Source: Hoeflea ulvae (GTDB taxonomy: Bacteria > Pseudomonadota > Alphaproteobacteria > Rhizobiales > Rhizobiaceae). From it: a stretch of 64,000 nt of DNA. Shown here in pieces: positions 1 through 64,000 of the stretch (position 1 is the first letter of the stretch; the number at the start of each line of letters is the position of its first letter). The notes beneath the pieces are model-generated. The model worked only from the letters and a program-made list of their open reading frames with translations, had not been told where the DNA came from and did no database searches. Position numbers and translations under genes: made by a program. The DNA lies in the NCBI RefSeq assembly GCF_026619435.1, contig NZ_JAOVZQ010000001.1, positions 627,501 to 691,500 of the forward strand. The letters are read 5' to 3'.

Positions 1-1358
1 AGGCGCAGATCGCCGCTCCGGTCTATCTCATTCAGTCCAATGGCGGGGCGATCAGCCTTGATGCGGCGGTGCAGGCGCCGGTCAAGCTGCTGCTCTCAGG
101 CCCCTCCGGCGGTGTTCTGGCAGCACAAAAGCTGGCCAATACGCTCAAGACTCCGGATGTCGTCGGCGTTGATATGGGCGGCACAAGCTATGATGTGGCG
201 GTTGTGGCCGGCGGCGAACGCACGGTGGTCACCCAGGGCGAAATCGACGGGTTGCCGGTCCGCGTTCCCATGGTGGAAATGAACACAATTGGCGCGGGCG
301 GCGGTTCGATCGCCTTTGTCGATCCCTCGGGCCGGCTGCAGGTCGGGCCGCGCAGTGCGGGAGCCGTGCCGGGGCCGGTCTGCTACAACCGCGGCGGCAC
401 CGAGCCGACGGTCACCGATGTGAACCTGATCCTCGGCCGGTTGGACCCGGCCACCTTCCTGGGTGGACGCTTTGCGCTTGATCTGGATGGCGCGCGGGCT
501 GCATTGCGCGACCGGATCGAACAGCCGCTTTCGCTGACGCCGGATCATGCCGCGGCTGGTATCCTTGCCGTGGTCAACGCGAAACTTGCCGCCTCGATCA
601 AGTTTTCGCTGTTTGCCAAGGGGCTTGATCCCCGCGATTTCGCGCTGATGAGTTTTGGCGGGGCCGGCGGCCTGCACGCCATCGAGGTGGCCGAAGAACT
701 CGGCATCACGCGAGTGATCTTTCCCCGCGATCCATCGACCTTTTCCGCCCACGGCATCCTGTTTTCCGACATCCAGCACGATCTGTCGCGCACCGAGATC
801 CTGCCGCTGGCGTCCGAAAGCCTGCCGGCCCTCAATGCAATGGCTGACGATCTGCGCACACGCGGCAGTGCGCTGCTGGATCAGGACAAGATGCCCGAGG
901 ACAAGCGCATCCTCACCCTCACTGCCGATCTGCGCTATCGCGGGCAGGCGTTTGAACTGATGACCGCCGTGCCCGACGGTCCCTTGAGCGTGGACACCCT
1001 TGCCATCCTGCGCGCGCGTTTCGAGGATCAGCATCGCCAGCGCTTTTCCTTCGATGACCCGAAGGAGGCGGTCGAGCTTGTCACCTTGCGGCTGACCGCG
1101 ATCGGAGTGCTGGGTGACACGAATCTGCCTGCGGTCGCTTACGCCCCCAGCGAAACCGCCCCTGTCACCCGCCGGCCCGTGCATGTGGATGGTGCCTGGT
1201 TTGACACGCCGGTGCACCGTCAGCTTTCGCTCGCACCCGGCACTACTGTGACCGGCCCGGCCATCATCGAACAGGAATACACCACCCTGCTGATCCCCGG
1301 CCGCTGGACCCTGACCATGGCCGCGACCGGTGACATGACCGCAAGGAAACAGCCATGA
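1..1358 (+). CDS. Hydantoinase/oxoprolinase subunit A (HyuA family), 5' truncated by window
   Basis: The reading frame is open from base 3, so the gene starts before the window; about 451 C-terminal codons are present of a family usually near 680-700 residues. It shows the actin-like ATPase motif DMGGTSYDVAVV and the glycine-rich TIGAGGGSIAFVD typical of hydantoinase A / 5-oxoprolinase A proteins. Family members use ATP to open lactam or hydantoin rings, or act as carboxylase subunits on ketones, always with a B subunit. The next gene is that B subunit and overlaps the stop by four bases (ATGA). The true substrate cannot be told from sequence; HyuA and acetophenone-carboxylase-type proteins are hard to separate. 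Confidence 0.9.
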   Translation, partial: AQIAAPVYLIQSNGGAISLDAAVQAPVKLLLSGPSGGVLAAQKLANTLKTPDVVGVDMGGTSYDVAVVAGGERTVVTQGEIDGLPVRVPMVEMNTIGAGGGSIAFVDPSGRLQVGPRSAGAVPGPVCYNRGGTEPTVTDVNLILGRLDPATFLGGRFALDLDGARAALRDRIEQPLSLTPDHAAAGILAVVNAKLAASIKFSLFAKGLDPRDFALMSFGGAGGLHAIEVAEELGITRVIFPRDPSTFSAHGILFSDIQHDLSRTEILPLASESLPALNAMADDLRTRGSALLDQDKMPEDKRILTLTADLRYRGQAFELMTAVPDGPLSVDTLAILRARFEDQHRQRFSFDDPKEAVELVTLRLTAIGVLGDTNLPAVAYAPSETAPVTRRPVHVDGAWFDTPVHRQLSLAPGTTVTGPAIIEQEYTTLLIPGRWTLTMAATGDMTARKQP

Positions 1359-2983
1359 CCCGCCCCGATCCCGTCCTTCTGGAAATCGTCTCAGCCGCGC
1401 TCGTATCGGTGGCCGAGGAAATGTCGGTTACCGTCTGGCGCACATCCCGGTCGACCACCGTGCGCGAGTTGCTCGATTACTCCACCGCCGTGTTTGACGG
1501 CCAGGGCCGCAACGTCGCCCAGGCGGCGCGCATGCCGGTGCACCTCAATTCGATGGAGCTGTGCCTGCACCACATCGCCGCCCACCATATTCCGCTCGAC
1601 GAATGGCGCGACGGCGAAGTGATCGTGACCAACGATCCCTATTGCGGTGGCCAGCATTTGCCGGATTTCATCGCGTTCAAGCCGGTGTTCAGGGATGGTC
1701 GGCGCATCGCCATCACCTGTGTGCTGATCCACCATGTCGATGTCGGAGGCGGTGCCGCGGGCGGCTACAACGCCAAGGCGGTCGAGGTGTTTCAGGAAGG
1801 CTTGCGCCTGCCGCCGGTGCGGATCGTGCGCGATGGCAAGATGCAGGAGGACCTGTTCGCCACCATCCTGCAAAACGTCCGCGAGCCGGAAACATTCCGC
1901 GGCGATTTTCTGAGCCAGATCGCTGCACTCGATGTCGGCGCGCGGGCGATGCTCCGGCTGGCTGACCGCTATGGTGTCGAGGCACTCGACGAGATCGGCG
2001 GGGCACTGCTCGACCACGCCGAACACGAGATGCGCAACGCGCTTCAAGCCTTGCCCGATGGCACCTACTCCGCCGAGGATTTCGTCGATGGCGACGGCAT
2101 CGAAGACGGCGCCAAGCGGATCTCGGTCGCCCTGACGATCAAGGGCAGCGACATTGCGCTCGATTTCGCCGGCACCTCAGACCAGGCCAAGGGCCCGATC
2201 AACGCCACCATGGCGACAACAACCTCGGCCGTCTATTACGCCGTGATCGCGGCCTGCGGCGTGACCGCAACGGTCAATGCCGGCTGCTACCGGCCGATCA
2301 CCGTGACCGCGCCCGAGGGATCACTGGTCAATGCCAGTTTTCCCGCGCCCGTTTCGATGCGGATGCTGCCGGGACACAAGATCGCCACCGCCGTGCTGCG
2401 CGCCTTTGCCCAGGTGATGCCGGATCGCATTCCGGCGAGCTATTACGGCACCACCTTCAATCACGCGGTCAATATCCGCCACGCCGACGGCCGCCGTCAG
2501 GTCTATTTCGATTCCGAACTGGGTGGCTGGGGCGCGCATCCCGAACGCGACGGACCGAACGGTCTCGCCGCCGGCTTTCACAATGGCCAGAACACCCCGG
2601 TCGAAATGATCGAGGCGCTGTTTCCGCTGCGCTTCACCCGCTATGGCCTGGTGCCGGGCTCGGGTGGCGCCGGCCGCATGCGCGGCGGCCTCGGCATCGT
2701 GCGCGAATGGGAATTCCTGGCCGAAAGCGGCTTGCTCAACTCGGCCTTCGATGCCTTCGAGTCCCTGCCTTACGGGCTGGAAGGCGGCGAACCCGGGCGT
2801 GGTGGCAGCCTGAGCGTGACGCGCGATGGCGTGACCACGCCTCTGGCCGCCAAGACCATCGGTCATGCCCTGCGCCCCGGCGACATCGTGCGGATGGAAA
2901 CGCCGGGCGGTGGCGGCCATGGCGATCCGTCGCTGCGGGATGCAGAGGCAATCGCCGAGGATCAGGCCGATGGCTATGTCTGA
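1355..2983 (+). CDS. Hydantoinase/oxoprolinase subunit B (HyuB family)
   Basis: A 542-residue protein of normal family length. It carries the HyuB signature NDPYCGGQHLPDF near residues 92-104 and a likely metal-site segment HHVDVGG near residue 128, and it ends with the glycine-rich PGGGGHGDPSLR. Its start overlaps the stop of the A subunit (ATGA), so the two are translationally coupled and expected to form one ATP-dependent amidohydrolase complex in the cytoplasm. A TRAP transporter follows after 189 bp on the same strand, which suggests that the imported acid is the substrate; this link is inference only. Confidence 0.92.
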   Translation: MTRPDPVLLEIVSAALVSVAEEMSVTVWRTSRSTTVRELLDYSTAVFDGQGRNVAQAARMPVHLNSMELCLHHIAAHHIPLDEWRDGEVIVTNDPYCGGQHLPDFIAFKPVFRDGRRIAITCVLIHHVDVGGGAAGGYNAKAVEVFQEGLRLPPVRIVRDGKMQEDLFATILQNVREPETFRGDFLSQIAALDVGARAMLRLADRYGVEALDEIGGALLDHAEHEMRNALQALPDGTYSAEDFVDGDGIEDGAKRISVALTIKGSDIALDFAGTSDQAKGPINATMATTTSAVYYAVIAACGVTATVNAGCYRPITVTAPEGSLVNASFPAPVSMRMLPGHKIATAVLRAFAQVMPDRIPASYYGTTFNHAVNIRHADGRRQVYFDSELGGWGAHPERDGPNGLAAGFHNGQNTPVEMIEALFPLRFTRYGLVPGSGGAGRMRGGLGIVREWEFLAESGLLNSAFDAFESLPYGLEGGEPGRGGSLSVTRDGVTTPLAAKTIGHALRPGDIVRMETPGGGGHGDPSLRDAEAIAEDQADGYV

Positions 2984-3172
2984 TCTCGGCGACTGCAGTG
3001 TCAGCGGTTTAAACGACGCCCTGAGCGGCAGCGCAGAAGCGTTTGACCTGAGCCAGACATTCGGGCCCGGTGAGGTAAGTCCCCGCAGGGATTGCATATT
3101 CGGCGCAACATCTGCGAAGGTCTGCAAAGGTCGGCTCTTGCCTGATCGGCTTTGCACCTTGGGAGACCGGAA

Positions 3173-3748
3173 ATGACCGAACCACTGCCACAACGAGTGT
3201 CGCGCTGGCTGGCATGGGTGGCAGGGGCGGTGATCCTGTTTGGCTGCGCGGTGCCGATCACCATCGATGTTCTGGCGCGGTACTTCCTCAACCGCGGCCT
3301 GGTGGAGAGTTTCGAGGTTTCGGGTTACGGCCTTGCCGCCTGCATCGGGCTTGGCCTTGCCTTCACGGTCACCACCAAGGCCCATATCCGGGTCGATTTT
3401 ATTGTGGCCAAGATGCCGTTTCCGGTGCGCGCCGCCTGTGATCTGCTGGCGGCCTGCGCCCTCGCCGTGGTGGCGGCGGCGCTGGCCTGGTTTGCCTGGG
3501 GCACGGTTTCGCAGTCCTGGGCGATGGGCGCGCGCTCGATGTCGCAGCTACAAATTCCCATAGTGATCCCGCAAGGCCTGTGGTGGATCGGACTGTTCTG
3601 GTTTGCCTGCATGGCCGTGCTGGCCCCGGTTCAGGCCGTGATCCGCCTTATCAAGGGCGACCGTGCCGGGTTTGAGGCGGCGATCGGGTCAGCCGATCTC
3701 AATGCCGAGATCGATGAAGCCGTGCACGCCGTGGAGGAGCTGCGATGA
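3173..3748 (+). CDS. TRAP transporter small permease (DctQ-like)
   Basis: A 191-residue protein with about four hydrophobic segments, the size and shape of the DctQ subunit of tripartite ATP-independent periplasmic transporters. I chose ATG 3173 because GGGAG lies just upstream; a TTG at 3152 would add seven residues without a better ribosome site. DctQ sits with DctM in the inner membrane and is required for proton- or sodium-driven uptake of the solute delivered by the periplasmic binding protein. Its stop overlaps the next start by four bases (ATGA). Confidence 0.88.
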   Translation: MTEPLPQRVSRWLAWVAGAVILFGCAVPITIDVLARYFLNRGLVESFEVSGYGLAACIGLGLAFTVTTKAHIRVDFIVAKMPFPVRAACDLLAACALAVVAAALAWFAWGTVSQSWAMGARSMSQLQIPIVIPQGLWWIGLFWFACMAVLAPVQAVIRLIKGDRAGFEAAIGSADLNAEIDEAVHAVEELR

Positions 3749-5052
3749 TCTGGGCAGCGTTTCTCCTGCTGCTGGGAATGCTGGTGCTCAGCCTGCCGGT
3801 GGCAGCTGTTCTGGCCCTGACCGGCTACATCCTGTCCGAAAATTATGCGTTTTTCCCGATGACGGGGGCGGCGGGTGAACTGGCCTGGAATTCGTCCGAG
3901 GATTTCATCCTGATAGCAGCGCCGATGTTCATCATGATGGGCGAATTGATGCACCGCTCCGGTGTCTCGGGACGGCTGTTCAACGCGCTGACGCCTTGGT
4001 TTGCCCGGCTTCCGGGCCGGCTGATGCACACCAATATCGCTGCAAGCGCGGTCTTTGCCGCTACGTCAGGATCATCCATCGCCACCGCCGCCACCATCGG
4101 CACCGTGGCCATTCCGAACATGGACAAGGGCGGTTACAACCGGCCGCTGTTTCTGGGCTCCATCGCCGCCGGCGGCACGCTGGGCATTCTCATCCCGCCG
4201 TCGATCAACATGATCATCTACGCGGTGCTGACCGACACCTCGGTCGCCGATCTCTACGCTGCCGGATTCATCCCCGGCTTCCTGCTGGCCACGCTGTTTT
4301 CCGGCATCGTTCTGGCGCTGGTACTGTGGCGGCCGCACTGGGGCGGACCAAAGGTGGTCGATGGATCGCTGTGGCCGGAGCGGCTCAGGGGGCTGCCGCA
4401 TCTTCTGCCGCCTCTGGGACTTTTCGCGATTGTGGTGGGCAGCATCTATGCCGGACTTGCCACCCCGACCGAGGCAGCAGCTCTGGGGCTGATCGCCACG
4501 GTGATCCTGGTGGCGCTGAACGGCAAGCTGACCCTGCCGGTGTTGCTGAGCGCCTTTGAAGGCACCGTGAGAACCACCTGCATGATCATGCTGATCGTGA
4601 TCGCGGCCTTCTTTCTGAATTTCGTCATGGTCTCCATCGGCCTTGTCGGCGCGATTACCGATGCGGTGCTCTCGCTCGGCTGGCCGCCTCTGGGCATGCT
4701 GCTGGCCATTGTGGTGTTCTACCTGCTGCTCGGCTGTTTCATGGAAACGCTCTCGATGATGATCGCCACCACCCCGATCATCGTGCCGGTGATTGTTGGC
4801 CTGGGTTATTCCCCGGTCTGGTGGGGCGTGGTGTTCGTGATCCTCATCGAGGCCGCGCTGATTACCCCGCCGGTCGGCATGAATCTCTATGTGGTGCAGG
4901 CCGTGCGCAAGGGCGGCGGCGCGTTTACCGATCTGTTCAAGGGGGCTGCACCTTTCCTTGTCGCCATGCTGATCATGATCAGCCTGTTGATTGCCTTTCC
5001 GCAGCTGGCGCTTTGGCTGCCCACAATCGTCAATCCGAAAAGCGGCGGATAA
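3745..5052 (+). CDS. TRAP transporter large permease (DctM-like)
   Basis: A 435-residue, strongly hydrophobic protein with roughly a dozen membrane segments. It has DctM-type motifs such as IPPSINMIIYAVLT, PTEAAALG near the middle and ITPPVGMNLYVVQ near the end. DctM forms the transport channel of a TRAP system and uses an ion gradient to import organic acids. It is coupled to the small permease upstream and followed after 23 bp by the binding-protein gene, giving the order Q-M-P. The ligand is not evident from the permease. Confidence 0.93.
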   Translation: MIWAAFLLLLGMLVLSLPVAAVLALTGYILSENYAFFPMTGAAGELAWNSSEDFILIAAPMFIMMGELMHRSGVSGRLFNALTPWFARLPGRLMHTNIAASAVFAATSGSSIATAATIGTVAIPNMDKGGYNRPLFLGSIAAGGTLGILIPPSINMIIYAVLTDTSVADLYAAGFIPGFLLATLFSGIVLALVLWRPHWGGPKVVDGSLWPERLRGLPHLLPPLGLFAIVVGSIYAGLATPTEAAALGLIATVILVALNGKLTLPVLLSAFEGTVRTTCMIMLIVIAAFFLNFVMVSIGLVGAITDAVLSLGWPPLGMLLAIVVFYLLLGCFMETLSMMIATTPIIVPVIVGLGYSPVWWGVVFVILIEAALITPPVGMNLYVVQAVRKGGGAFTDLFKGAAPFLVAMLIMISLLIAFPQLALWLPTIVNPKSGG

Positions 5053-5075
5053 AGCCGTTCAACCCAAGGGAGACT

Positions 5076-6113
5076 ATGATGAAACTTCTTGCAACAACGA
5101 CGCTCGCGACACTTCTGGCCCTGCCGGCAACAGCCCAGGAGATGCCCGCCACCGAATTCAACGTGGTCGGCTCCATCGGCAGCCTGTCGATGTACACCGA
5201 CAAGGAACTGCCGTTCTGGTCAGAAACCGTGCCTGCCGAAACCGGTGGCAAGATAACCGCCAATGTCAAACCCTTCACCGAGCTCGGTTTCAAGGGCGGG
5301 GAGATCTTCCGGCTGGTCAGCAACGGCACCCTGCAAATCGCAACCACTGTCTTGGCCTACAATTCCGGTGAAGTGCCGCGCAACGAGGCCACCGATCTGG
5401 TCGGCGTGCTTTCCAGTGTCGAGCAACTGGCCGAAGTGGCCGACGCATGGCGGCCTTCCTATTCCGAGTTTCTGGAAAAGGAACACAACATCAAGCTTCT
5501 CGGCTTTGGCACCTATCAGGCCCAGGTGATCTATTGCCGCGATGAATTCACCTCGCTCGCCGATCTGGCAGGCCGCAAGGTGCGCGCATCCGGTGCCTCG
5601 CAGCAGGCCTTTGTCAGCCATCTCGGCGGCTCGCCTCTGTCCATCGCCTTCGCCGAAGTGCAGCCTTCGCTGGCCAGCGGCGTCGTCGATTGCGCCATCA
5701 CCGGTGCGCTGTCAGGCTACAAGGCCAAATGGCATGAGAGCGCCAAGTTCATCTCGCCGATGCCGGTCAATTTCGGCCTTGCGGCACAGCTTGCCAATCT
5801 CGAATGGTGGAATGGTCTCGACGCTTCTGTTCAGGACTACCTGACAACAGGACTTCGCGGCCTCGAAACCTCGATCTTTGAGCTGGCGGCCACGGAAACC
5901 GAAACAGGTCTCGCCTGCAACACCACCGGCCCATGCTCCGAGGGTGAACCGGCCGGCATGACACTGGTCCCGATGACGGAAGCGGACGAAGCCCTGCGCG
6001 CCGAGGCCGTGAAGGTCGCAATCCTGCCGGCCTTTGCCGAACGCTGCGGCGCCGACTGCGTCTCCGCATGGAATGCAACCATCGGCGAAAAGCTGGGCGT
6101 TGCCATCCAGTAA
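5076..6113 (+). CDS. TRAP transporter solute-binding protein (DctP-like)
   Basis: A 345-residue periplasmic protein with a Sec signal peptide: MMKLL, a hydrophobic stretch, then PATAQE with a likely cut after ATA near residue 20. The start is one of two adjacent ATGs (5076 or 5079), preceded by AAGGGAG. The segment GRKVRASGASQQAF holds the arginine that contacts the ligand carboxylate in DctP proteins, so an organic acid is the expected ligand. Four cysteines near the C-terminus (CNTTGPC and CGADC) could form two disulfides. Last gene of the TRAP operon; proximity to HyuAB suggests uptake of a lactam, hydantoin or keto acid, unproven. Confidence 0.9.
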   Translation: MMKLLATTTLATLLALPATAQEMPATEFNVVGSIGSLSMYTDKELPFWSETVPAETGGKITANVKPFTELGFKGGEIFRLVSNGTLQIATTVLAYNSGEVPRNEATDLVGVLSSVEQLAEVADAWRPSYSEFLEKEHNIKLLGFGTYQAQVIYCRDEFTSLADLAGRKVRASGASQQAFVSHLGGSPLSIAFAEVQPSLASGVVDCAITGALSGYKAKWHESAKFISPMPVNFGLAAQLANLEWWNGLDASVQDYLTTGLRGLETSIFELAATETETGLACNTTGPCSEGEPAGMTLVPMTEADEALRAEAVKVAILPAFAERCGADCVSAWNATIGEKLGVAIQ

Positions 6114-6121
6114 GACATTTT

Positions 6122-6146
6122 GGGGCGGCGGGTCATCCTGCCGCCC
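6122..6146 (+). terminator. Possible terminator hairpin after the TRAP operon
   Basis: GGGCGGC (6123-6129) can pair with GCCGCCC (6140-6146) 10 bp after the binding-protein stop. There is no clear U-tract after it, so a factor-independent terminator is only suggested. Confidence 0.35.
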
Positions 6147-6185
6147 TGATTCAACCAAGGGTTCGCTCAGTCCTGGCCCAGACCG

Positions 6186-6518
6186 CTAGATCCCGGTCAT
6201 TGCGCCAAGGTCAGCGCTGTGCGCCTGGATAAACGCCTTTGTCCCATCGGCAAAATAGGCCTGCGCGATGCCGGGCCCAAGCCTCTCGAGGCGGAATGTA
6301 TGGGTCTCGCCGTTCCTGAATTTTTCATAGCGGGTCCAGTAACTGTCTCCGTCGAACCCGTAAATGCCGGCGTCAGCCTCTCCCGACGAAAACCGCACTG
6401 CGCAGCGGCCATCCGATCCGTAATCGATGACCGCAAACAGAGTCTGGGTTTCGGGTGGAAAGCAGTAGATTTTGCGCCCTTCCAGAAACAGTCTTACCTC
6501 GTCGGCATGCATCATCAT
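6186..6518 (-). CDS. Small hypothetical protein, 110 aa
   Basis: No family recognised. The 110-residue soluble protein has no signal peptide or membrane segment; it is rich in aromatic and charged residues and reads like a small beta-rich fold (for example LFAVIDYGSDGRCAVRF and YWTRYEKFRNGETHTFRLERL). It starts with three consecutive ATG codons (6518, 6515, 6512) behind AAGGTGG, so the second or third may be used. It lies alone, facing the TRAP operon. Coding status rests on the ribosome site, length and sensible composition. Confidence 0.6.
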   Translation of the reverse strand: MMMHADEVRLFLEGRKIYCFPPETQTLFAVIDYGSDGRCAVRFSSGEADAGIYGFDGDSYWTRYEKFRNGETHTFRLERLGPGIAQAYFADGTKAFIQAHSADLGAMTGI

Positions 6519-6821
6519 CCACCTTGATTGGTCACATCGTTCTGCTGATACAGGATCTGGAGACCGATCTCCAAGTCCAGCCAGGCACTTCTGTGAAAAT
6601 GATGCGCGGCTGTTTGACAGTCAAAACTGTCCGCCGGCCTTTGCCCGCCCGTGCTTATGATGCCGGCTTTGTTAACCGCAAAATAAGGCGACGTCCTCAA
6701 CTCGACGCCAATGGCCAGTCCGCGCCCGCCGACATCGCCGTTCTCGGGCAGTTCCGCCATTTGCCAGCTTTTTCGCCGGACAACCATGGTCACACCGGGA
6801 TGCCTCCGGACGAAACCCAAC
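6519..6821. other. Intergenic stretch with a short palindromic patch
   Basis: No gene is supported here. The only structure noticed is at 6613-6630, where two palindromes overlap: TTTGAC-A-GTCAAA (6613-6625) and ACAGT-CAAA-ACTGT (6617-6630). It could be an operator, but no well-spaced promoter was found with it. Confidence 0.4.
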
Positions 6822-6849
6822 AAAAAACCCCGCTTTCGCGGGGCTTTTT
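6822..6849 (-). terminator. Rho-independent terminator of tRNA-Leu
   Basis: CCCCGC (6828-6833), loop TTTC, GCGGGG (6838-6843). Read on the minus strand the hairpin is followed by six T residues (A-run 6822-6827), 31 bp after the tRNA 3' end. A T-run on the other side (6845-6849) makes it potentially bidirectional. Confidence 0.85.
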
Positions 6850-6880
6850 GGATGTTCTCGGATACTCCGGAACAATGAAT

Positions 6881-6967
6881 TGGTGCCCAGAAGAGGACTC
6901 GAACCTCCACTCCCTTGCGAGAACTACGACCTGAACGTAGCGCGTCTACCAATTCCGCCATCTGGGC
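6881..6967 (-). tRNA. tRNA-Leu (anticodon CAG)
   Basis: On the minus strand the acceptor arm GCCCAGA pairs with TCTGGGC, followed by the discriminator A and an encoded CCA (6881-6883). The anticodon stem CTACG/CGTAG encloses the loop TTCAGGT, giving anticodon CAG. The T arm GGAGG-TTCGAGT-CCTCT is regular, and a long variable arm (TTCTCGCAAGGGAGT) marks a class II tRNA such as leucine. It reads CUG codons, a major leucine codon in this GC-rich genome. A promoter and a terminator flank it, so it is a single-gene unit. Confidence 0.97.
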
Positions 6968-6976
6968 ATTGGCGCG

Positions 6977-7005
6977 GATTTAGGGGGTCTCGGCGGCCGT
7001 GTCAA
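6977..7005 (-). promoter_or_regulatory. Sigma-70-type promoter of tRNA-Leu
   Basis: Minus strand -35 TTGACA (7005-7000), a 17-bp spacer and -10 TAAATC (6982-6977). The tRNA 5' end at 6967 lies about 10 bp from the -10 box, so the leader would be only a few bases. Confidence 0.7.
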
Positions 7006-7074
7006 CGACAGAATGCATCGCCTCCGAAATAATCCGGTCTTTGTTGGAATTTGCCGGCAAGCCGATGATATTTT

Positions 7075-7176
7075 TCCCGATCCCGATCCCGATCCCGATC
7101 CCGATCCCGATCCCGATCCCGATCCCGATCCCGATCCCGATCCCGATCCTGTTTCTGTTTCTGTTTCTGTTCCTGC
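7075..7176 (+). repeat. Hexanucleotide tandem repeat (TCCCGA)12 plus diverged units
   Basis: Twelve perfect copies of TCCCGA run from 7075 to 7146, followed in the same 6-bp phase by five pyrimidine-rich units (TCCTGT, three TTCTGT, TCCTGC) to 7176. Every junction creates GATC. The array lies between the tRNA-Leu promoter and the EamA gene. Because the unit is six bases, any frame through it stays open and yields artificial dipeptide repeats; I do not read it as coding. Confidence 0.95.
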
Positions 7177-7378
7177 AGCGGCAATGCGCCGGGTCCGCAT
7201 CCGCGTTGTCACGGGCGGCGCAAGCTGGGCGGCGGGAGCGGCGCGGCAGAGACCGGCCGTCTGGCAGTGAGACGTGTCGGGTGAATTGACAAGGTGAAGT
7301 TTCGGGCAGCCTGTTCGCGTCTCCGGATGTCGCGTCCGCCGGCTTCCCAAGGCCGCTTTCCGGGCCTATGGATTCCGC
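7177..7378. other. Remainder of the tRNA-Leu / EamA intergenic region
   Basis: Together with the repeat and the tRNA promoter this makes a 411-bp gene-free stretch. No further promoter, hairpin or gene could be supported in it. Confidence 0.4.
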
Positions 7379-8341
7379 ATGCATCCCGAAGCCGTTCCCA
7401 CTGCTGCACACACGCTCCCGCCGGACCCGCCGGCGCTTCCGGACGGGTCCGGCGCGGCCGAGGCCAGGCGCGGCGCGTTGCTGGTGTTCGGTGCTGCCCT
7501 GGTGTGGAGTTTTGGCGGCGCCCTTGCCCGCGGGCTCGAGGTCACCGATCCCTGGACCATCATTGCTTGGCGGTCCTTCTTTGCCGCGCTGTTCCTGCTC
7601 GGCTTCATGCTCTGGCGCGACGGCCCGGCGGGCACGATCAGGCTGTTTCGCACGATGGGACTGCCCGGCCTCGCCGTGGCGCTGTGCTTTGCCACCGCGT
7701 CGATCTCTTTCGTGGTGGCGCTGGGCTACACCAGTGTCGCCAATATCCTGCTGATGCAGGCCGGCGTGCCGCTGATGGCAGCACTGCTCGGCGTGGTGTT
7801 TTTGCGCGAGGCGGTGGACCGGGTCACCTGGGCGGCGATCCTGGCGGTGATTGCCGGTATCGCGGTGATGGTGTCGGATTCCTTTGCGGCACAGGTGTCC
7901 TTCGTCGGCGACGGACTGGCGCTGCTGATCGCGGTGGTGTTTGCCGCGGCCACGGTGATTACCCGGCGCCATGCCGGCGTGCGGATGACGCCTGCGGTCT
8001 GCCTCGGCGTCATGATCGGCACCGCGGTGGGCGTCGGCCTGTCAGCCGGGCTGAGGGTCAGTGCAGGCGATTTTGGTCTGCTGCTGCTGTTCGGCGGCTT
8101 CAATCTGGGGCTCGGCATGGCGCTGTTTGCCACCGGGGCGCGGATGATTCCTTCGGCGCTGGCCGCGCTGATTTCGACCATGGAGCCGGTGTTGGGGCCG
8201 GTCTGGGTCTGGCTGATCCATGCCGAAGTGCCGGCGCCCAGAACCCTGCTGGGCGGCGGCGTGGTGTTTCTGGCGCTGCTGGGCCATATTCTCTGGCAAT
8301 GGCGCCTGAGCCGCCGCACGGCGCTGCCGCTGCCCAACTGA
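7379..8341 (+). CDS. EamA/DMT-superfamily transporter
   Basis: A 320-residue inner-membrane protein with about ten hydrophobic segments arranged as two EamA repeats (roughly residues 35-165 and 180-310), the standard architecture of RhaT/YdcZ-like drug/metabolite transporters. Residues 1-32 are a proline- and alanine-rich cytoplasmic tail, longer than usual. ATG 7379 has no clear ribosome site, so a start further in is possible; the first membrane segment begins near residue 34. Members usually export amino acids or metabolites; the substrate here is unknown. It converges on lepA. Confidence 0.88.
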   Translation: MHPEAVPTAAHTLPPDPPALPDGSGAAEARRGALLVFGAALVWSFGGALARGLEVTDPWTIIAWRSFFAALFLLGFMLWRDGPAGTIRLFRTMGLPGLAVALCFATASISFVVALGYTSVANILLMQAGVPLMAALLGVVFLREAVDRVTWAAILAVIAGIAVMVSDSFAAQVSFVGDGLALLIAVVFAAATVITRRHAGVRMTPAVCLGVMIGTAVGVGLSAGLRVSAGDFGLLLLFGGFNLGLGMALFATGARMIPSALAALISTMEPVLGPVWVWLIHAEVPAPRTLLGGGVVFLALLGHILWQWRLSRRTALPLPN

Positions 8342-8382
8342 AGCGGGGTGAGGCTGCGCCGGTCAGGTCCGGCGTATGAACG

Positions 8383-10191
8383 TCAGTCGCCGATCTTCAG
8401 CGCCTCGATGAAGGCTTCCTGCGGGATGTCGACCTTGCCGAACTGGCGCATCTTCTTCTTGCCGGCCTTCTGCTTGTCCAAGAGCTTGCGCTTGCGCGTG
8501 GCGTCGCCGCCATAGCATTTTGCGGTCACGTCCTTGCGCATCGCCGAGATGGTCTCGCGCGCCACCACCTTGCCGCCGATGGCCGCCTGGATCGGGATCT
8601 TGAACATGTGCCGCGGGATCAGGTCCTTGAGCTTTTCGCACATCACCCGGCCGCGCTTTTCCGCCGCCGAACGGTGCACCAGCATCGACAGCGCATCCAC
8701 CGGCTCGTCATTGACCAGGATCGACATCCTGACCAGATCGCCTTCCTCATGGCCGGTGATCTGGTAGTCGAAGCTGGCATAGCCCTTGGAGATCGATTTC
8801 AGCCGGTCGTAGAAATCGAACACCACCTCGTTGAGCGGCAACTGATAGGTCACCATCGCCCGCTTGCCGACATAGGAGAGGTCGGTCTGGATGCCGCGCC
8901 GGTCCTGGCACAGTTTCAGGATCGCGCCGAGATACTCGTCCGGCGTCAGGATGGTGGCCTTGATCCACGGCTCCTCGATGCTCCTGATCTTGACCACATC
9001 GGGCATGTCGGCCGGATTGTGCAGCTCCAGCACATCGCCATTGGTCATGTTCATCCGGTAGACCACCGAGGGAGCGGTGGCGATGAGATCGAGATTGAAC
9101 TCGCGCTCGAGCCGCTCCTGGATGATTTCCAGATGCAGCAATCCAAGAAAGCCGCAGCGGAAGCCAAAGCCGAGGGCTGCCGAGGTTTCCATCTCGAACG
9201 AGAACGAGGCGTCATTGAGCCTGAGCTTGCCCATGGCGGCACGAAGATCCTCGAAATCTGCCGCATCGACCGGGAAGAGGCCACAGAACACGACGGGCTG
9301 TGCCGGCTTGAAGCCAGGCAGTGCCTGGGCGGTCGGGCGACGGTCTTCGGTGATGGTGTCACCGACGCGGGTGTCGGCCACTTCCTTGATCGAAGCGGTG
9401 ATGAAGCCGATTTCGCCCGGTCCGAGCGAGTCCATCGCCACCAGCTTGGGCGTGATCACGCCGACCCGCTCCACCGTGTAGCGGGCATCGGTGCCCATCA
9501 GGCGGATCTGCTGGCCCTTTTTCATTTCTCCGTCGATGACGCGCACCAGCACGATAACGCCGAGATAGGTGTCGTACCAGCTGTCGACCAGCATGGCCTT
9601 CAGCGGATCCGTGACCGTGCCGCCCTTCGGCGGCGGCAGCCGCTTGACGATGGCCTCCAGCACGTCGGGGATGCCGATGCCGGATTTGGCCGATATCATC
9701 ACCGCGTCGGAGGCGTCCAGTCCGATGACTTCCTCGATCTGTTCCTTGATCCGCTCGGGTTCTGCGGCCGGCAGGTCGATCTTGTTGAGCACCGGCACGA
9801 TCTCGTGATCGGCATCAAGTGCTGCATAGACATTGGCCAGCGTCTGCGCCTCGACGCCCTGGCTGGCGTCCACCACCAGCAGCGAGCCTTCGCAGGCGCG
9901 CAGCGAGCGCGACACTTCATAGGCAAAGTCGACATGGCCGGGCGTGTCGATCAGGTTGAGCACATACATCTCGCCGTCCTGGGCGGTGTAGTGCAGTCGC
10001 ACCGTCTGCGCCTTGATGGTGATGCCCCGTTCCTTCTCGATATCCATCGAGTCGAGCACCTGCTTGCTCATCTCGCGTTCGGCGAGGCCGCCGCAGGTCT
10101 GGATCAGACGATCGGCAAGGGTCGACTTGCCGTGGTCGATATGCGCGACGATGGAGAAATTGCGGATGTGGGAAAGGGGCGTGTTGCTCAT
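8383..10191 (-). CDS. lepA: Elongation factor 4 (LepA), ribosome back-translocating GTPase
   Basis: A 602-residue protein, the normal length for LepA. The G1 motif AHIDHGKST spans residues 16-24, followed by the switch region (ERGITIKAQ), DTPGH near 81-85 and NKID. The LepA-specific C-terminal domain ends with [12 protein letters not shown] and a lysine-rich stretch that binds tRNA and ribosome. I start at ATG 10191 (MSNTPLSH) because family homology begins there; the frame stays open 85 codons further upstream without similarity. LepA binds stalled or misassembled ribosomes and helps initiation and 30S maturation. It appears to be a single-gene unit. Confidence 0.97.
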
Positions 10192-10621
10192 AGGCCGCGA
10201 TTTAGCAGTCCTGCGGAAAAAGGCAATCGCGGAAAGCGCCGAATCTGTGGCGTTTGGGCCGTGATCGCATCCGAATGACGTCCATTCATGACATTGCCTG
10301 CCGGGGACGGCCTTTCGGCCGGCGGCGAACCGCTTCGCGCCATCTGGTTTGGGCCGGTCCTGCCGGCCGGAAAACCGCGCGCACCGAAGCTGAAACTCTC
10401 CGGCCGGCACTGTCTGGCGAAGACTGGCAGGCCATCCGCATTGCACCGACAGCAGAAAATAATGACTGCCATGCCTGCACCCGGCCCTTGACGGGACCGA
10501 ACTTTGCCAGCTCTATAAAACCCCTGCCTGAGCCGGTTTCGATGATGATATGCCGGGGGCGGCGTATTGTACAAAGATACAAGGCGTACCGGCAGGGTAG
10601 ATGATTGCAGGGGGCTGACAA
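10192..10621. other. Intergenic region at the left border of the polysaccharide locus
   Basis: This 430-bp stretch divides the divergent lepA and Wzz-like genes and should hold both promoters. No box pair with good spacing was found: TTGACG (10488) and TATAAA (10514) are 20 bp apart. An inverted repeat at 10567-10582 is listed separately. No gene is supported. Confidence 0.4.
10567..10582. promoter_or_regulatory. Inverted repeat TTGTA-N6-TACAA, possible operator
   Basis: TTGTA (10567-10571) and TACAA (10578-10582) flank six bases, 40 bp before the GTG start of the Wzz-like gene. The position fits an operator for the first gene of the locus, but the arms are short and no binding family is implied. 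Confidence 0.3.
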
Positions 10622-11293
10622 GTGTATGTAGGCAAGGATTCGGAAGAGCTCAGCATTATTGATGTTGTCCTGGCTCTCTGGCGCGGCAAATTTGTAATTC
10701 TGGGCATCACGGTGATCGCGCTGATCGCGGGCGCGGGTTTTGCTTCCCTGCAGAAGGACAGCTACCAGGTCTCCGTCGCCATACATTCCGATTTTGGCGG
10801 GTCCCTCGATGGAGGGGTATTGTTGGCCGAGCTTGGTCCGGGCTGGGCCCTGGGAGCCAATTGGCTGCCTGTTCCGAAAAAGGTCCGTACGGTCGTTGCG
10901 CCTGTGAGCGAAGGCGCGGACATATCTCCCTACGTGACAGAGGTGAGCCAGGCCGTGAATCGCGTGGCCGAGAGACAGGAGAAACTGACCGAAATCCAGA
11001 AGGACGTTCTTACCGAGAGACTGCCCTATGCGATGCGGGATTCCGATTCACTGGCTGTCACACTGTTCAATCTCGAGGTCTACAGTGCCCGGGTGGAAGC
11101 CGGGCAGGTCTTCGGCAAGGCGCTTGGCCCCGAAGAGAGCGACATGACCGGCATTTCCACAATTCCGGCCAGGACCGACAGGATTTTCCTGCTGGCAGCG
11201 GTTGTGGGATTCGGTCTCGGCTGTTTCATCGTACTGGCCGGCCATGCCGTGACCAATTACCGGCGCTGGAAAAAGGCCTCTCAACCTGCCTGA
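10622..11293 (+). CDS. Wzz-like chain-length / polysaccharide co-polymerase-type membrane protein
   Basis: A 223-residue protein with one membrane segment near residues 27-46, a mostly periplasmic middle, and a second segment near 190-212, ending in a short basic tail (RRWKKASQPA). This two-helix layout with a DVVLALWRGKF start resembles Wzz-type co-polymerases that set polymer length, but the protein is shorter than classical Wzz (over 300 residues) and its middle is not clearly similar. GTG start at 10622 behind CAGGGGG. It is the first gene of the all-forward polysaccharide locus, which supports the role. Confidence 0.6.
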   Translation: MYVGKDSEELSIIDVVLALWRGKFVILGITVIALIAGAGFASLQKDSYQVSVAIHSDFGGSLDGGVLLAELGPGWALGANWLPVPKKVRTVVAPVSEGADISPYVTEVSQAVNRVAERQEKLTEIQKDVLTERLPYAMRDSDSLAVTLFNLEVYSARVEAGQVFGKALGPEESDMTGISTIPARTDRIFLLAAVVGFGLGCFIVLAGHAVTNYRRWKKASQPA

Positions 11294-11405
11294 CCCGGCA
11301 TCTTTCTTCCCATTTTGAAAGCCGGGCGTATCTGCCACGACTGCCCGCCGGCCGGTCCCAGACAGCATTGTGCTGCGAGTTGCACAGCCCGGCAAAGGCT
11401 GTTAA

Positions 11406-11710
11406 CTGCCTGCCCTGATCTGCGGCGGGGCCACCATCCACGTGGTCGATCGGCTCGGGCAGCGCGAAGGCGAGCATCTCCCGCCGGGTGCGCATTGGCA
11501 TGACGACCCCCAACCGCCGCCTATGGCTGCGATCTCGTCGTCATCCTGACCGAATGGAGCGATTTTGTCGGTCTCGACTTCAAGGCGCTGGCTGCGGTAA
11601 TGGCGGTGCCGCACATGGCGGATCTGAGAAATGTCTATGCGCCCGGGGACGTCGAAAATGTCGGTTTCACACGCTATTACGGGGTCGGGCGCGCCCGTGC
11701 GCCGGTTTGA
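11406..11710 (+). pseudogene. Remnant of UDP-glucose 6-dehydrogenase (C-terminal part, frameshifted)
   Basis: No start codon and no intact frame. In one frame (11406 to about 11510) the translation PALICGGATIHVVD then GEHLPPGAHWHDDP matches the region around GA-x-I-x-YDP of UDP-glucose dehydrogenases. In the next frame (about 11510-11707) TAAYGCDLVVILTEWSDF, ADLRNVYAP and the final GF-x-YYGVGR match the enzyme's C-terminus, ending at TGA 11708. The two pieces join if one C is restored to the C-run at 11507-11511. A stop (TAA 11403) bounds it upstream, so only about the last 100 residues survive. UDP-glucuronate for the decarboxylase at 30056 must come from another gene. Confidence 0.8.
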
Positions 11711-11807
11711 ACAGGATATGGCTGTGCCGCGTCAGGAACATTTCCCGCGTACCGGCGCATATGATACTGGATGGATCATCAATGTCTGAATCGGACGTAG
11801 CATCACG

Positions 11808-12932
11808 ATGAAATACTGTTACCAGTGCCTTCAACCCGACACCAGGCCCAACACCCGGTTCACCGAAACCGGACTGTGCCCGGCATGCAATTATTGGCAG
11901 CAGCACAAGCAGATCGACTGGGACGAGCGCACCGAGATCCTGCTGGAGATTGTCGAGGAATATCGCAATCCCGATGCGCAGTATGACTGCATCATCGGTG
12001 TTTCCGGCGGCAAGGACAGCACCCGCCAGGCGGTCTGGGTCAGGGACAAGCTGGGGCTGCGGCCGTTGCTGGTCTGCCTGTCCTACCCGCCGCAGCAAGT
12101 TACCCAGCTCGGTGTCGACAACCTCTCCAACCTGATCGAGCTCGGCTTTGACGTGATCCAGTGCTGCCCCGGTCCGCAGACCTGGCGCCAGTTGATGGGT
12201 GTGGCGTTCGAGAATTTCGCCAACTGGGCGAAGGCCACGGAAATGGCGCTGTTTTCCGCCGTGCCGCGGCTGGCGATCGACTACAAGATCCCGCTGATCC
12301 TCTGGGGTGAAAATCCCGGCCTGCAGCTTGGCGATCTCGGAACGCTCGGCCGCACCGGCTATGACGGCAACAATCTGCGCAACATGAACACCCTGGCGGG
12401 TGGCGACAGGGACTGGATGCTGGCCACCGGGCTGTCGGAGAAGGACCTGATCCCCTACGACTATCCGACAATCGACGAGTTCGAGCAGCATGGTATCCAG
12501 GTGATCTATCTGGGATGGTTCCTGGGCGACTGGTCGCTGCTCAACAACGGCATGATCTCGGGGTTGAGCGGATTGAGGTTCCGGCATGATCCGCCCGAAA
12601 ACACGGGTGACCTTTACGGGGTGACGGCGCTTGACGAGGACTGGGTGACGCTCAACCAGATGATCAAGTACTACAAGTTCGGCTTTGGCCGTGCGACGGA
12701 CTATGCCAATGAAATGATCCGGCTCGGCACGGTCGACCGGAAGACGGGAATTGAGCTGGTGCAGAAATATGACGGCATGTGTTCGGACACCTATATCCAG
12801 AACTTCTGCGACTATATCGGCATCACGCCGACGGCGTTCTGGGAGAAGATCCTCGCGGTGACCAACAAGGACCTGTTCGACGTCTCGGGCAATCAGATCA
12901 AACCGAAATTCACCGTCGGCGAGGGGCTATGA
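11808..12932 (+). CDS. N-acetyl sugar amidotransferase (PseA/WbpG family), PP-loop intact
   Basis: A 374-residue protein. Two cysteine pairs (CYQC at 4-7 and CPAC near 25-28) suggest a zinc knuckle, followed by the ATP-pyrophosphatase loop GVSGGKDST near residue 64-72. This family activates a sugar N-acetyl group with ATP and uses ammonia from a HisH/HisF-like pair to make an acetamidino group, as in WbpG of P. aeruginosa and PseA of Campylobacter. Its stop overlaps the hisH-like start by four bases, and a diverged paralogue follows hisF. With the pseudaminic acid genes downstream, an amidino pseudaminic acid is the likely product; acceptor specificity is inference. Confidence 0.87.
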   Translation: MKYCYQCLQPDTRPNTRFTETGLCPACNYWQQHKQIDWDERTEILLEIVEEYRNPDAQYDCIIGVSGGKDSTRQAVWVRDKLGLRPLLVCLSYPPQQVTQLGVDNLSNLIELGFDVIQCCPGPQTWRQLMGVAFENFANWAKATEMALFSAVPRLAIDYKIPLILWGENPGLQLGDLGTLGRTGYDGNNLRNMNTLAGGDRDWMLATGLSEKDLIPYDYPTIDEFEQHGIQVIYLGWFLGDWSLLNNGMISGLSGLRFRHDPPENTGDLYGVTALDEDWVTLNQMIKYYKFGFGRATDYANEMIRLGTVDRKTGIELVQKYDGMCSDTYIQNFCDYIGITPTAFWEKILAVTNKDLFDVSGNQIKPKFTVGEGL

Positions 12933-13575
12933 CTGAAGACAATCCGGGTTCCGTCCGCCCCTGCATCGGCCTGATCGATTACAAGGCCGGCAATATCGCC
13001 TCATTGCGCGGAGCGCTGGAGCGGCATGGCTTCAAGGTCATCGTGTCCGACAGCGCTTCCGCCCTGGACCGGGCCGATGCGCTGGTTCTGCCCGGCGTCG
13101 GGTCGGCCCAGGTCGCCATGCAGACGTTGCGCGACAACGGCCTGGACCGCTACATCGCCGACTGTTTCAGGTCCGGCACCCGGCCGATGCTCGGCATATG
13201 CCTGGGCATGCAGCTGATGTTTGACCGGTCGGAGGAAGGCCCCACCGAGACGCTGGGCCTGTTGCCCGGCACGGTCAGCCGCTTCGCCGACAATGGCTGC
13301 CATGTCGGCTGGGATGTCACCCGGACGCTGGCAGACGACTGCGACGAGCCAAGCTGGGCGCGGGCAGCGTTCTATTTCAACCATTCCTATTACGTGCCCG
13401 CCGACCCGGACTACACGATTGCCGAAGTGTCCGGCGACGACAATGTGCCGATGGCCGCTATCGTCCAGAAGGGCTGCTTTACCGGGGTGCAGTTCCATCC
13501 CGAAAAAGCCAGGCCGCCGGCGCGACGCTGCTCGCCCGGCTGCTGGGCAATGCAAGAGGAGAGCCACATGCTTAA
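12929..13575 (+). CDS. hisH: HisH-like glutamine amidotransferase, frameshifted near the 3' end
   Basis: Class I glutaminase: DYKAGN near residue 17-22, nucleophile Cys91 in GICLGMQ and the His190/Glu192 pair in FHPEK, so the triad is complete. It would deliver ammonia through the HisF-like partner to the amidotransferases, not to histidine synthesis. At 13503-13507 (five A's after GAA) the frame moves: as written, translation runs on in frame into hisF, making one 480-residue chain. With one extra A the normal ending SQAAGATLLARLLGN appears and stops at TAA 13573, overlapping the hisF ATG. Hence a one-base deletion, a sequencing error or a natural HisH-HisF fusion like that of eukaryotes. 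Start overlaps the previous stop (ATGA). Confidence 0.8.
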
Positions 13576-14371
13576 GCGGCTGATTGGCGTCATCACCGTC
13601 AAGGACGGTTGGGCAGTCCAGTCGATGGGCTATGGCCGGTACCTGCCGCTTGGCCGGCCGGAAATCCTGGCGGAAAACTATGACCGATGGTTTCTCGACG
13701 AGATTCTGATCCTGTCGATCGACCGGACCACGAAAGGCCTCGGCCCCGATTTCGAGACCATCCGCAAGATCGGCGCGCGCCGGCTGGTGACGCCGCTGGC
13801 CTATGGTGGCGGGATCTCGAATGCCGCACAGGCGCTCGACATTGTCCATGCCGGGGCTGACCGGCTCTGCTGTGAAACCGCCTTTGATGCGGAAAGCCCC
13901 GACAGGCAGGCACAGCAGGCCGCGCTCGAGGCAATTCGCGATGCTGTCGGTGTCCAGGCCATGTTGCGGGTCATGCCGCTCGAGAAGGCCGACGACGGCA
14001 CCATTGTCAGGTTCGATTACCGTAGCCGCCAGACCCGCCCGCTGCTGGTCACCGAGATCCAGGCGCAGAGTGCGCTGTTTTCCGAGTTGATCCTTGTCGA
14101 TCGCCGCGGAGAGGGTGGACTGGCGACCTTCGACCCGGCGCTGCTTGAGCCCTTCGCCGGCAGCCATCTGCAGATTGTCGCATTTGGCGGCATCACCGAG
14201 CGTGATCAGGTCGCAGACCTGCTGGGCCGGGACAATGTTTCCGCCGTCGCGGTCGGCAATTCGCTGAGCTACAGGGAGATGGCCAACCGAACCCTGATTG
14301 CCCCCGGCTCGATCGACGACACCCGTTTCATAACCTATGGCGTCGAGACGCGAGGAGCGCGGCAATGGTGA
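13568..14371 (+). CDS. hisF: HisF-like partner subunit of sugar amidotransferase
   Basis: A 267-residue (beta-alpha)8 barrel protein similar to imidazole glycerol phosphate synthase HisF, with AYGGGIS and VAFGGIT phosphate-binding loops. The usual LDVKDG near the N-terminus, whose first Asp is catalytic in HisF, is ITVKDG here, so cyclase activity is doubtful. Such HisF2 paralogues accompany WbpG/PseA enzymes and are thought to pass ammonia from the glutaminase. The start ATG 13568 lies behind AGAGGAGA. As the sequence stands it is also fused in frame to the hisH-like gene. Its last bases overlap the next start (ATG 14365, TGA 14369). Confidence 0.87.
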   Translation: MLKRLIGVITVKDGWAVQSMGYGRYLPLGRPEILAENYDRWFLDEILILSIDRTTKGLGPDFETIRKIGARRLVTPLAYGGGISNAAQALDIVHAGADRLCCETAFDAESPDRQAQQAALEAIRDAVGVQAMLRVMPLEKADDGTIVRFDYRSRQTRPLLVTEIQAQSALFSELILVDRRGEGGLATFDPALLEPFAGSHLQIVAFGGITERDQVADLLGRDNVSAVAVGNSLSYREMANRTLIAPGSIDDTRFITYGVETRGARQW

Positions 14372-15657
14372 TTACGTGCAAACGCTGCCTCTATACCGAG
14401 AACCATGCGCTGGGGATCGTCTTCGATGACGAAGGCATCTGTTCGGGCTGCCGGATCCACGAGGAGAAGGACAGCCTCGACTGGGACAAACGCTGGACGA
14501 AGCTGGAGCAGGTGGTCGAACCCTATCGCCGCAAGGACGCACAATATGACTGCATCGTCCCGGTCACCGGCGCCAAGGACGGGCATTTCATTCTCGATCT
14601 CGTGGTCAACCGTCTTGGCCTGACGCCGCTCGTGGTGTCCTACAACAAGTTCTTCAACACCCCCGAAGGCATCGCCAATCTGGCCAATCTGCGGATCAAG
14701 TTCAACGTCGACTTCCAGCTGAAGAACGTGAACCCCCATGTGGTGAAGCGAATTTCCAAGCACACGCTCTATCGCTACGGCAACATGTACTGGCCGGCCC
14801 TGGCCGGCGAGACCGTGTTCCCGGTGCAGGTGGCGGTGATGATGAAGATCCCGCTGATCATCTGGGGCGCGCATCAGGGGCTCGAACAGGTCGGCATGTT
14901 CTCGCATGAACACGAGGTCGAGATGTCGCGGCGATACCGGAAGGATCACGATCTTTTCGGCACCGAGGCGCGCGACCTGACCCAGGCCTGGTCCGATGTG
15001 ACCGACGAAGATACGCTGAACTACCGGTATCCGGCCTTTTCCGACATCGAAGCGCTGCAATTGCGCGGCATCTATCTGGGCAATTACGTCCGCTGGGATC
15101 CGCTGGCCCAACATCTCGACATGGTTGCCCGCCACGATTACCAGGGCCGGTGGCAGGCGCGCACCTTTGATATCTACGACCATGCCGATTGCTACGCCTA
15201 TCCGGGGCTGCATGATGTGCTGAAATATTTCAAGCACGGCTACTCCAAGGTCCGGGACCAGGCCAGCAGGGAGATCCGCTTCGGCCGGCTGGATCGCGCG
15301 CAGGCCGCGGCCCTGGTGTCCTATTACGAATCGCGCGAACCTGCAGACATGGATCTGCTTGCCAATTGGCTGGGCGTGCCGGAAGCCACGTTGAAGATGG
15401 TCGTCAACCGGCACCGCAACGACAGGATCTGGGACGAGGTCTCGCCAAACCGCTGGGTCAGGCGCCCGGGGACCGGCGCGGCCGAGGAACTGGAAGATAT
15501 CGGCGGCATTCCGGCGTCCCAGCCGGAGCTTCCGTGGAGCCAGCCGGGCTGTTCAACCCACTGCAAGGATGCCGAACGCAAGCTGATCACCGTCGGACGG
15601 GGGGTAAAATATCCGCTGCCGCCGCCGCTTCCGGAGGATGAGGGCGGATATCTATGA
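14365..15657 (+). CDS. Second PseA/WbpG-like amidotransferase paralogue with altered PP-loop
   Basis: A 430-residue relative of the protein at 11808, sharing the layout: cysteine pairs CKRC and CSGC, then YDCIVPVTGAKDG where the paralogue has YDCIIGVSGGKDS. The pyrophosphatase signature is therefore changed at three of six positions (S to T, second G to A, last S to G), which may weaken ATP use or alter the donor. It also has about 55 extra C-terminal residues with two cysteines (CSTHC) and a proline-rich end. Coupled to hisF by overlap. It could be a second specificity, a structural partner of the first enzyme, or an inactive copy. Confidence 0.8.
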   Translation: MVITCKRCLYTENHALGIVFDDEGICSGCRIHEEKDSLDWDKRWTKLEQVVEPYRRKDAQYDCIVPVTGAKDGHFILDLVVNRLGLTPLVVSYNKFFNTPEGIANLANLRIKFNVDFQLKNVNPHVVKRISKHTLYRYGNMYWPALAGETVFPVQVAVMMKIPLIIWGAHQGLEQVGMFSHEHEVEMSRRYRKDHDLFGTEARDLTQAWSDVTDEDTLNYRYPAFSDIEALQLRGIYLGNYVRWDPLAQHLDMVARHDYQGRWQARTFDIYDHADCYAYPGLHDVLKYFKHGYSKVRDQASREIRFGRLDRAQAAALVSYYESREPADMDLLANWLGVPEATLKMVVNRHRNDRIWDEVSPNRWVRRPGTGAAEELEDIGGIPASQPELPWSQPGCSTHCKDAERKLITVGRGVKYPLPPPLPEDEGGYL

Positions 15658-15754
15658 GACTGGAATTCCGCATGTTTGACGCCGGCGCAGGTGACTGCCG
15701 CGCCGGCAGGCCCTGCTTTCACACCCATTTTTCGCATTGGATCGGCCAGACCGG

Positions 15755-17227
15755 ATGACACAGATGAAAAAGACGGTTCTTTGTTTTTCCCGCTCCTACC
15801 TGTCGGTGCTGCTGCCGCGGCTGCTGGCCGAGGACAAGGACATCGAGGCGCTGCACATCGTCCAGACCGACGAGGAAGAGCGCAACATCGTCGCCCTTGG
15901 CCAGAAGGTCGTGCTCAATCTGGGCAAGATCAGCAGGGAAGCCGTGCGTTCAAAGGACAGCCCGGTGTGGCGGGAACCGGCGGACATGCGCAGCCTGACC
16001 GGCTTTGATTTTTCCCCGATCTATGCGGATCGATACCTGCCGGAATTTCCGCAAGAGACACGTCAGCGGATCGCCGGCGCCATTCAGGCCGGTTTCGAGG
16101 AAATCTTTGCCAGCCACCGGATCGCCGGCGTGCTGTCGGAACCGGTGGCGCTGTTTCCGACCCACTACCTGCTGTATCTGTGCAAGAAGCATGACGCCCG
16201 ACCGCTTTACTGGGCCAACACCTATTTCCCGGGGCACTTCTATTTCACCCACACCATCAACATGGTCAATCCGGTGCGGCGGGACGTGCCGGAGGCGCTT
16301 GATGAAGACGGCCCGCTGGTCAGCGAGATCCGCAGCTATCTGGAAAAAGTGGCGTCCGACGAGGCCGGTCCGGTCTATCACCACAAGTTTTCCAAGGGAA
16401 AACAGTCCGGATGGTCCTATTTCCGCCAGCGCAAGGGCATGGACGCCCTCGTGCTGTCCCCGGGACTGGTGTCGAAAGGCCTGCAGATCGCCCGCTGGGG
16501 ACGGGCGCAATCGCTCAAGGCGCTGTTTCCGCGCACCGGCGACTATATCAGCGCGGCATCGGCTGCGGAGCACCGCTTCTATCTGCGCAATCAGTTCTAC
16601 AGCCTGTCGCATTACGATGAAGCGCCCGGCGTCTTCGATGCCGGCAATGTCTTCTTCCCGCTGCAATACGAGCCGGAAGCCTCGCTGCTCTACGCCGCAC
16701 CCTGGGCGCGCAACCAGTTTGCGGTGATCGAATCCATCCTGCAGGCGCTGCCGGAAGGCAAGCTCCTGTGGGTCAAGGAACACCCCAACCAGTTCGGTCC
16801 GCTGTCCGGTCCGGCCTGGCAGGCGCTGCGACGGCGCTATTCCAATCTGCGGCTGATCTTCGGCCGGGAAAACGGCAGGCACCTGATCCAGCGCTGCAGC
16901 CTGGCAATCGCGATCTCGTCGACGGCGGGTCTCGATGCGCTGATCTTCGGCCGCAAATGCTTCGTCCTGGGGGACAGCTACTACCAGGATTTCCCCGATG
17001 CGGTGCGGATCGGCAGCACGCGCCATCTTGCCGCAGCCCTCAACGACATGACGAACTATGTTGAAGAAAACCGCCGAGGTGATATTGCAGCTCTGACGCG
17101 TGCGCTCGGCAAGTTCGCCCGCTTCACCCATCCCGGTGACCCGCAGCCGAGCAACGAACTCTACGTTGCGGAAAATCTCGATGCCCTGCGGCGGGCAATC
17201 CGGTCGGAATTGGCAATCGAGGGCTGA
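15755..17227 (+). CDS. Capsule-type polysaccharide synthesis protein (KpsC/KpsS-like C-terminal half)
   Basis: A 490-residue soluble protein. The C-terminal third resembles the Capsule_synth family: WVKEHPNQFG near residue 340, then SLAIAISSTAGLDALIFGRK near 385-400 and a following LGDSYYQDF, matching the KEHP and STxGxEAL elements of KpsC/KpsS proteins that act on Kdo-like acids. The N-terminal part (TVLCFSRSYLSVLLPRLLAE) looks like the first strand and helix of a GT-B fold. A glycosyltransferase for a nonulosonic acid such as pseudaminate is a reasonable guess. Start choice: ATG 15755, with ATG 15764 possible. Confidence 0.65.
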   Translation: MTQMKKTVLCFSRSYLSVLLPRLLAEDKDIEALHIVQTDEEERNIVALGQKVVLNLGKISREAVRSKDSPVWREPADMRSLTGFDFSPIYADRYLPEFPQETRQRIAGAIQAGFEEIFASHRIAGVLSEPVALFPTHYLLYLCKKHDARPLYWANTYFPGHFYFTHTINMVNPVRRDVPEALDEDGPLVSEIRSYLEKVASDEAGPVYHHKFSKGKQSGWSYFRQRKGMDALVLSPGLVSKGLQIARWGRAQSLKALFPRTGDYISAASAAEHRFYLRNQFYSLSHYDEAPGVFDAGNVFFPLQYEPEASLLYAAPWARNQFAVIESILQALPEGKLLWVKEHPNQFGPLSGPAWQALRRRYSNLRLIFGRENGRHLIQRCSLAIAISSTAGLDALIFGRKCFVLGDSYYQDFPDAVRIGSTRHLAAALNDMTNYVEENRRGDIAALTRALGKFARFTHPGDPQPSNELYVAENLDALRRAIRSELAIEG

Positions 17228-17312
17228 GAGGCTAGATCTGTTCTGCGGATTTGCACGCGATGGCCGAGAAGACGGCGATGATACCTAGGACACGAAACAA
17301 GGGGTTCCCACA

Positions 17313-18167
17313 ATGGCACTGACTGCCCATGAAATTGCGAGCTTTGTCAAATGGCGTCTGACTCCCGTGCGGTACATGGGCAGAATGCGCTATATCCGTC
17401 CGCATCACCTGTTCAAGGCGCCCCGCCCGCAAAGCCCTGTCGGGCTGGAGGTCGAACAGCACGGCTATGCGACCGGACCGGTCCGGACGGGCGCGGAGCT
17501 CGAGGAGCTCAAGCAGACCTTCCTGCCGCGCTCGCCTGAGCGCAAGCCGGACGGACTGAAGGCCCCCTTCGTCAATCTGTCGCGCAGCGAGGATTTCACG
17601 GTCGACAATCCGCTTTGCCGGCTTGCCTTTTCCAGGGAAGTATTTGACGTCGCGCTGGATTATTTCGGCGGCCGCTTGCGCCTCGACAGTCTGCAGGTGC
17701 TCTATTCCTTCCCCGATGATGGGGTGATGAAGGAAAGCCAGAAATGGCATCTCGACTATGGCGACAGCAGGTCGCTGCACTGCGTCATGTATCTGACCGA
17801 TGTTGTCGACGATGCCGGCGGCCCCTTCGTGTTCATCGACAAGCAGGCTTCCAAACGCGTCGGACGCGGACTGACCATTCGCCGCATTCCCGACGACCAG
17901 CTGGTTGTCGAATCCGGCCATGCCGAACAGAAGACAATCTATGGCGAAGCCGGATCATCGGTGTGGATCGATCCCGCAGCCTGCTACCACTATGGCAGCC
18001 GGTGCAAGACGCCGCGGGTGGCCGTGTTCGTGACCTTCAACTCCGATGCGCCCTTCGTCGCGCCGGTTCCGCTGGTGCGCGACAATGCGGCCAAGATCGC
18101 GGAAGTCGGCAAGAAACTCCGCCCCGACCTCGATCCCAAGATTTTCGACCGGCTCCTCGGTTTCTAG
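17313..18167 (+). CDS. Phytanoyl-CoA dioxygenase (PhyH)-like Fe(II)/2-oxoglutarate oxygenase
   Basis: A 284-residue protein with the 2-His-1-Asp iron triad: HLD in WHLDYGDS near residues 146-148 and the distal His in CYHYGSRCKTPR near 226, with Arg a few residues later to bind 2-oxoglutarate. The core GGPFVFIDKQ is typical of PhyH-like folds. Enzymes of this class hydroxylate small molecules or lipids; inside a polysaccharide locus it could modify a sugar, lipid carrier or acyl group. The substrate is unknown. ATG 17313 follows AAGGGG. The next gene starts 17 bp after its stop. Confidence 0.78.
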   Translation: MALTAHEIASFVKWRLTPVRYMGRMRYIRPHHLFKAPRPQSPVGLEVEQHGYATGPVRTGAELEELKQTFLPRSPERKPDGLKAPFVNLSRSEDFTVDNPLCRLAFSREVFDVALDYFGGRLRLDSLQVLYSFPDDGVMKESQKWHLDYGDSRSLHCVMYLTDVVDDAGGPFVFIDKQASKRVGRGLTIRRIPDDQLVVESGHAEQKTIYGEAGSSVWIDPAACYHYGSRCKTPRVAVFVTFNSDAPFVAPVPLVRDNAAKIAEVGKKLRPDLDPKIFDRLLGF

Positions 18168-18183
18168 GTTGATGTAAGACGAT

Positions 18184-19473
18184 ATGGGGTTTCCACTTCA
18201 GAAGTTCGGCCGCGCGCTCGGCGACGAGACGATCTTTGCGGTCCTGATGGTGGCCGCATCGTCCCTGAGCTTCATAAAATCCATCTCTCTGGCGATGATC
18301 TTCGTGCCGGAGCAATTCGGCCTGTATATTTCGAGTGTCGGGATCGCCACGCTTACCAGCGTCCTGGTCAGCTTCGGCCTGATCGAATCCACCACCAAGC
18401 TCTATCCGCACATGTATATCATGAGCGACATGGCGGGCATTCGCAGCCATATGCGGCGCGCCATATCGCTGCTGGCGGTGCGGATCATTGCCCTGGTGGC
18501 GGTGGCGGCCGTGGTGAAATTCGCCCTGCCGGATTTGCTGCAGTCGCTGTCCTACCTGACGATCGTGCTCGTCGGCGGACTGTCGATTGCCATCGGCGCG
18601 CTCCTGCTGATGGCCTCGCTTGTCAGGGCGATTGGCAGCGTGCGCATGCTGTTGATGTTTTCCTTCATGCGCGGCCTGTTTCCGTTGTGCCTGTCGCTTC
18701 CCACGGCGCTTCACTTTACTTGGCACTACGTGATCATTGCGGAAATCGTGGCGACATGGATTGTCTTCGAAGTGACCTCGCGGTGGAGCCGCAAATTCAA
18801 TCACCCGCCGTCATCCGCCAGCCCAACCGAGCTTGACGAGACATCGGGAAAGGGCGGTTTCCTGCTCTACATCGCCGGTCTTTCCAGCACCTCGATCACC
18901 TATGGCAGCAGAAGCCTGGTGGCCGCATCCTACGGCACCGCCGTCGCCGGCGCCTTCGGCACGATCGGTATCATCCAGCAGATGGGGACGATGCTCGGCG
19001 GCGTCTTGGCGCAAAAGCTGGGCCCGACCCTGATCAAGGATGCGGCCACCGGAAACATGCGGCTGTGGCGGATCGGCTTGCTTGCACTTTTGATGATGCT
19101 GTTTGCCGCCGGCGCGACGGTCGGGCTTGTAGGCAGTTTCTACGTGCCGTTCTTCGCCAAATTCTGGGCGTCCTATGGCATCTCCCCGCAATTGCTGGTT
19201 CTCGTCGGAGTGTCCCTGTTCCTGCCGATCAATCTGGTCTTCCAGTTTGCCCTGATTGCGCGCAACGATGAAAAGACAATACTTTACGGTTCGATCGGCG
19301 CCGCTGTCCTTTGCTATTCGGGATTTGCGATCACGATTATCATGGGTTGGGGGTTGTCAGGCTTTGTCCTATCGGTCATTGCGGCGGACATGTTTCAGTT
19401 TGCTCTTCTGGGCGCAAAGCTCATCAAGCCCCGCCAGATCATCAGGGCGATGATCGAGAAGAACAAGAACTAG
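18184..19473 (+). CDS. Polysaccharide flippase (Wzx/MATE-like)
   Basis: A 429-residue integral membrane protein with about twelve hydrophobic segments and a typical opening (gate-like FVPEQFGLYISSVGIATL). This is the size and pattern of oligosaccharide flippases that turn lipid-linked repeat units to the periplasmic face. The polymerase gene is two genes downstream and the initiating transferase three, giving a Wzx/Wzy-dependent set. Wzx proteins are too diverse for substrate prediction. Confidence 0.83.
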   Translation: MGFPLQKFGRALGDETIFAVLMVAASSLSFIKSISLAMIFVPEQFGLYISSVGIATLTSVLVSFGLIESTTKLYPHMYIMSDMAGIRSHMRRAISLLAVRIIALVAVAAVVKFALPDLLQSLSYLTIVLVGGLSIAIGALLLMASLVRAIGSVRMLLMFSFMRGLFPLCLSLPTALHFTWHYVIIAEIVATWIVFEVTSRWSRKFNHPPSSASPTELDETSGKGGFLLYIAGLSSTSITYGSRSLVAASYGTAVAGAFGTIGIIQQMGTMLGGVLAQKLGPTLIKDAATGNMRLWRIGLLALLMMLFAAGATVGLVGSFYVPFFAKFWASYGISPQLLVLVGVSLFLPINLVFQFALIARNDEKTILYGSIGAAVLCYSGFAITIIMGWGLSGFVLSVIAADMFQFALLGAKLIKPRQIIRAMIEKNKN

Positions 19474-19486
19474 TCGAACGAAAGTG

Positions 19487-20035
19487 ATGTCGCTGATGTT
19501 GAGATCTGTCAGGTCGATCCTTTTGAGGATGTGGCTCATCGAGTATCAAATTCGTGCGCATATCGCCTTTGTCCAGTTCCTGAACAGGCGGATACCCTAT
19601 GCCGGTCGCTATCTCGGCATGATCATGGATCGGCTGATCCTGATCATCTACGGAATCGACATGCAGTCCAACAGCATTCATGTTCACCGGCTGTTGCTTG
19701 GCCATCCGGTGGCTGTCCATCTCGGCGGGCACGGCATCTATTCTGCTGGCCGCGTCCGGATGAATGCCTGCGTCCGGCTGACCGCCCGCGATGTCGGCGA
19801 CCCGGAATATGAGCGGCTTTATGCCGAGGACCGTGTCTTCGTTCTGGGTGACAATGTGGTGCTCGGAGAAGCCAGTATTCTTCTCGGTCCGCTCGAAATA
19901 TGTGACAATGTCGTCATCGGCGCCGGTGCGCTGGTCAACAAGTCGATCACGGAGCCGGGCATCTATGTCGGTTCGCCCGCCCGCAAGGTTGCCGAGGTGC
20001 CTGACGACCGCTGGGTCAGGGAGGCGGAGGTTTGA
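19487..20035 (+). CDS. Left-handed beta-helix acyltransferase (serine acetyltransferase-like)
   Basis: About 182 residues. The N-terminal part is basic and hydrophobic without catalytic signature; the C-terminal part (about 115-178) carries hexapeptide-repeat turns such as VLGDNVVLGEASILLG and NVVIGAGALVNKS, ending in the loop VGSPARKVAEV. It resembles CysE-like O-acetyltransferases used in polysaccharide decoration. A GTG (19484) directly precedes the ATG and could also be used. Its stop overlaps the TTG of the polymerase gene. Confidence 0.75.
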   Translation: MSLMLRSVRSILLRMWLIEYQIRAHIAFVQFLNRRIPYAGRYLGMIMDRLILIIYGIDMQSNSIHVHRLLLGHPVAVHLGGHGIYSAGRVRMNACVRLTARDVGDPEYERLYAEDRVFVLGDNVVLGEASILLGPLEICDNVVIGAGALVNKSITEPGIYVGSPARKVAEVPDDRWVREAEV

Positions 20036-21321
20036 GCGTTCCCGCGACAGCGATGCAGCAGGAGCGCCCCGGCCCCCTGCGCAGGCTGGCGCATGTGCCG
20101 GTTGTCGATCTCGTCTATCTAGCGGTTCTGTTCTTCTGCCTGTTCCCCTATGTCCAGCTGGTTCCGCTCAGCAGCTATACCCAGCCCTACGGCTTCCTGA
20201 TGGCGGCAGTGCTTGCGATGCTGTGGCCGGGCACGATTCCCGGCCTGCCGAAACTGGATCTGGTTCTGCTGGTCTATATCGCCGCTCTGGGATGCGTGAT
20301 GTTTTCCATCGAATTCGTCGGCACGCTCGATATGCGGGAAGCGAGTTTTCTGTTGAGCTATCTGACGCCGCTGGTGACAACGGCTGCCTGCTACGCCTTC
20401 CTCCGCAGGAGCCCGGAGCTGGTCAGAAAATGCGTGATCTATGCGATCTTTGCCTGGCTCGGCGTCAGCGTGCTGCAATATCTGATCTCGCCGACATTCC
20501 TGACATTTCTCATAACCAGCAATTCGGAGCTCGGCTCCGACATCGTCGCTTCGGGGCGCGGCGTGATCGGTCTTGCGCCCGAGCCCACCCACGCTGCCTT
20601 CCACATCATTCTTCTGGGGGCGGTCGTCGCCTTTCTGGGCGGGCCGCTCTGGGTCACGCTGATGGCGCTGTGTTCGACCCTCCTTGTCTACCGGTCTGCA
20701 AGTGCGATCCTGGTCTTCGCGATTGCGCTTCTGATCTGGGGCGGGCTGCGGCCCTTCTGGCGCAGCTGGGTTCTTGGAGCCGTGGTGCTGGCCGCGCTGA
20801 TTGCCCGTCCGCTGGCCCAGCTCTTGGGGGATTCCACCCGCATCGGCAGTCTGATGGGGCAACTGTCCGAGGGCGGATTGGGCTTGCTGGTCGCGGATTA
20901 CAGCACCAATATTCGCCTGGCCGGCATGTTCATGCCGATTTACCATGCGTTCGAGAACTACCTGATGCCTCAGGGAATTTCGATTGAACGATGGGGGGAG
21001 ATACGCTCCGAGATCCTGTCGCAATATTCCTGGATCATGGATCTCAGCTTCGCCGGCCCGGCAACCGGCTGGGGCCTGTTCATCGTTCAGGGCGGCTTTC
21101 TCGGTGTGCCATTCGTCATCTACGGCGCCTACCGGTTCTTCGGTCTGCGCGGTGTGGTTCTCAGCTATCTCGCGGTCGCCTGTTTCGTGGTGTTCATGAA
21201 CCAGTTCTACGTATCGACGCCTGCATTCGGCCTCGTGCTGGCCGCCATTCTCTATTCCGGCAGCCGCGACAGGTCTGTGGCAGCCGGAGACAACCAGCCG
21301 CCGGCTGGCAACAATTCCTAG
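20032..21321 (+). CDS. O-antigen/polysaccharide polymerase-like membrane protein (Wzy-like)
   Basis: A 429-residue protein with about ten to twelve hydrophobic segments and a large loop between residues 270 and 340, the Wzy-type layout. The loop contains the segment GRGVIGLAPEPTHAAFH just before, resembling the conserved Arg/His patches of polymerases. TTG 20032 overlaps the previous TGA and has GGGAGG upstream; ATG 20053 is the alternative. It would join repeat units in the periplasm together with the Wzz-like protein at 10622. Confidence 0.75.
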   Translation: MSVPATAMQQERPGPLRRLAHVPVVDLVYLAVLFFCLFPYVQLVPLSSYTQPYGFLMAAVLAMLWPGTIPGLPKLDLVLLVYIAALGCVMFSIEFVGTLDMREASFLLSYLTPLVTTAACYAFLRRSPELVRKCVIYAIFAWLGVSVLQYLISPTFLTFLITSNSELGSDIVASGRGVIGLAPEPTHAAFHIILLGAVVAFLGGPLWVTLMALCSTLLVYRSASAILVFAIALLIWGGLRPFWRSWVLGAVVLAALIARPLAQLLGDSTRIGSLMGQLSEGGLGLLVADYSTNIRLAGMFMPIYHAFENYLMPQGISIERWGEIRSEILSQYSWIMDLSFAGPATGWGLFIVQGGFLGVPFVIYGAYRFFGLRGVVLSYLAVACFVVFMNQFYVSTPAFGLVLAAILYSGSRDRSVAAGDNQPPAGNNS

Positions 21322-21330
21322 GTTGGGCGC

Positions 21331-22545
21331 ATGATGAAAATCGTAATTGTCGGGGCGTCCGGGTTCGTCGGTCAGCAGGTCATTCCGTTGCTTGAGCGCA
21401 AGGACGTGGAGCTGGTCCTGACCGGCCGGGATCCGGAGAAGCTCCGGCAGCTCTTTCCCGGCGCCACCGTCTGCGGCCATGACGATCTTGTCAGCGCTGC
21501 GTCATCGGCCGACCTGTTTGTCAATCTGGCCGTGGTCAACAATGACAGCCAGGCCACGGAGGCCGAGTTTCGCGCGGTCAATGTGACCTTGATGCAGGAG
21601 CTTTATGCAAAGGCGCAGGCCGCAGGGGCAAAGGTCTTCTGCCAGTTTTCGACCTTTATCGTCGGGCGCGCGCCGCAGGCAACACCCTATGGGAAAACCA
21701 AGGCCGAAGCCGAGGCGTGGCTGGGAGGCAGGACGGAGCTGCCGGTCATGATCATGCGCATTGCCGCCGTTGCCGGCGACACGGACTTCCGCGGCAAGCT
21801 GGCTGTCCTCAACCGACTGCCGGCAGCCTTGCGCCCCACGGCACTCAATCTGCTGTCCGCCCTGCGCCCGATCGTTCGCCCGGGCGATATTGCAGACAGC
21901 CTGCTCTGGGCGGCGCGCAACCAGGCCCATGGCACGGTCTTCGTCTCCAGCAGGCAGATCGGCAACTGGGTCTATGGCGTTGGTAAATTCTGCCTCGACA
22001 TCGGCTTTGCGCTGGCCGTGCTGATTGTCCTGTGGTGGCTCCTGCTGCTGGCCTATATCGCGGTGCGCTTTTCCAGTCCGGGGCCGGGCCTGTTCATCCA
22101 GGATCGTGTCGGGCAGAACGGCGCGGTGTTTCAGTGCTACAAGTTCAGAACCATGCAGGTGGGCACTCCGCAACGCGGCACGCATGAATTGCGTGGCACG
22201 TCGCTGACCCCGATCGGGGCCTTCCTGCGCAAGACCAAGATCGATGAATTGCCGCAGATCATCAATCTCCTGATGCGCAACATGAGCCTGGTGGGGCCTC
22301 GCCCGTGCCTGCCCATGCAGACCCTCCTGGTCGAGGAGCGCAAGCGACTCGGGGTGCTGCGCGTGCTGCCCGGCATCACCGGCCTGTCGCAATTGCGCGG
22401 CATCGACATGAGCACGCCGGTGGAACTGGCCAAATCCGATGCGGAGTACATCGCGCTGCGCACTTTGCCCTATGATATCAAGATGATAATATTGACGTTT
22501 CTCGGCAAGGGCTTCGGTGATCCTGCACAGCGCAAGGACGCGTGA
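21331..22545 (+). CDS. Fusion: NAD(P)-binding SDR domain + monotopic phosphoglycosyl transferase
   Basis: A 404-residue two-domain protein. Residues 1 to about 200 are an SDR-type epimerase/reductase domain with GASGFVG near 8-14 and YGKTK as the YxxxK pair. Residues about 215-404 are a bacterial sugar transferase: a hydrophobic re-entrant helix (near 217-245), then KFRTM, KIDELPQIINLL with the Asp-Glu dyad near residue 305, and SLVGPRP. The second domain moves a sugar phosphate from a UDP-sugar to undecaprenyl phosphate, starting the repeat unit; the first may make or reduce the same sugar. ATG 21331 or 21334. Confidence 0.88.
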   Translation: MMKIVIVGASGFVGQQVIPLLERKDVELVLTGRDPEKLRQLFPGATVCGHDDLVSAASSADLFVNLAVVNNDSQATEAEFRAVNVTLMQELYAKAQAAGAKVFCQFSTFIVGRAPQATPYGKTKAEAEAWLGGRTELPVMIMRIAAVAGDTDFRGKLAVLNRLPAALRPTALNLLSALRPIVRPGDIADSLLWAARNQAHGTVFVSSRQIGNWVYGVGKFCLDIGFALAVLIVLWWLLLLAYIAVRFSSPGPGLFIQDRVGQNGAVFQCYKFRTMQVGTPQRGTHELRGTSLTPIGAFLRKTKIDELPQIINLLMRNMSLVGPRPCLPMQTLLVEERKRLGVLRVLPGITGLSQLRGIDMSTPVELAKSDAEYIALRTLPYDIKMIILTFLGKGFGDPAQRKDA

Positions 22546-22564
22546 CGGCGCGGCGCGCCAACAT

Positions 22565-22593
22565 TTGACTGCATCAGTGGTCAGGACTATACG
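22565..22593 (+). promoter_or_regulatory. Sigma-70-type promoter in front of pseB
   Basis: -35 TTGACT (22565-22570), 17-bp spacer, -10 TATACG (22588-22593), 52 bp before the pseB ATG. It lies in the only sizeable gap between 17.3 and 26.6 kb, so pseBCFG likely have their own transcript as well as read-through. Confidence 0.65.
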
Positions 22594-22644
22594 GTCTGTC
22601 AGACGGCCGTTTCTACATGACCGCCTTTATTCAACGGGGAATAT

Positions 22645-23643
22645 ATGTTCGAAAATTCGACTATTCTGGTCACGGGCGGCACCGGCTCGTTTGGTAAAAC
22701 CTTCGTCCCGATGACATTGGAACGCTACAACCCGAAGAAAATCATCATTTTCTCCCGGGACGAGATGAAGCAATGGGAAATGGCCAAGGGCTATCACAAC
22801 GACCCCCGCGTCCGCTTCTTCATCGGCGATGTCCGCGATCGCGAGCGCCTGTACCGTGCTCTCGACGGTGTCGATTATGTGGTCCACGCGGCTGCGACAA
22901 AGATCGTTCCGACCGCCGAATACAACCCCTTCGAATGCGTGAAGACCAACATCAACGGCGCGATGAACGTCATTGACGCGGCGATCGACAAGAAGATCAA
23001 GCGCGTCGTCGCGCTGTCGACCGACAAGGCTTCATCGCCGATCAATCTCTACGGCGCGACCAAGCTCGCCTCGGACAAGCTCTTTGTCGCGTCCAGCGCC
23101 TATTCGGGCGAGCACGGCACCACGTTCTCGGTCGTGCGCTACGGCAATGTCATGGGATCGCGCGGTTCGGTGATTCCGTTTTTCATGTCGATCAGGCAGA
23201 GCGGCGAGCTTCCCATCACCGACCCGCGCATGACCCGGTTCATGATCACCCTGGAACAGGGTGTCGAACTGGTCTGGCATGCCTTCGAGGACATGATCGG
23301 CGGCGAGATCTACGTCAAGAAGATCCCCTCCATGAAGGTCACGGACATTGCCAGCGTGGTCGCGCCCGAGGCAAAGCAGAAAACCGTGGGCATCCGTCCG
23401 GGCGAGAAGCTGCATGAACAGATGATCGGCTTCGAGGATGCGCCGTTCACCTATGAATATCCGCACCATTTCAAGATCCTGCCGGCGATCAACAACTGGG
23501 CCACGAGCGAGGACCGCATCAAGGACGGCAAGCTGGTGTCGGAGAATTTCATCTATTCGAGCGAGATCAACCCCGAATGGATGCAGGATTCCGAACTGGC
23601 CGAGTGGATCGCCGCCAATGACGACAAGATAGGCATTATCTGA
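22645..23643 (+). CDS. pseB: UDP-N-acetylglucosamine 4,6-dehydratase (inverting), PseB
   Basis: A 332-residue SDR enzyme with the NADP loop GGTGSFGKTF near residues 11-20 and the catalytic set Asp127, Lys128 (STDKA) and Tyr136/Lys140 (YGATK), spaced as in H. pylori FlaA1. It converts UDP-GlcNAc to the 4-keto-6-deoxy-L-arabino sugar with C5 inversion, the first step to CMP-pseudaminic acid, in the cytoplasm. The soluble 330-residue form without membrane domain distinguishes it from the large dehydratase at 40211. pseC starts one base after its stop. Confidence 0.95.
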   Translation: MFENSTILVTGGTGSFGKTFVPMTLERYNPKKIIIFSRDEMKQWEMAKGYHNDPRVRFFIGDVRDRERLYRALDGVDYVVHAAATKIVPTAEYNPFECVKTNINGAMNVIDAAIDKKIKRVVALSTDKASSPINLYGATKLASDKLFVASSAYSGEHGTTFSVVRYGNVMGSRGSVIPFFMSIRQSGELPITDPRMTRFMITLEQGVELVWHAFEDMIGGEIYVKKIPSMKVTDIASVVAPEAKQKTVGIRPGEKLHEQMIGFEDAPFTYEYPHHFKILPAINNWATSEDRIKDGKLVSENFIYSSEINPEWMQDSELAEWIAANDDKIGII

Positions 23644-23644
23644 C

Positions 23645-24805
23645 ATGATTCCCTACGGACGCCAGGATATTTGCGAAAGCGATATTGATGCGGTCATCGA
23701 CGTCCTGAAATCGGATTTCCTGACGCAGGGCCCGCGCGTCCCGGATTTCGAGAAATCCGTCGCAACGAAGGTCGGCGCAAGCCATGCTGTCGCCGTCAAC
23801 AGCGCCACATCGGCCCTGCACATCGCCTGCCTGGCGCTCGGTCTCAAGCCTGGCGACCGGCTCTGGACCTCTCCGATCAGCTTCGTCGCTTCGGCAAATT
23901 GCGGGCTCTATTGCGGTGCGATCGTCGACTTCGTGGATATCGACCCCGAGACCTACAACATGTCGCCTGTGGCGCTGGAAAAGAAGCTCCAGGCCGCCGA
24001 GGCCGATGGCACCTTGCCCAAGGTCGTGGTGCCGGTGGACATGTGCGGCCAGTCGGCCGACCTGCGCGAAATCCGGGCTCTCGCCGACCGCTACGGCTTC
24101 AAGATTCTCGAGGATGCCTCGCATGCCATCGGCGCGCGATATGACGGGCATTATGTCGGCGACGGGCGCTATGCCGACATCACGGTGTTCAGCTTTCACC
24201 CGGTCAAGATCATTACCACCGCAGAAGGTGGCCTAGCGGTGACCAATGACAAGGATCTGGCGCAGACCATGTCCCTGCTGTCCAGCCACGGCATCACGCG
24301 GGATCCCGCGCTGATGACCGGGGAAAAGGATGGCGCCTGGTATTATCAGCAGATCGAGCTGGGCTTTAATTACCGGATGACCGAGATGCAGGCAGCGCTG
24401 GGCATTTCCCAGATGGCGCGGCTGGATGACTATGTCGCGCGCCGCGCGGCCCTGGCGGAGCGTTATGACCGTTTGCTCGAGGGACTGCCTCTGCGCAGGC
24501 CCCGGCAGATGGAGGCCACGGCGTCGTCCTGGCATCTCTATATCATACAGCTGCACGATGCCTCGCAGCACAACAGCGTGTTTGATTCCCTGCGCGATGC
24601 GGGAGTCGGCGTCAATCTGCACTACATCCCGATCCACCGGCAGCCCTATTACCAGAGGTTGGGCTTTTCTGCGGGGGATTTCCCGGCCGCCGAGGACTAT
24701 TACACGCGGGCGATTTCGATCCCGCTGTTCCCGACCATGACCGAAGACCAGCAGGACTACATCGTCTCCCGCCTGCGCGGCTTGCTGACGGGAGCCAGGG
24801 CATGA
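23645..24805 (+). CDS. pseC: UDP-4-amino-4,6-dideoxy-N-acetyl-beta-L-altrosamine transaminase, PseC
   Basis: A 386-residue DegT-family PLP aminotransferase. Lys188 in FSFHPVKIITTAEGG forms the internal aldimine, and the segment IPYGRQDICESDIDAV at the N-terminus followed by NSATSALH is typical of PseC. It aminates C4 of the PseB product using glutamate. Length and motif spacing match the family. It is immediately downstream of pseB and overlaps pseF by four bases (ATGA). Confidence 0.94.
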   Translation: MIPYGRQDICESDIDAVIDVLKSDFLTQGPRVPDFEKSVATKVGASHAVAVNSATSALHIACLALGLKPGDRLWTSPISFVASANCGLYCGAIVDFVDIDPETYNMSPVALEKKLQAAEADGTLPKVVVPVDMCGQSADLREIRALADRYGFKILEDASHAIGARYDGHYVGDGRYADITVFSFHPVKIITTAEGGLAVTNDKDLAQTMSLLSSHGITRDPALMTGEKDGAWYYQQIELGFNYRMTEMQAALGISQMARLDDYVARRAALAERYDRLLEGLPLRRPRQMEATASSWHLYIIQLHDASQHNSVFDSLRDAGVGVNLHYIPIHRQPYYQRLGFSAGDFPAAEDYYTRAISIPLFPTMTEDQQDYIVSRLRGLLTGARA

Positions 24806-25494
24806 GAATCGCCGTCATTCCGGCGCGGGGCGGCTCAAAGCGAATCCCGCGCAAGAACGTCAAGGAATTTGCCGGAAAGCCGATGATCTCCTGGTCGATC
24901 GCCGCAGCACAGGCATCGGGCGTGTTTGACCGTGTCATCGTCAGCACCGATGATGAAGATGTGGCCACGATTGCCAGACAGCACGGCGCGGAAGTGCCGT
25001 TCATGCGTCCGGCCAATCTTGCCGATGACCATACGCCGACCGTTCCGGTGATAGCCCATGCCCAGCAATGGGTTGCGGACCATTGGGGTGCGCCGTCGGC
25101 AGTCTGCTGCATCTATGCGACAGCGCCCTTTGTCCGCGCCGAGGATCTTCGCGAAGCCTATGAGCTCCTCTCGGGGTCGGATGCCGACTATGTCTTCCCA
25201 GTCACCAGCTTTCCCTTCCCGATCCAGCGCAGCGTGCGCCTGACAGAGGAAGGCCGGATGGAGATGTTCTGGCCCGAACATGCGCTGACCCGCAGCCAGG
25301 ATCTTGAGGAAGCCTATCACGACGCCGGGCAGTTCTATTGGGGCCGCCCCGAGGCCTGGCATGGCGGCCGCATGCTTTTCGGCGCGGGCTCGATCCCGCT
25401 GATTGTTCCGCGCTACCGCGTGCAGGACATTGACACGATGGAAGACTGGGCAACGGCCGAAGCCAAGTTTCATGCACTGCAGAATCTGGGATGA
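24802..25494 (+). CDS. pseF: Pseudaminic acid cytidylyltransferase, PseF
   Basis: A 230-residue CMP-nonulosonate synthetase. The N-terminal nucleotide-binding motif PARGGSKRIPRKN and the following GKPMISW are characteristic. It activates pseudaminic acid with CTP to CMP-pseudaminic acid, the donor for transferases. It is coupled on both sides by four-base overlaps (pseC and pseG), which supports the Pse assignment over the similar NeuA or LegF enzymes. Confidence 0.93.
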   Translation: MRIAVIPARGGSKRIPRKNVKEFAGKPMISWSIAAAQASGVFDRVIVSTDDEDVATIARQHGAEVPFMRPANLADDHTPTVPVIAHAQQWVADHWGAPSAVCCIYATAPFVRAEDLREAYELLSGSDADYVFPVTSFPFPIQRSVRLTEEGRMEMFWPEHALTRSQDLEEAYHDAGQFYWGRPEAWHGGRMLFGAGSIPLIVPRYRVQDIDTMEDWATAEAKFHALQNLG

Positions 25495-26642
25495 CCGCCG
25501 GCCGGCTAGACATGACCGTGGCCTTCCGGGCCGACGCGTCGCTGTCAATCGGGGCGGGCCATGTGATGCGGTGTCTGACCCTTGCGAACGAACTTTCCGA
25601 ACGCGGCGCGCGCTGCCGCTTTGTCTGCCGCGCCCATGACGGCAACCTGATCGAGCGGATTGCAGCCTCGGGGATGGAGGTTTCAGTCCTGCCCGCGCCC
25701 GGCAAGCAGGCCGACGGCTCTGACCAGCCGCTGACATGGCAGGACGACGCCGCCCAGACCGCCGGCGAACTGGCGGGACAAGAGGTCGATTGGCTTGTGG
25801 TGGATCACTACGGACTGCCCCATGAGTGGGAAAGCGAAATGGCCGGGCACTGCGCAAGGCTGATGGTCATCGACGATTTTACCAATCGCAAACATTGCTG
25901 CGACGTGCTCCTGAACCAGAATCTGGGCGCGCAGGAAGCCGCTTATGCCGGGCTTGTCGGAACCGGTACCCGCGTGCTCGCCGGCCCTTCATTCGCCCTG
26001 CTGCGACCGGAATTTGCCCGGGCGCGGGCCGAAAAGCAGCGCAATCCGCATCCGCATCCGCGGGCGACGGGCCCGAAGCGGATGCTGATTTCCATGGGCG
26101 GTGTCGACCTTCCCAATGTCACCGGCTGGATGCTTGAGCAGTTGAGTGACTGCGCGGCCGCGGACGCATGGGAAATGACAGTCGTCATCGGCGGGCAGTC
26201 CCCGCATCGCGAGACTCTCCGCAAAATACTGTCGGGCATGACGATCCCGAGCAGGCTGATCGTCGATGCGACCAATATGGCCGAATTGATGGCCGATGCG
26301 GATCTGGCAATCGGCGCGGCCGGCTCGACCTCGTGGGAACGCTGCTGCCTCGGCTTGCCGACGGTCGTGGTGGTGATCGCGGACAACCAGGAAAGCATTG
26401 CCCGGGCGCTGGTCGAGGCCGGAGCCGCGGTGCGCGTGCAATTCGGCGAGGATCAGGCCACTGGCGCGGTGCTGGCGGATGTGCTGGGCAATCCCGATCG
26501 CATCGCCATGATGGCAAAGCAGGCAGCCTCCATTGCCGACGGCCTGGGCGCTGGGCGCGTCAGCGATGTGTTGATCGGCGCGGCACCGGGTGCCGGCGAA
26601 GTTGCGTCCGCAGGCACACGATCCTTGACCGGGCCGGATTGA
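25491..26642 (+). CDS. pseG: UDP-2,4-diacetamido-2,4,6-trideoxy-beta-L-altropyranose hydrolase, PseG
   Basis: A 383-residue GT-B-fold hydrolase. The N-terminal GAGHVMRCLTLANEL includes the catalytic-type His of PseG (GxGHxxR). The second half has GAAGSTSWERCCLGLP, the usual UDP-binding segment. It removes UDP from the C1 of the diacetamido sugar before condensation by PseI. It is longer than the roughly 280-residue H. pylori enzyme but no acetyltransferase domain is attached. ATG 25491 overlaps pseF; ATG 25512 is possible. Confidence 0.92.
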   Translation: MTAGRLDMTVAFRADASLSIGAGHVMRCLTLANELSERGARCRFVCRAHDGNLIERIAASGMEVSVLPAPGKQADGSDQPLTWQDDAAQTAGELAGQEVDWLVVDHYGLPHEWESEMAGHCARLMVIDDFTNRKHCCDVLLNQNLGAQEAAYAGLVGTGTRVLAGPSFALLRPEFARARAEKQRNPHPHPRATGPKRMLISMGGVDLPNVTGWMLEQLSDCAAADAWEMTVVIGGQSPHRETLRKILSGMTIPSRLIVDATNMAELMADADLAIGAAGSTSWERCCLGLPTVVVVIADNQESIARALVEAGAAVRVQFGEDQATGAVLADVLGNPDRIAMMAKQAASIADGLGAGRVSDVLIGAAPGAGEVASAGTRSLTGPD

Positions 26643-26921
26643 CCTGCGACAGGGAGAAAATCGGTCGGAAAATTGCCGGATTGTGCCGTGACAAGCCGTG
26701 GAAGACCCGTCTCCGCGATTGACGGTTCAGGCTGACGATGCAACTTGATACCAATGCCGGGCGCCGCTGGAAGGCCGCCTGGCCCCGGATTTGCCGTTGC
26801 CGGCGCAATTCGACCTGCACCGCACGGCTGACAGTGAACGCCACCCGTCCTTTTTCTAAGGCAAGGAAGGTGTTCAACCTGCTTATCAATGATGTCGGGC
26901 CGACGGCCGGCAAGGAAAGGG
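26643..26921. other. Gap in the pse operon where pseH is often found
   Basis: The 279 bp between pseG and pseI is the largest gap within the pse block. No complete gene or promoter was recognised. A short open segment with coding-like base use is listed separately. Confidence 0.5.
26749..26859 (+). pseudogene. Possible gene remnant between pseG and pseI
   Basis: A 36-codon open segment without start codon, bounded by TGA 26746 and TAA 26857. Its codons are strongly G/C-ending and it reads RLAPDLPLPAQFDLHRT, which looks like the end of a protein. I cannot name the family; it is not clearly PseH. It may equally be chance. Confidence 0.25.
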
Positions 26922-28004
26922 ATGAAAACAATGGCGCGATCAATATCGATCGGGGGGCGTATGATCGGTGCCGATCATCCGCCATATGTTATTTGTGAAC
27001 TCTCGGGCAATCACAATGGATCGCTCGAGCGTGCCCTGCACATGATCGAGGTCGCTGCCCAGACAGGCTGCGATGCAATCAAGCTGCAGACCTACACGGC
27101 CGACACGCTGACCATCGATCATGACGGACCGGAGTTTCAGATCACCGGTGGCCTGTGGGACGGGCGCACGCTGTACAGCCTCTACCAGGAAGCCCACACT
27201 CCCTTCGAGTGGCATGCGGCGCTGTTCGCCAAGGCGGCGGAATGCGGCGTGACGATGTTCTCGACCCCGTTTGACGAAACCGCTGCCGACCTGCTCGACG
27301 AGCTCGGCGCACCGGCATTCAAGATCGCATCCTTTGAAGCCATTGACCTGGCCCTGATCGCCTATGTTGCCCGCAAGCGCAAGCCGATGATCATATCGAC
27401 CGGACTTGCCAATCTGGGTGAGATCGAAGCCGCAGTGCACACCGCCCGCGACAATGGCTGTGACGACCTGATTCTGCTGCACTGCATATCCTCCTACCCC
27501 GCGCCGACGGACCAATCCAACATCCGGACGCTTCCGCATCTGGGAGAGGCGTTCAATGTGGTGGCCGGCCTGTCCGACCACACGCTGGGAACGGCGACCT
27601 CGGTCGCCTCGATCGCGCTGGGCGGCGCGGTGATCGAGAAGCACTTCACGCTGGCGCGGTCCGATGGCGGACCAGATGCGGCGTTCAGCCTCGAGCCCGA
27701 CGAATTCAAGCGGCTGTGCGATGACTGCTACAATGCCTGGCTGTCACTGGGCGAGGTCAGCTATGACATAAAGGGCGCCGAGGCCGGAAACGTCGTCTTC
27801 AGGCGTTCGCTGTATGTCGTCGAGGACATCGCCGCGGGCGAAGCCTTCACCAAGCGCAATGTCCGCTCGATCCGGCCCGGTTACGGGCTGTCGCCTGCAG
27901 CGCTCGAACGGGTGCTCGGTTCGACCGCGACACGGGATATCCGCCGCGGCGAGCCCCTGAGCTATGATCTGCTCCGTCAGACATCGGCAAAAGCCGGCGA
28001 ATGA
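26922..28004 (+). CDS. pseI: Pseudaminic acid synthase, PseI
   Basis: A 360-residue NeuB-family enzyme: N-terminal TIM barrel beginning near CELSGNHNGSLERAL, with KLQTYTADT and MFSTPFDE, GLSDHTLGT and EKHFTLAR active-site segments, and a C-terminal antifreeze-like SAF domain (RSLYVVEDIAAGEAFT). It condenses the PseG product with phosphoenolpyruvate to pseudaminic acid. I start at ATG 26922 behind AAGGAAAGGG; ATG 26931 is close and an ATG at 26889 would add 11 residues without similarity. The next gene overlaps its stop (ATGA). Confidence 0.94.
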   Translation: MKTMARSISIGGRMIGADHPPYVICELSGNHNGSLERALHMIEVAAQTGCDAIKLQTYTADTLTIDHDGPEFQITGGLWDGRTLYSLYQEAHTPFEWHAALFAKAAECGVTMFSTPFDETAADLLDELGAPAFKIASFEAIDLALIAYVARKRKPMIISTGLANLGEIEAAVHTARDNGCDDLILLHCISSYPAPTDQSNIRTLPHLGEAFNVVAGLSDHTLGTATSVASIALGGAVIEKHFTLARSDGGPDAAFSLEPDEFKRLCDDCYNAWLSLGEVSYDIKGAEAGNVVFRRSLYVVEDIAAGEAFTKRNVRSIRPGYGLSPAALERVLGSTATRDIRRGEPLSYDLLRQTSAKAGE

Positions 28005-29212
28005 CACCGCAGTTGGACGACATTGTTGTCGGAGCGGGGCTCACCGGCCTGGCGGTCGTGGCGGGACTGGATCCCGCCCGCAAGATTGCCGTGTTCACCG
28101 GTCAGGATGGCGAGGGTCTACTTTCCTATCCGGGCACGCAGATGCCCTATGCGCATTTCGGTCCGGGCGGACTGGGCGCCTATTGGCACGGTGTCATCCC
28201 ATTGTGCGACAGCACCGGGCTGGTCGAGAATCGCGATGCCTTTGCCCGCCTGTTTGCCCATTTCTACCCTTCCAGCCGGATCAGGCCGGAGCCGCGTGCC
28301 GACAGACTGTTCGTTCCCTGGTCTCCGATCAGACCAGCCAGGGAACTGGCGGGTCTGAAAGAAAAACGGCCCAATCTGACGACGGTCGATGCGTCGGTCA
28401 CGTCGATCCGCAGCGAAGCCGGTGGCTTCGTGGTCGAGGCCGGAGGGTCGCAGACAAGTGCGCGTCGTCTGTGGCTGGCCGCGGGAGCAGTGGCAACACC
28501 CCGGCTTCTGGAAACGCTCACCGGCAAGCCTGCGGCAGACAGCCGGACGATCTCGGACCACATCATCGGATATGCCGGACAGATACCCGCAAGCGCGGCC
28601 GTCGCGGACATCATGCAAAGTATCCGTCGGGATCGGTCAGGGCTTGATATTCCAGCCTTCTACAATCAGCGCGGCGATATTCTCTACACGATCAGGCCGG
28701 CGATGTTCGATTTTGCCACGCTCGACAAGGGTTTCGAGAAACGCGCGGTGTTCGGACTGCCGCTTTCCAGGGGCCTTGCCGGGCTCAGGGGACGGGTCTC
28801 GCCCGGCCTGATCGCGGAGGCCCTGTTCAACAAGGCGGCGATCGGGCGCACGGCGAAGCTCTACAGCGTCTATTACCAGGCTGCCCTGCCAGGACTCTAT
28901 GCGCTGGACCGGCAACTGGCATTGACCGGCCCGGTCGACCAGGACGCGATCCGGGCGCTGGGTGTTCGCGCGCAACAGGAAGCGCCCTTTGCCGATCTGA
29001 TGCCGTCACACCATCCCGAGCGCTATCTGCCGGGCATTCACATGCACGGCTCGCTTGACACGGCGGAGCTGACGGACTTGATGGCCCTTGAAAACGGCGC
29101 GCAGGCGCTGCACGTTGTCGATTCCTCTGCCCTGTCCGTCATCGGGCCCGAGCACCATTCCTTCCGCGTCATGGCGCGTGCCTTTTCCATGGCTCGATCA
29201 TTGTCGCACTAG
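28001..29212 (+). CDS. FAD-dependent oxidoreductase (GMC-like), coupled to pseI
   Basis: A 403-residue flavoprotein. The dinucleotide-binding loop is DIVVGAGLTGLAVVAGL near residues 7-23; a second conserved segment LWLAAGAVATPRLLE near 155-170 resembles the GMC/choline-dehydrogenase GAGxxxTPxLL element, and the C-terminal VVDSSALSVIGPEHHSF matches the part that carries the catalytic histidine in that class. The four-base overlap with pseI links it to the pathway. It could oxidise a sugar alcohol or nonulosonate derivative; no such step is part of standard pseudaminic acid synthesis, so its substrate is open. Confidence 0.72.
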   Translation: MTPQLDDIVVGAGLTGLAVVAGLDPARKIAVFTGQDGEGLLSYPGTQMPYAHFGPGGLGAYWHGVIPLCDSTGLVENRDAFARLFAHFYPSSRIRPEPRADRLFVPWSPIRPARELAGLKEKRPNLTTVDASVTSIRSEAGGFVVEAGGSQTSARRLWLAAGAVATPRLLETLTGKPAADSRTISDHIIGYAGQIPASAAVADIMQSIRRDRSGLDIPAFYNQRGDILYTIRPAMFDFATLDKGFEKRAVFGLPLSRGLAGLRGRVSPGLIAEALFNKAAIGRTAKLYSVYYQAALPGLYALDRQLALTGPVDQDAIRALGVRAQQEAPFADLMPSHHPERYLPGIHMHGSLDTAELTDLMALENGAQALHVVDSSALSVIGPEHHSFRVMARAFSMARSLSH

Positions 29213-29226
29213 CTAGTCCGGATCCC

Positions 29227-30036
29227 ATGCCCAGAACGACCATCATCACTCCTGTCTACAATGGCGCGGCCCTGCTCGCCGAGACAATCGCCTCGATTCT
29301 GGCTCAGGATGATTCTGATTTTGAATATCTGATCGTCGATGACGGCTCGACCGATGCCTCGATGGAGATCGCCAATGCAGCGGCCGCGCAGGATGCGCGC
29401 ATAAGGGTGCTGCAGATGCCGCGCAATTCCGGCGGCCCGGCCGGCCCGCGCAATCTCGGCATCCGCGAGGCCGGGGCCGACTGGGTTGCCTTTTGCGACG
29501 CGGACGATCTCTGGGCTCCATCCAAGCTGCGGCTGCAGCATGACCTGGCCGGCCGGGTCGAAGCCTCGATCTATGGCGTTACGCTTCAGAATTTCAATCA
29601 CGGCGACACGATCGAGCCTCTCGCGGCCCCGGTAGGCACGCCGGAAAGTGACATCATTCCGATCAGCCGCATGCTGGTGAAAAACTGGATCGGGCTTTCG
29701 GGGGCGATGGTGCCCAAGGCGCTGTTCCACACCGTCGGGTTCTTCAACGAGGAACGCGCCTATGCGGCCGTCGAGGATTACGACATGTGGCTGCGGCTGA
29801 TGGGCACGACAGGCCTGCCGGCGGTGAAGCTGAAGGCCCCGCTGGTTCACTACCGGATCCTGCCCGGCTCGATCTCGCGCAACAAGTTCAAGCACCTGGT
29901 CAAGGTGATGCGCGTCCAGCAGGCCTATTTCGAATCGAAAGGGCAGGGGACCCAGTTTCGCATCACGCTCCCTGCGCGCATCCTACGCTATGCCGCGGTC
30001 TCGATCGTGACCCGGATTTTCATCGGCAAGCTATAA
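29227..30036 (+). CDS. Glycosyltransferase family 2
   Basis: A 269-residue GT-A protein. The start [18 protein letters not shown], the nucleotide motif VDDGSTD near 38-44 and the metal-binding CDADDLW near 90-96 are standard GT2 features. A further ED motif (AAVEDYDMW) provides the likely catalytic base. It has no membrane helix, so it should act at the cytoplasmic face on the lipid-linked intermediate. The sugar is not predictable; xylose from the next gene's product is one option. Confidence 0.9.
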
Positions 30037-30055
30037 CCCGGTCAGGAGACCTCCT

Positions 30056-31000
30056 GTGAGCTATGACAAGAAACGTATTCTGGTAACCGGCGGTGCGGGC
30101 TTCCTCGGAAGCCATTTGTGCGACCGCCTGGTCGAGCAGGATCTCGAGGTTCTGTGCCTCGACAATTTTTACACCGGCCGCCGCCGCAATGTGGAACATC
30201 TGCAGGCAAAACCGAATTTCGAGCTGATGCGGCATGATGTGATCCAGCCCCTGCATGTGCAGACCGATGCGATCTACAATCTCGCCTGCCCGGCTTCACC
30301 GGTCAATTACCAGCGCGACCCGATCCAGACGATGAAGACCTCGGTCTTCGGCGCGCTGAACATGCTGGAACTGGCAAAGCGCTGCAACGCCACGCTTCTG
30401 CAGGCCTCGACATCAGAGGTCTATGGCGACCCGGAAGTCCATCCGCAGGAGGAAAGCTACTGGGGCCATGTCAATCCGATCGGCATCCGCTCCTGCTACG
30501 ACGAAGGCAAGCGCTGCGCCGAGACGCTGCTGTTCGATTACCGCAGGCAGAACGGCGTCGAGATCCGGGTCATGCGCATCTTCAACACCTATGGCCCGCG
30601 AATGGATCCCAATGACGGCCGTGTGGTCTCCAACTTCATCATGCAGGCGCTCAAGGGTGAGCCCATCACCATTTACGGCGATGGCAGCCAGACACGGTCC
30701 TTCTGCTATGTCGACGACCTGATCGACGGCATGATGCGGCTGATGAATGCCGAAGACGGTGTCACCGGCCCGATCAACATCGGCAACCCGTCCGAATTCA
30801 CCATTCTGGAGCTTGCCGAAAAGGTGCTGGCGATGATCGGAGGAAGCTCGAAGCTGAACCACATGCCGCTTCCCTCGGATGATCCGCTGCAGCGATGCCC
30901 GGACATTTCCAAGGCCAAGTCGACGCTCGGATGGCAGCCCAAAGTCAGCCTTGACGAAGGTCTCGAGCGCACGATCCACTATTTCCGCTCCTATGTCTGA
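30056..31000 (+). CDS. UDP-glucuronate decarboxylase (UDP-xylose synthase, Uxs)
   Basis: A 314-residue SDR enzyme: NAD loop [14 protein letters not shown] near 12-25, [14 protein letters not shown] typical of Uxs, Tyr148/Lys152 in SCYDEGK, and [16 protein letters not shown] near 180-196. It converts UDP-glucuronate to UDP-xylose. GTG start at 30056 behind CAGGAGACC. The UDP-glucuronate must come from elsewhere because the local dehydrogenase (11406-11710) is only a remnant. The gene indicates a pentose in the polymer. Its end overlaps the next start by eight bases. Confidence 0.92.
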
Positions 31001-31709
31001 GACGCCCGCCGCCGCCCCCGCAAGATCTGTCGTCATCGGGCGCAATTCTTCGATCTGGAAGGCTCTTGCGCCACGCAAGATGGCCTGCGTCACGGCAATC
31101 GGGCATGCGGATATCGGTGATTTCGAGTTCCGCCCGGACGACACGGTCTGGATATTCTCGTTTTCGCGGGATGACGCCGAGAACCGCCACCTCTTCGAGC
31201 GGTTGTCACAGGCCTGCAAGGGGTCGTTTGTCTATGTGTCGACGGCCACCGCAAATGTGGTGGATCACACCCGGTGCTACACCTATCCGACCGTAAAGCG
31301 CACGGCTGAGGACCTGGCGCGGCAAATTCTGGGTGCGAGGATTGTGCGCATCGGGCTTGTCCATGCCTCTGTCGAGGATCTGCCGGCCGGAACCTGTGCC
31401 GCCACCTCGTTCGATGACATCGCCAATGCGCTGCAAGGCGCGGATCTTCCTGCGCCCGGCGCCGGCGATATTGTCCGTCTCTACCGTCTCGAGACCCGGC
31501 CGTTCCGCTCGGCCCTGGAAAGGACCGCCTACAGCGCCTATAGCGCGCTTTTGATGAAGCTGTCGTCATGGCCATGCCTGTTGCGGCCGCTCGATGTTTT
31601 GCTTCGGGCGATGAACTGGAAATGGTACGGCTATCTCAGGCTGAGTTCCGCCCTGATCGAAAAGTCGGGTGAGGCCGGCGCCAATGCAACAGCGGGCGAG
31701 AAAAAGTGA
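30993..31709 (+). CDS. Unassigned Rossmann-like protein (degenerate SDR-type)
   Basis: A 238-residue protein starting at ATG 30993, which overlaps the Uxs gene by eight bases; longer upstream starts lie inside Uxs and are not credible. The opening [13 protein letters not shown], the strand WIFSFSRDD and [13 protein letters not shown] resemble a shortened NAD-sugar epimerase, with no GxxGxxG loop and no YxxxK seen, so catalysis by the usual SDR route is unlikely. The C-terminus has a hydrophobic patch ([13 protein letters not shown]). Coupled on both sides, so it works with its neighbours. Function unknown. Confidence 0.75.
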
Positions 31710-32239
31710 GCAACCTGTCCTCCACCCTGCGTGGCGATTTCGATCATTACCTGCGGCTGGCCCAGCGGCCCGAGGGTGCGCCGCTGTGGCGCATGTTCGT
31801 CAATCCGAGATCCCTTCCCGTCGCCCTGATCCGCTGTGCGCGCGCATTGGAGCAAGGCCCGGTTTCGCTGCTGGCGCCCCTCCTCCGGCTCCTTGTCCTG
31901 TGGTGGTTCCGGGTCGAGGCCCCGAAGGGCGTCGACATCGCGCCCGGGCTGGTGCTGCCGCATCCGGGCGGCATTGTGCTCGGCTCGGCCCGGATCGGCG
32001 CCAACGTGATCATTTTCCAGAATGTGACGCTCGGGGCCCGCAGCTATGACGGCGCGTTTGACCTGTCCACCCGACCGGTCATCGAGGATGATGTCGTCCT
32101 CGGCACAGGCGCGGTGATCCTGGGGCCCGTCACCGTCGGCAAGGGCGCGCAGGTGGCTGCCAATTCGCTGGTTCTGTGCGATGTTCCTCCCGGCGCGACC
32201 GCCATTGGCGTGCCCTGCGAGATACGGGAACGGAAATGA
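31706..32239 (+). CDS. Serine acetyltransferase-like O-acetyltransferase
   Basis: A 177-residue protein with a helical N-terminal half and hexapeptide repeats from about residue 70: GVDIAPGLVLPHPGGIVLG with the catalytic His, then ANVIIFQNVTLGA and VLGTGAVILGPVTVGKGAQ. It ends with the loop IGVPCEIRERK. This is the CysE-like fold often used to acetylate sugars in polysaccharide loci. GTG start at 31706 overlaps the previous stop, and its own stop overlaps the next start (ATGA). Confidence 0.83.
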   Translation: MSNLSSTLRGDFDHYLRLAQRPEGAPLWRMFVNPRSLPVALIRCARALEQGPVSLLAPLLRLLVLWWFRVEAPKGVDIAPGLVLPHPGGIVLGSARIGANVIIFQNVTLGARSYDGAFDLSTRPVIEDDVVLGTGAVILGPVTVGKGAQVAANSLVLCDVPPGATAIGVPCEIRERK

Positions 32240-33225
32240 CACTGCGCGTCGGCATCATCGGCCTGGGCCGCATTGCCTGGGGCTATGACGGTGGTCACTG
32301 GGACAGCACGGCGCCGGCGCTTACCCATGCCTCGTGCTTTGCACGCCATCCCGACACCGAGCTGGTTGCAGCCTATGACCCCGTGACGGAGGCGCGTGCC
32401 GCATTTCGCACCGGCCATGCCGGGAACGCGCAGGTCGCGCTCCACGATGATCTGGACGCCTTTCTCAAGGAAAATCTCGATCTGGTCGCCATCGCCTCTC
32501 CGTCGGAGCATCACGCTCTCCACATCGCTGCCTGTCTGGATGCCAATGTGCCACGGCTGTGGATCGAAAAGCCGGTGACGCTGAAACTCGATGACTATTC
32601 GCGTCTTCTCGAGCGCATCCAGTCGATGCCGCAACCGCCGCGGACCTGCGTGAACTATCCGCGCCGCGCATTGCCGCAGCTTGCCGAGATGAAGCGCCAT
32701 CTCGCGTCAAGTCAAACCCGGCCCGAAAACATTTCCATCGCGGTAAACTACAGCCGCCAGCTTGCGGTCAACGGCGTGCACATGCTCGATCTGCTCAGCG
32801 CCCTGACCGGCGCCACCGAGGTTCCACCGCTCGACTACCTGCGCAAGGGTCCCAACGGCAATCCGCAATTCGGCTTCAGCCTAGCGGGTCATCCGGTCAC
32901 GGTGACAGGTCATGATCTGCCCTATCATCTCATCGAACTGAGCATCACCGATGGTCGCGGCCGCCTGTCGCTTGTGCGCGGCGGTCGTGATCTGGTCTGG
33001 GAAAAGGCCGTCCCCAATCCGGGCTATCCGGGCTTTTTCCATCTGGCTCCACCTCAAGGCCTTGAGGGTGTCGAAGACGGGGAAACGGCGATGAACCAGT
33101 CCATGTACCGCATGCTGTGTTCCCTGGCTGACCCGCAGGCGCCGGAACTGTCGACCTTCGAGACGGCCTGGTTCGCCCAGGCGCTTCTCGAAAGCGTCAG
33201 CGCAAGGGGCGGGCTGGCGGCATGA
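32236..33225 (+). CDS. Gfo/Idh/MocA-family oxidoreductase
   Basis: A 329-residue NAD(P)-dependent protein. The N-terminal Rossmann motif is GIIGLGRIAWGYDG and the conserved WIEKPVTLKLDD carries the EKP lysine of this family near residue 113. Such enzymes oxidise or reduce hydroxyl groups of sugars, often before an aminotransferase; a DegT-type aminotransferase lies two genes downstream at 34311, so a ketosugar intermediate is plausible. ATG 32236 is chosen because the family motif starts at once. Overlaps on both sides by four bases. Confidence 0.87.
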   Translation: MTLRVGIIGLGRIAWGYDGGHWDSTAPALTHASCFARHPDTELVAAYDPVTEARAAFRTGHAGNAQVALHDDLDAFLKENLDLVAIASPSEHHALHIAACLDANVPRLWIEKPVTLKLDDYSRLLERIQSMPQPPRTCVNYPRRALPQLAEMKRHLASSQTRPENISIAVNYSRQLAVNGVHMLDLLSALTGATEVPPLDYLRKGPNGNPQFGFSLAGHPVTVTGHDLPYHLIELSITDGRGRLSLVRGGRDLVWEKAVPNPGYPGFFHLAPPQGLEGVEDGETAMNQSMYRMLCSLADPQAPELSTFETAWFAQALLESVSARGGLAA

Positions 33226-34238
33226 GGATATTGTTTGCCGCCGGAGATGTCGGCGGGGCGCGTTCGATCCTGCCCGTGGCCCGGCTTGCGTCCACGCGCG
33301 GCCATCACGTCAGCGCCCTGCAGCACGGCGTTCTTGCCACCGAAGGCGATCCGGCCTGGACCTGGCATGGCTTCGATCAGGCCCTCGACGCAGTGACCGG
33401 CATGGACATGCTGATTTACGCCACCAGCGTTTCCGATCAGAAAGCGGTGCAGACTGCGGCCCGTGCGCGGCATGCCGGTGTGCCCTGCCTGCACGTGCTG
33501 GACAACTGGTCATCCTATGCCGAGCGCATCAGCGGGATCGTGCCCGATGCCTATGCGGTAATGGACGAACTGGCGCAGGGCGAGGCGATTGCCGCCGGCG
33601 TCCCCGAACACATTATCCATGTCACGGGGCACCCAAATCTCGGGACGCTCGCCGATGAGGCGCAGGCTTATCCGGCGCTTTCGGGCAAGACCGGGATCCT
33701 GTTCGTCTCCGAGCCTGCCAGGGCCGACCAGGGCCCATCGGGACGGGGTTATGACGAGGCCGGGGTTGCCGAAGCGCTGGTGGCGGGGCTCGCCCGATGC
33801 AGGTTTGACGATGCGACGCTCTGGGTCGCGCCTCACCCGCGCGAAGACCGCGCCGACGTGACGGCGCGCATGACCGGTCTGATGCAACGCCACGGCGGCT
33901 TCATGCCGGTAAGGATTGTCCCGGCAGACCAGGTCCGCAGCTGCCTGCATGGCGCCAGCCACGTGGCGGGCATGACATCTATCCTGCTTTACGAAAGCTG
34001 GCTTTTGGGCCGGCCGACGCTGTCGCTGCAGCCGGGCCTTTGTGTCGCGGGACTGAGAACCCTGTCCCGCCGCCAGGGCGTGTTCTTTCATGACCGCAAG
34101 GCCGGCACTGACGAAACCATCGGGAAATGGCTGGCCGCCGCACCGGGACGGGCGCAACCGGCGCTGAGCCGGCACAGGGATGCGGCCGAAAATGTTTTGG
34201 CCCTTGCCGTGGAAATCAAGAAACCGTCAATTAAGTAG
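33222..34238 (+). CDS. Putative GT-B-fold glycosyltransferase, family not recognised
   Basis: A 338-residue soluble protein. The start MRILFAAGDVGGARSILPV resembles the glycine-rich first loop of GT-B enzymes that grip a nucleotide sugar. Later elements HVTGHPNLGTL and GMTSILLYESWLLGRP look like the hinge and the donor-binding helix seen in GT-B glycosyl- and glycerophospho-transferases. No CAZy family could be assigned by eye. It ends the tightly overlapping block 30056-34238 and could add pseudaminic acid or xylose. Confidence 0.6.
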   Translation: MRILFAAGDVGGARSILPVARLASTRGHHVSALQHGVLATEGDPAWTWHGFDQALDAVTGMDMLIYATSVSDQKAVQTAARARHAGVPCLHVLDNWSSYAERISGIVPDAYAVMDELAQGEAIAAGVPEHIIHVTGHPNLGTLADEAQAYPALSGKTGILFVSEPARADQGPSGRGYDEAGVAEALVAGLARCRFDDATLWVAPHPREDRADVTARMTGLMQRHGGFMPVRIVPADQVRSCLHGASHVAGMTSILLYESWLLGRPTLSLQPGLCVAGLRTLSRRQGVFFHDRKAGTDETIGKWLAAAPGRAQPALSRHRDAAENVLALAVEIKKPSIK

Positions 34239-34310
34239 AGCCTTGGCCTCAGACATGATGCATTGTTTGGTTTACTGTCTGGCACGCCATCGGCTTAAGG
34301 GAGCGATATC

Positions 34311-35609
34311 ATGCACATGAACCTAAATGAGCTTGCCATTCACGGTGGCAAGAAAGTCCGCGACACATTGTTCCCTGCCTATGTCACCGCCGGTGCAGAG
34401 GAAAAAGCCGCGGTGTCCAAGGTGATCGATGGCGGCGTGCTGTCGAATTATCTCGGCGCCTATCACGAGAATTTCATGGGTGGACCGGTGGTGCGCGAAT
34501 GCGAGGCCGAATGGGCTGCCTATTTCGGCGCGGCCCATGCGCTGTGCGTCAACTCGAACACCTCCGGCCTGATCGCGGCCCTCGGCGCCATCGGCATCGG
34601 CCCGGGCGATGAAGTGATCGTGACCAGCTATTCGATGTCGATCTCCGCCACTGCGCCTCTGTTTTACGGTGCGCTTCCGGTCTTCGCCGATATCGAGGCC
34701 GACATGTTCTGCCTCGATCCGGCATCGATCGAAAGCCTGATAACGCCCAATACCAGGGCGATCCTTGTCGTCGACCTGTTCGGACAGCCCTTCGACGCGC
34801 CGGCAATCCGGGCGCTCGCCAAGAAGCATGACCTGAAGATCATCGAGGACTGCGCCCAGGCGCCGGGTGCCTCGCTGAACGGCGAGAAGGCGGGCCTTCT
34901 GGGCGACATCGGCGTGTTCTCGCTCAATTATCACAAGCACATTCATTCCGGCGAGGGCGGCATTCTTCTTACCAATGACGATGATCTTGCCCAGCGCCTT
35001 TCGCTGATCCGCAATCACGCCGAATGCGTGGTCGGCCCAATGGGAGTCACCGATCTCAGAAACATGATCGGCCACAATTTCCGCATGACCGAGATCGAGG
35101 CGGCCATTGCCATGTGCCAGTTGCGTAAGCTCGGCGGCCTCCTCAATGACCGCTGGGACAGGGTCCGTTATTTCGAAAGCAGGCTCGATGGTTTCGAAGG
35201 CTTCTCCATGCCGAAGGTGCGCGACGGAGCCGTGCACTCCTTCTATGTGCATCCCTGCCTGTGGAACATGGAGACCGGGGTTGACCGCAATCGCTTTGTA
35301 GAAGCGGTGAAGGCCGAATTACCCTGCTTCGAATTGCGCGAAAAGGAAGGCGTCAAGTTGGGCGCCGGCTATGTCCGGCCGATCTATTACCTGCCCGCCT
35401 TCCAGCAGCGCGTCGCCCTGGGCGGCAATCTCAACCCGCTGGTGGATGCCAGGCAGGATTTCGGACCCGGCCTGTGCCCCGTCGCCGAGGATTTGCACTT
35501 CAACCGGCTGATCTCGCATGAATTCATCGTGCCGAGCATGCAGGAATCCGACATCGACGACGTCGTGCGGGCGATCGAGAAGGTCTGGGATCAGAGGCAC
35601 AAGCTGTAA
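34311..35609 (+). CDS. DegT/DnrJ/EryC1/StrS-family sugar aminotransferase
   Basis: A 432-residue PLP enzyme with Lys209 in NYHKHIHSGEGG as the Schiff-base residue, and the family segments NSNTSGLIAALGAIG and EDCAQAPGASLNG. It differs clearly from PseC at 23645 (longer, different lysine context), so a second amino sugar or aminocyclitol is made. The Gfo/Idh protein at 32236 may supply its keto substrate. ATG 34311 follows AAGGGAG after a 72-bp gap. The GNAT gene begins at its stop codon (TAATG). Confidence 0.9.
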   Translation: MHMNLNELAIHGGKKVRDTLFPAYVTAGAEEKAAVSKVIDGGVLSNYLGAYHENFMGGPVVRECEAEWAAYFGAAHALCVNSNTSGLIAALGAIGIGPGDEVIVTSYSMSISATAPLFYGALPVFADIEADMFCLDPASIESLITPNTRAILVVDLFGQPFDAPAIRALAKKHDLKIIEDCAQAPGASLNGEKAGLLGDIGVFSLNYHKHIHSGEGGILLTNDDDLAQRLSLIRNHAECVVGPMGVTDLRNMIGHNFRMTEIEAAIAMCQLRKLGGLLNDRWDRVRYFESRLDGFEGFSMPKVRDGAVHSFYVHPCLWNMETGVDRNRFVEAVKAELPCFELREKEGVKLGAGYVRPIYYLPAFQQRVALGGNLNPLVDARQDFGPGLCPVAEDLHFNRLISHEFIVPSMQESDIDDVVRAIEKVWDQRHKL

Positions 35610-36151
35610 TGGCCAGGGCGGAGCGCCTCAGGGGCCAACATGTGCTGCTGGAGCCGTTCTCCGACCGGTATCTGTCCGAAGACTATGTCGGCTGGCTCAA
35701 TGATCCGTCCGTCATGCGCTATTCGGAACAGCGGCACCGGCGCCACAGCCTTGACAGCTGCAAGGCCTTTGTCGCCTCGTTCGACACGTCGCCCCATCAG
35801 CTCTGGGCGATCGTCAGGGCGGATACCGGCGAGCATATCGGCAATATCACCGCCACGCATGATCCCAACAACCATATTGCCGATATCGGAATTCTCATCG
35901 GCGCCAAGGGCGTTCAGGGCAAGGGCTATGGCAGGGATGCCTGGCGCACGGTGCTGGATTACCTTGTCGCCAGGCCGGACCTCTTCAAGGTGACCGGCGG
36001 ATGCATGGCGGCAAACACCGCCATGGTGCGCATCATGGAAAGCTGCGGCATGGCCGGGGACGGCTGCCGCCCGGCCCATTATCTGCTTGATGGCGCCCCG
36101 GTCGATCTGGTGTTTTACGCCCTCAGGGGCGCCCGCGGGCTGGCGGCCTGA
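35609..36151 (+). CDS. GNAT N-acetyltransferase, candidate PseH
   Basis: A 180-residue GNAT protein of the RimJ/PseH type: VLLEPFSDRYLSEDYVGWL at the N-terminus and the acetyl-CoA loop GVQGKGYGRDAW (Q/RxxGxG/A) near 108-118. The pathway needs PseH to acetylate N4 of the PseC product, and no other candidate is present in the locus. However it is coupled to the second aminotransferase, so it may acetylate that enzyme's product instead. It is the last gene of the forward locus; the next gene converges. Confidence 0.82.
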   Translation: MARAERLRGQHVLLEPFSDRYLSEDYVGWLNDPSVMRYSEQRHRRHSLDSCKAFVASFDTSPHQLWAIVRADTGEHIGNITATHDPNNHIADIGILIGAKGVQGKGYGRDAWRTVLDYLVARPDLFKVTGGCMAANTAMVRIMESCGMAGDGCRPAHYLLDGAPVDLVFYALRGARGLAA

Positions 36152-36177
36152 AGTAGGTCCGCTGTATCCTGCTGCAC

Positions 36178-37443
36178 CTAGCGGTCAGGCGCGTGCCAGT
36201 CGGTTTCGACGGATTTGCGGCGGCTCAGGCGCAGCGCCAGGCCGATCGAGACGCCGGCGCCGATGGCCACGGTCAGATCGACCAGAACGGTCAGAACCAG
36301 CGTCAGCAGCAGAAGCAGCACATCGCTTTTTCGGCCGCGGGCATAGTCGCGCCACTTGTGCGGCTCGGTCATGTTCCACGCCGTGACGATGAGCAGGGCG
36401 GCCAGCGCCGGCATCGCCAGATAGCTTGCCAGCGGCGCGGCAAACATCATCACCAGCAGGATCACCAGGGCATGGACGAGGCCCGCCACCGGCGTCTTGC
36501 CGCCGGCCTTGATGTTGGTCGCCGTGCGCGCAATCGCGCCGGTGGCAGGAAGGCCGGTAAACAGCGCCGAGCCGATATTGGCGATGCCCTGAGCCGTCAG
36601 CTCGGCATTGGGCCGGTGCTGCCCTTCGATCATCTTGTCGGCGACCATGGCCGACAGCAGCGATTCGACCCCCGCCAGAAAGGCGATGATGAAGGCGGAG
36701 GGAAGCAGTTCGATCATCCGCGCGGGCGAAACATCCGGCAGTTGCGGCCAGGGAATCTGGCTCGGAAGCTCGCCGAAGCGTGAGCCTAGCGTGTCGACCG
36801 GCAAGGCCATGAAGGCCACAAGCGCGGATCCCACGCCGACGGCCACGATGAGGCCGGGAAATCGTGGGGCAATGCGGCGCAGAAGCACGATCAGGATCAG
36901 CGTGACCAGCGCAATGGCAAGCGTTGCCGCGCTGAATGTGTCCCGCGCCTCCCACAGCACCGGGATCTTTTCGAGAAAATCGGCAGGTTCCTGGTCAACG
37001 CTCAGGCCGAGAAAATCCTTGAGCTGGCTGGTGGCGATGATGATGCCGATGCCGATGGTGAAGCCGTTGACCACCGCCTCGGGAACAAAGGCGATCAGGT
37101 TTCCGGCGCGGAAATATCCGCCCACCAGCAGGATGATCCCGGCCATGAAGGTGGCCAGCACCAGCCCGTCATAGCCATATTGGGCGATGACGGAAAACAC
37201 CACGACGATGAAGGCCCCGGTCGGCCCGCCGATCTGGACCCGGCTGCCGCCAAACAGCGAAATCAGAAAGCCGCCGACAATCGCGGTGACAATGCCCTTG
37301 GCCGGATCGGCCCCGGACGCAATCGCAATGGCCAGGCTCAGCGGCAGCGCCACCATGGCAACCGTTGCGCCTGCCAGCAGATCGCTGACAAAGGTCTTGA
37401 GGTTGTAGGTCTGCAGTGTGGTGAGGATCTTTGGTTGGCGCAT
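36178..37443 (-). CDS. SulP-family anion transporter without STAS domain
   Basis: A 421-residue membrane protein with about twelve to fourteen segments and SulP motifs such as GLIVAVG, GPTGAFIVVV and GLPATGAIARTATN. Typical SulP proteins continue into a cytosolic STAS domain; this one stops soon after the last membrane helix (RRKSVETDWHAPDR), so the regulatory domain is absent. Members carry sulfate, bicarbonate or dicarboxylates. It is downstream of an XRE regulator on the same strand (101-bp gap), suggesting a regulated two-gene unit. Confidence 0.88.
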   Translation of the reverse strand: MRQPKILTTLQTYNLKTFVSDLLAGATVAMVALPLSLAIAIASGADPAKGIVTAIVGGFLISLFGGSRVQIGGPTGAFIVVVFSVIAQYGYDGLVLATFMAGIILLVGGYFRAGNLIAFVPEAVVNGFTIGIGIIIATSQLKDFLGLSVDQEPADFLEKIPVLWEARDTFSAATLAIALVTLILIVLLRRIAPRFPGLIVAVGVGSALVAFMALPVDTLGSRFGELPSQIPWPQLPDVSPARMIELLPSAFIIAFLAGVESLLSAMVADKMIEGQHRPNAELTAQGIANIGSALFTGLPATGAIARTATNIKAGGKTPVAGLVHALVILLVMMFAAPLASYLAMPALAALLIVTAWNMTEPHKWRDYARGRKSDVLLLLLTLVLTVLVDLTVAIGAGVSIGLALRLSRRKSVETDWHAPDR

Positions 37444-37544
37444 GTCGAAAACCCATTGCTAAAATTGCCAGATTTCAGCGGCGTGATCGTCGGCAGGGTT
37501 GTCGGCGGTCGCCGTCGCGACTTGAGTGAGGTTCAGTGTTGCGT

Positions 37545-37805
37545 TCAGGATGGCGGTGTCGGGTCTTTCAGTCTGACCCCACGGCCGCCGGTGGTGCTCG
37601 ATGCATTGTCGCCGATGAGCTCGATCCCGGCCTTGTCGAGAGCCTCGGCCACCTTGGTCAGGGTGTCGATGATGCCGCGAACATTGCCGTCACTGGCTTC
37701 CATCCGCTGGATTGTCGGCAGCGACACGCCGGCCATGGCGGCAAGGGTTTTCTGGTCGATGCCCAGAAGCGCCCTGGCGGCGCGCAGTTGCGATGCGGTG
37801 ATCAT
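37545..37805 (-). CDS. XRE-family HTH transcriptional regulator, 86 aa
   Basis: A small DNA-binding protein: helix-turn-helix around residues 8-35 (QLRAARALLGIDQKTLAAMA and VSLPTIQRME), followed by a short helical part and a disordered tail. Length is typical for stand-alone Cro/C1-type regulators in rhizobia. A perfect palindrome overlaps the -35 box of its own promoter, so autorepression is likely, and the SulP gene downstream would be controlled with it. The signal it senses is unknown. Confidence 0.88.
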   Translation of the reverse strand: MITASQLRAARALLGIDQKTLAAMAGVSLPTIQRMEASDGNVRGIIDTLTKVAEALDKAGIELIGDNASSTTGGRGVRLKDPTPPS

Positions 37806-37840
37806 GATCCGGCTCTGTTGGGTCGATGCTGCATCACAGC

Positions 37841-37869
37841 GTTGTAAAACAGCAATAGTGATGTGTCAA
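37841..37869 (-). promoter_or_regulatory. Promoter of the XRE-SulP unit
   Basis: Minus strand -35 TTGACA (37869-37864), 17-bp spacer, -10 TACAAC (37846-37841), 36 bp before the XRE start at 37805. Confidence 0.68.
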
Positions 37870-37888
37870 ACATCAATGATGATGTTTG
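37867..37888. promoter_or_regulatory. Palindromic operator overlapping the XRE promoter
   Basis: Two perfect 9-bp arms, CAAACATCA (37867-37875) and TGATGTTTG (37880-37888), separated by ATGA. The left arm covers part of the -35 box, the classical position for repression by a small XRE protein. Confidence 0.6.
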
Positions 37889-38002
37889 TGCATCAAGCTT
37901 ACCCATAGGCGGGATGAGCGGCCGCGACGGACGGGACGCTATCAAGAGGAAAGAGAAAGGTTTCGGGAACGGGCAGCGCCGGTCAGCCGGCGCGTCAGAT
38001 GC

Positions 38003-38839
38003 TCACTCAGACGATGCAGCGTCTTCGCGTTTGGCGCCCGGGTCCTGATGTTTCGCCGGACCCCATTCAAGCCGCTTGTAGTCGAAGCCATATTCGAGCG
38101 TCGGCTTGACGATGCGGAAATAGGGCGAGAGGTCGAAATCGCGCGGGGCGAACAGCGAATGATGCCGGATGTGCAGGATCTCGCGGCGGGAGTAATCCGA
38201 ATCGGCATGCTGACGGCCCGGTGCCAGCGTCACCTCGGGCAGGATCGGATACTGCACCGACTGGAGCGCCTGGGCGATCATCGAGGAGCAGATGGCGCGG
38301 GTCGGGTCGCCCGATCCGAAGGCGATCATGCGGCGCCGCCACCGCACCGGAACCGGCGGGGTCGGAATGAAATAGCGCAGCATGTCGAAGATGTTCTTCA
38401 GGTCATAGCGGACCCCGAGCCGTTCGATCATGTAGCGCACGATCGCGTCGCGGTCTTCCGGCGTGAGCCCCACCGGCCGGCAGATGCGGGTGTTGAAGCG
38501 GCTGTACTTGGACAGCGGCACCGCCACGCAGCCTTCGCCCAGATTGACCTCGATGAGCTGCGGGTAGGGCGCGTCGCCCGCGGCTTCCGGCTTGAGCGCG
38601 TCGCCGACATAAAGGGCTGCATGCGACCAGGTCGATTGGGTGAGATACTTGATTGCCGCCGAGATTTTCTGGTTGCCCTCCACCAGCAGGATGTCGCCGG
38701 GCCGGAGCGCGCGCGACAGCGTCACCGGATCCGACGGGGTATAGGGCTCGTATCCGGGATTGACCGAATGCAGCCGCCGCGCCAGGAAACGTCCCAGCCG
38801 GTCGAGTAAGGTGTCGGTCATTTCCCGTGCTTCGGTCAT
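38003..38839 (-). CDS. YiiX/YebB-like NlpC/P60-superfamily cysteine peptidase
   Basis: A 278-residue protein. DILLVEGNQKISAAIKYLTQ followed by WSHAALYVGD is the His-containing segment of permuted NlpC/P60 enzymes (YiiX, LRAT-like), and the distal RAICSSMIAQAL supplies the likely nucleophilic cysteine. Such proteins cleave or transfer at thioester or amide bonds, some on lipids or peptidoglycan. No signal peptide is evident. I start at ATG 38839 (MTEAREMT); a GTG at 38890 would add a basic, cysteine-containing stretch. Confidence 0.75.
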   Translation of the reverse strand: MTEAREMTDTLLDRLGRFLARRLHSVNPGYEPYTPSDPVTLSRALRPGDILLVEGNQKISAAIKYLTQSTWSHAALYVGDALKPEAAGDAPYPQLIEVNLGEGCVAVPLSKYSRFNTRICRPVGLTPEDRDAIVRYMIERLGVRYDLKNIFDMLRYFIPTPPVPVRWRRRMIAFGSGDPTRAICSSMIAQALQSVQYPILPEVTLAPGRQHADSDYSRREILHIRHHSLFAPRDFDLSPYFRIVKPTLEYGFDYKRLEWGPAKHQDPGAKREDAASSE

Positions 38840-38933
38840 GGTGCAACAAGTGGCCCGGGGGCGCCGCCGGATCAACCCGTGATCTTCCAACTTTGTGTTT
38901 TCCCGGCTTGAAAACCGGGCTGGACCGGATTAG

Positions 38934-38950
38934 TTTAGAATCATTCTAAA
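38934..38950. promoter_or_regulatory. ICE-like palindrome (Irr box) upstream of mbfA
   Basis: TTTAGAAT-C-ATTCTAAA is a perfect 17-bp palindrome 14 bp before the ATG. It matches the iron control element bound by the heme-responsive regulator Irr in Rhizobiales. It overlaps a possible -10 box (TAGTTT, 38931) placed 17 bp after TTGAAA (38908), so Irr binding under iron limitation would block transcription. Confidence 0.72.
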
Positions 38951-38963
38951 AAAGGAATGACTC

Positions 38964-39947
38964 ATGCTGTCTCGTTTCACCGGCTTCAACCGTCGCCCCT
39001 TCGAGTCCCTGAGCGAGCAGGAAATTCTTGCGCTCGCCATTTCGTCTGAAGAGGACGATGCGCGCATCTATCTCGCCTATGCCGACCACCTGCGCGACGA
39101 CTATCCGCAATCGGCAAAGGTGTTCGAGGAAATGGCGGCGGAAGAGGGCGTGCACCGCGCCCGGCTGATTGACCGCCACAAGCAGCGCTTCGGCGACCGC
39201 ATTCCGCTCATCCGCCGCGAACATGTCCGCGGATATTACGAACGCAAGCCCGACTGGCTGGTCAGGAACCAGTCCGTCGACGTGATCCGCCAGACGGCCG
39301 AGGACATGGAAGCCCAGGCGCACACTTTTTATCTGGCGGCAGCGCAGCGCACGCAGGACGCGGATACCAGAAAGCTGCTCGGCGATCTGGCCCTGGCCGA
39401 AAAGGCCCATGAATCGCTGGCCCGGCGGCTGGGGCTGGAGCACACCCCGGAAGACGTCAAGGCCGAGGAGGCCGAGACCTACCGGCGCAAATTCATCCTG
39501 ACCTATGTTCAGCCGGGACTGGCAGGGCTGATGGACGGCTCGGTGTTCACGCTGGCGCCGATCTTCGCGACCGCCTTCGCCACGGGGGATACCTGGACCA
39601 CATTCCTGGTCGGCCTGTCCGCTTCTGTCGGCGCCGGCATTTCCATGGGCTTCACCGAAGCCGCCCATGATGACGGGGTGATCTCCGGCCGGGGATCTCC
39701 GGTCAAGCGCGGGCTGGCCTCGGGCATCATGACCGCGCTCGGCGGTCTCGGCCATGCGCTTCCCTACCTGATTCCGGACTTCACCATCGCCACCAGCGTT
39801 GCCATCGCCGTGGTGTTTGTCGAGCTCTGGGCCATCGCCTGGATCCAGAACCACTGGATGGACACGCCCTGGAGCCGGGCGATCTTCCAGGTGGTTCTGG
39901 GCGGCGCCCTGGTCTTCGCCGCAGGCCTGCTGATCGGCAATGCCTGA
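38964..39947 (+). CDS. mbfA: Membrane-bound ferritin MbfA (erythrin-VIT1 iron exporter)
   Basis: A 327-residue fusion. Residues 1-165 form a four-helix ferritin-like domain with Glu/His metal ligands (SSEEDDARIY, EMAAEEGVHRARL, EDMEAQAHTF, LAEKAHESL). Residues about 172-327 are a VIT1/CCC1-type membrane domain with GLAGLMDGSVFTLAP. In Bradyrhizobium and Agrobacterium MbfA exports iron and protects against iron and peroxide stress, repressed by Irr when iron is low. The ICE-like box directly upstream agrees with that control. ATG 38964 follows AAAGGAATG. Confidence 0.92.
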   Translation: MLSRFTGFNRRPFESLSEQEILALAISSEEDDARIYLAYADHLRDDYPQSAKVFEEMAAEEGVHRARLIDRHKQRFGDRIPLIRREHVRGYYERKPDWLVRNQSVDVIRQTAEDMEAQAHTFYLAAAQRTQDADTRKLLGDLALAEKAHESLARRLGLEHTPEDVKAEEAETYRRKFILTYVQPGLAGLMDGSVFTLAPIFATAFATGDTWTTFLVGLSASVGAGISMGFTEAAHDDGVISGRGSPVKRGLASGIMTALGGLGHALPYLIPDFTIATSVAIAVVFVELWAIAWIQNHWMDTPWSRAIFQVVLGGALVFAAGLLIGNA

Positions 39948-39992
39948 ACCGGCGTGAGCGCAAGCTGTCCGCCGTAGCGTTGCGCCTGCCAA

Positions 39993-40010
39993 GCCGCCCA
40001 TGCGGGCGGC
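39993..40010 (+). terminator. Hairpin after mbfA
   Basis: GCCGCCC (39993-39999), loop ATGC, GGGCGGC (40004-40010), 46 bp after the stop. The stem is strong but no U-tract follows. Confidence 0.4.
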
Positions 40011-40210
40011 GGTGGTCAGGCGGCGTCCGGAGGTGATCGGCCGGCTTGAAGCGGAATAGGTGCGATCACGACACATATCCCGAAAACCGGCCTCAAGCGC
40101 CGCGCAACAGCATGCCATTGAGTTGCCAAGTGCGGGGCTGTGTGCCATTGAGCGGGGCGCCATGAATCCCCTATTGGCAGTATAACGACAAGCAGGAAGA
40201 GACAGAAAGC

Positions 40211-42115
40211 ATGATCGGTAAGTTGATCCACTGGCTTGCCGCGAGAGATCGGCGCACCAAGCAATCCATCCTCGTCGGGTTCGATTTCATCCTGTTCGCT
40301 TGTGCCGTGTGGTTTGGTTATTCCATTCGTTTCAACGTTTTATACAGCCCTGATATTACCCAGGTTCTTCTCATCCTGGCAGCACCTGCCATCGGCATCC
40401 CGATCATGTCTGCCTTCGGCCTTTATACCTCTGTCACCCGTTATGTCGGCGAACATGCGCTGTGGACGATTTTCAAGGCGGTGGGCCTGACGGCGGTGGT
40501 CTGGACGGCGGTGGCCTTCCTGGTCCGGATTGAAGGATCGACGGCGGTGCCGAGGACGGTGCTGGTGCTGTTCTGGCTGCTGTCGCTGTTGCTGGTGGCC
40601 GGCTTTCGCTACACCTCCCGCTGGCTGATCCTGGAATTCACCCGCGAACCGACGCCGCAACGCAATATCCTTGTCTATGGGGCCGGCGATGCCGGACGCC
40701 AGATCGCCGCGACGCTGAAGCAGAGCAGCTACCGGATCGCCATCTTCCAGGTCGATGACGATTCCACCCTGTGGGGCGCCACCATCGGCGGCATCAAGAT
40801 CAGGAACCCGGCCGAACTCGAGTCCCTGGTCAGCCGCAACAACATCAATGAAGCGATCGTGACGATGCGGAGCGCCAACACCGCCCGCCGCGCCGAGGTG
40901 GTCGAGCAGTTGACCGGGCTTGGCCTGCGCGTCCGCATCCTTCCCGCCTTCGTCGATATCGCCGACGGCAAGCACACCGTCGACCTGATCCGCGATGTCG
41001 AGATCGGCGACCTGCTCGGCCGCGATGCGGTGCCGCCCGAGCCGGGCCTGATGGCCACCAACACCCGCGGCAAATGCGTGCTCGTGACCGGAGCCGGCGG
41101 GTCGATCGGCTCGGAACTGTGCCGCCAGCTCAGTGCCGTCGGCGTTTCCAGGCTGATCATGATGGATTCAAGCGAATTCGCGCTCTACCAGATCGACCGT
41201 GAGCTCGCCCGCCAGACCGGCTTCGAAAAGGTGCCGGTCCTGGGTTCGGTCACCGATGCCGCCTTGATGCGCCGGGTGATGAACGAGAACAAGGTCCACA
41301 CGGTGTTCCACGCCGCCGCCTACAAACATGTGCCCCTGGTGGAAGCCAACCCGTTCGAAGGCGTCAAGAACAATGCCTTCGGCACCTATGCGGTGGCTTC
41401 GGCTGCTTTTGAAAGCGGGGTCGAGGTGTTCGTGCTGATCTCGACGGACAAGGCGGTGCGGCCATCGAGCGTCATGGGCGCCTCCAAACGCCTGGCCGAG
41501 CTGATTGTCCAGGATTTCGCCGAAAAGGCGCGGCTTAGAAACAGCGGAAAGGTGTTCTGCGCCGTCCGCTTCGGCAATGTCATCGGATCCAGCGGTTCGG
41601 TCATTCCCCTGTTCAAGGAACAGATCCGCAAGGGCGGGCCGATCACCCTGACCCATGCCGAAACAACCCGCTATTTCATGTCGATCGAAGAGGCCGCGCA
41701 ACTGGTCATCCAGGCCGGCAGCCTGGCCCGGCGCAACGACGAGGCCGGCGATTTCCCCGGCCGGATCTTCCTGCTCGACATGGGCCAGCCGGTGCGGATC
41801 CGGGACCTGGCGGTCAAGATGGTCCAGTTGTCGAATCTGACGGTATGCGACGAAGCCAATCCCAATGGCGATATCGTCATTCAGGATGTCGGTCTGCGCC
41901 CGGGCGAAAAGCTGCATGAAGAGCTGTTCTTCTCGGTCGAGGCGGCTTCGCCGACATCGCACCAGAAGATTTCCGTCGCCGCTGAATCCGCCCCCGAAGG
42001 TCTCGATATCGAGCAGATGTACCAGGAACTCAAGCAGCTGACCTCTGAAGAAGACCATCCCGGCCTGCTCTCGTTCCTGCGCCGCGTCGCCGGTATGGGC
42101 GCCAAATGCGAGTGA
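40211..42115 (+). CDS. Membrane-anchored nucleotide-sugar 4,6-dehydratase (WbpM/PglF/CapD type)
   Basis: A 634-residue protein. Four hydrophobic segments (about 15-135) and a first nucleotide-binding region (YGAGDAGRQIA near 157) precede the SDR catalytic domain from about 285: VTGAGGSIGSELCRQL, STDKAVRPSSVMGASKR with Met in place of the usual catalytic Tyr, as in PglF/WbpM. These enzymes convert UDP-GlcNAc to the 4-keto-6-deoxy sugar with retained D configuration, leading to QuiNAc, FucNAc or bacillosamine. It lies outside the main locus as a separate unit and gives the cell a second dehydratase besides PseB. ATG 40211 follows AGGAAGAGA. Confidence 0.92.
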   Translation: MIGKLIHWLAARDRRTKQSILVGFDFILFACAVWFGYSIRFNVLYSPDITQVLLILAAPAIGIPIMSAFGLYTSVTRYVGEHALWTIFKAVGLTAVVWTAVAFLVRIEGSTAVPRTVLVLFWLLSLLLVAGFRYTSRWLILEFTREPTPQRNILVYGAGDAGRQIAATLKQSSYRIAIFQVDDDSTLWGATIGGIKIRNPAELESLVSRNNINEAIVTMRSANTARRAEVVEQLTGLGLRVRILPAFVDIADGKHTVDLIRDVEIGDLLGRDAVPPEPGLMATNTRGKCVLVTGAGGSIGSELCRQLSAVGVSRLIMMDSSEFALYQIDRELARQTGFEKVPVLGSVTDAALMRRVMNENKVHTVFHAAAYKHVPLVEANPFEGVKNNAFGTYAVASAAFESGVEVFVLISTDKAVRPSSVMGASKRLAELIVQDFAEKARLRNSGKVFCAVRFGNVIGSSGSVIPLFKEQIRKGGPITLTHAETTRYFMSIEEAAQLVIQAGSLARRNDEAGDFPGRIFLLDMGQPVRIRDLAVKMVQLSNLTVCDEANPNGDIVIQDVGLRPGEKLHEELFFSVEAASPTSHQKISVAAESAPEGLDIEQMYQELKQLTSEEDHPGLLSFLRRVAGMGAKCE

Positions 42116-42233
42116 ACATCCCGCGCGGGACCTGCGGGACAATGGAAGCCGGATAGATGGAGTGGGGTCTTGTCCCGAAGTCTGCCCTGGTCGGCCTGGC
42201 GCGCCTGAAGCGCGACAGCGCAAGGGCTCCACG

Positions 42234-43472
42234 GTGAGCGACCTGCCCCGCCGCATCGAACCGCTGACCCTGCTTATCGGCGTTTCGATGACCGTCGGCT
42301 ATGGCACGCTGTATTATCCCTTCGCCATTCTCGGCCCGGAGATCGCCCGGGCGCAGGGCTGGAGCAACAGCTTTGTCTTTGGCGTATTCTCCGTGGCCTT
42401 GCTCACAAGCGCGGTCACGGCGACGCTCGTGGGCCGTGCCATGGATCGTTTCGGCGCCCGGCCGGTGATGGTCGCCGGGTCCTGTCTGGCGGCGCTGACG
42501 CTGTTCAACCTGTCGCTTGTCCAGTCGATGGCGGGTTTCGTCGTCGCCATGCTGCTGATCGAATTCTCCGCGCGCATGGTCCAGTACGAGACCGGATTTG
42601 CCGCGCTGACCGCCATTCATGGCCGGAAGGCGCGCCGGCCCATCGCCCATGTCACCCTGGTCGCGGGCTTCGCCTCCACCGTGTTCTGGCCGCTGATCCA
42701 CTGGCTGCTCGGTTTCATGGACTGGCGTGGCGTCTGCCTGATCCTCGCCGCGACCAACCTGCTCATTGCCTTGCCGATCCATGCGCTGATTCCGCGCCGG
42801 CCGGGCCGCAGCCTTGATCCGCATCCGGTTGCGCCGGCGCTCAGCGATCCCGGCCTGTTGCGGCCCGGCCGCCGCACCGCGGCATTCGTTCTGATGGCCA
42901 TTGCCTTTTCCGGCAGCAGCTTTCTGATGTCGGCGGTGCACACCTCGTTCTTCCTGATCCTCGACGAAATGGGACGCCCGGCGGCGCTTGCGGCCCTTGC
43001 CGGCGCGATCATCGGCCCGATGCAGGTGGCGTCGCGGCTGATCGAGATGCTGACCGGCGAACGGGTCGCCTCGTCGATGGTGGGCGTGATTTCCAGCGGC
43101 GCCCTGCTGTTCGGCCTTGCCTGCCTCGCCGCGGCGCTGTGGCTCGACGGAGAGCTCGTCGTCATCGTGTTTGCCGCCAGTTTCGGAATAGGCCAGGGCC
43201 TCAACTTCATCGCCCGGGCGATCCTGCCGGCGCGCCTGTTCGGCACCGAGGGCTATGGCGCGCTGACCGGCAAGCTGGCAACGGTCCGGCTCTTTGCCAT
43301 GGCCGGTGCCCCGATCTGCACCGCACTCGCCATCAGCCATGCCGGCATCGGCGCGACATTTGCCCTGCTCGGGCTGACGGCGGCCATCGGCGTTGCGGCC
43401 GCTTGCGGGCTTCACATCATAGAAAGACGGGCGGCTGCGGCACAGGCCGCCCCGGCAACCGGCGCAGACTGA
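42234..43472 (+). CDS. MFS transporter
   Basis: A 412-residue protein with about twelve membrane segments in two six-helix halves and an arginine-rich central loop (IPRRPGRSLD). The loop between helices 2 and 3 has GRAMDRFGARPVM, the major-facilitator motif A (GxxxDRxGxR). Start chosen at GTG 42234 behind AAGGG; the frame is open further upstream but the added residues are arginine/proline rich and unlike a membrane protein start. Substrate unknown. Confidence 0.86.
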   Translation: MSDLPRRIEPLTLLIGVSMTVGYGTLYYPFAILGPEIARAQGWSNSFVFGVFSVALLTSAVTATLVGRAMDRFGARPVMVAGSCLAALTLFNLSLVQSMAGFVVAMLLIEFSARMVQYETGFAALTAIHGRKARRPIAHVTLVAGFASTVFWPLIHWLLGFMDWRGVCLILAATNLLIALPIHALIPRRPGRSLDPHPVAPALSDPGLLRPGRRTAAFVLMAIAFSGSSFLMSAVHTSFFLILDEMGRPAALAALAGAIIGPMQVASRLIEMLTGERVASSMVGVISSGALLFGLACLAAALWLDGELVVIVFAASFGIGQGLNFIARAILPARLFGTEGYGALTGKLATVRLFAMAGAPICTALAISHAGIGATFALLGLTAAIGVAAACGLHIIERRAAAAQAAPATGAD

Positions 43473-43494
43473 GCAATGCCCTGTGCGGGTGTGT

Positions 43495-44103
43495 CTACTT
43501 CAGTGCCCCGACCAGCACATCCGAACCATTTTCGATGGTGACCCAGCGGCCTGCATTGTTCGAGGCCTGACGCTTGAGATAGCGGTAGGGGGTGTCGCGC
43601 CAGTTCTTGACCTCGTCGACCAGGTTGTCGAGCACGAAATCGCCCTCGGAGGTTCTCAGCGTCAACACGGCATGGCCTTCGCCATCAGGCTTGCGCACGA
43701 CGGTGATCAGCGTGTCGGCGGCGGAAAAGCCGCGTTCTATCAGCATGTGCCGCTTGAGCAGGACATAATCCTCGCAATCGCCGGCAACGTCTGGATAGGC
43801 CCAGACCTCTTCCTTGCCGAAGACTTCGAGATCGGTCTTGGGCATCACCGAGAAATTGACGGCGCGGTTGATCTCGTTGACCACGTCCCACCCGTAATCG
43901 GTGACCTTGGGTGCGGCATAGGAACCCTTGACCGGTTTGCACTCGGCGGAGAACTGCTTGCAGAACTCGTAATGTCCGATCGGCTGCGATGTCACCCGGC
44001 CTGTTTCCATGGACCGGCCCGCGGCCATGCTCCCTGCGGGCACCGCGACCAGCGCCATCAGGGCGATCAAGGTCAGTCTCTTTTGTCCCGGGCCGAAAAA
44101 CAT
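43495..44103 (-). CDS. Transglutaminase-like cysteine peptidase (BTLCP)
   Basis: A 202-residue secreted or periplasmic protein with an N-terminal signal (basic KR, hydrophobic LTLIALMALVAVPAG, then AAG). The catalytic triad is visible: Cys in GDCEDYVLLKR, His in GHAVLTL and Asp in FVLDNLVDEV. This family is common in Rhizobiales and related to LapG, which cleaves surface adhesins; no LapD partner is seen nearby, so the role is uncertain. Two extra cysteines (FCKQFSAEC) likely form a disulfide. Confidence 0.9.
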   Translation of the reverse strand: MFFGPGQKRLTLIALMALVAVPAGSMAAGRSMETGRVTSQPIGHYEFCKQFSAECKPVKGSYAAPKVTDYGWDVVNEINRAVNFSVMPKTDLEVFGKEEVWAYPDVAGDCEDYVLLKRHMLIERGFSAADTLITVVRKPDGEGHAVLTLRTSEGDFVLDNLVDEVKNWRDTPYRYLKRQASNNAGRWVTIENGSDVLVGALK

Positions 44104-44277
44104 TGCCGGTATACTCCACGCCGTCGAACTTCGTTAACAAAGAGTTAAGAGCCGATGGCGTGAAGAGTCAATTGCATGTTCGGGTTCTTCTCAAGACATG
44201 GTTACCGGCCGCGGCTTTCCCGCCACACTTCAGGCTTGCCGGGCTGATCAAAGGGCGTAGGCGAGGTCGCGGAAGGG

Positions 44278-45076
44278 TCAGTTGCGCGCCGCAATGCCGT
44301 TGGCGGCGTCAAGAATGCGGGCAATGTCCTCGTCGCGCGAGAGCCGGTGGTCGCCGTCGCGGATCAGCGTCAGGGTGACGTTTTCCGACGGCAGATGCTC
44401 GATCAGCCGGAGTGCGTGGCGCCAGGGCACATCCGGATCGGCCATGCCACTGGATGATGTGAACCGGGGCGCCGGTGTCGATCAGGCCCTCAAGCACCCG
44501 GTTCTTGCGGCCATCCTCAAACAGCGCCCGGGTAAACACATTCGGCTCCGGACCATAGGGTGTCGGCTCTTCGTAATAGCCGTCGCGCTCGAGCGCCTGG
44601 CGCTGCGCATCGGTGAGCTCGGGCTCCATCAGTTCGAGCGTGAAGTCGGGCGCCGGCGCAATCAGCACCAGTCCCGCCACCCGGTCGCCATCCCCGCGCG
44701 CCCTGAGCTCCTGCACCATGCGCAGCGCGATCCAGCCGCCCATCGACGAGCCGACAAGGATCTGCGGACCGGATGTGCATGCGTCGAACACCGCAAGGCT
44801 CTCTTCCAGCCAACGCGATATCGTGCCCTCGCGAAAGCTGCCGCCGGATGCGCCATGACCGGAATAGTCGAAGCGCAGCGCGGCGCGACCCTGGTCTCCG
44901 GCCAGTTGGCACAGCGCTTCCGCCTTCGATCCGGTCATGTCGGAGCGGTAGCCGCCGAGCCAGACGAAACCCGGCAGATCCGCGCCGGCCGGGCTGGCCT
45001 TGCGCGACAATATGGCGATGGTGCGCGCCGCGTCGCCGGTGCCTGTGGACAGCGTGCTGGCCTGTGGTTGCATCAT
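44278..45076 (-). pseudogene. Alpha/beta hydrolase, frameshifted in its last quarter
   Basis: The first 205 residues are a normal alpha/beta hydrolase: FVWLGGYRSDM, DYSGHGASGG as oxyanion loop and nucleophile Ser in LVGSSMGGW. After VHIIQ an extra base (A at 44449 on the plus strand) shifts the frame to an arginine/proline-rich tail ending at 44309. Removing it restores GMADPDVPWRHALRLIEH and LIRDGDHRLSRDEDIARIL, with the catalytic Asp and His, ending at TGA 44280-44278. As written the enzyme would lack both residues. Similar to ABHD10-like thioesterases. Either a recent mutation or a sequencing error. Confidence 0.82.
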
Positions 45077-45188
45077 GTCTGTGGCACTCCGTTGGCTGGG
45101 TTTGGACCCCTTTTACAAGATTCGCGGGCGTTCGGCCGCTGCTGTGGTGATTTTTTCGCAAAGCCATGCTATTGACACCGGCCTGCCG

Positions 45189-45218
45189 ATGACGACATTG
45201 CGCGTAAACAAGTATACT
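45189..45218 (+). promoter_or_regulatory. Possible promoter of infC
   Basis: A good -10 TATACT (45213-45218) with a weak -35 ATGACG (45189-45194) at 18 bp, 49 bp before the infC start. TTGACA at 45172 is too far from it (35 bp). Confidence 0.35.
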
Positions 45219-45267
45219 CGCGCGTTGTCACAGGCAGAACCGACGAGTTAATCAGGAGACCAAAACC

Positions 45268-45804
45268 ATTCGCAGACCATTCAGAGCGCCGCCAACCGCC
45301 AACGAAGGCCCCCGCGCAAACCAGAATATCCGGACCCCGACCGTCCAGCTCATTGATTCCGAAGGTCACAACCACGGCGTCGTGCCGACCGACCAGGCCT
45401 TGGCCATGGCCGAGGAGGTTGGCCTCGATCTTGTCGAGATCAATTCCGCCGGCGACGTGCCGGTTTGCAAGATCGTCGATCTGGGCAAGCTGAAATACGC
45501 ATCGCAGAAAAAAGCCTCGGAAGCGCGCAAGAAGCAGAAGACCGTCGAGGTCAAGGAAATCAAGATGCGCCCGAACATCGACACGCATGACTATGACGTG
45601 AAGATGCGCGCCATGAACCGCTTTTTCGACGAAGGCGACAAGGTCAAGGTCACGCTCAGATTCCGTGGCCGTGAAATGGCCCATATGGAACTGGGCATGA
45701 AATTGCTCCAGAAGGTCAAGGACGACACGGTCCTGATCGCCAAGGTCGAGGCCGAGCCGAAGCTCGAGGGCCGTCAGATGATGATGGTGCTGGCGCCGAA
45801 GTAA
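45268..45804 (+). CDS. infC: Translation initiation factor IF-3, ATT start codon
   Basis: A 178-residue protein: N-domain from [14 protein letters not shown], linker rich in Lys and Glu ([19 protein letters not shown]) and C-domain [15 protein letters not shown] to the conserved end [11 protein letters not shown]. The first in-frame ATG/GTG starts would lose about 38 residues of conserved N-domain; ATT 45268 behind AGGAG (9-bp spacing) restores MRRPFRA and the normal length. An AUU start is the known device by which IF-3 represses its own translation. IF-3 keeps 30S subunits free and proofreads start codons. First gene of the infC-rpmI-rplT-pheST cluster. Confidence 0.95.
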
Positions 45805-45824
45805 CACGATGATGGCCTGAGGCG

Positions 45825-45861
45825 AACCGGTCCGGCGTGTGCCGGGGCCGGTTTTTGCTTT
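45825..45861 (+). terminator. Terminator or attenuator between infC and rpmI
   Basis: AACCGG-T-CCGGC (45825-45836), loop GTGT, GCCGG-GG-CCGGTT (45841-45853), then TTTGCTTTT. It would end most infC transcripts or act as an attenuator for the ribosomal protein genes. Confidence 0.75.
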
Positions 45862-46065
45862 TATCGGGCGGAATCATTGCAACACCCGTTGCGCTTTAAT
45901 CCGGCTACGGCTATAAGGCGCGCGTTCAAACCGGCCGGCAGGGCATGCCGAGGCGGTTGTCAACGCTTGATGCAAATGGGGACTTCGCCCTTTGTATCTC
46001 ACCCAACAAGAAGACGGCTGCGTGGCGCCATAACGGCGCGCAAAGGCCTCATAAGGAGTAGCGAA

Positions 46066-46266
46066 ATGCCCAAGATGAAGACGAAATCGTCTGCCAAGAA
46101 GCGGTTCAAGATCACGGCAACCGGCAAGGTTATGGCCGCCGCCGCAGGCAAGCGCCATGGCATGATCAAACGGTCCAACAAGTTCCTTCGCGACGCCCGC
46201 GGCACCATGGTTCTGTCCGAACCTGACGCCAAGATCGTCAAGAAGTTTCTTCCCAACGGCCTTTAA
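46066..46266 (+). CDS. rpmI: 50S ribosomal protein L35
   Basis: A 66-residue, lysine/arginine-rich protein starting [20 protein letters not shown], the standard L35 start, and ending [12 protein letters not shown] 46066 lies behind AAGGAG; the frame is open further upstream but without similarity. L35 is part of the large subunit. rplT follows after 37 bp. Confidence 0.97.
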
Positions 46267-46303
46267 GAAGCGCCGGGACCACCGAATTTAAGGAGATCAT
46301 GAT

Positions 46304-46705
46304 ATGGCACGCGTAAAACGGGGCGTACCCGCCCATGCAAAGCACAAGAAAGTCCTGAAGAAAGCCAAGGGCTTTTACGGACGCCGCAAAAATACCATCC
46401 GCGCAGCGAAGGCCGCCGTCGACAAGTCGATGCAATACGCCTATCGCGACCGCAAGGTCCGCAAGCGGAATTTCCGCGCTCTCTGGATCCAGCGCATCAA
46501 CGCCGCTGTCCGCGAGCACGGCCTGACCTATGGCCGCTTCATCGATGGTCTGACCAAGTCGGGCATCGAGGTTGACCGCAAGGTTCTTTCCGACATGGCG
46601 ATCCATGATGCGGAAGCCTTCGGCGTACTCATCGCCGCTTCCAAGGAAGCGCTTGTGTACCTCAAGGATTCCACGCCGAACGAATTTGAAAGCGCTGTCG
46701 CCTAA
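46304..46705 (+). CDS. rplT: 50S ribosomal protein L20
   Basis: A 133-residue basic protein with the standard start [19 protein letters not shown] and the helical 23S rRNA-binding segment [20 protein letters not shown]20 is an early assembly protein and in several bacteria represses the infC-rpmI-rplT operon by binding the rpmI leader. It follows AAGGAGAT and a hairpin follows its stop. Confidence 0.97.
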
Positions 46706-46740
46706 GCCAGCGTTTTCCAAAAGCAGAATTTGAATTTTGG

Positions 46741-46780
46741 GATCCCGCGCTGGCACGGCTGGCGCGGGATCTTTCGTTTC
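46741..46780 (+). terminator. Terminator or attenuator between rplT and pheS
   Basis: GATCCCGCGC (46741-46750), 11-base loop, GCGCGGGATC (46762-46771), then TTTCGTTTC. The perfect 10-bp stem sits 36 bp after rplT and 100 bp before pheS. Confidence 0.75.
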
Positions 46781-46880
46781 AGGACCGGGCAATCCCTGTT
46801 TCGTGACAATGCCAATTCGTTTAAGCACGGGCGAGCCGCCCGCCAGATACGGCCAGCAAAAATACAGGTAGTCAAAGACC

Positions 46881-47966
46881 ATGAGCCAGTACCAGACACT
46901 TGAAACCTCCATCATGGCCGAGATCGCGGCGAGCGCCGACGAGGCGACCATCGAGGCCGTACGGGTGTCGGCCCTCGGCAAGAAGGGCTCCGTCTCCGAA
47001 CTGCTCAAGGGGCTGGGCAAGATGTCCGCCGAGGAACGCCAGGAAGCAGGTCCTGCGATCAACGGCCTCAAGGCGCGCGTCGCCGATGCCATTGCAGCCC
47101 GCAAGAGCGAGTTGCGCGATGCCGCCATTACCGAACGCCTGGCGCGCGAAACAGTTGATGTCAGCCTGCCGGTACGCTCGTCACCGGCCGAACGCGGCCG
47201 CATCCATCCGATCAGCCAGATCACCGACGAGATCACCGCGATCTTCGCCGATATGGGCTTTGCCATTGCCGAAGGTCCCGATATCGAGACCGATCATTAC
47301 AATTTCACCGCGCTGAATTTTCCCGACGGCCATCCGGCGCGGGAAATGCACGATACCTTCTTCCTCGAGCCAGATGACAAGGGCGAGCGCAAGGTGCTGC
47401 GCACCCACACCTCGCCGGTGCAGGTCCGCACCATGGAAACGCAGAAGCCGCCGATCCGCATCGTCATTCCGGGCAAGACCTACCGGCAGGATTCCGACGC
47501 CACCCATTCGCCGATGTTCCATCAGGTCGAGGGGCTGGTGATCGACAAGACCGCCAATGTCGGCCATCTGCGCTGGGTGCTGGAGGAATTCTGCAAGACC
47601 TTTTTCGAGGTCGACAATGTGGTGATGCGCTTCCGCCCGTCGTTCTTTCCCTTCACCGAGCCCTCTTTCGAGGTCGATATCCAGTGCGACCGCACCTCGG
47701 GTCCGATCGTCAAGTTCGGCGAGGGCTCCGACTGGATGGAGATTCTGGGCTGCGGCATGGTGCATCCCAATGTGCTGCGCGCTGGCGGACTGGATCCCGA
47801 CGAATATCAGGGCTTTGCCTGGGGCATGGGGCTCGACCGCATCGCCATGCTGAAATACGGCATGCCCGACCTGCGCGACTTTTTCAACGCCGATGTCCGC
47901 TGGACCAGCCACTACGGCTTCCGCCCCCTCGACATGCCGACCCTGTTCGGCGGCCTGAGCGCGTAA
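46881..47966 (+). CDS. pheS: Phenylalanyl-tRNA synthetase alpha subunit
   Basis: A 361-residue class II synthetase subunit. The N-terminal coiled-coil (about 1-85) contacts tRNA-Phe; the catalytic core shows motif 1 near [14 protein letters not shown], motif 2 near [11 protein letters not shown] and motif 3 [17 protein letters not shown]. It pairs with PheT as an alpha2beta2 enzyme charging tRNA with phenylalanine. Genes are adjacent (13 bp), so both are made from one message. Confidence 0.97.
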
Positions 47967-47979
47967 GGAGAATAGACCC

Positions 47980-50391
47980 ATGAAATTCACACTCTCCTGG
48001 CTCAAGGATCACCTTGATACCAACGCTCCTCTTGATGCAATTGTCGAGCGGCTGACGGCCATCGGCCTCGAAGTCGAGGATGTCGACGACAAGGCGGCCT
48101 ACAGGCCGTTCACCATCGCCGGGGTCGTCTCTGCCGAGCCGCACCCCAATGCCGACAAGCTGCGCGTGTTGATGGTCGACAAGGGCGACGGCAAGCCGGT
48201 GCAGATCGTCTGCGGCGCGCCCAATGCCCGCGCCGGGCTGATTGGCGCGCTGGCCGAGCCGGGCACCTATGTCCCGGGCATCGATGTGACCTTGTCGGTC
48301 GGCAATATCCGCGGCGTTGAAAGCCACGGCATGATGTGCTCGGAAAAAGAGCTCGACATGTCCGACAGCCATGACGGAATCATCGACCTGCCCGAGGATG
48401 CGCCGATCGGCACGCCGTTTGCGTCCTATGCCGGGCTTGATGATCCGGTCATCGAGATCAATTTGACGCCGAACCGTCCCGATTGCACCTCGATCTACGG
48501 CATCGCCCGCGATCTGGCAGCTTCCGGCCTCGGCACGCTGAAGCAGCCGCAGGCCCCGAGCTTTGCCGTGGATGGCGAGACGACGCAGAATGTGAAGATC
48601 ATTCTCGACGATGAATCGCTCTGCCCCGGCTTTGCCTGGCGGCTGGTGCGTGGCGTCAAGAACGGCCCGAGCCCGAAATGGATGCAGAAGCGGCTTTTGG
48701 CCATCGGTCTGCGCCCGATCTCGGCGCTGGTCGATGTCACCAACTACATGACCTTCGACCAGGGCCGGCCGATGCATGTCTTCGACGCCGACAAGGTCAA
48801 GGGCGAGCTGGTGGTGCGCCGCGCCCAGGAAGGCGAGGAAATCCTCGCGCTCGATGGCCGCACCTACAAGCTCAATCCGGCCAATGTGGTGATCGCCGAC
48901 GACAATGGTCCCGAATCGATCGGCGGCATCATGGGCGGCGAGCATTCCGGCTGCGACGACAACACCACCAATGTGCTGATCGAATCCGCGCTCTGGGACC
49001 CGATCAACATCGCCAAGACCGGCCGCAGCCACGGCATCATCACCGATGCCCGCTACCGCTTCGAGCGTGGCGTCGATCCTGAGTACATGGTTCCGGGGCT
49101 TGAGCGCACCACCGAACTGGTGTTCGACATGTGCGGCGGCACCGCAGCCGAAGTCCGGGTGACCGGCTATTCCGGCCACGACAAGAAAATCGTCGATTTC
49201 CCCTTCGCCGAAGTCAAGCGTCTGACCGGCCTGACCGTCTCCGATGACGAATCGCGAAAAATCCTCACCGGCCTCGGCTTCGAGGTCACGGGCAGCGGCG
49301 AAACCGTCAAGGTTGCGGTTCCGTCCTGGCGTCCGGATATCGACGGCAAGGCCGATCTGGTCGAAGAGGTCATGCGTGTGTTCGGCGTCGACAAGATCGC
49401 GCCCGAGCCGCTGGCGCCGACCGGTTCGGTCAACGGCAAGATCCTGACAACGATCCAGATCCGCACCCGGTCGGCCAAGCGCGCACTGGCATCACGCGGC
49501 ATGCTCGAGGCTGTCACCTGGTCATTTATCTCGGCCGAGCAGGCCAAGCTGTTTGGCGGCGGAAGCCGGGCGCTGAAACTGGTCAATCCGATCGCCGCCG
49601 ACATGTCCGACATGCGGCCGTCGCTGCTGCCGGGCCTGCTGCTGGCGGCCCAGCGCAATGCCGACCGCGGCTATGGCGATGTGGCGCTGTTTGAAGTCTC
49701 CGGCACCTATGAGAACGACACGCCCGAAGGCCAGCGCCGGGTCGCTGGCGGCATCCGCCGCGGCACAGCACTGATGACCGGTTCGGGCCGCCACTGGGAT
49801 GGCGCGGCCAAGCCGGTTGGCGTGTTCGATGCCAAGGCCGATGCGATTGCGGTGCTTGAAGCCTGCGGCGCGCCGGTCGACCGGCTGTCCTTCGAACCCG
49901 GCGCTCCGGACTGGTATCATCCCGGCCGCTCCGGCCTGATCAAGCTCGGTCCGAAAACCGTGCTCGGCCATTTCGGCGAATTCCATCCTAACACGCTTTC
50001 GGCCCTGGATGTCTCCGGTCCGCTCTGCGGCTTCGAGGTGTTCCTCGACGCCATTCCGGAAGCCAAGCGCAAGGCCACCCGCACCAAGCCGGTGCTGTCG
50101 CTCTCGGCCTTCCAAGCCGTGCGCCGCGACTTTGCCTTCGTGGTCGATTCCGATGTGCCCGCCGCGACGCTGATCCGCGCCGCGTTAGGAGCCGACAAGG
50201 CGCTGGTCACCGGCGTCAATGTCTTCGATCTGTTCGAAGGCCCGTCGCTGGGCGAGGGAAAGAAGTCGCTGGCTATCGAAATCACCATCCAGCCGCGCGA
50301 TCGCACGCTGACCGACGAAGATCTCGACAAGCTGGCCAAGGCGGTCATCGCCAATGTCGAAAAATCCTCGGGCGGCGTGCTCAGGGGGTGA
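47980..50391 (+). CDS. pheT: Phenylalanyl-tRNA synthetase beta subunit
   Basis: An 803-residue protein of normal length. It contains the EMAP-type tRNA-binding domain (about 40-150), the B3/B4 editing domain with its glycine/His segment, the B5 domain, and the C-terminal ferredoxin-fold anticodon-binding domain (about 710-803, RRDFAFVVD to [15 protein letters not shown]). The beta subunit binds tRNA-Phe and hydrolyses mischarged Tyr-tRNA. Start ATG 47980 behind AAGGAGAA. Confidence 0.97.
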
Positions 50392-50404
50392 TCCGTCAAT
50401 CGGG

Positions 50405-50423
50405 GCGGTCCTGAACGGACCGC
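50405..50423 (+). terminator. Hairpin after pheT
   Basis: GCGGTCC (50405-50411), loop TGAAC, GGACCGC (50417-50423), 14 bp after the pheT stop. No U-tract follows, so only a weak terminator candidate. Confidence 0.4.
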
Positions 50424-50559
50424 TCCGGCCGGATGAAGCGGGTCACGTCAACCCGCCAACAAAATTGCTGTCCCGACCGATCAATTGCCCCGGTGCTCTT
50501 GCCGAAGTGGTCTCTGCAATTGCATGTTGTGCGTCGATGAGATCAAGCGCCGGAGTGTA

Positions 50560-51954
50560 ATGCGTATCATGAACCCCATTCTCAATTCCGACAGCTACAA
50601 ATACTCGCATTTTGCGCAATACCCGCCCGAAACGGCGGCGATTTCGGCCTATATCGAGGCGCGGCCCGGCGGCAAGCACGACCATGTGCTGTTCTTCGGC
50701 CTGCAGATGTTTTTAAAAGATTATCTCTCCCGCAAGATCACCATGGCCGATGTCGACGAGGCCGAGGAGATGATCACCGCCCACGGGCTGCCGTTTCACC
50801 GCGACGGCTTCGAGAAGATCGTCACCCGCCACAATGGTCATTTCCCGCTGCTGATCGAGGCTTTGCCCGAGGGGATGGTGGCGCCTACCGGCACGCCGCT
50901 GGTGCAGGTCAGGAACACCGATCCGGATTTCTTCTGGCTGCCGACCTTTATCGAGACCGCACTCTTGCGCGCGGTCTGGTATCCCTCCACCGTCGCCACG
51001 GTCTCTCATGGCGCGCGCCAGATCATCGCCGCTTCGCTCGAGCGCACCTGCGACGCGCCCGACGAGGTGCTGCCGTTCCGGCTGCATGATTTCGGCGCCC
51101 GCGGCACCACGTCGCTCGAACAGGCCGGCATCGGCGGCGTCGCCCATCTGGTCAATTTCCTCGGCACCGACACTGTCAGCGCGCTGGTCACGGCGCGGCG
51201 CTTTTATCACGAGCAGATGGCTGGCTTCTCGATTCCCGCCGCCGAGCATTCGACCATGACCAGCTGGGGCGAGGACCGCGAGACCGAGGCCTATCGCAAC
51301 ATGCTCAAGCAGTTCGCCGGCCCCGGCAAGCTCGTCGCCGTGGTCTCCGATTCCTATGATCTCTATCGCGCGGTGAAGAACATCTGGGGCGAAGAGCTTA
51401 AGGCCGAGGTCGAGGCCACTGGCGGCACGCTGGTGGTGCGGCCCGATTCCGGCGACGCCACGCGCGTGCCGGTCGACACCGTCGAGATGCTCGGCGAGAT
51501 TTTCGGCTTTTCCCTGAACAACAAGGGCTACAAGGTGCTCAACCCGGCGGTCCGCGTCATCCAGGGCGACGGCGTCACGCCCGATTCCATCCGCATCATT
51601 CTCGGCCGGCTGGAAGACCGGGGATGGTCGGCGGAAAACATCGCCTTCGGCATGGGCGCGGGTCTGTTGCAGAAGGTCAATCGCGACACGTTGCGCTTTG
51701 CCATGAAGGCCAATGCCCGGCAGGACAAGGATGACGCCTGGCACGGCATCAACAAGAACCCCAAGACAGATCCCGGCAAGGCTTCAAAGCGCTACCGCCA
51801 GGCGGTGGTGATGGAGGGCGGCCGGCCGCTGGCCGTGGCGCTGAAGGATATCGGCGAGCGCCAAAACCTGCTGCAGCCGGTGTGGCAGGATGGCGAATTG
51901 CTGGTCGACTGGACCCTGGCGGAAATCCGCGAACGCGCGGCGTCGGGCAAATAG
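50560..51954 (+). CDS. Nicotinamide phosphoribosyltransferase (NAMPT/NadV)
   Basis: A 464-residue enzyme with NAMPT features: NSDSYKYSHFAQYP at the start, HDFGARGTTSLEQA (aromatic/Arg site) near 184, SDSYDLYRAV, VVRPDSGDATRVPVDT and FGMGAGLLQKVNRDT. It makes nicotinamide mononucleotide from nicotinamide and PRPP, giving a deamidation-independent NAD salvage route. I start at ATG 50560 behind CGGAG; ATG 50569 is also possible and the upstream cysteine-rich extension is not family-like. Standing alone, with no NMN adenylyltransferase beside it. Confidence 0.92.
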   Translation: MRIMNPILNSDSYKYSHFAQYPPETAAISAYIEARPGGKHDHVLFFGLQMFLKDYLSRKITMADVDEAEEMITAHGLPFHRDGFEKIVTRHNGHFPLLIEALPEGMVAPTGTPLVQVRNTDPDFFWLPTFIETALLRAVWYPSTVATVSHGARQIIAASLERTCDAPDEVLPFRLHDFGARGTTSLEQAGIGGVAHLVNFLGTDTVSALVTARRFYHEQMAGFSIPAAEHSTMTSWGEDRETEAYRNMLKQFAGPGKLVAVVSDSYDLYRAVKNIWGEELKAEVEATGGTLVVRPDSGDATRVPVDTVEMLGEIFGFSLNNKGYKVLNPAVRVIQGDGVTPDSIRIILGRLEDRGWSAENIAFGMGAGLLQKVNRDTLRFAMKANARQDKDDAWHGINKNPKTDPGKASKRYRQAVVMEGGRPLAVALKDIGERQNLLQPVWQDGELLVDWTLAEIRERAASGK

Positions 51955-52043
51955 GCCTGCAGTTTTGCCGGACGCCGATCCGGATGTAAAACACCAAAGA
52001 CGCAGCGCCGCAGTGTGCCGCAGCAAATAATTGGGAGAAAATC

Positions 52044-53030
52044 ATGTTTCGATGGGGAATTTTGTCGACCGCCAAGATTGGCCGCGATCACGTCATCCCG
52101 CAATTCCAGGATTCCAAAAACGGCGTGGTCAGCGCCATTGCCAGCCGCGACCATGATCGCGCCCGCGCTCTGTGCGACCGTTTCGGCGTGCCCTTAGCCT
52201 TCGGCTCCTATGAGGAATTGCTAGCCTCACCTGATGTCGATGGCGTCTACATTCCGCTGCCGACCTCGCAGCACATCGAATGGGCAATCAAGGCGGCCCA
52301 GGCCGGCAAGCATGTTCTGTGTGAAAAGCCGATCTCGCTCAATGCCGATGAAATCGCGCCGTTGATTGCCGCCCGCGATGCCGCCGGAGTGCTGGTCAGC
52401 GAGGCCTTCATGGTCACCTACCACCCGCAATGGCACAAGGTCCGGGCGCTGATCGCCGAGGGCGCCATCGGCCGCCTGCGCCATGTCCAGGGCGCATTCG
52501 CCTATCACAATGTCGATCCGTCCAACATGCGCAACACCGCCTCGCTCGGCGGCGGCGGGTTGCCTGATATCGGCGTCTATCCGACGGTCGCCACCCGCTT
52601 CTCCACCGGCAAGGAGCCACTGCGGGTGCAGGGCAGCGTCGAGTTCGATCCCGATTTCGGCACCGACCGCTACGCCAATGTCAATGCCGATTTCGGCGAC
52701 TTCACCCTCAGCTTCTACTGCTCCACCCAGATGGCGGCGCGTCAGCTGATGGTCTTCCACGGCGAGGACGGCTACATCGAGGTCGGCGCCCCGTTCAATG
52801 CCGGAGATTACGGCCATCCGACGGTGGTGCTCGAACGGCGCGGCCATGACGAGGCCAGCATCTTCCGCTTTGGCGGCGTGCGCCAGTACCGGCTGCAGGC
52901 CGAGGCCTTCGTCCGCAAGGTCGGCGGCAGCGATGACGAGGTGTTCACGCTCGAGCAGTCGGTGCTCAATCAGAAGCTCATTGACGCGATCTATCGCGCC
53001 GCCAGGCATGACAGCTGGGAAACCGTGTAG
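52044..53030 (+). CDS. Gfo/Idh/MocA-family oxidoreductase
   Basis: A 328-residue NAD(P)-binding protein: the dinucleotide loop [16 protein letters not shown] at the N-terminus, [12 protein letters not shown] near 91-102 with the family Lys, and a C-terminal alpha/beta domain. Similar proteins include dimeric dihydrodiol dehydrogenase-like and glucose-fructose oxidoreductase-like enzymes. ATG 52044 follows GGGAGAAAATC. It is a single-gene unit between NAMPT and the convergent gtrA-like gene; substrate unknown. Confidence 0.9.
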
Positions 53031-53055
53031 CAAAACGGGACAGGCGGGAAGCCGT

Positions 53056-53436
53056 TCAGCGTTTTGCGCCGAAGACGAAGCGGGAATAGCCCAGATAGGA
53101 AAACACGGTGGCTGATCCTGATCCCAGGATCAGCGCAAGATAGGGCGAGATGCCCGGCAGCGAGAGCAGGCTTGCCGAATAGACCGCGTAATTGAGCAGC
53201 GCCGATGCGATGCCGACGCTGCCATAGCGCGCACCCTCGACCGCCACCTTGCGGTGCGATGCGCCGAAGGTGAAGGTGCGGTTGATGCCATAGGTGCTCA
53301 GCATCGCCGAGCCGATGGCCAGCACCCGGGCGCTGAACGGGCCAAGCAGGCCTGAATCCAGGAACATCCACAGCACACCCATGTCCACCGTGAAGCCCAC
53401 GGCGCCTGCGAACAGGAAGAAGGCAATTTTTCTCAT
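53056..53436 (-). CDS. GtrA-like membrane protein
   Basis: A 126-residue protein with four hydrophobic segments and GtrA elements (FLFAGAVGFTVDMGVLW, YGINRTFTFGA, YLGYSRFVF). GtrA proteins are thought to flip undecaprenyl-phosphate sugars made by a GtrB-type transferase. The GT2 gene upstream overlaps its start by four bases, so the two are a pair. Confidence 0.9.
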   Translation of the reverse strand: MRKIAFFLFAGAVGFTVDMGVLWMFLDSGLLGPFSARVLAIGSAMLSTYGINRTFTFGASHRKVAVEGARYGSVGIASALLNYAVYSASLLSLPGISPYLALILGSGSATVFSYLGYSRFVFGAKR

Positions 53437-54464
53437 GAAGCGCGTTTTCGGCTCTCGGTTGCGTCAGGCAGCGAACCGGCTTTTCCGGTTGCCCTGAGGT
53501 CCTGCGCCACAGCCTTGTCCAGGTCAATGCGTGTCGGTGAAATTGACAGGTAATGAAAGCGTTTTTGTTCCGCCCGGCCGCGCGCCACCGAATCCAGGAT
53601 CACGCCGCCGGCAAAGATCATAAGCGACATCATCATCAGCGCCATGGCCAGCATCCAGGTCGGCATCCGGGTGACCAGGCCGGTGAGGAAATACTCGTTG
53701 AGCACCGGCACCATGAACATCATCGACGCCGCCAGCGTGGCGATGCTGAGATAGCTGAAGAATGTGAAGGGCCGGGTTTCCTTCATCAGCATGGCGAACA
53801 TCCACAGGATCTTGGCGCCGTCGCCGAAGGTGGAGAGCTTGGAATGCGAGCCTTCCGGCCGGCGCCCGTAATCCAGCGCCAGCTCGGTCACCGGCAGCTT
53901 CAGCACCGAGGCATGCACGCTCATCTCGGTCTCGATCTCGAAACCGTCCGAGACCGCCGGAAAGCTCTTGGCGAAGCGGCGCGAAAACGCCCGGTAGCCC
54001 GAGAAGATGTCGGAAAAATCATTACCGAAAATCGACTTGTACAGCCCGTTGAAGATCGAGTTGCCGAAGGCATGGCCGCGGCGGCCGGCGTCATCGGTCA
54101 CCCCGCGTCGGGTGCCCACAACCATGTCGCAGCGCTCGGTCAGCATGGTGCGGATCAGTTCGGGCCCGTCGGCGGGCGCATAGGTGCCGTCGCCATCGGC
54201 CATGAGGTAGATATCGGCATCGATATCGGCAAACATCCGCCGCACCACATGGCCCTTGCCCTGGCGCGGCTCGCGCACCACCGTGGCGCCGGCCAGCGCT
54301 GCGCGCAGCGCGGTCTGGTCCTTGGAATTGTTGTCATAGACATAGATCCGGGCCGAAGGGATTGCCGCGCGAAACCCTGCGACGACATCGCCAATGGTGG
54401 CCGCTTCGTTGTAGCAGGGCAGAAGCACCGCGATCTCGAGGCCTTCGAACAAACCGTCTGTCAT
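53433..54464 (-). CDS. GtrB/DPM1-like family 2 glycosyltransferase with C-terminal membrane helices
   Basis: A 343-residue protein. The GT-A domain has AVLLPCYNEAATIGDVV, the DxD motif MADGDGTY and a later SGYRAFSRRF segment; two membrane segments follow (about 235-300), as in GtrB and polyprenyl-phosphate sugar synthases. It should attach a sugar to undecaprenyl phosphate for flipping by the GtrA-like partner. I start at ATG 54464 (MTDGLFEG); ATG 54476 is possible. A start at 54614 would run into the divergent gene. Confidence 0.9.
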   Translation of the reverse strand: MTDGLFEGLEIAVLLPCYNEAATIGDVVAGFRAAIPSARIYVYDNNSKDQTALRAALAGATVVREPRQGKGHVVRRMFADIDADIYLMADGDGTYAPADGPELIRTMLTERCDMVVGTRRGVTDDAGRRGHAFGNSIFNGLYKSIFGNDFSDIFSGYRAFSRRFAKSFPAVSDGFEIETEMSVHASVLKLPVTELALDYGRRPEGSHSKLSTFGDGAKILWMFAMLMKETRPFTFFSYLSIATLAASMMFMVPVLNEYFLTGLVTRMPTWMLAMALMMMSLMIFAGGVILDSVARGRAEQKRFHYLSISPTRIDLDKAVAQDLRATGKAGSLPDATESRKRAS

Positions 54465-54570
54465 GTCAATCACCATTGGCTGCGAGCAGTGCTTGCTCGT
54501 GGCTTTACTATTTCTTGAGAAGGTTAAGGCTAGGTTGAACTCACCCAAGAAAGTGCGCGTTGGAGTTCCC

Positions 54571-56424
54571 GTGTTCAAGAGTAGCCCGCTTGCTGGCCAG
54601 TCCGGCCTCACCACGTCGGCGTTTCTTCAACGTCCGGAAAGCACCAGTCCGCTCGCCCCGCTGCACCGCCCGGTGCTGCTGGCCTTTGCCTTGCTGACCG
54701 TCCTGACCGTGGGGATGCATTTCAGCTCCTATATCGATTATGTCGGCAGCGACAATGACGACGTCATGCGTCTGGTCGAGGTGCGCGACCTGCGTGGCGG
54801 CCAGGGCTGGTTCGACCTCATGCAATACCGTCTCGGGCTCGAAGGCGGCACGCTGATGCACTGGTCGCGGCTGATCGATCTTCCGATCGCCAATCTGATC
54901 ATGCTGTTCTCGCTGGTCATGAGCCCGGTCATGGCCGAGGCCTCGGCGCTGTTTGTCTGGCCACTGTTGACCGCACTGCCTGTGTTTTATGCGCTGTCGC
55001 TCGGCGGCGGCGTTCTCGGCGGCCCGTCCGGCCGCCTCATCGGCCTGGTTCTGGCCTTCCTGTTCGTGCTCGGGATCAACCGGTTCCAGCCCGGGTCGAT
55101 CGATCATCACAATGTCCAGCTCGGACTGATCGCCACCATAGCCGCCTGTCTGATCCTGCCGGGCCGGTCGCCGCGCGCCCATGCGCTGGCCGGCGTCGCC
55201 GCGGCGCTGGCGATTGCCATTGGTGCTGAAACCACGCCGCATATCGTCGTGGTCGCCGCCATCGTTGCGCTGCAGTGGCTGTGGCTGGGCGAGGACATGA
55301 AGGCCGCCGCATCGGCCTTTGCGCTGGCCATGGCGGCGGCGCTGACGGCAGTGTTTTTCCTCACCGTGCCACCGGCGCAGTACAGCCTGGTGGCCTGCGA
55401 CGCCTTGTCGACCGGCTTCTATGCGCTCGGCGTTGTCGGGGCAGGCGCCTTCTTCGTGGCGGTATCTGCGATGTCGGGCCGTAGCTTCGCCATCCGCCTG
55501 TCGGGCCTGGGCGGGGTCGGCGCCGCCACCCTCGGTCTCGCCCTGATGATCGCGCCGCAATGTCTTGGCAATCCGCTGGCAACACTGGATCCGCTGCTGG
55601 TCAGCATGTGGCTCGACAATGTCACCGAAGCCCAGTCGGTTGTCTCGCAACTGCGCATCGCGCCCTGGACCGCCAGCGGCTTCTATGTCGTTCCCTTCCT
55701 GGCCATGGTGCTGTGCGTGCGCCGCATTGTCCAGGGCCGCAATGCCCATGCCCACGGCGTGCTGCTGGCGCTGCTGGCGGTGTCCTGGGCGATCTCGCTG
55801 GTGCAGGTCCGCGGCGCGGTGTTTGCCAATATGCTGTCGGCAATCCCCTTTGCGGCGCTGGTGGCCGAGATGCGGCTGCGATCCAATGCCGACCCGAAGA
55901 ACCTGCGCAAGGGGCTGGTATTCGCCGGCACGGCCTTTGCCGCCGTTCCTGTGGTCTGGGCGCTGTCGGGCGCGCTGCTGCTGATGGGGCTCAACAAGGT
56001 GAGCGGCGAAGAGGCCGGCAGCCTGCCGGAGAAGGAAGAAAATTTCTGCACCAATGCCGAGGCCATGGCGCCGCTGGCCGCCGAACCGGTCGGTGTGGTC
56101 TCCGGCCCGTCCAATCTCGGCGCCCATATCCTGCGCTACACGCCCCATCGCGCCATTGCCGCGCCCTATCACCGCAACCAGGGCGGCATGCTGACCGAGC
56201 TGCATGCCGCGATGGCCAGGCCCGTGGATGCGGTCAAGTTCCTGCGCGGCGCCGGCGTGACGCTTGTTGCCTTTTGCGACAGCGACGGCCAGGTTTCGAG
56301 CGTCGTTGCGGCAGCACCCGATGGGCTTTATGCGCAGCTCAGGAACGGGGAGGTGCCCGACTGGCTGGAAGCCGTGCCTGGAACCGAAACCAGCGCATTG
56401 CAGCTGTTCCGCGTCAAACCCTGA
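54571..56424 (+). CDS. GT-C-fold-like membrane glycosyltransferase, unassigned
   Basis: A 617-residue protein with about eleven membrane segments. Early in the first extracytoplasmic loop is YVGSDNDDVMRLVEVRDL, an acidic motif placed as in GT-C enzymes that use lipid-phosphate sugars, followed by HWSRLID. The C-terminal 110 residues form a soluble domain with PSNLGAHILRYTPHRAIA and a few cysteines. GTG 54571 with GGAG six bases upstream is my start. It diverges from the gtrA/gtrB-like pair, so it may be the transferase that uses their flipped sugar. Confidence 0.78.
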   Translation: MFKSSPLAGQSGLTTSAFLQRPESTSPLAPLHRPVLLAFALLTVLTVGMHFSSYIDYVGSDNDDVMRLVEVRDLRGGQGWFDLMQYRLGLEGGTLMHWSRLIDLPIANLIMLFSLVMSPVMAEASALFVWPLLTALPVFYALSLGGGVLGGPSGRLIGLVLAFLFVLGINRFQPGSIDHHNVQLGLIATIAACLILPGRSPRAHALAGVAAALAIAIGAETTPHIVVVAAIVALQWLWLGEDMKAAASAFALAMAAALTAVFFLTVPPAQYSLVACDALSTGFYALGVVGAGAFFVAVSAMSGRSFAIRLSGLGGVGAATLGLALMIAPQCLGNPLATLDPLLVSMWLDNVTEAQSVVSQLRIAPWTASGFYVVPFLAMVLCVRRIVQGRNAHAHGVLLALLAVSWAISLVQVRGAVFANMLSAIPFAALVAEMRLRSNADPKNLRKGLVFAGTAFAAVPVVWALSGALLLMGLNKVSGEEAGSLPEKEENFCTNAEAMAPLAAEPVGVVSGPSNLGAHILRYTPHRAIAAPYHRNQGGMLTELHAAMARPVDAVKFLRGAGVTLVAFCDSDGQVSSVVAAAPDGLYAQLRNGEVPDWLEAVPGTETSALQLFRVKP

Positions 56425-56604
56425 CCCTGAGGCTCTGAAAAGTGAGCCCTGAACCCGGACTCCGGGGTCGGCCCTGGGCCGGCGCTGCCCCTGGCAGGTC
56501 ACGCATCTGATGCAAATCGATTCCCTCTCGCGCCGAAAGCCACTAAACTGGCGCGAGGTGATTTGCGCCGGATACCGGCTGCGAGACCGGGGAGTTGAAA
56601 CCGA

Positions 56605-57669
56605 ATGATCCGCATCAGCCATTTCCGCCCGCTTGCCGGTCACCTGCTGGCCGCTGCCATGATGCTGGCGTCGGGCTTACTGGGCAGTGCAGCTCCTGTC
56701 CTGGCCGATCAGCCCGCCAAGCAGATTTTCGGAGCGGCGAAACTTCCCGCCATATTGCCTCCCAGCCCGATCGGGTTCTATTCCAAGGGGTGCCTGGCCG
56801 GCGGCATCGCCATTCCCAATGATGGCGCAACCTGGCAGGCCATGCGGCCGTCGCGCAACCGCCGCTGGGGACACCCGGATCTCGTGGCGCTGGTCGAGCG
56901 GCTGTCGCGCGAAGCCGCGGCCCAGGATGGCTGGCCCGGGCTTCTGATCGGCGATATCTCGCAGCCGCGCGGCGGGCCGATGCTGTCGGGCCATGCCTCG
57001 CACCAGGTCGGGCTCGACGCCGATGTCTGGCTCACCCCGATGCCGAACCGCACCCTGTCGGCGCAGGAGCGCGAAAGCCTGTCGGCCACCTCGATGCTCA
57101 AGCCCAACACGCTCTATGTCGATGACAGGGTCTGGACCGCAGCCCATGCGCGGCTGTTGATGCGGGCTGCAAGCTATCCCGAGGTCGAGCGCATTTTCAT
57201 CCATCCCGGCATCAAGAAGAAGCTTTGCGACACCTGGCAGGGCGACCGCTCGGCCATGGGCAAGCTCAGGCCCTATTATGGCCACCACTATCATTTCCAT
57301 ATCCGCATCAAGTGCCCGCCCGGCGCTAACAATTGCCGCAGCCAGAGCCCGCCGGCACAGAGCTCGGGATGCGACAAGTCGCTGGCCTGGTGGTTTACCG
57401 ATGAGCCCTGGGCACCGGCCAAGCCGAAGAAGAACGACAAGCCCGCACCGAAAAAGCGCGAGATCCAGCTCTCGGATCTGCCTGCGGCCTGCGCGGCGGT
57501 AGCCTCCGCGCCGGGCCCGGCCACCGAAGCGCAGGTCACCTTCGGAACAGCCGATCCGATCGGCCGCATCGCCGGGGCCAATGCCGCCTCCGCCGTCACC
57601 GCCTCGGCCTCTGCGCCGATGCCGGTGCCCGGTCGGATACCGGTGCCCAAGCCGCGGCCGTCGAACTGA
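56605..57669 (+). CDS. mepA: Penicillin-insensitive murein endopeptidase (MepA family)
   Basis: A 354-residue secreted zinc peptidase with a signal peptide (residues 1 to about 34, ending PVLA). The LAS-type metal site is clear: GHASHQVGLDADVWL near 130-143 and YYGHHYHFHIRIKCP near 226-240. The C-terminal tail past residue 270 is proline/lysine-rich and not part of the fold. It cuts D-alanyl-meso-DAP cross-links in peptidoglycan. ATG 56605, single-gene unit. Confidence 0.94.
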   Translation: MIRISHFRPLAGHLLAAAMMLASGLLGSAAPVLADQPAKQIFGAAKLPAILPPSPIGFYSKGCLAGGIAIPNDGATWQAMRPSRNRRWGHPDLVALVERLSREAAAQDGWPGLLIGDISQPRGGPMLSGHASHQVGLDADVWLTPMPNRTLSAQERESLSATSMLKPNTLYVDDRVWTAAHARLLMRAASYPEVERIFIHPGIKKKLCDTWQGDRSAMGKLRPYYGHHYHFHIRIKCPPGANNCRSQSPPAQSSGCDKSLAWWFTDEPWAPAKPKKNDKPAPKKREIQLSDLPAACAAVASAPGPATEAQVTFGTADPIGRIAGANAASAVTASASAPMPVPGRIPVPKPRPSN

Positions 57670-57812
57670 AGCCCCGGCGGCCGGCTGTCATTTGAAATTC
57701 ACATCCCGCATCTTTCGCTCGCACGGCGGAACGGCTATAGAATGGAACTTCAAATCGATTGAAAGTGCGGAATTGGCGGGAAATGCCTGATTTCGTGGGA
57801 ATCCGGGCCGCC

Positions 57813-58190
57813 ATGACCACTCACAAAGCCGTCGCCTTGATCGCGCATGACCAGAAGAAGGACGATCTCGCGGCTTTTGCCCGGTCGCACCAGCAGGCGC
57901 TGTCGCGGTTTCCGATTGTTGCCACAGGCACCACCGGCGGCCGCATCGCCGAGACCTGTCCGGGGCTCAAGGTGGAACGGCTCAAGAGTGGTCCGCTGGG
58001 TGGCGATCAGCAGATCGGCGCCATGATCGCCACCGGCGATGTCGGGCTGGTGATTTTTTTCGTCGATCCGTTGACCGCCATGCCGCATGATGTTGATGTC
58101 AAGGCGCTGATGCGGCTGGCGATCGTCTACGACATTCCCATGGCGCTCAACCGCGCCACTGCGGAAACCTTGCTCACCGCACTCGGGTAG
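57813..58190 (+). CDS. mgsA: Methylglyoxal synthase
   Basis: A 125-residue enzyme: AHDQKKDDL near residue 11, [27 protein letters not shown] with the catalytic Asp context, and [18 protein letters not shown]. It turns dihydroxyacetone phosphate into methylglyoxal and phosphate, a bypass when glycolytic phosphates accumulate. I start at ATG 57813, where homology begins; ATGs at 57759 and 57783 are upstream. glk follows after 70 bp, consistent with a sugar-phosphate role. Confidence 0.94.
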
Positions 58191-58260
58191 GCCAGCACCC
58201 GATCTGCCGGTCCCGCCGGACCGCGCCGCAACCAGACCACGCCAAACAGGGACCTGCCCC

Positions 58261-59280
58261 ATGTCCATCGACACCGACCACATCATTCCGTTTCCGATCC
58301 TGATCGGCGATATCGGCGGCACCAATGCACGGTTCGCCATTCTGCTCGATGCCAATGCCGAGCCGAAGGAATTTCCGATCATACACACCGCCGATTTTGC
58401 AACGATCGACGAGGCGATCCAGGCCGGCGTGCTGGACAAGACCTCGCTGCAGCCGCGCTCGGCCATTCTCGCGGTGGCCGGTCCGGTCAAGGGTGACGAG
58501 ATCGACCTGACCAATTGCGACTGGGTGATCCGGCCGCGGGAGATGATCCGCGATCTGGGTTTTGAAGATATCGTGGTGATCAATGATTTCGAAGCCCAGG
58601 CCCTCGCCGCGGCTTCGCTGGGGCCGGAATATCTCGAAAAGATCGGCGGCGGCGAAATCCGCGAATCCTCATCGCGTGTGGTTGTCGGGCCCGGCACCGG
58701 GCTTGGGGTGTCCGGCCTCGTCCATGCCCGCCACACCTGGTTTCCGGTGCCCGGCGAAGGCGGCCATGTCGATATCGGTCCGCGCACGGCCCGCGATTTC
58801 GAACTGTTTCCGCATTACGAGACCATCGAGGGGCGGGTGTCCGCCGAGCAATTGCTGTGCGGCCGCGGCATGATGAACATCTACCGCGCCGTCTGCCAGA
58901 CCAGCGGCGTCACCCCGGCCGCGTCCAACCCCTCCGAGGTCACCGCTGCCTGGGCCGAAGCTTCGGACCCGGCGGCCGTCGAAACCATCGAACTGTTCGT
59001 GACCTATCTCGGCCGGGTGGCCGGCGATCTGGCGCTGATCTTCATGGCGCGGGGCGGCGTGTTTCTCGCCGGCGGCATTGTCCAGAAGATCATTCCGGCG
59101 CTTCAGGAGCCGCGATTCCGCCAGGCATTCGAGGACAAGGCGCCCCATTCCGCCATTCTGGCCAATATCCCGACTTTCGTCATCACCCATCCGCTTGCGG
59201 CCCTGTCGGGCCTTGCGGCCTATGCCCGCACGCCCGTGCGCTTCGGGGTTTCGACCCAGGGCCGGCGCTGGAAAGCATAG
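58261..59280 (+). CDS. glk: Glucokinase
   Basis: A 339-residue ROK-independent glucokinase: phosphate-1 loop [14 protein letters not shown] near 18-31, ND at [10 protein letters not shown] and the adenosine motif [11 protein letters not shown] near 143-153, then [12 protein letters not shown]. It phosphorylates glucose with ATP. Downstream of mgsA in the conserved rhizobial order. ATG 58261 is followed by an unusually acidic first helix; length fits the family. Confidence 0.95.
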
Positions 59281-59386
59281 GCAAAGCGCTTTCAACCGGC
59301 TATAGAGCCGCGATGAACAGGGCAGGGTTCTCCTGCATGATCGAGACAGGGCAGCCTTCGCGGCTCGCCTGACAGGAAGAGACGAC

Positions 59387-61207
59387 GTGGCGCGCAGCAG
59401 AAACATCAAGCAGGATGTGGAATCGCTGACAGCGATGATCCGCCGGATCATCCGTGAGAACGGCCGTGACTACGTCAAGACCTATGTGTTTGCCGCCTTC
59501 TGCCTGGTGCTGGTGGCGGCGTCCACGGCGTTCATGGCCTGGATCATGGAAGCGGTGATCAACGAGGCCTTCGCCAAGAAAAACGCCGACATGATCTGGC
59601 TGATCTGCGGTTCGGTGCTGGCCGCCTTCGTGATTCGCGGTGCCGCCTCCTACGGCCAGGCCGTGGCGCTGGCGCAGGTCGGCAACAATCTCGTCGCCCG
59701 CTACCAGCAGCGCCTGCTCGATCATCTGATGAGCCTCGGCGTCAGCTATTTTGGCGACACCCGTTCGGCCCAGATCGCGGCCCAGATTTCACAGAATGTC
59801 GCCGGCATCCGCGACGTCATGAACCTGACGATCACCTCCTTTGCCCGCGACCTGTTGACCCTGATCGCGCTGCTGGTGGTCATGGTGACCAAGGATCCGA
59901 TCCTTTCCATCATTGTCTTCATCGGCGCCCCGCCGGTGCTGATTGCGCTGCGCTACATTTCCAAGCGGCTCAGAAGTGCGACGCGCGAATCGATCGATCT
60001 CAACAGCCGCGTGCTGTCGGCCATGCAGGAGACGGTGCAGGGCATCACCATCGTCAAGGCCTTCACCATGGAAGAGCAGATCAGCGCCCGCACGGCCGAT
60101 CTGATCAAGGCCGCCGAAGGCCGTTCCAACCGCATTGCCCGGCTGACCGAGCGGACTTCGCCACTGACCGAAACCGTCGCCGGTCTGGCGATCTCAGGCG
60201 TCATCGCCTATGCGGCGTTCCGTTCGATCTATGGCGATGTGCTGCCCGGTGCCTTCTTCTCCTTCATCACCGCGCTGCTGCTGGCCTATGATCCGGCGCG
60301 GCGGCTGGCGCGACTGCAGATCAATCTCGAGCGCGCCGTCGTCAATGCCCGGATGATCTATGAAATTCTCGACGAGAAACCGACCCAGGGTGACCGGCCG
60401 GGTGCCGGCGAACTGGCGGTCGACAAGGGCGAGATCGAATTCCGAGACATCGGCTTTGGCTACGGCAAGGGCGAGATCGTGCTCGATGCGGTGAGTTTCA
60501 CCGCCGAAGCCGGCAAGACCACGGCCATCGTCGGGCCGTCAGGCGCGGGCAAGTCGACGCTGATTTCGCTGGTGCCGCGGTTTTACGATCCGGCTTCCGG
60601 CCAGGTGCTGATCGACGGCGTCGACATCGCCACGGTCACCAAGAAATCGCTGCGCCACCGGATCGCCTATGTGTCGCAACAGGCCTGGCTGTTCGAAGGC
60701 TCGATTCGCGACAATCTGCGCTATGCAAGACCCGACGCCACCGACGCCGAGATCGAGGATGCGGCCAGGCTCGCCAATGCGCATGAGTTCATCCTGGCGC
60801 AGCCGCAGGGTTATGACACGCTGCTGGGTGAAAACGGCGTCAATCTGTCCGGCGGCCAGCGCCAGCGCATATCGATTGCCCGCGCATTGGTGCGCAATGC
60901 GCCGGTCCTGCTGCTTGATGAGGCAACCTCGGCGCTGGACAATGAATCCGAGGCTGCGGTGCAAAGCGCGCTCGAACGCGCCATGAAGAACCGCACGGTG
61001 CTGGTCATCGCCCACCGGCTGTCGACCATCGCCAAGGCCGATCGCATCGTCGTCATGCAGGCCGGCCGGGTGGTCGAGATCGGCAACCACGCCGATCTCA
61101 GCGCCGCCAAGGGCGGGCTCTACGCGCGGCTGCAGGCGTTCAGCGAGATGGCGCAGCCCGAGACCTCCAGTGCCGCCGAAGCGGAAGCAGAAGGAAGCAA
61201 GCCATGA
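59387..61207 (+). CDS. ABC transporter, fused membrane and ATPase domains (MsbA/LmrA-like)
   Basis: A 606-residue half transporter: six membrane helices in residues 1 to about 320, then an ATPase with Walker [11 protein letters not shown]-loop, signature NLSGGQRQR and Walker [13 protein letters not shown], and H-loop [11 protein letters not shown] 59387 follows GGAAGAG. Such exporters act as homodimers on lipids or drugs; the substrate is unknown. It overlaps dapB by four bases, a link conserved in rhizobia. Confidence 0.93.
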
Positions 61208-62034
61208 CCGAAACTCCTGGCTCAATGGGCCTCATTGTCGTGGGCGCGGCCGGCCGCATGGGCCAGTCGCTGATCCGCACCATTGCCGAAATTGACGGCG
61301 TGCATCTGGCCGGCGCCGTCGAACGTCCCGGATCCGAGGCGCTGGGCCGCGATGCCGGCGAACTGGCCGGTCTCGGCCCCGACGGAATTCTCATCACCGA
61401 CGACGCGCTGCCGGTCTTTGCCCAGGCCGAGGGCGTGCTCGATTTCACCGCCCCGGCGGCGACACTGGAATTTGCCGATCTCGCCGCCCAGGCGCGCATC
61501 GTCCATGTCATTGGCACCACCGGCATGGATGCGAGCCACGAGCCGCGGCTGCACTCTGCCTCGCGCCATGCCCGCATCGTCAAGTCGGGCAATATGAGCC
61601 TCGGCGTCAATCTTCTGTCGGTGCTGGTGCGCCAGGCGGCCAGGGCGCTGGAGGCGAGCAACTGGGACATTGAGGTGCTGGAAATGCATCACCGCCACAA
61701 GGTCGACGCGCCATCCGGCACCGCCCTTCTGCTGGGCGAGGCGGCCGCCGGAGGCCGCGGCATCGATCTCGCCGACCATTCGGTCCGGGTGCGCGACGGC
61801 CACACCGGCGCGCGCGAGCCGGGCACGATCGGCTTTGCCACCCTGCGCGGCGGTTCCGTGGTCGGCGAGCACTCGGTGATCCTGGCCGGCGAAGGCGAAA
61901 CCATCGAACTCAGCCACAAGGCCACCGACCGCTCGATCTTCGCCCGCGGCGCCGTCCGCGCGGCACTCTGGGCACGTCACCAGAAACCGGGCTATTATTC
62001 CATGCTCGACGTGCTTGGCCTGACCGATTACTAA
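61204..62034 (+). CDS. dapB: 4-hydroxy-tetrahydrodipicolinate reductase
   Basis: A 276-residue enzyme: NAD(P) loop [12 protein letters not shown] near 11-22, and the substrate motif [16 protein letters not shown] near 160-175 with the catalytic His/Lys. It reduces the DapA product on the way to diaminopimelate and lysine, needed for peptidoglycan. Start overlaps the ABC transporter stop (ATGA); gpmA follows after 29 bp. Confidence 0.96.
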
Positions 62035-62063
62035 TCCGAACCGCCTGAACAAAGGAATGCACC

Positions 62064-62699
62064 ATGTCCGGAACCCTTGTCCTTGTCCGCCACGGCCAAA
62101 GCGAATGGAATTTGAAAAACCTGTTCACAGGCTGGAAGGATCCTGATCTCACCGAACTCGGCATCGAAGAAGCCAAGACCGGCGCGCAGGCCATCAAGGC
62201 CACCGGCCTCAAATTCGACGTCGCCTTCACGTCGGTCCTGATCCGCGCCCAGCACACGCTCGACCTGATCATGGACGGCATCGGCCAGGCCGATCTGCCG
62301 GTGATCCGCGACGAGGCGCTCAATGAGCGCGATTACGGTGATCTGGCCGGCCTCAACAAGGATGACGCGCGCAAGAAATGGGGTGAGGAGCAGGTCCATA
62401 TCTGGCGCCGGTCCTACGACGTGCCGCCTCCGGGTGGCGAAAGCCTGAGGGACACCGGCGCCCGCGTCTGGCCCTATTACATGACCGAGATCCTGCCCCG
62501 CGTGCTGCGTGGCGAGACCGTGCTGGTCGCCGCCCACGGCAATTCGCTGCGCTCGCTGGTGATGGTTCTCGACCGGATGTCGCGCGAGGAGATCGTCAAG
62601 CTCAATCTCGCCACCGGCGTGCCGATGGTCTACAAGCTCAACGCCGATTCCACCGTCGCTTCCAAGGAAGTGCTGGGCGATATGTCCAAGGCGCACTGA
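62064..62699 (+). CDS. gpmA: 2,3-bisphosphoglycerate-dependent phosphoglycerate mutase
   Basis: A 211-residue enzyme with the phospho-His motif [15 protein letters not shown] at the N-terminus, [15 protein letters not shown] and the distal His in AAHGNSLR. It interconverts 3- and 2-phosphoglycerate. It is the short form found in alphaproteobacteria (about 40 residues less than in E. coli). A clear terminator follows. Confidence 0.95.
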
Positions 62700-62727
62700 C
62701 GGCATATTTTGCAGGACTGTGACATCG

Positions 62728-62762
62728 AAAAATCCGCTTGGCATGGCCGGGCGGATTTTTTG
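62728..62762 (+). terminator. Rho-independent terminator after gpmA
   Basis: AAAAATCCGC (62728-62737), loop TTGGCATGGCCGG, GCGGATTTTTT (62751-62761). Stem plus U-tract, 28 bp after the gpmA stop; the A-run on the other side could also end the convergent ada-like gene. Confidence 0.85.
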
Positions 62763-62767
62763 TCGGT

Positions 62768-63664
62768 TCAAGCGTGCCTGGTGTCACCCGACTGCACACA
62801 TCCGGTCTCCCAGCCGAGCATCGCGCGCTTGCGGGTAATGCCCCAGTGATAGCCGGTGAGCGCGCCGGTTTTCCCCATCGCCCGGTGGCATGGCACCACG
62901 AAGGAAATCGGGTTGCGCCCGACCGCCGCGCCGACGGCGCGTGCGGCTGACGGCTTGCCGATGGCACGCGCCACATCCTGGTAGCTTGAAGCTGTGCCGA
63001 GCGGAATCCTCAACAATGCCTCCCAGACCCGCACCTGAAAATCAGTGCCGATCATGACAATGCGCAAGGGCCGGTCGGCGCGCCATTGCTCGGGCGAAAA
63101 CACCCGGCCGACATAGGAAGCGGTGGCCTCCTGGTTCTGCGTCAGCCGTGCGCCGGGCCAGCGCCTGGTCATGTCCTCCAATGCTGCGGCTTCTTCGCCC
63201 GGATCGGCGAAGGCAAGGCCGCACAGGCCCCGGTCTGTCGCCATCACCACGGCAGTTCCGAAGGGCGAGGGGTGAAAGCCGTAACTGATCTCAAGTCCCG
63301 CGCCGCCGGTCTTGAAATCGCCCGGACTCATGGCTTCATGGGTGACGAACAGGTCATGCAGCCGCCCAGGGCCCGAGAGGCCGAGCTCATAGCTGGCATC
63401 AAGCAGCGGCAGGCCTTCATGGCCGAGCAGACGGCGGGCGTGATCCAGCGTGACGGCCTGCAGAAAGGCTTTCGGGGTCAGCCCGGCCCAGCGGCTGAAG
63501 GTCTTTTGCAGGCGTCCCGGGGCCACGCCGATATCCGACGCGATATCCTCCAGCGATGGCTGCGCCCGATAATCCAGCGAGATCCGCTCGATGGTCTTGC
63601 GGACGAGGTCATAATCATCGCCTTCTGGCGTGATGTCGCGGTCAAGCTGTGCGGTTACGGTCAT
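62768..63664 (-). CDS. Ada-like protein: AraC-type HTH plus methylguanine-DNA methyltransferase
   Basis: A 298-residue protein. Residues about 17-115 are an AraC-type double helix-turn-helix (DYRAQPSLEDIASDIGVAPG); residues 125-285 are an O6-alkylguanine methyltransferase with active-site FVVPCHRAMG near 257-266 and the arginine finger region ARAVGAAVGRNP. It repairs O6-methylguanine by self-methylation. It lacks the N-terminal Ada zinc domain of E. coli Ada, so the usual methyl-phosphotriester sensing is absent and the HTH role is unclear. Confidence 0.92.
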   Translation of the reverse strand: MTVTAQLDRDITPEGDDYDLVRKTIERISLDYRAQPSLEDIASDIGVAPGRLQKTFSRWAGLTPKAFLQAVTLDHARRLLGHEGLPLLDASYELGLSGPGRLHDLFVTHEAMSPGDFKTGGAGLEISYGFHPSPFGTAVVMATDRGLCGLAFADPGEEAAALEDMTRRWPGARLTQNQEATASYVGRVFSPEQWRADRPLRIVMIGTDFQVRVWEALLRIPLGTASSYQDVARAIGKPSAARAVGAAVGRNPISFVVPCHRAMGKTGALTGYHWGITRKRAMLGWETGCVQSGDTRHA

Positions 63665-63742
63665 GGTCTGGCTCCTTGACCCTACTCAACCATGCGCCGA
63701 CATGCGCCGCCACCCGAAACACGCCGCGGGGAAATAATCCGA

Positions 63743-64000
63743 CTAGCGTTTTTTCACCGTCGCCAGTGCCCGTTGGAAAGCGCTGGCGAAACTCTCCTTG
63801 TCGTCGGGATTGAGGAACGAGCCGACATCGGTCTGCCGGCCCTGGCCGCTGATGCGCATGTCGGTGATGCCGATCTCGTCGTGGCGGGCGATGTTGAAGC
63901 GGGTCCAGAACGGGTTGAACTGGTGATCGACAGTCCGGCCTGAGGGCGCCACCTTGCGCACGGTCAGGTCGGTGCGCGACACCCGCACGAATTCGCGCGC
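63743..64000 (-). CDS. DUF2244 family protein, 5' truncated by window
   Basis: The last 85 codons of a gene entering from the right edge. The visible part FVRVSRTDLTVRKVAPSGRT followed by FNPFWTRFNIARHDEIG matches the C-terminal half of DUF2244 proteins, small membrane-associated proteins of unknown role common in Rhizobiales. The ending SFLNPDDKESFASAFQRAL also fits. The start and the membrane helices are outside the window. Confidence 0.8.
   Translation of the reverse strand, partial: AREFVRVSRTDLTVRKVAPSGRTVDHQFNPFWTRFNIARHDEIGITDMRISGQGRQTDVGSFLNPDDKESFASAFQRALATVKKR

Follow-up and report, generated by a model that had tools for sequence, protein, structure and literature searches.

Amidating systems of the WbpG/WbuX type contain one NASAT, one HisH, whose catalytic residues are Cys, His and Glu, and one HisF. 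A sequence-only reading of the locus described here had taken a single amidotransferase to be the rule in known systems, which fits the WbpG/WbuX type but is right only in part. WbpG of P. aeruginosa O5 and WbuX of E. coli O145 are described as NASATs in PMC10607449, where three NASATs from V. vulnificus and two from Campylobacter are aligned, and PseA and PtmG are both termed acetamidino-synthases in a figure legend on a comparison with C. jejuni (PMC13317340). C. jejuni thereby resembles the present case in having two NASAT-type nonulosonate acetamidino-synthases in one organism, but the two serve separate sugars (Pse and Leg).

The window, a stretch of 64,000 nucleotides from Hoeflea ulvae, shares with WbpG/WbuX-type systems the NASAT family, the tetracysteine motif, the HisH and HisF partners and the surface-sugar setting. 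It differs in having two non-sister NASATs, X1 and X2, of which one usually has an altered PP-loop, in the similar C-terminal motif on both, and in a divergent HisF clade. The relevant features are:

11808..12932, + strand: X1, NASAT/WbuX, 374 aa; TIGR03573 279.4 bits; PP-loop SGGKDS; tetracysteine zinc motif; C-terminal KFTVGEGL
12929..13505, + strand: HisH-like glutaminase; TIGR01855 155.3 bits; catalytic Cys and His-Pro-Glu
13568..14371, + strand: HisF-like barrel; PF00977 match; WbuZ match below cut-off; module-specific clade
14365..15657, + strand: X2, second NASAT, 430 aa; TIGR03573 281.8 bits; PP-loop TGAKDG; four zinc cysteines; C-terminal ITVGRG
22645..23643, + strand: PseB; TIGR03589 530.9 bits, above cut-off
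23645..24805, + strand: PseC; TIGR03588 550.1 bits, above cut-off
24802..25494, + strand: PseF; TIGR03584 337.7 bits, above cut-off
25491..26642, + strand: PseG; TIGR03590 311.3 bits, above cut-off
26889..28004, + strand: PseI; TIGR03586 500.5 bits, above cut-off
32236..33225, + strand: Gfo/Idh/MocA oxidoreductase; PF01408; HMM of module neighbours 139.8 bits
33222..34238, + strand: epimerase-fold family protein without a Pfam match; HMM of module neighbours E 1.7e-41
34311..35609, + strand: DegT-family aminotransferase, distinct from PseC; PF01041; below PseC cut-off; HMM of module neighbours 580.9 bits
35609..36151, + strand: GNAT acetyltransferase of the same cassette; PF13302; HMM of module neighbours 182.5 bits

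Both X1 and X2 exceed the TIGR03573 (NASAT) cut-off of 203.2 bits, with an identity of 29% between them across 330 aligned columns. The two amidotransferases around a HisH/HisF pair, the nearby pse locus (all five genes above their own cut-offs), the loops SGGKDS in X1 and TGAKDG in X2, and both cysteine pairs in X2 are thus as the sequence-only reading had described them. X2 begins 7 bases before the end of HisF.

The arrangement recurs well outside the window. Of 199 confirmed loci found through X2, the best 80 were used, and 78 of these show the order X1-HisH-HisF-X2 on one strand, and with it a pair of NASATs around HisH and HisF. In 76 the genes are directly adjacent by ORF calls; the remaining two loci of the 80 are cut by a contig end or rearranged. 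This recurrence is far beyond chance. Because the loci were found via X2, an X1 without X2 could not show up among the 80. The hosts, by title, include Proteobacteria, Bacteroidota, Cyanobacteria, Verrucomicrobia, Chloroflexi and a Woesearchaeon, with metagenome assemblies making up many of them. Some of the loci are not independent of each other: X2 is more than 90% identical within the pairs L047/L061, L062/L072, L083/L084 and L107/L112, L003 and L033 are identical, and a single assembly contains both L052 and L071. Copies of window or G333 genes (L001, L002, L029, L031 and L032) were dropped before the tree and motif counts, and the 82 X2 proteins counted below are those of the 80 loci, the window and L003. 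Neither a paper on the four-gene unit nor a printed name for this gene cassette was found in the open-licence PMC literature.

In the larger tree X1 is monophyletic (81/81, support 1.0), with no member of its clade among 60 other NASATs, and so is X2 (203/203, support 0.853). The second NASAT does, then, form its own conserved clade adjoining the first, the pattern by which the sequence-only reading had proposed to judge it. The two are not sister sequences in the smaller tree, which with their low identity rules out a recent duplication. Of the four proteins, X1 and X2 also show the highest conservation, with mean identities over the 78 loci of 0.60 and 0.61, compared to 0.44 for HisH and 0.41 for HisF. 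The X2 value applies across 408 columns, and comparison of X2 with that of Rhizobium sp. C4 gave a dN of 0.24 and a dS of about 3.

The window HisH scores above the equivalog cut-off (155.3 against 105.4 bits) and contains GICLGM and HPE. It is frameshifted downstream of the catalytic residues, the usual frame being lost just past His-Pro-Glu, and because the reading then runs on into HisF, the ORF calls give one open frame (12929-14371) between X1 and X2. No single HisH-HisF ORF was seen at the other loci examined, and P0121, a protein of 215 aa that is 92% identical to the window HisH, is intact and separate from HisF. Elsewhere in the module HPEKS is present in 75 of 78 HisH proteins, the other three having HPEAF, HPEIS and HAEKS at the matched site.

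The module HisF proteins group together (82/82, compared with 35 other HisF, support 0.77). That of the window falls short of the NCBIfam cut-offs for WbuZ (78.6 against 299.7 bits) and AglZ/HisF2 (66.4 against 310), as does that of L033 (83.4 and 81.3 bits, respectively). The other 38 of the 39 module HisF scanned probably do so too, since the best E-value among them was only 1.2e-77 (WbuZ). The distance correlation between X2 and HisF, 0.925, was the highest among the module proteins. Distance correlations are high anyway among linked genes.

The two NASATs differ in the PP-loop, for which the published motif is SGGxDS (PMC10607449). SGGKDS was found in 81/81 X1, whereas the motif is fitted by only 6 of the 82 X2 in the loci, leaving 76 altered, and by 15 of 120 X2 database hits; TGAKDG of the window X2 does not fit. 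At the third loop position, Gly is present in 81/81 X1, in 59/59 other NASATs with letters there and in just 12/82 X2. Only four columns conserved in X1 (at least 93%) and in the 60 other NASATs (at least 85%) are lost in X2, and two of these are in the PP-loop. The change is mostly confined to X2, but loop variation as such is not unique to it, since six other NASATs carry SGGKDG. Among the 120 X2 hits listed, TGAKDG itself occurs only in P0001, 95% identical to the window X2; it is in part private to the window genome and its relative, but members of the X2 clade often depart from the motif at positions 1 and 3. Gly2 (81/82), Asp5 (82/82) and Ser6 (79/82) are kept, so X2 may still bind or use ATP. 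The four zinc cysteines are present in 78/78 X1 and 82/82 X2, as well as in X1 and X2 of the window. X2 also has the fold of the Legionella pneumophila enzyme LpNASAT (PDB 8WEX), although the loop of the latter is SGGKDS and residues 379-430 of X2 lie outside the alignment. By profile and fold X2 is a NASAT homologue; we do not claim it as a standard ATP-using NASAT.

The sequence-only reading had also assigned a C-terminal extension to X2. The window X2 is indeed 56 residues longer than X1, but its tail is only partly unique, as the C terminus of X1 carries a similar [FY]xVGxG. The pattern [FYLIVH]x[VIL]GxG, which was chosen after the tails had been inspected, is found in 67/78 X1 and 76/82 X2 but in 0/60 other NASATs and 0/120 X2-related proteins; two X1 outside this count, those of L105 and L136, lack it.

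The third loop Gly is retained in 120/120 relatives of X2 collected with a Magnetococcus protein, and the loop is GGGKDS in 11 of the 120. The node joining X2 to its relatives has a support of 0.056 in the larger tree and 1.0 in the smaller. Gene context was seen for one of the 120, L144 from Magnetococcus sp. PR-3, and the idea that the loop change is limited to loci with X1 is thus thinly tested. By profile score L144 is a close relative of X2, and it has PseI- and PseF-like neighbours; unlike X2 it has the loop GGGKDS and lies in the order HisH-HisF-NASAT, with no second NASAT in the 19 kb read. In L143, likewise a relative, the NASAT is fused to HisF and is the only one in its genome. A wider search for relatives of the X2 sister group, covering 48 genomes from the order of G407, added little: five matched at 1e-60, among them the query, and identity in the remaining four was 33-38%.

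The module is associated with pseudaminic acid synthesis. Of 78 module genomes searched (L052 and L072 lying outside the search), 63 have a PseI above cut-off and 15 do not, compared to 31 of 199 sampled genomes in a control restricted to Pseudomonadota. About half of the 80 loci have a set of Gfo/Idh, DegT, GNAT and epimerase-fold genes close to the module, as against only 1 of 20 PseI loci without X2, a comparison that favours the module loci because the profiles were made from them. The 20 controls were drawn from 30 available; two of them are short (5.8 kb and 11 kb), and other NASATs are present in two. Homologues of the window Gfo/Idh gene are often upstream of X1 elsewhere, and the family of the 33222..34238 protein is often immediately upstream. 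A member of that family from L091 (19% identical) was modelled with a pLDDT of 94.9 and matched 2-epimerases with a TM of about 0.65, so that the family is predicted to have a UDP-GlcNAc 2-epimerase-like fold. An equation of the cassette with WbpB/WbpE/WbpD/WbpI is conceivable but finds no support in the sequence: the DegT protein scored 119 bits for WbpE and 148 for KdnA, both below the 171 for perosamine synthetase, and PDB matches to the Gfo protein were weak only.

The explanation we tentatively favour is that the products of the four genes form a single heteromeric enzyme which amidinates a pseudaminic-type sugar, X1 using ATP and X2 being a specialised partner. Ammonia would be freed from glutamine by HisH and handed on through the HisF-like barrel, its presumed conduit. 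X1, with its intact PP-loop, would activate the amide carbonyl with ATP, while X2, a paralogue no longer serving as a standard ATP pyrophosphatase, would dock to HisF, hold the substrate, or both. In this way an N-acyl group on a nonulosonic acid of the pseudaminic type, probably CMP-activated, would become an acetamidino group. We infer the complex, this division of labour, the substrate and the product from the gene order, the conservation of X1 and X2, the loop change in most X2 and the third Gly kept in X2 relatives, the X2-HisF correlation, the shared tail and the link with PseI. Several observations count against the heteromer: the loop residues kept in X2, the thin testing of the tie between loop change and X1, the X2 proteins that retain SGGxDS, the weak node joining X2 to its relatives, SGGKDG in other NASATs, the genomes in which PseI was missed, and the frameshift in the window HisH. 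It is doubtful, though conceivable, that such a two-subunit amidating enzyme acts with the Gfo/DegT/GNAT/epimerase-fold cassette to make a nitrogen-rich pseudaminic acid with two amidines, or with a cyclic amidine and an extra amino group; no description of such a class of nonulosonate was found in the open-licence PMC literature.

A heteromer was one of two proposals in the sequence-only reading, the other being two amidine sites on one glycan. Neither is proven, but the altered ATP loop of X2 leads us to favour the heteromer over two equivalent active sites. With two active enzymes sharing one ammonia source, X1 and X2 would amidinate different N-acyl groups, for example at N-5 and N-7 or at an extra amino group provided by the Gfo/DegT/GNAT genes, to give a bis-amidinated nonulosonate. 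We consider this possible but not likely. Pse carries two N-acyl groups, the zinc motif is kept in both proteins and the NASAT fold in X2, the cassette common near the module could add a further amino group, and Flexibacter maritimus is reported to have an 8-amino nonulosonate (PMC3210612). However, the loop is altered in most X2, 19 of the 80 loci have PseI, PseF or PseG genes nearby yet fewer than two genes of the cassette, and no paper on doubly amidinated nonulosonates was found in the open-licence PMC literature.

X2 might instead be a NASAT of changed chemistry, still binding a nucleotide but carrying out another transfer or activation, of an acyl group or of an intramolecular amine to give a cyclic amidine. 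Loop positions 2, 5 and 6 are nearly fixed while 1, 3 and 4 vary, and X2 is under strong constraint, but no residue change pointing to another reaction was found, and the 17 positions common to all three groups are conserved simply because the list was drawn up that way; we regard this as unlikely. A regulatory or structural pseudoenzyme outside the reaction, for example one holding HisH off until X1 is loaded, would agree with the altered PP-loop and with distances that follow HisF most closely, but conservation of X2 matches that of X1 over the whole protein, which seems more than a scaffold needs, and we think this quite improbable. Decay of X2, which the sequence-only reading had named as the alternative, or its accidental duplication could be argued from the three departures in TGAKDG and the frameshift in the adjoining HisH, but has almost nothing left to recommend it, since P0001 has the same loop and the X2 clade, non-sister to X1, is old, widespread and constrained.

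A pair of NASATs in which the ATP loop is kept in one and mostly changed in the other is a natural experiment on the roles of the enzyme's parts, in a family whose mechanism is little known (PMC10607449). Amidine groups give bacterial surface sugars a positive charge, and a module as widespread as this one could aid the prediction of unusual pseudaminic acids from genome sequence.

The four-gene module lies as one overlapping or abutting block in the window:

11808-15657, X1 (an N-acetyl sugar amidotransferase, NASAT), a HisH-like glutaminase, a HisF-like barrel and X2 (a second NASAT)

Both X1 and X2 exceed the TIGR03573 cut-off; they are 29% identical, and no further member of that family was matched in the host genome (5.1 Mb, two contigs). 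PseB, PseC, PseF, PseG and PseI are encoded downstream, every one above its cut-off, and no PseH was identified among the genes scanned. X2 is followed by a Capsule_synth-like gene (15737-17227) and a gene without a Pfam match (17313-18167), homologues of which occur near the module in 15 and 9 loci, respectively, the window included. At 7075-7149 the hexamer TCCCGA is repeated perfectly in tandem, 12.5 times. In the window ORF 12929-14371, HisH leaves its usual frame near 13505, directly past the catalytic His-Pro-Glu, and continues into HisF. HisH is intact in the nearest relative (P0121), and HisH and HisF shared one ORF in no other locus examined. The frame change is located in a short homopolymer, so that an assembly error, rather than a real mutation, is quite possible; the module may or may not be active in this strain.

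When a database was searched with X2, 4774 of the 8000 candidates scored reached E 1e-3 or better. Alignment with 27 of the database relatives showed four invariant cysteines and a conserved C-terminal ITVGKG element. GTDB genome contigs were then scanned with the X2 alignment, and the best 80 of 199 confirmed relatives were taken as loci. In 78 of these 80 X2-selected loci the order is X1, HisH, HisF, X2 on a single strand, and in 76 the four genes are directly adjacent by our ORF calls; the order is kept with intervening called ORFs in L038 and L101. Of the remaining two, L055 is cut by a contig end and has HisH as its first gene, and L105 has X2 then X1, with HisH and HisF not detected. A genome beyond the 80 loci (G711) has the order HisH, HisF, X2, X1. 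The hosts, many of them metagenome assemblies, include by record title Alpha-, Beta- and Gammaproteobacteria, Bacteroidota, Cyanobacteria (Prochlorococcus, Pseudanabaena), Verrucomicrobia, Chloroflexi, Margulisbacteria and one Woesearchaeon. In the window's own family only 2 of 394 genomes (G000 and G333) gave an X2-grade match, the next best being 33% identical. G333 and Rhizobium sp. C4 may be one genome, since their X2 sequences (L003 and L033) are identical.

The sequence-only reading had asked, as a check, whether the second copy forms its own conserved clade beside the first, and this was borne out by that gene order and by the larger tree, which held 203 X2, 81 X1 and 121 sister-group sequences together with other NASATs. 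All three groups were monophyletic: X2 (203/203) with support 0.853, X1 (81/81) with 1.0 and the sister group (121/121) with 1.0. The node joining X2 with its close relatives was weak (0.056). In a smaller tree X1 was not the sister of X2; there, the separation of X2 from two close relatives was supported at only 0.382, and the node uniting X2 with those relatives at 1.0. Module HisF also forms a clade (82/82 against 35 others, support 0.77), and module HisH nearly so (80/82, two intruders, support 0.84). Mean pairwise identity over 78 loci is 0.60 for X1, 0.61 for X2, 0.44 for HisH and 0.41 for HisF. When the window is compared with Rhizobium sp. C4, X1 has a dN of 0.20 with dS saturated, and X2 a dN of 0.24 with a dS of about 3. 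The possibility that X2 is simply a decaying copy is contradicted by these X2 values.

The ATP loop is SGGKDS in 81 of 81 X1 proteins. SGGxDS is matched by 6 of 82 X2 proteins; among all 82, the second-position Gly is kept in 81, the third-position Gly in 12, Asp5 in 82 and Ser6 in 79. Among the 60 other NASATs the loop is present in the alignment in 59 (SGGxDS 52, SGGKDG 6, GGGKDS 1). The sister group, X2 relatives collected with the Magnetococcus sp. PR-3 protein (n = 120), has SGGKDS in 109 and GGGKDS in 11. Among X2 database hits in the sister-group alignment, 15 of 120 fit SGGxDS, seven of them as SGGKDS. Only four columns are conserved in X1 (at least 93%) and other NASATs (at least 85%) and not in X2. 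In 83 X2 proteins the first loop residue is Ser in 51 and Thr in 32, and the third is Ala in 68, Gly in 12 and Ser in 3; of the remaining two columns, one Gly is Asp or Asn in 83/83 and the other Gly is kept in 41/83. With only these four columns divergent, the change in X2 is focused, chiefly on the third loop residue, within an otherwise conserved protein. The loop change does not prove that the site would be dead. The six SGGKDG proteins outside the X1 and X2 clades (L120, L122, L124, L127, L128 and L132) carry Gly in place of the final Ser of the loop, like X2 of the window. A different tandem NASAT pair, also outside both clades (L148, 8811-11304), has loops SGGKDS and SGGKDG and lies near HisH, HisF, PseF-like and PseI-like genes.

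X1 ends mostly in [KR][FY]xVGxGL, and X2 mostly has Y[IV]T[IV]GKG. A pattern covering both, [FYLIVH]x[VIL]GxG, picked after the tails had been inspected, occurs in the last 12 residues of 67 of 78 X1 proteins, that of the window among them, and in the last 40 of 76 of 82 X2 proteins, compared with none of the 60 other NASATs, none of the 120 sister proteins and 1.7% of shuffled tails. The X1 proteins of L105 and L136, both excluded from the count, lack it. As X1 and X2 form distinct clades and the pattern is absent from the remaining NASATs examined, a common docking site would be a plausible reason for it. In G401 (L143, 604-3021) an X2 relative is fused to HisF in a single frame of 805 residues behind HisH; the contig starts just before HisH, and the genome has one NASAT match. 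This fusion, together with a distance correlation over module loci of 0.925 for X2-HisF (X1-HisF 0.819), hints that X2 may be the module member sitting on HisF.

In 51 of the 80 loci the flanks, which extend up to 7 kb, contain PseF, PseG or PseI. Genome-wide, PseI reached its cut-off in 30 of 38 and 33 of 40 module genomes, and in 31 of 199 sampled Pseudomonadota, the window genome included. A second four-gene set recurs beside the module, in the window behind the pse genes:

32236-36151, a Gfo/Idh oxidoreductase, an epimerase-fold protein, a DegT aminotransferase and a GNAT acetyltransferase

Homologues of these genes are often directly upstream of X1 in other genomes. The DegT protein is distinct from PseC, and the epimerase-fold family has a predicted UDP-GlcNAc 2-epimerase-like fold. 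Using profiles built from the module loci themselves, Gfo/Idh was found near the module in 39, DegT in 44, GNAT in 45 and the epimerase-fold protein in 44 of 80 loci. Of 20 control PseI loci without X2 (from 30 available), one (L162) had the whole set and the other 19 were below thresholds. In L162 the set lies close to PseI, and no NASAT was detected in the 20 kb of that region; from this locus the set may be able to work on its own. One reading, offered as a lead, is that the set would equip pseudaminic acid with a further amino group; Flexibacter maritimus is reported to have an 8-amino nonulosonate (PMC3210612). On the account in PMC6120980, an asparagine synthetase-like protein is the tentative source of the pseudaminic acid amidine in Tannerella, so that a route other than NASATs has also been proposed. 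In 19 of 80 loci the flanks contain PseF, PseG or PseI together with at most one gene of the second set, and in 18 they contain neither.

In the NASAT family, HisH produces ammonia, which HisF conducts to a NASAT that activates an N-acyl carbonyl with ATP. X1 has the features that this activation requires. The NASAT fold and zinc site are present in X2 too, with a loop outside SGGxDS in 76 of 82. That this loop may have changed once X1 was present is a weak idea, because its basis is one sister locus with context (L144, Magnetococcus sp. PR-3) and the one fusion (L143). The main rival explanation is a two-site enzyme. The most economical account is that X1 and X2 would form a heteromer with divided work.
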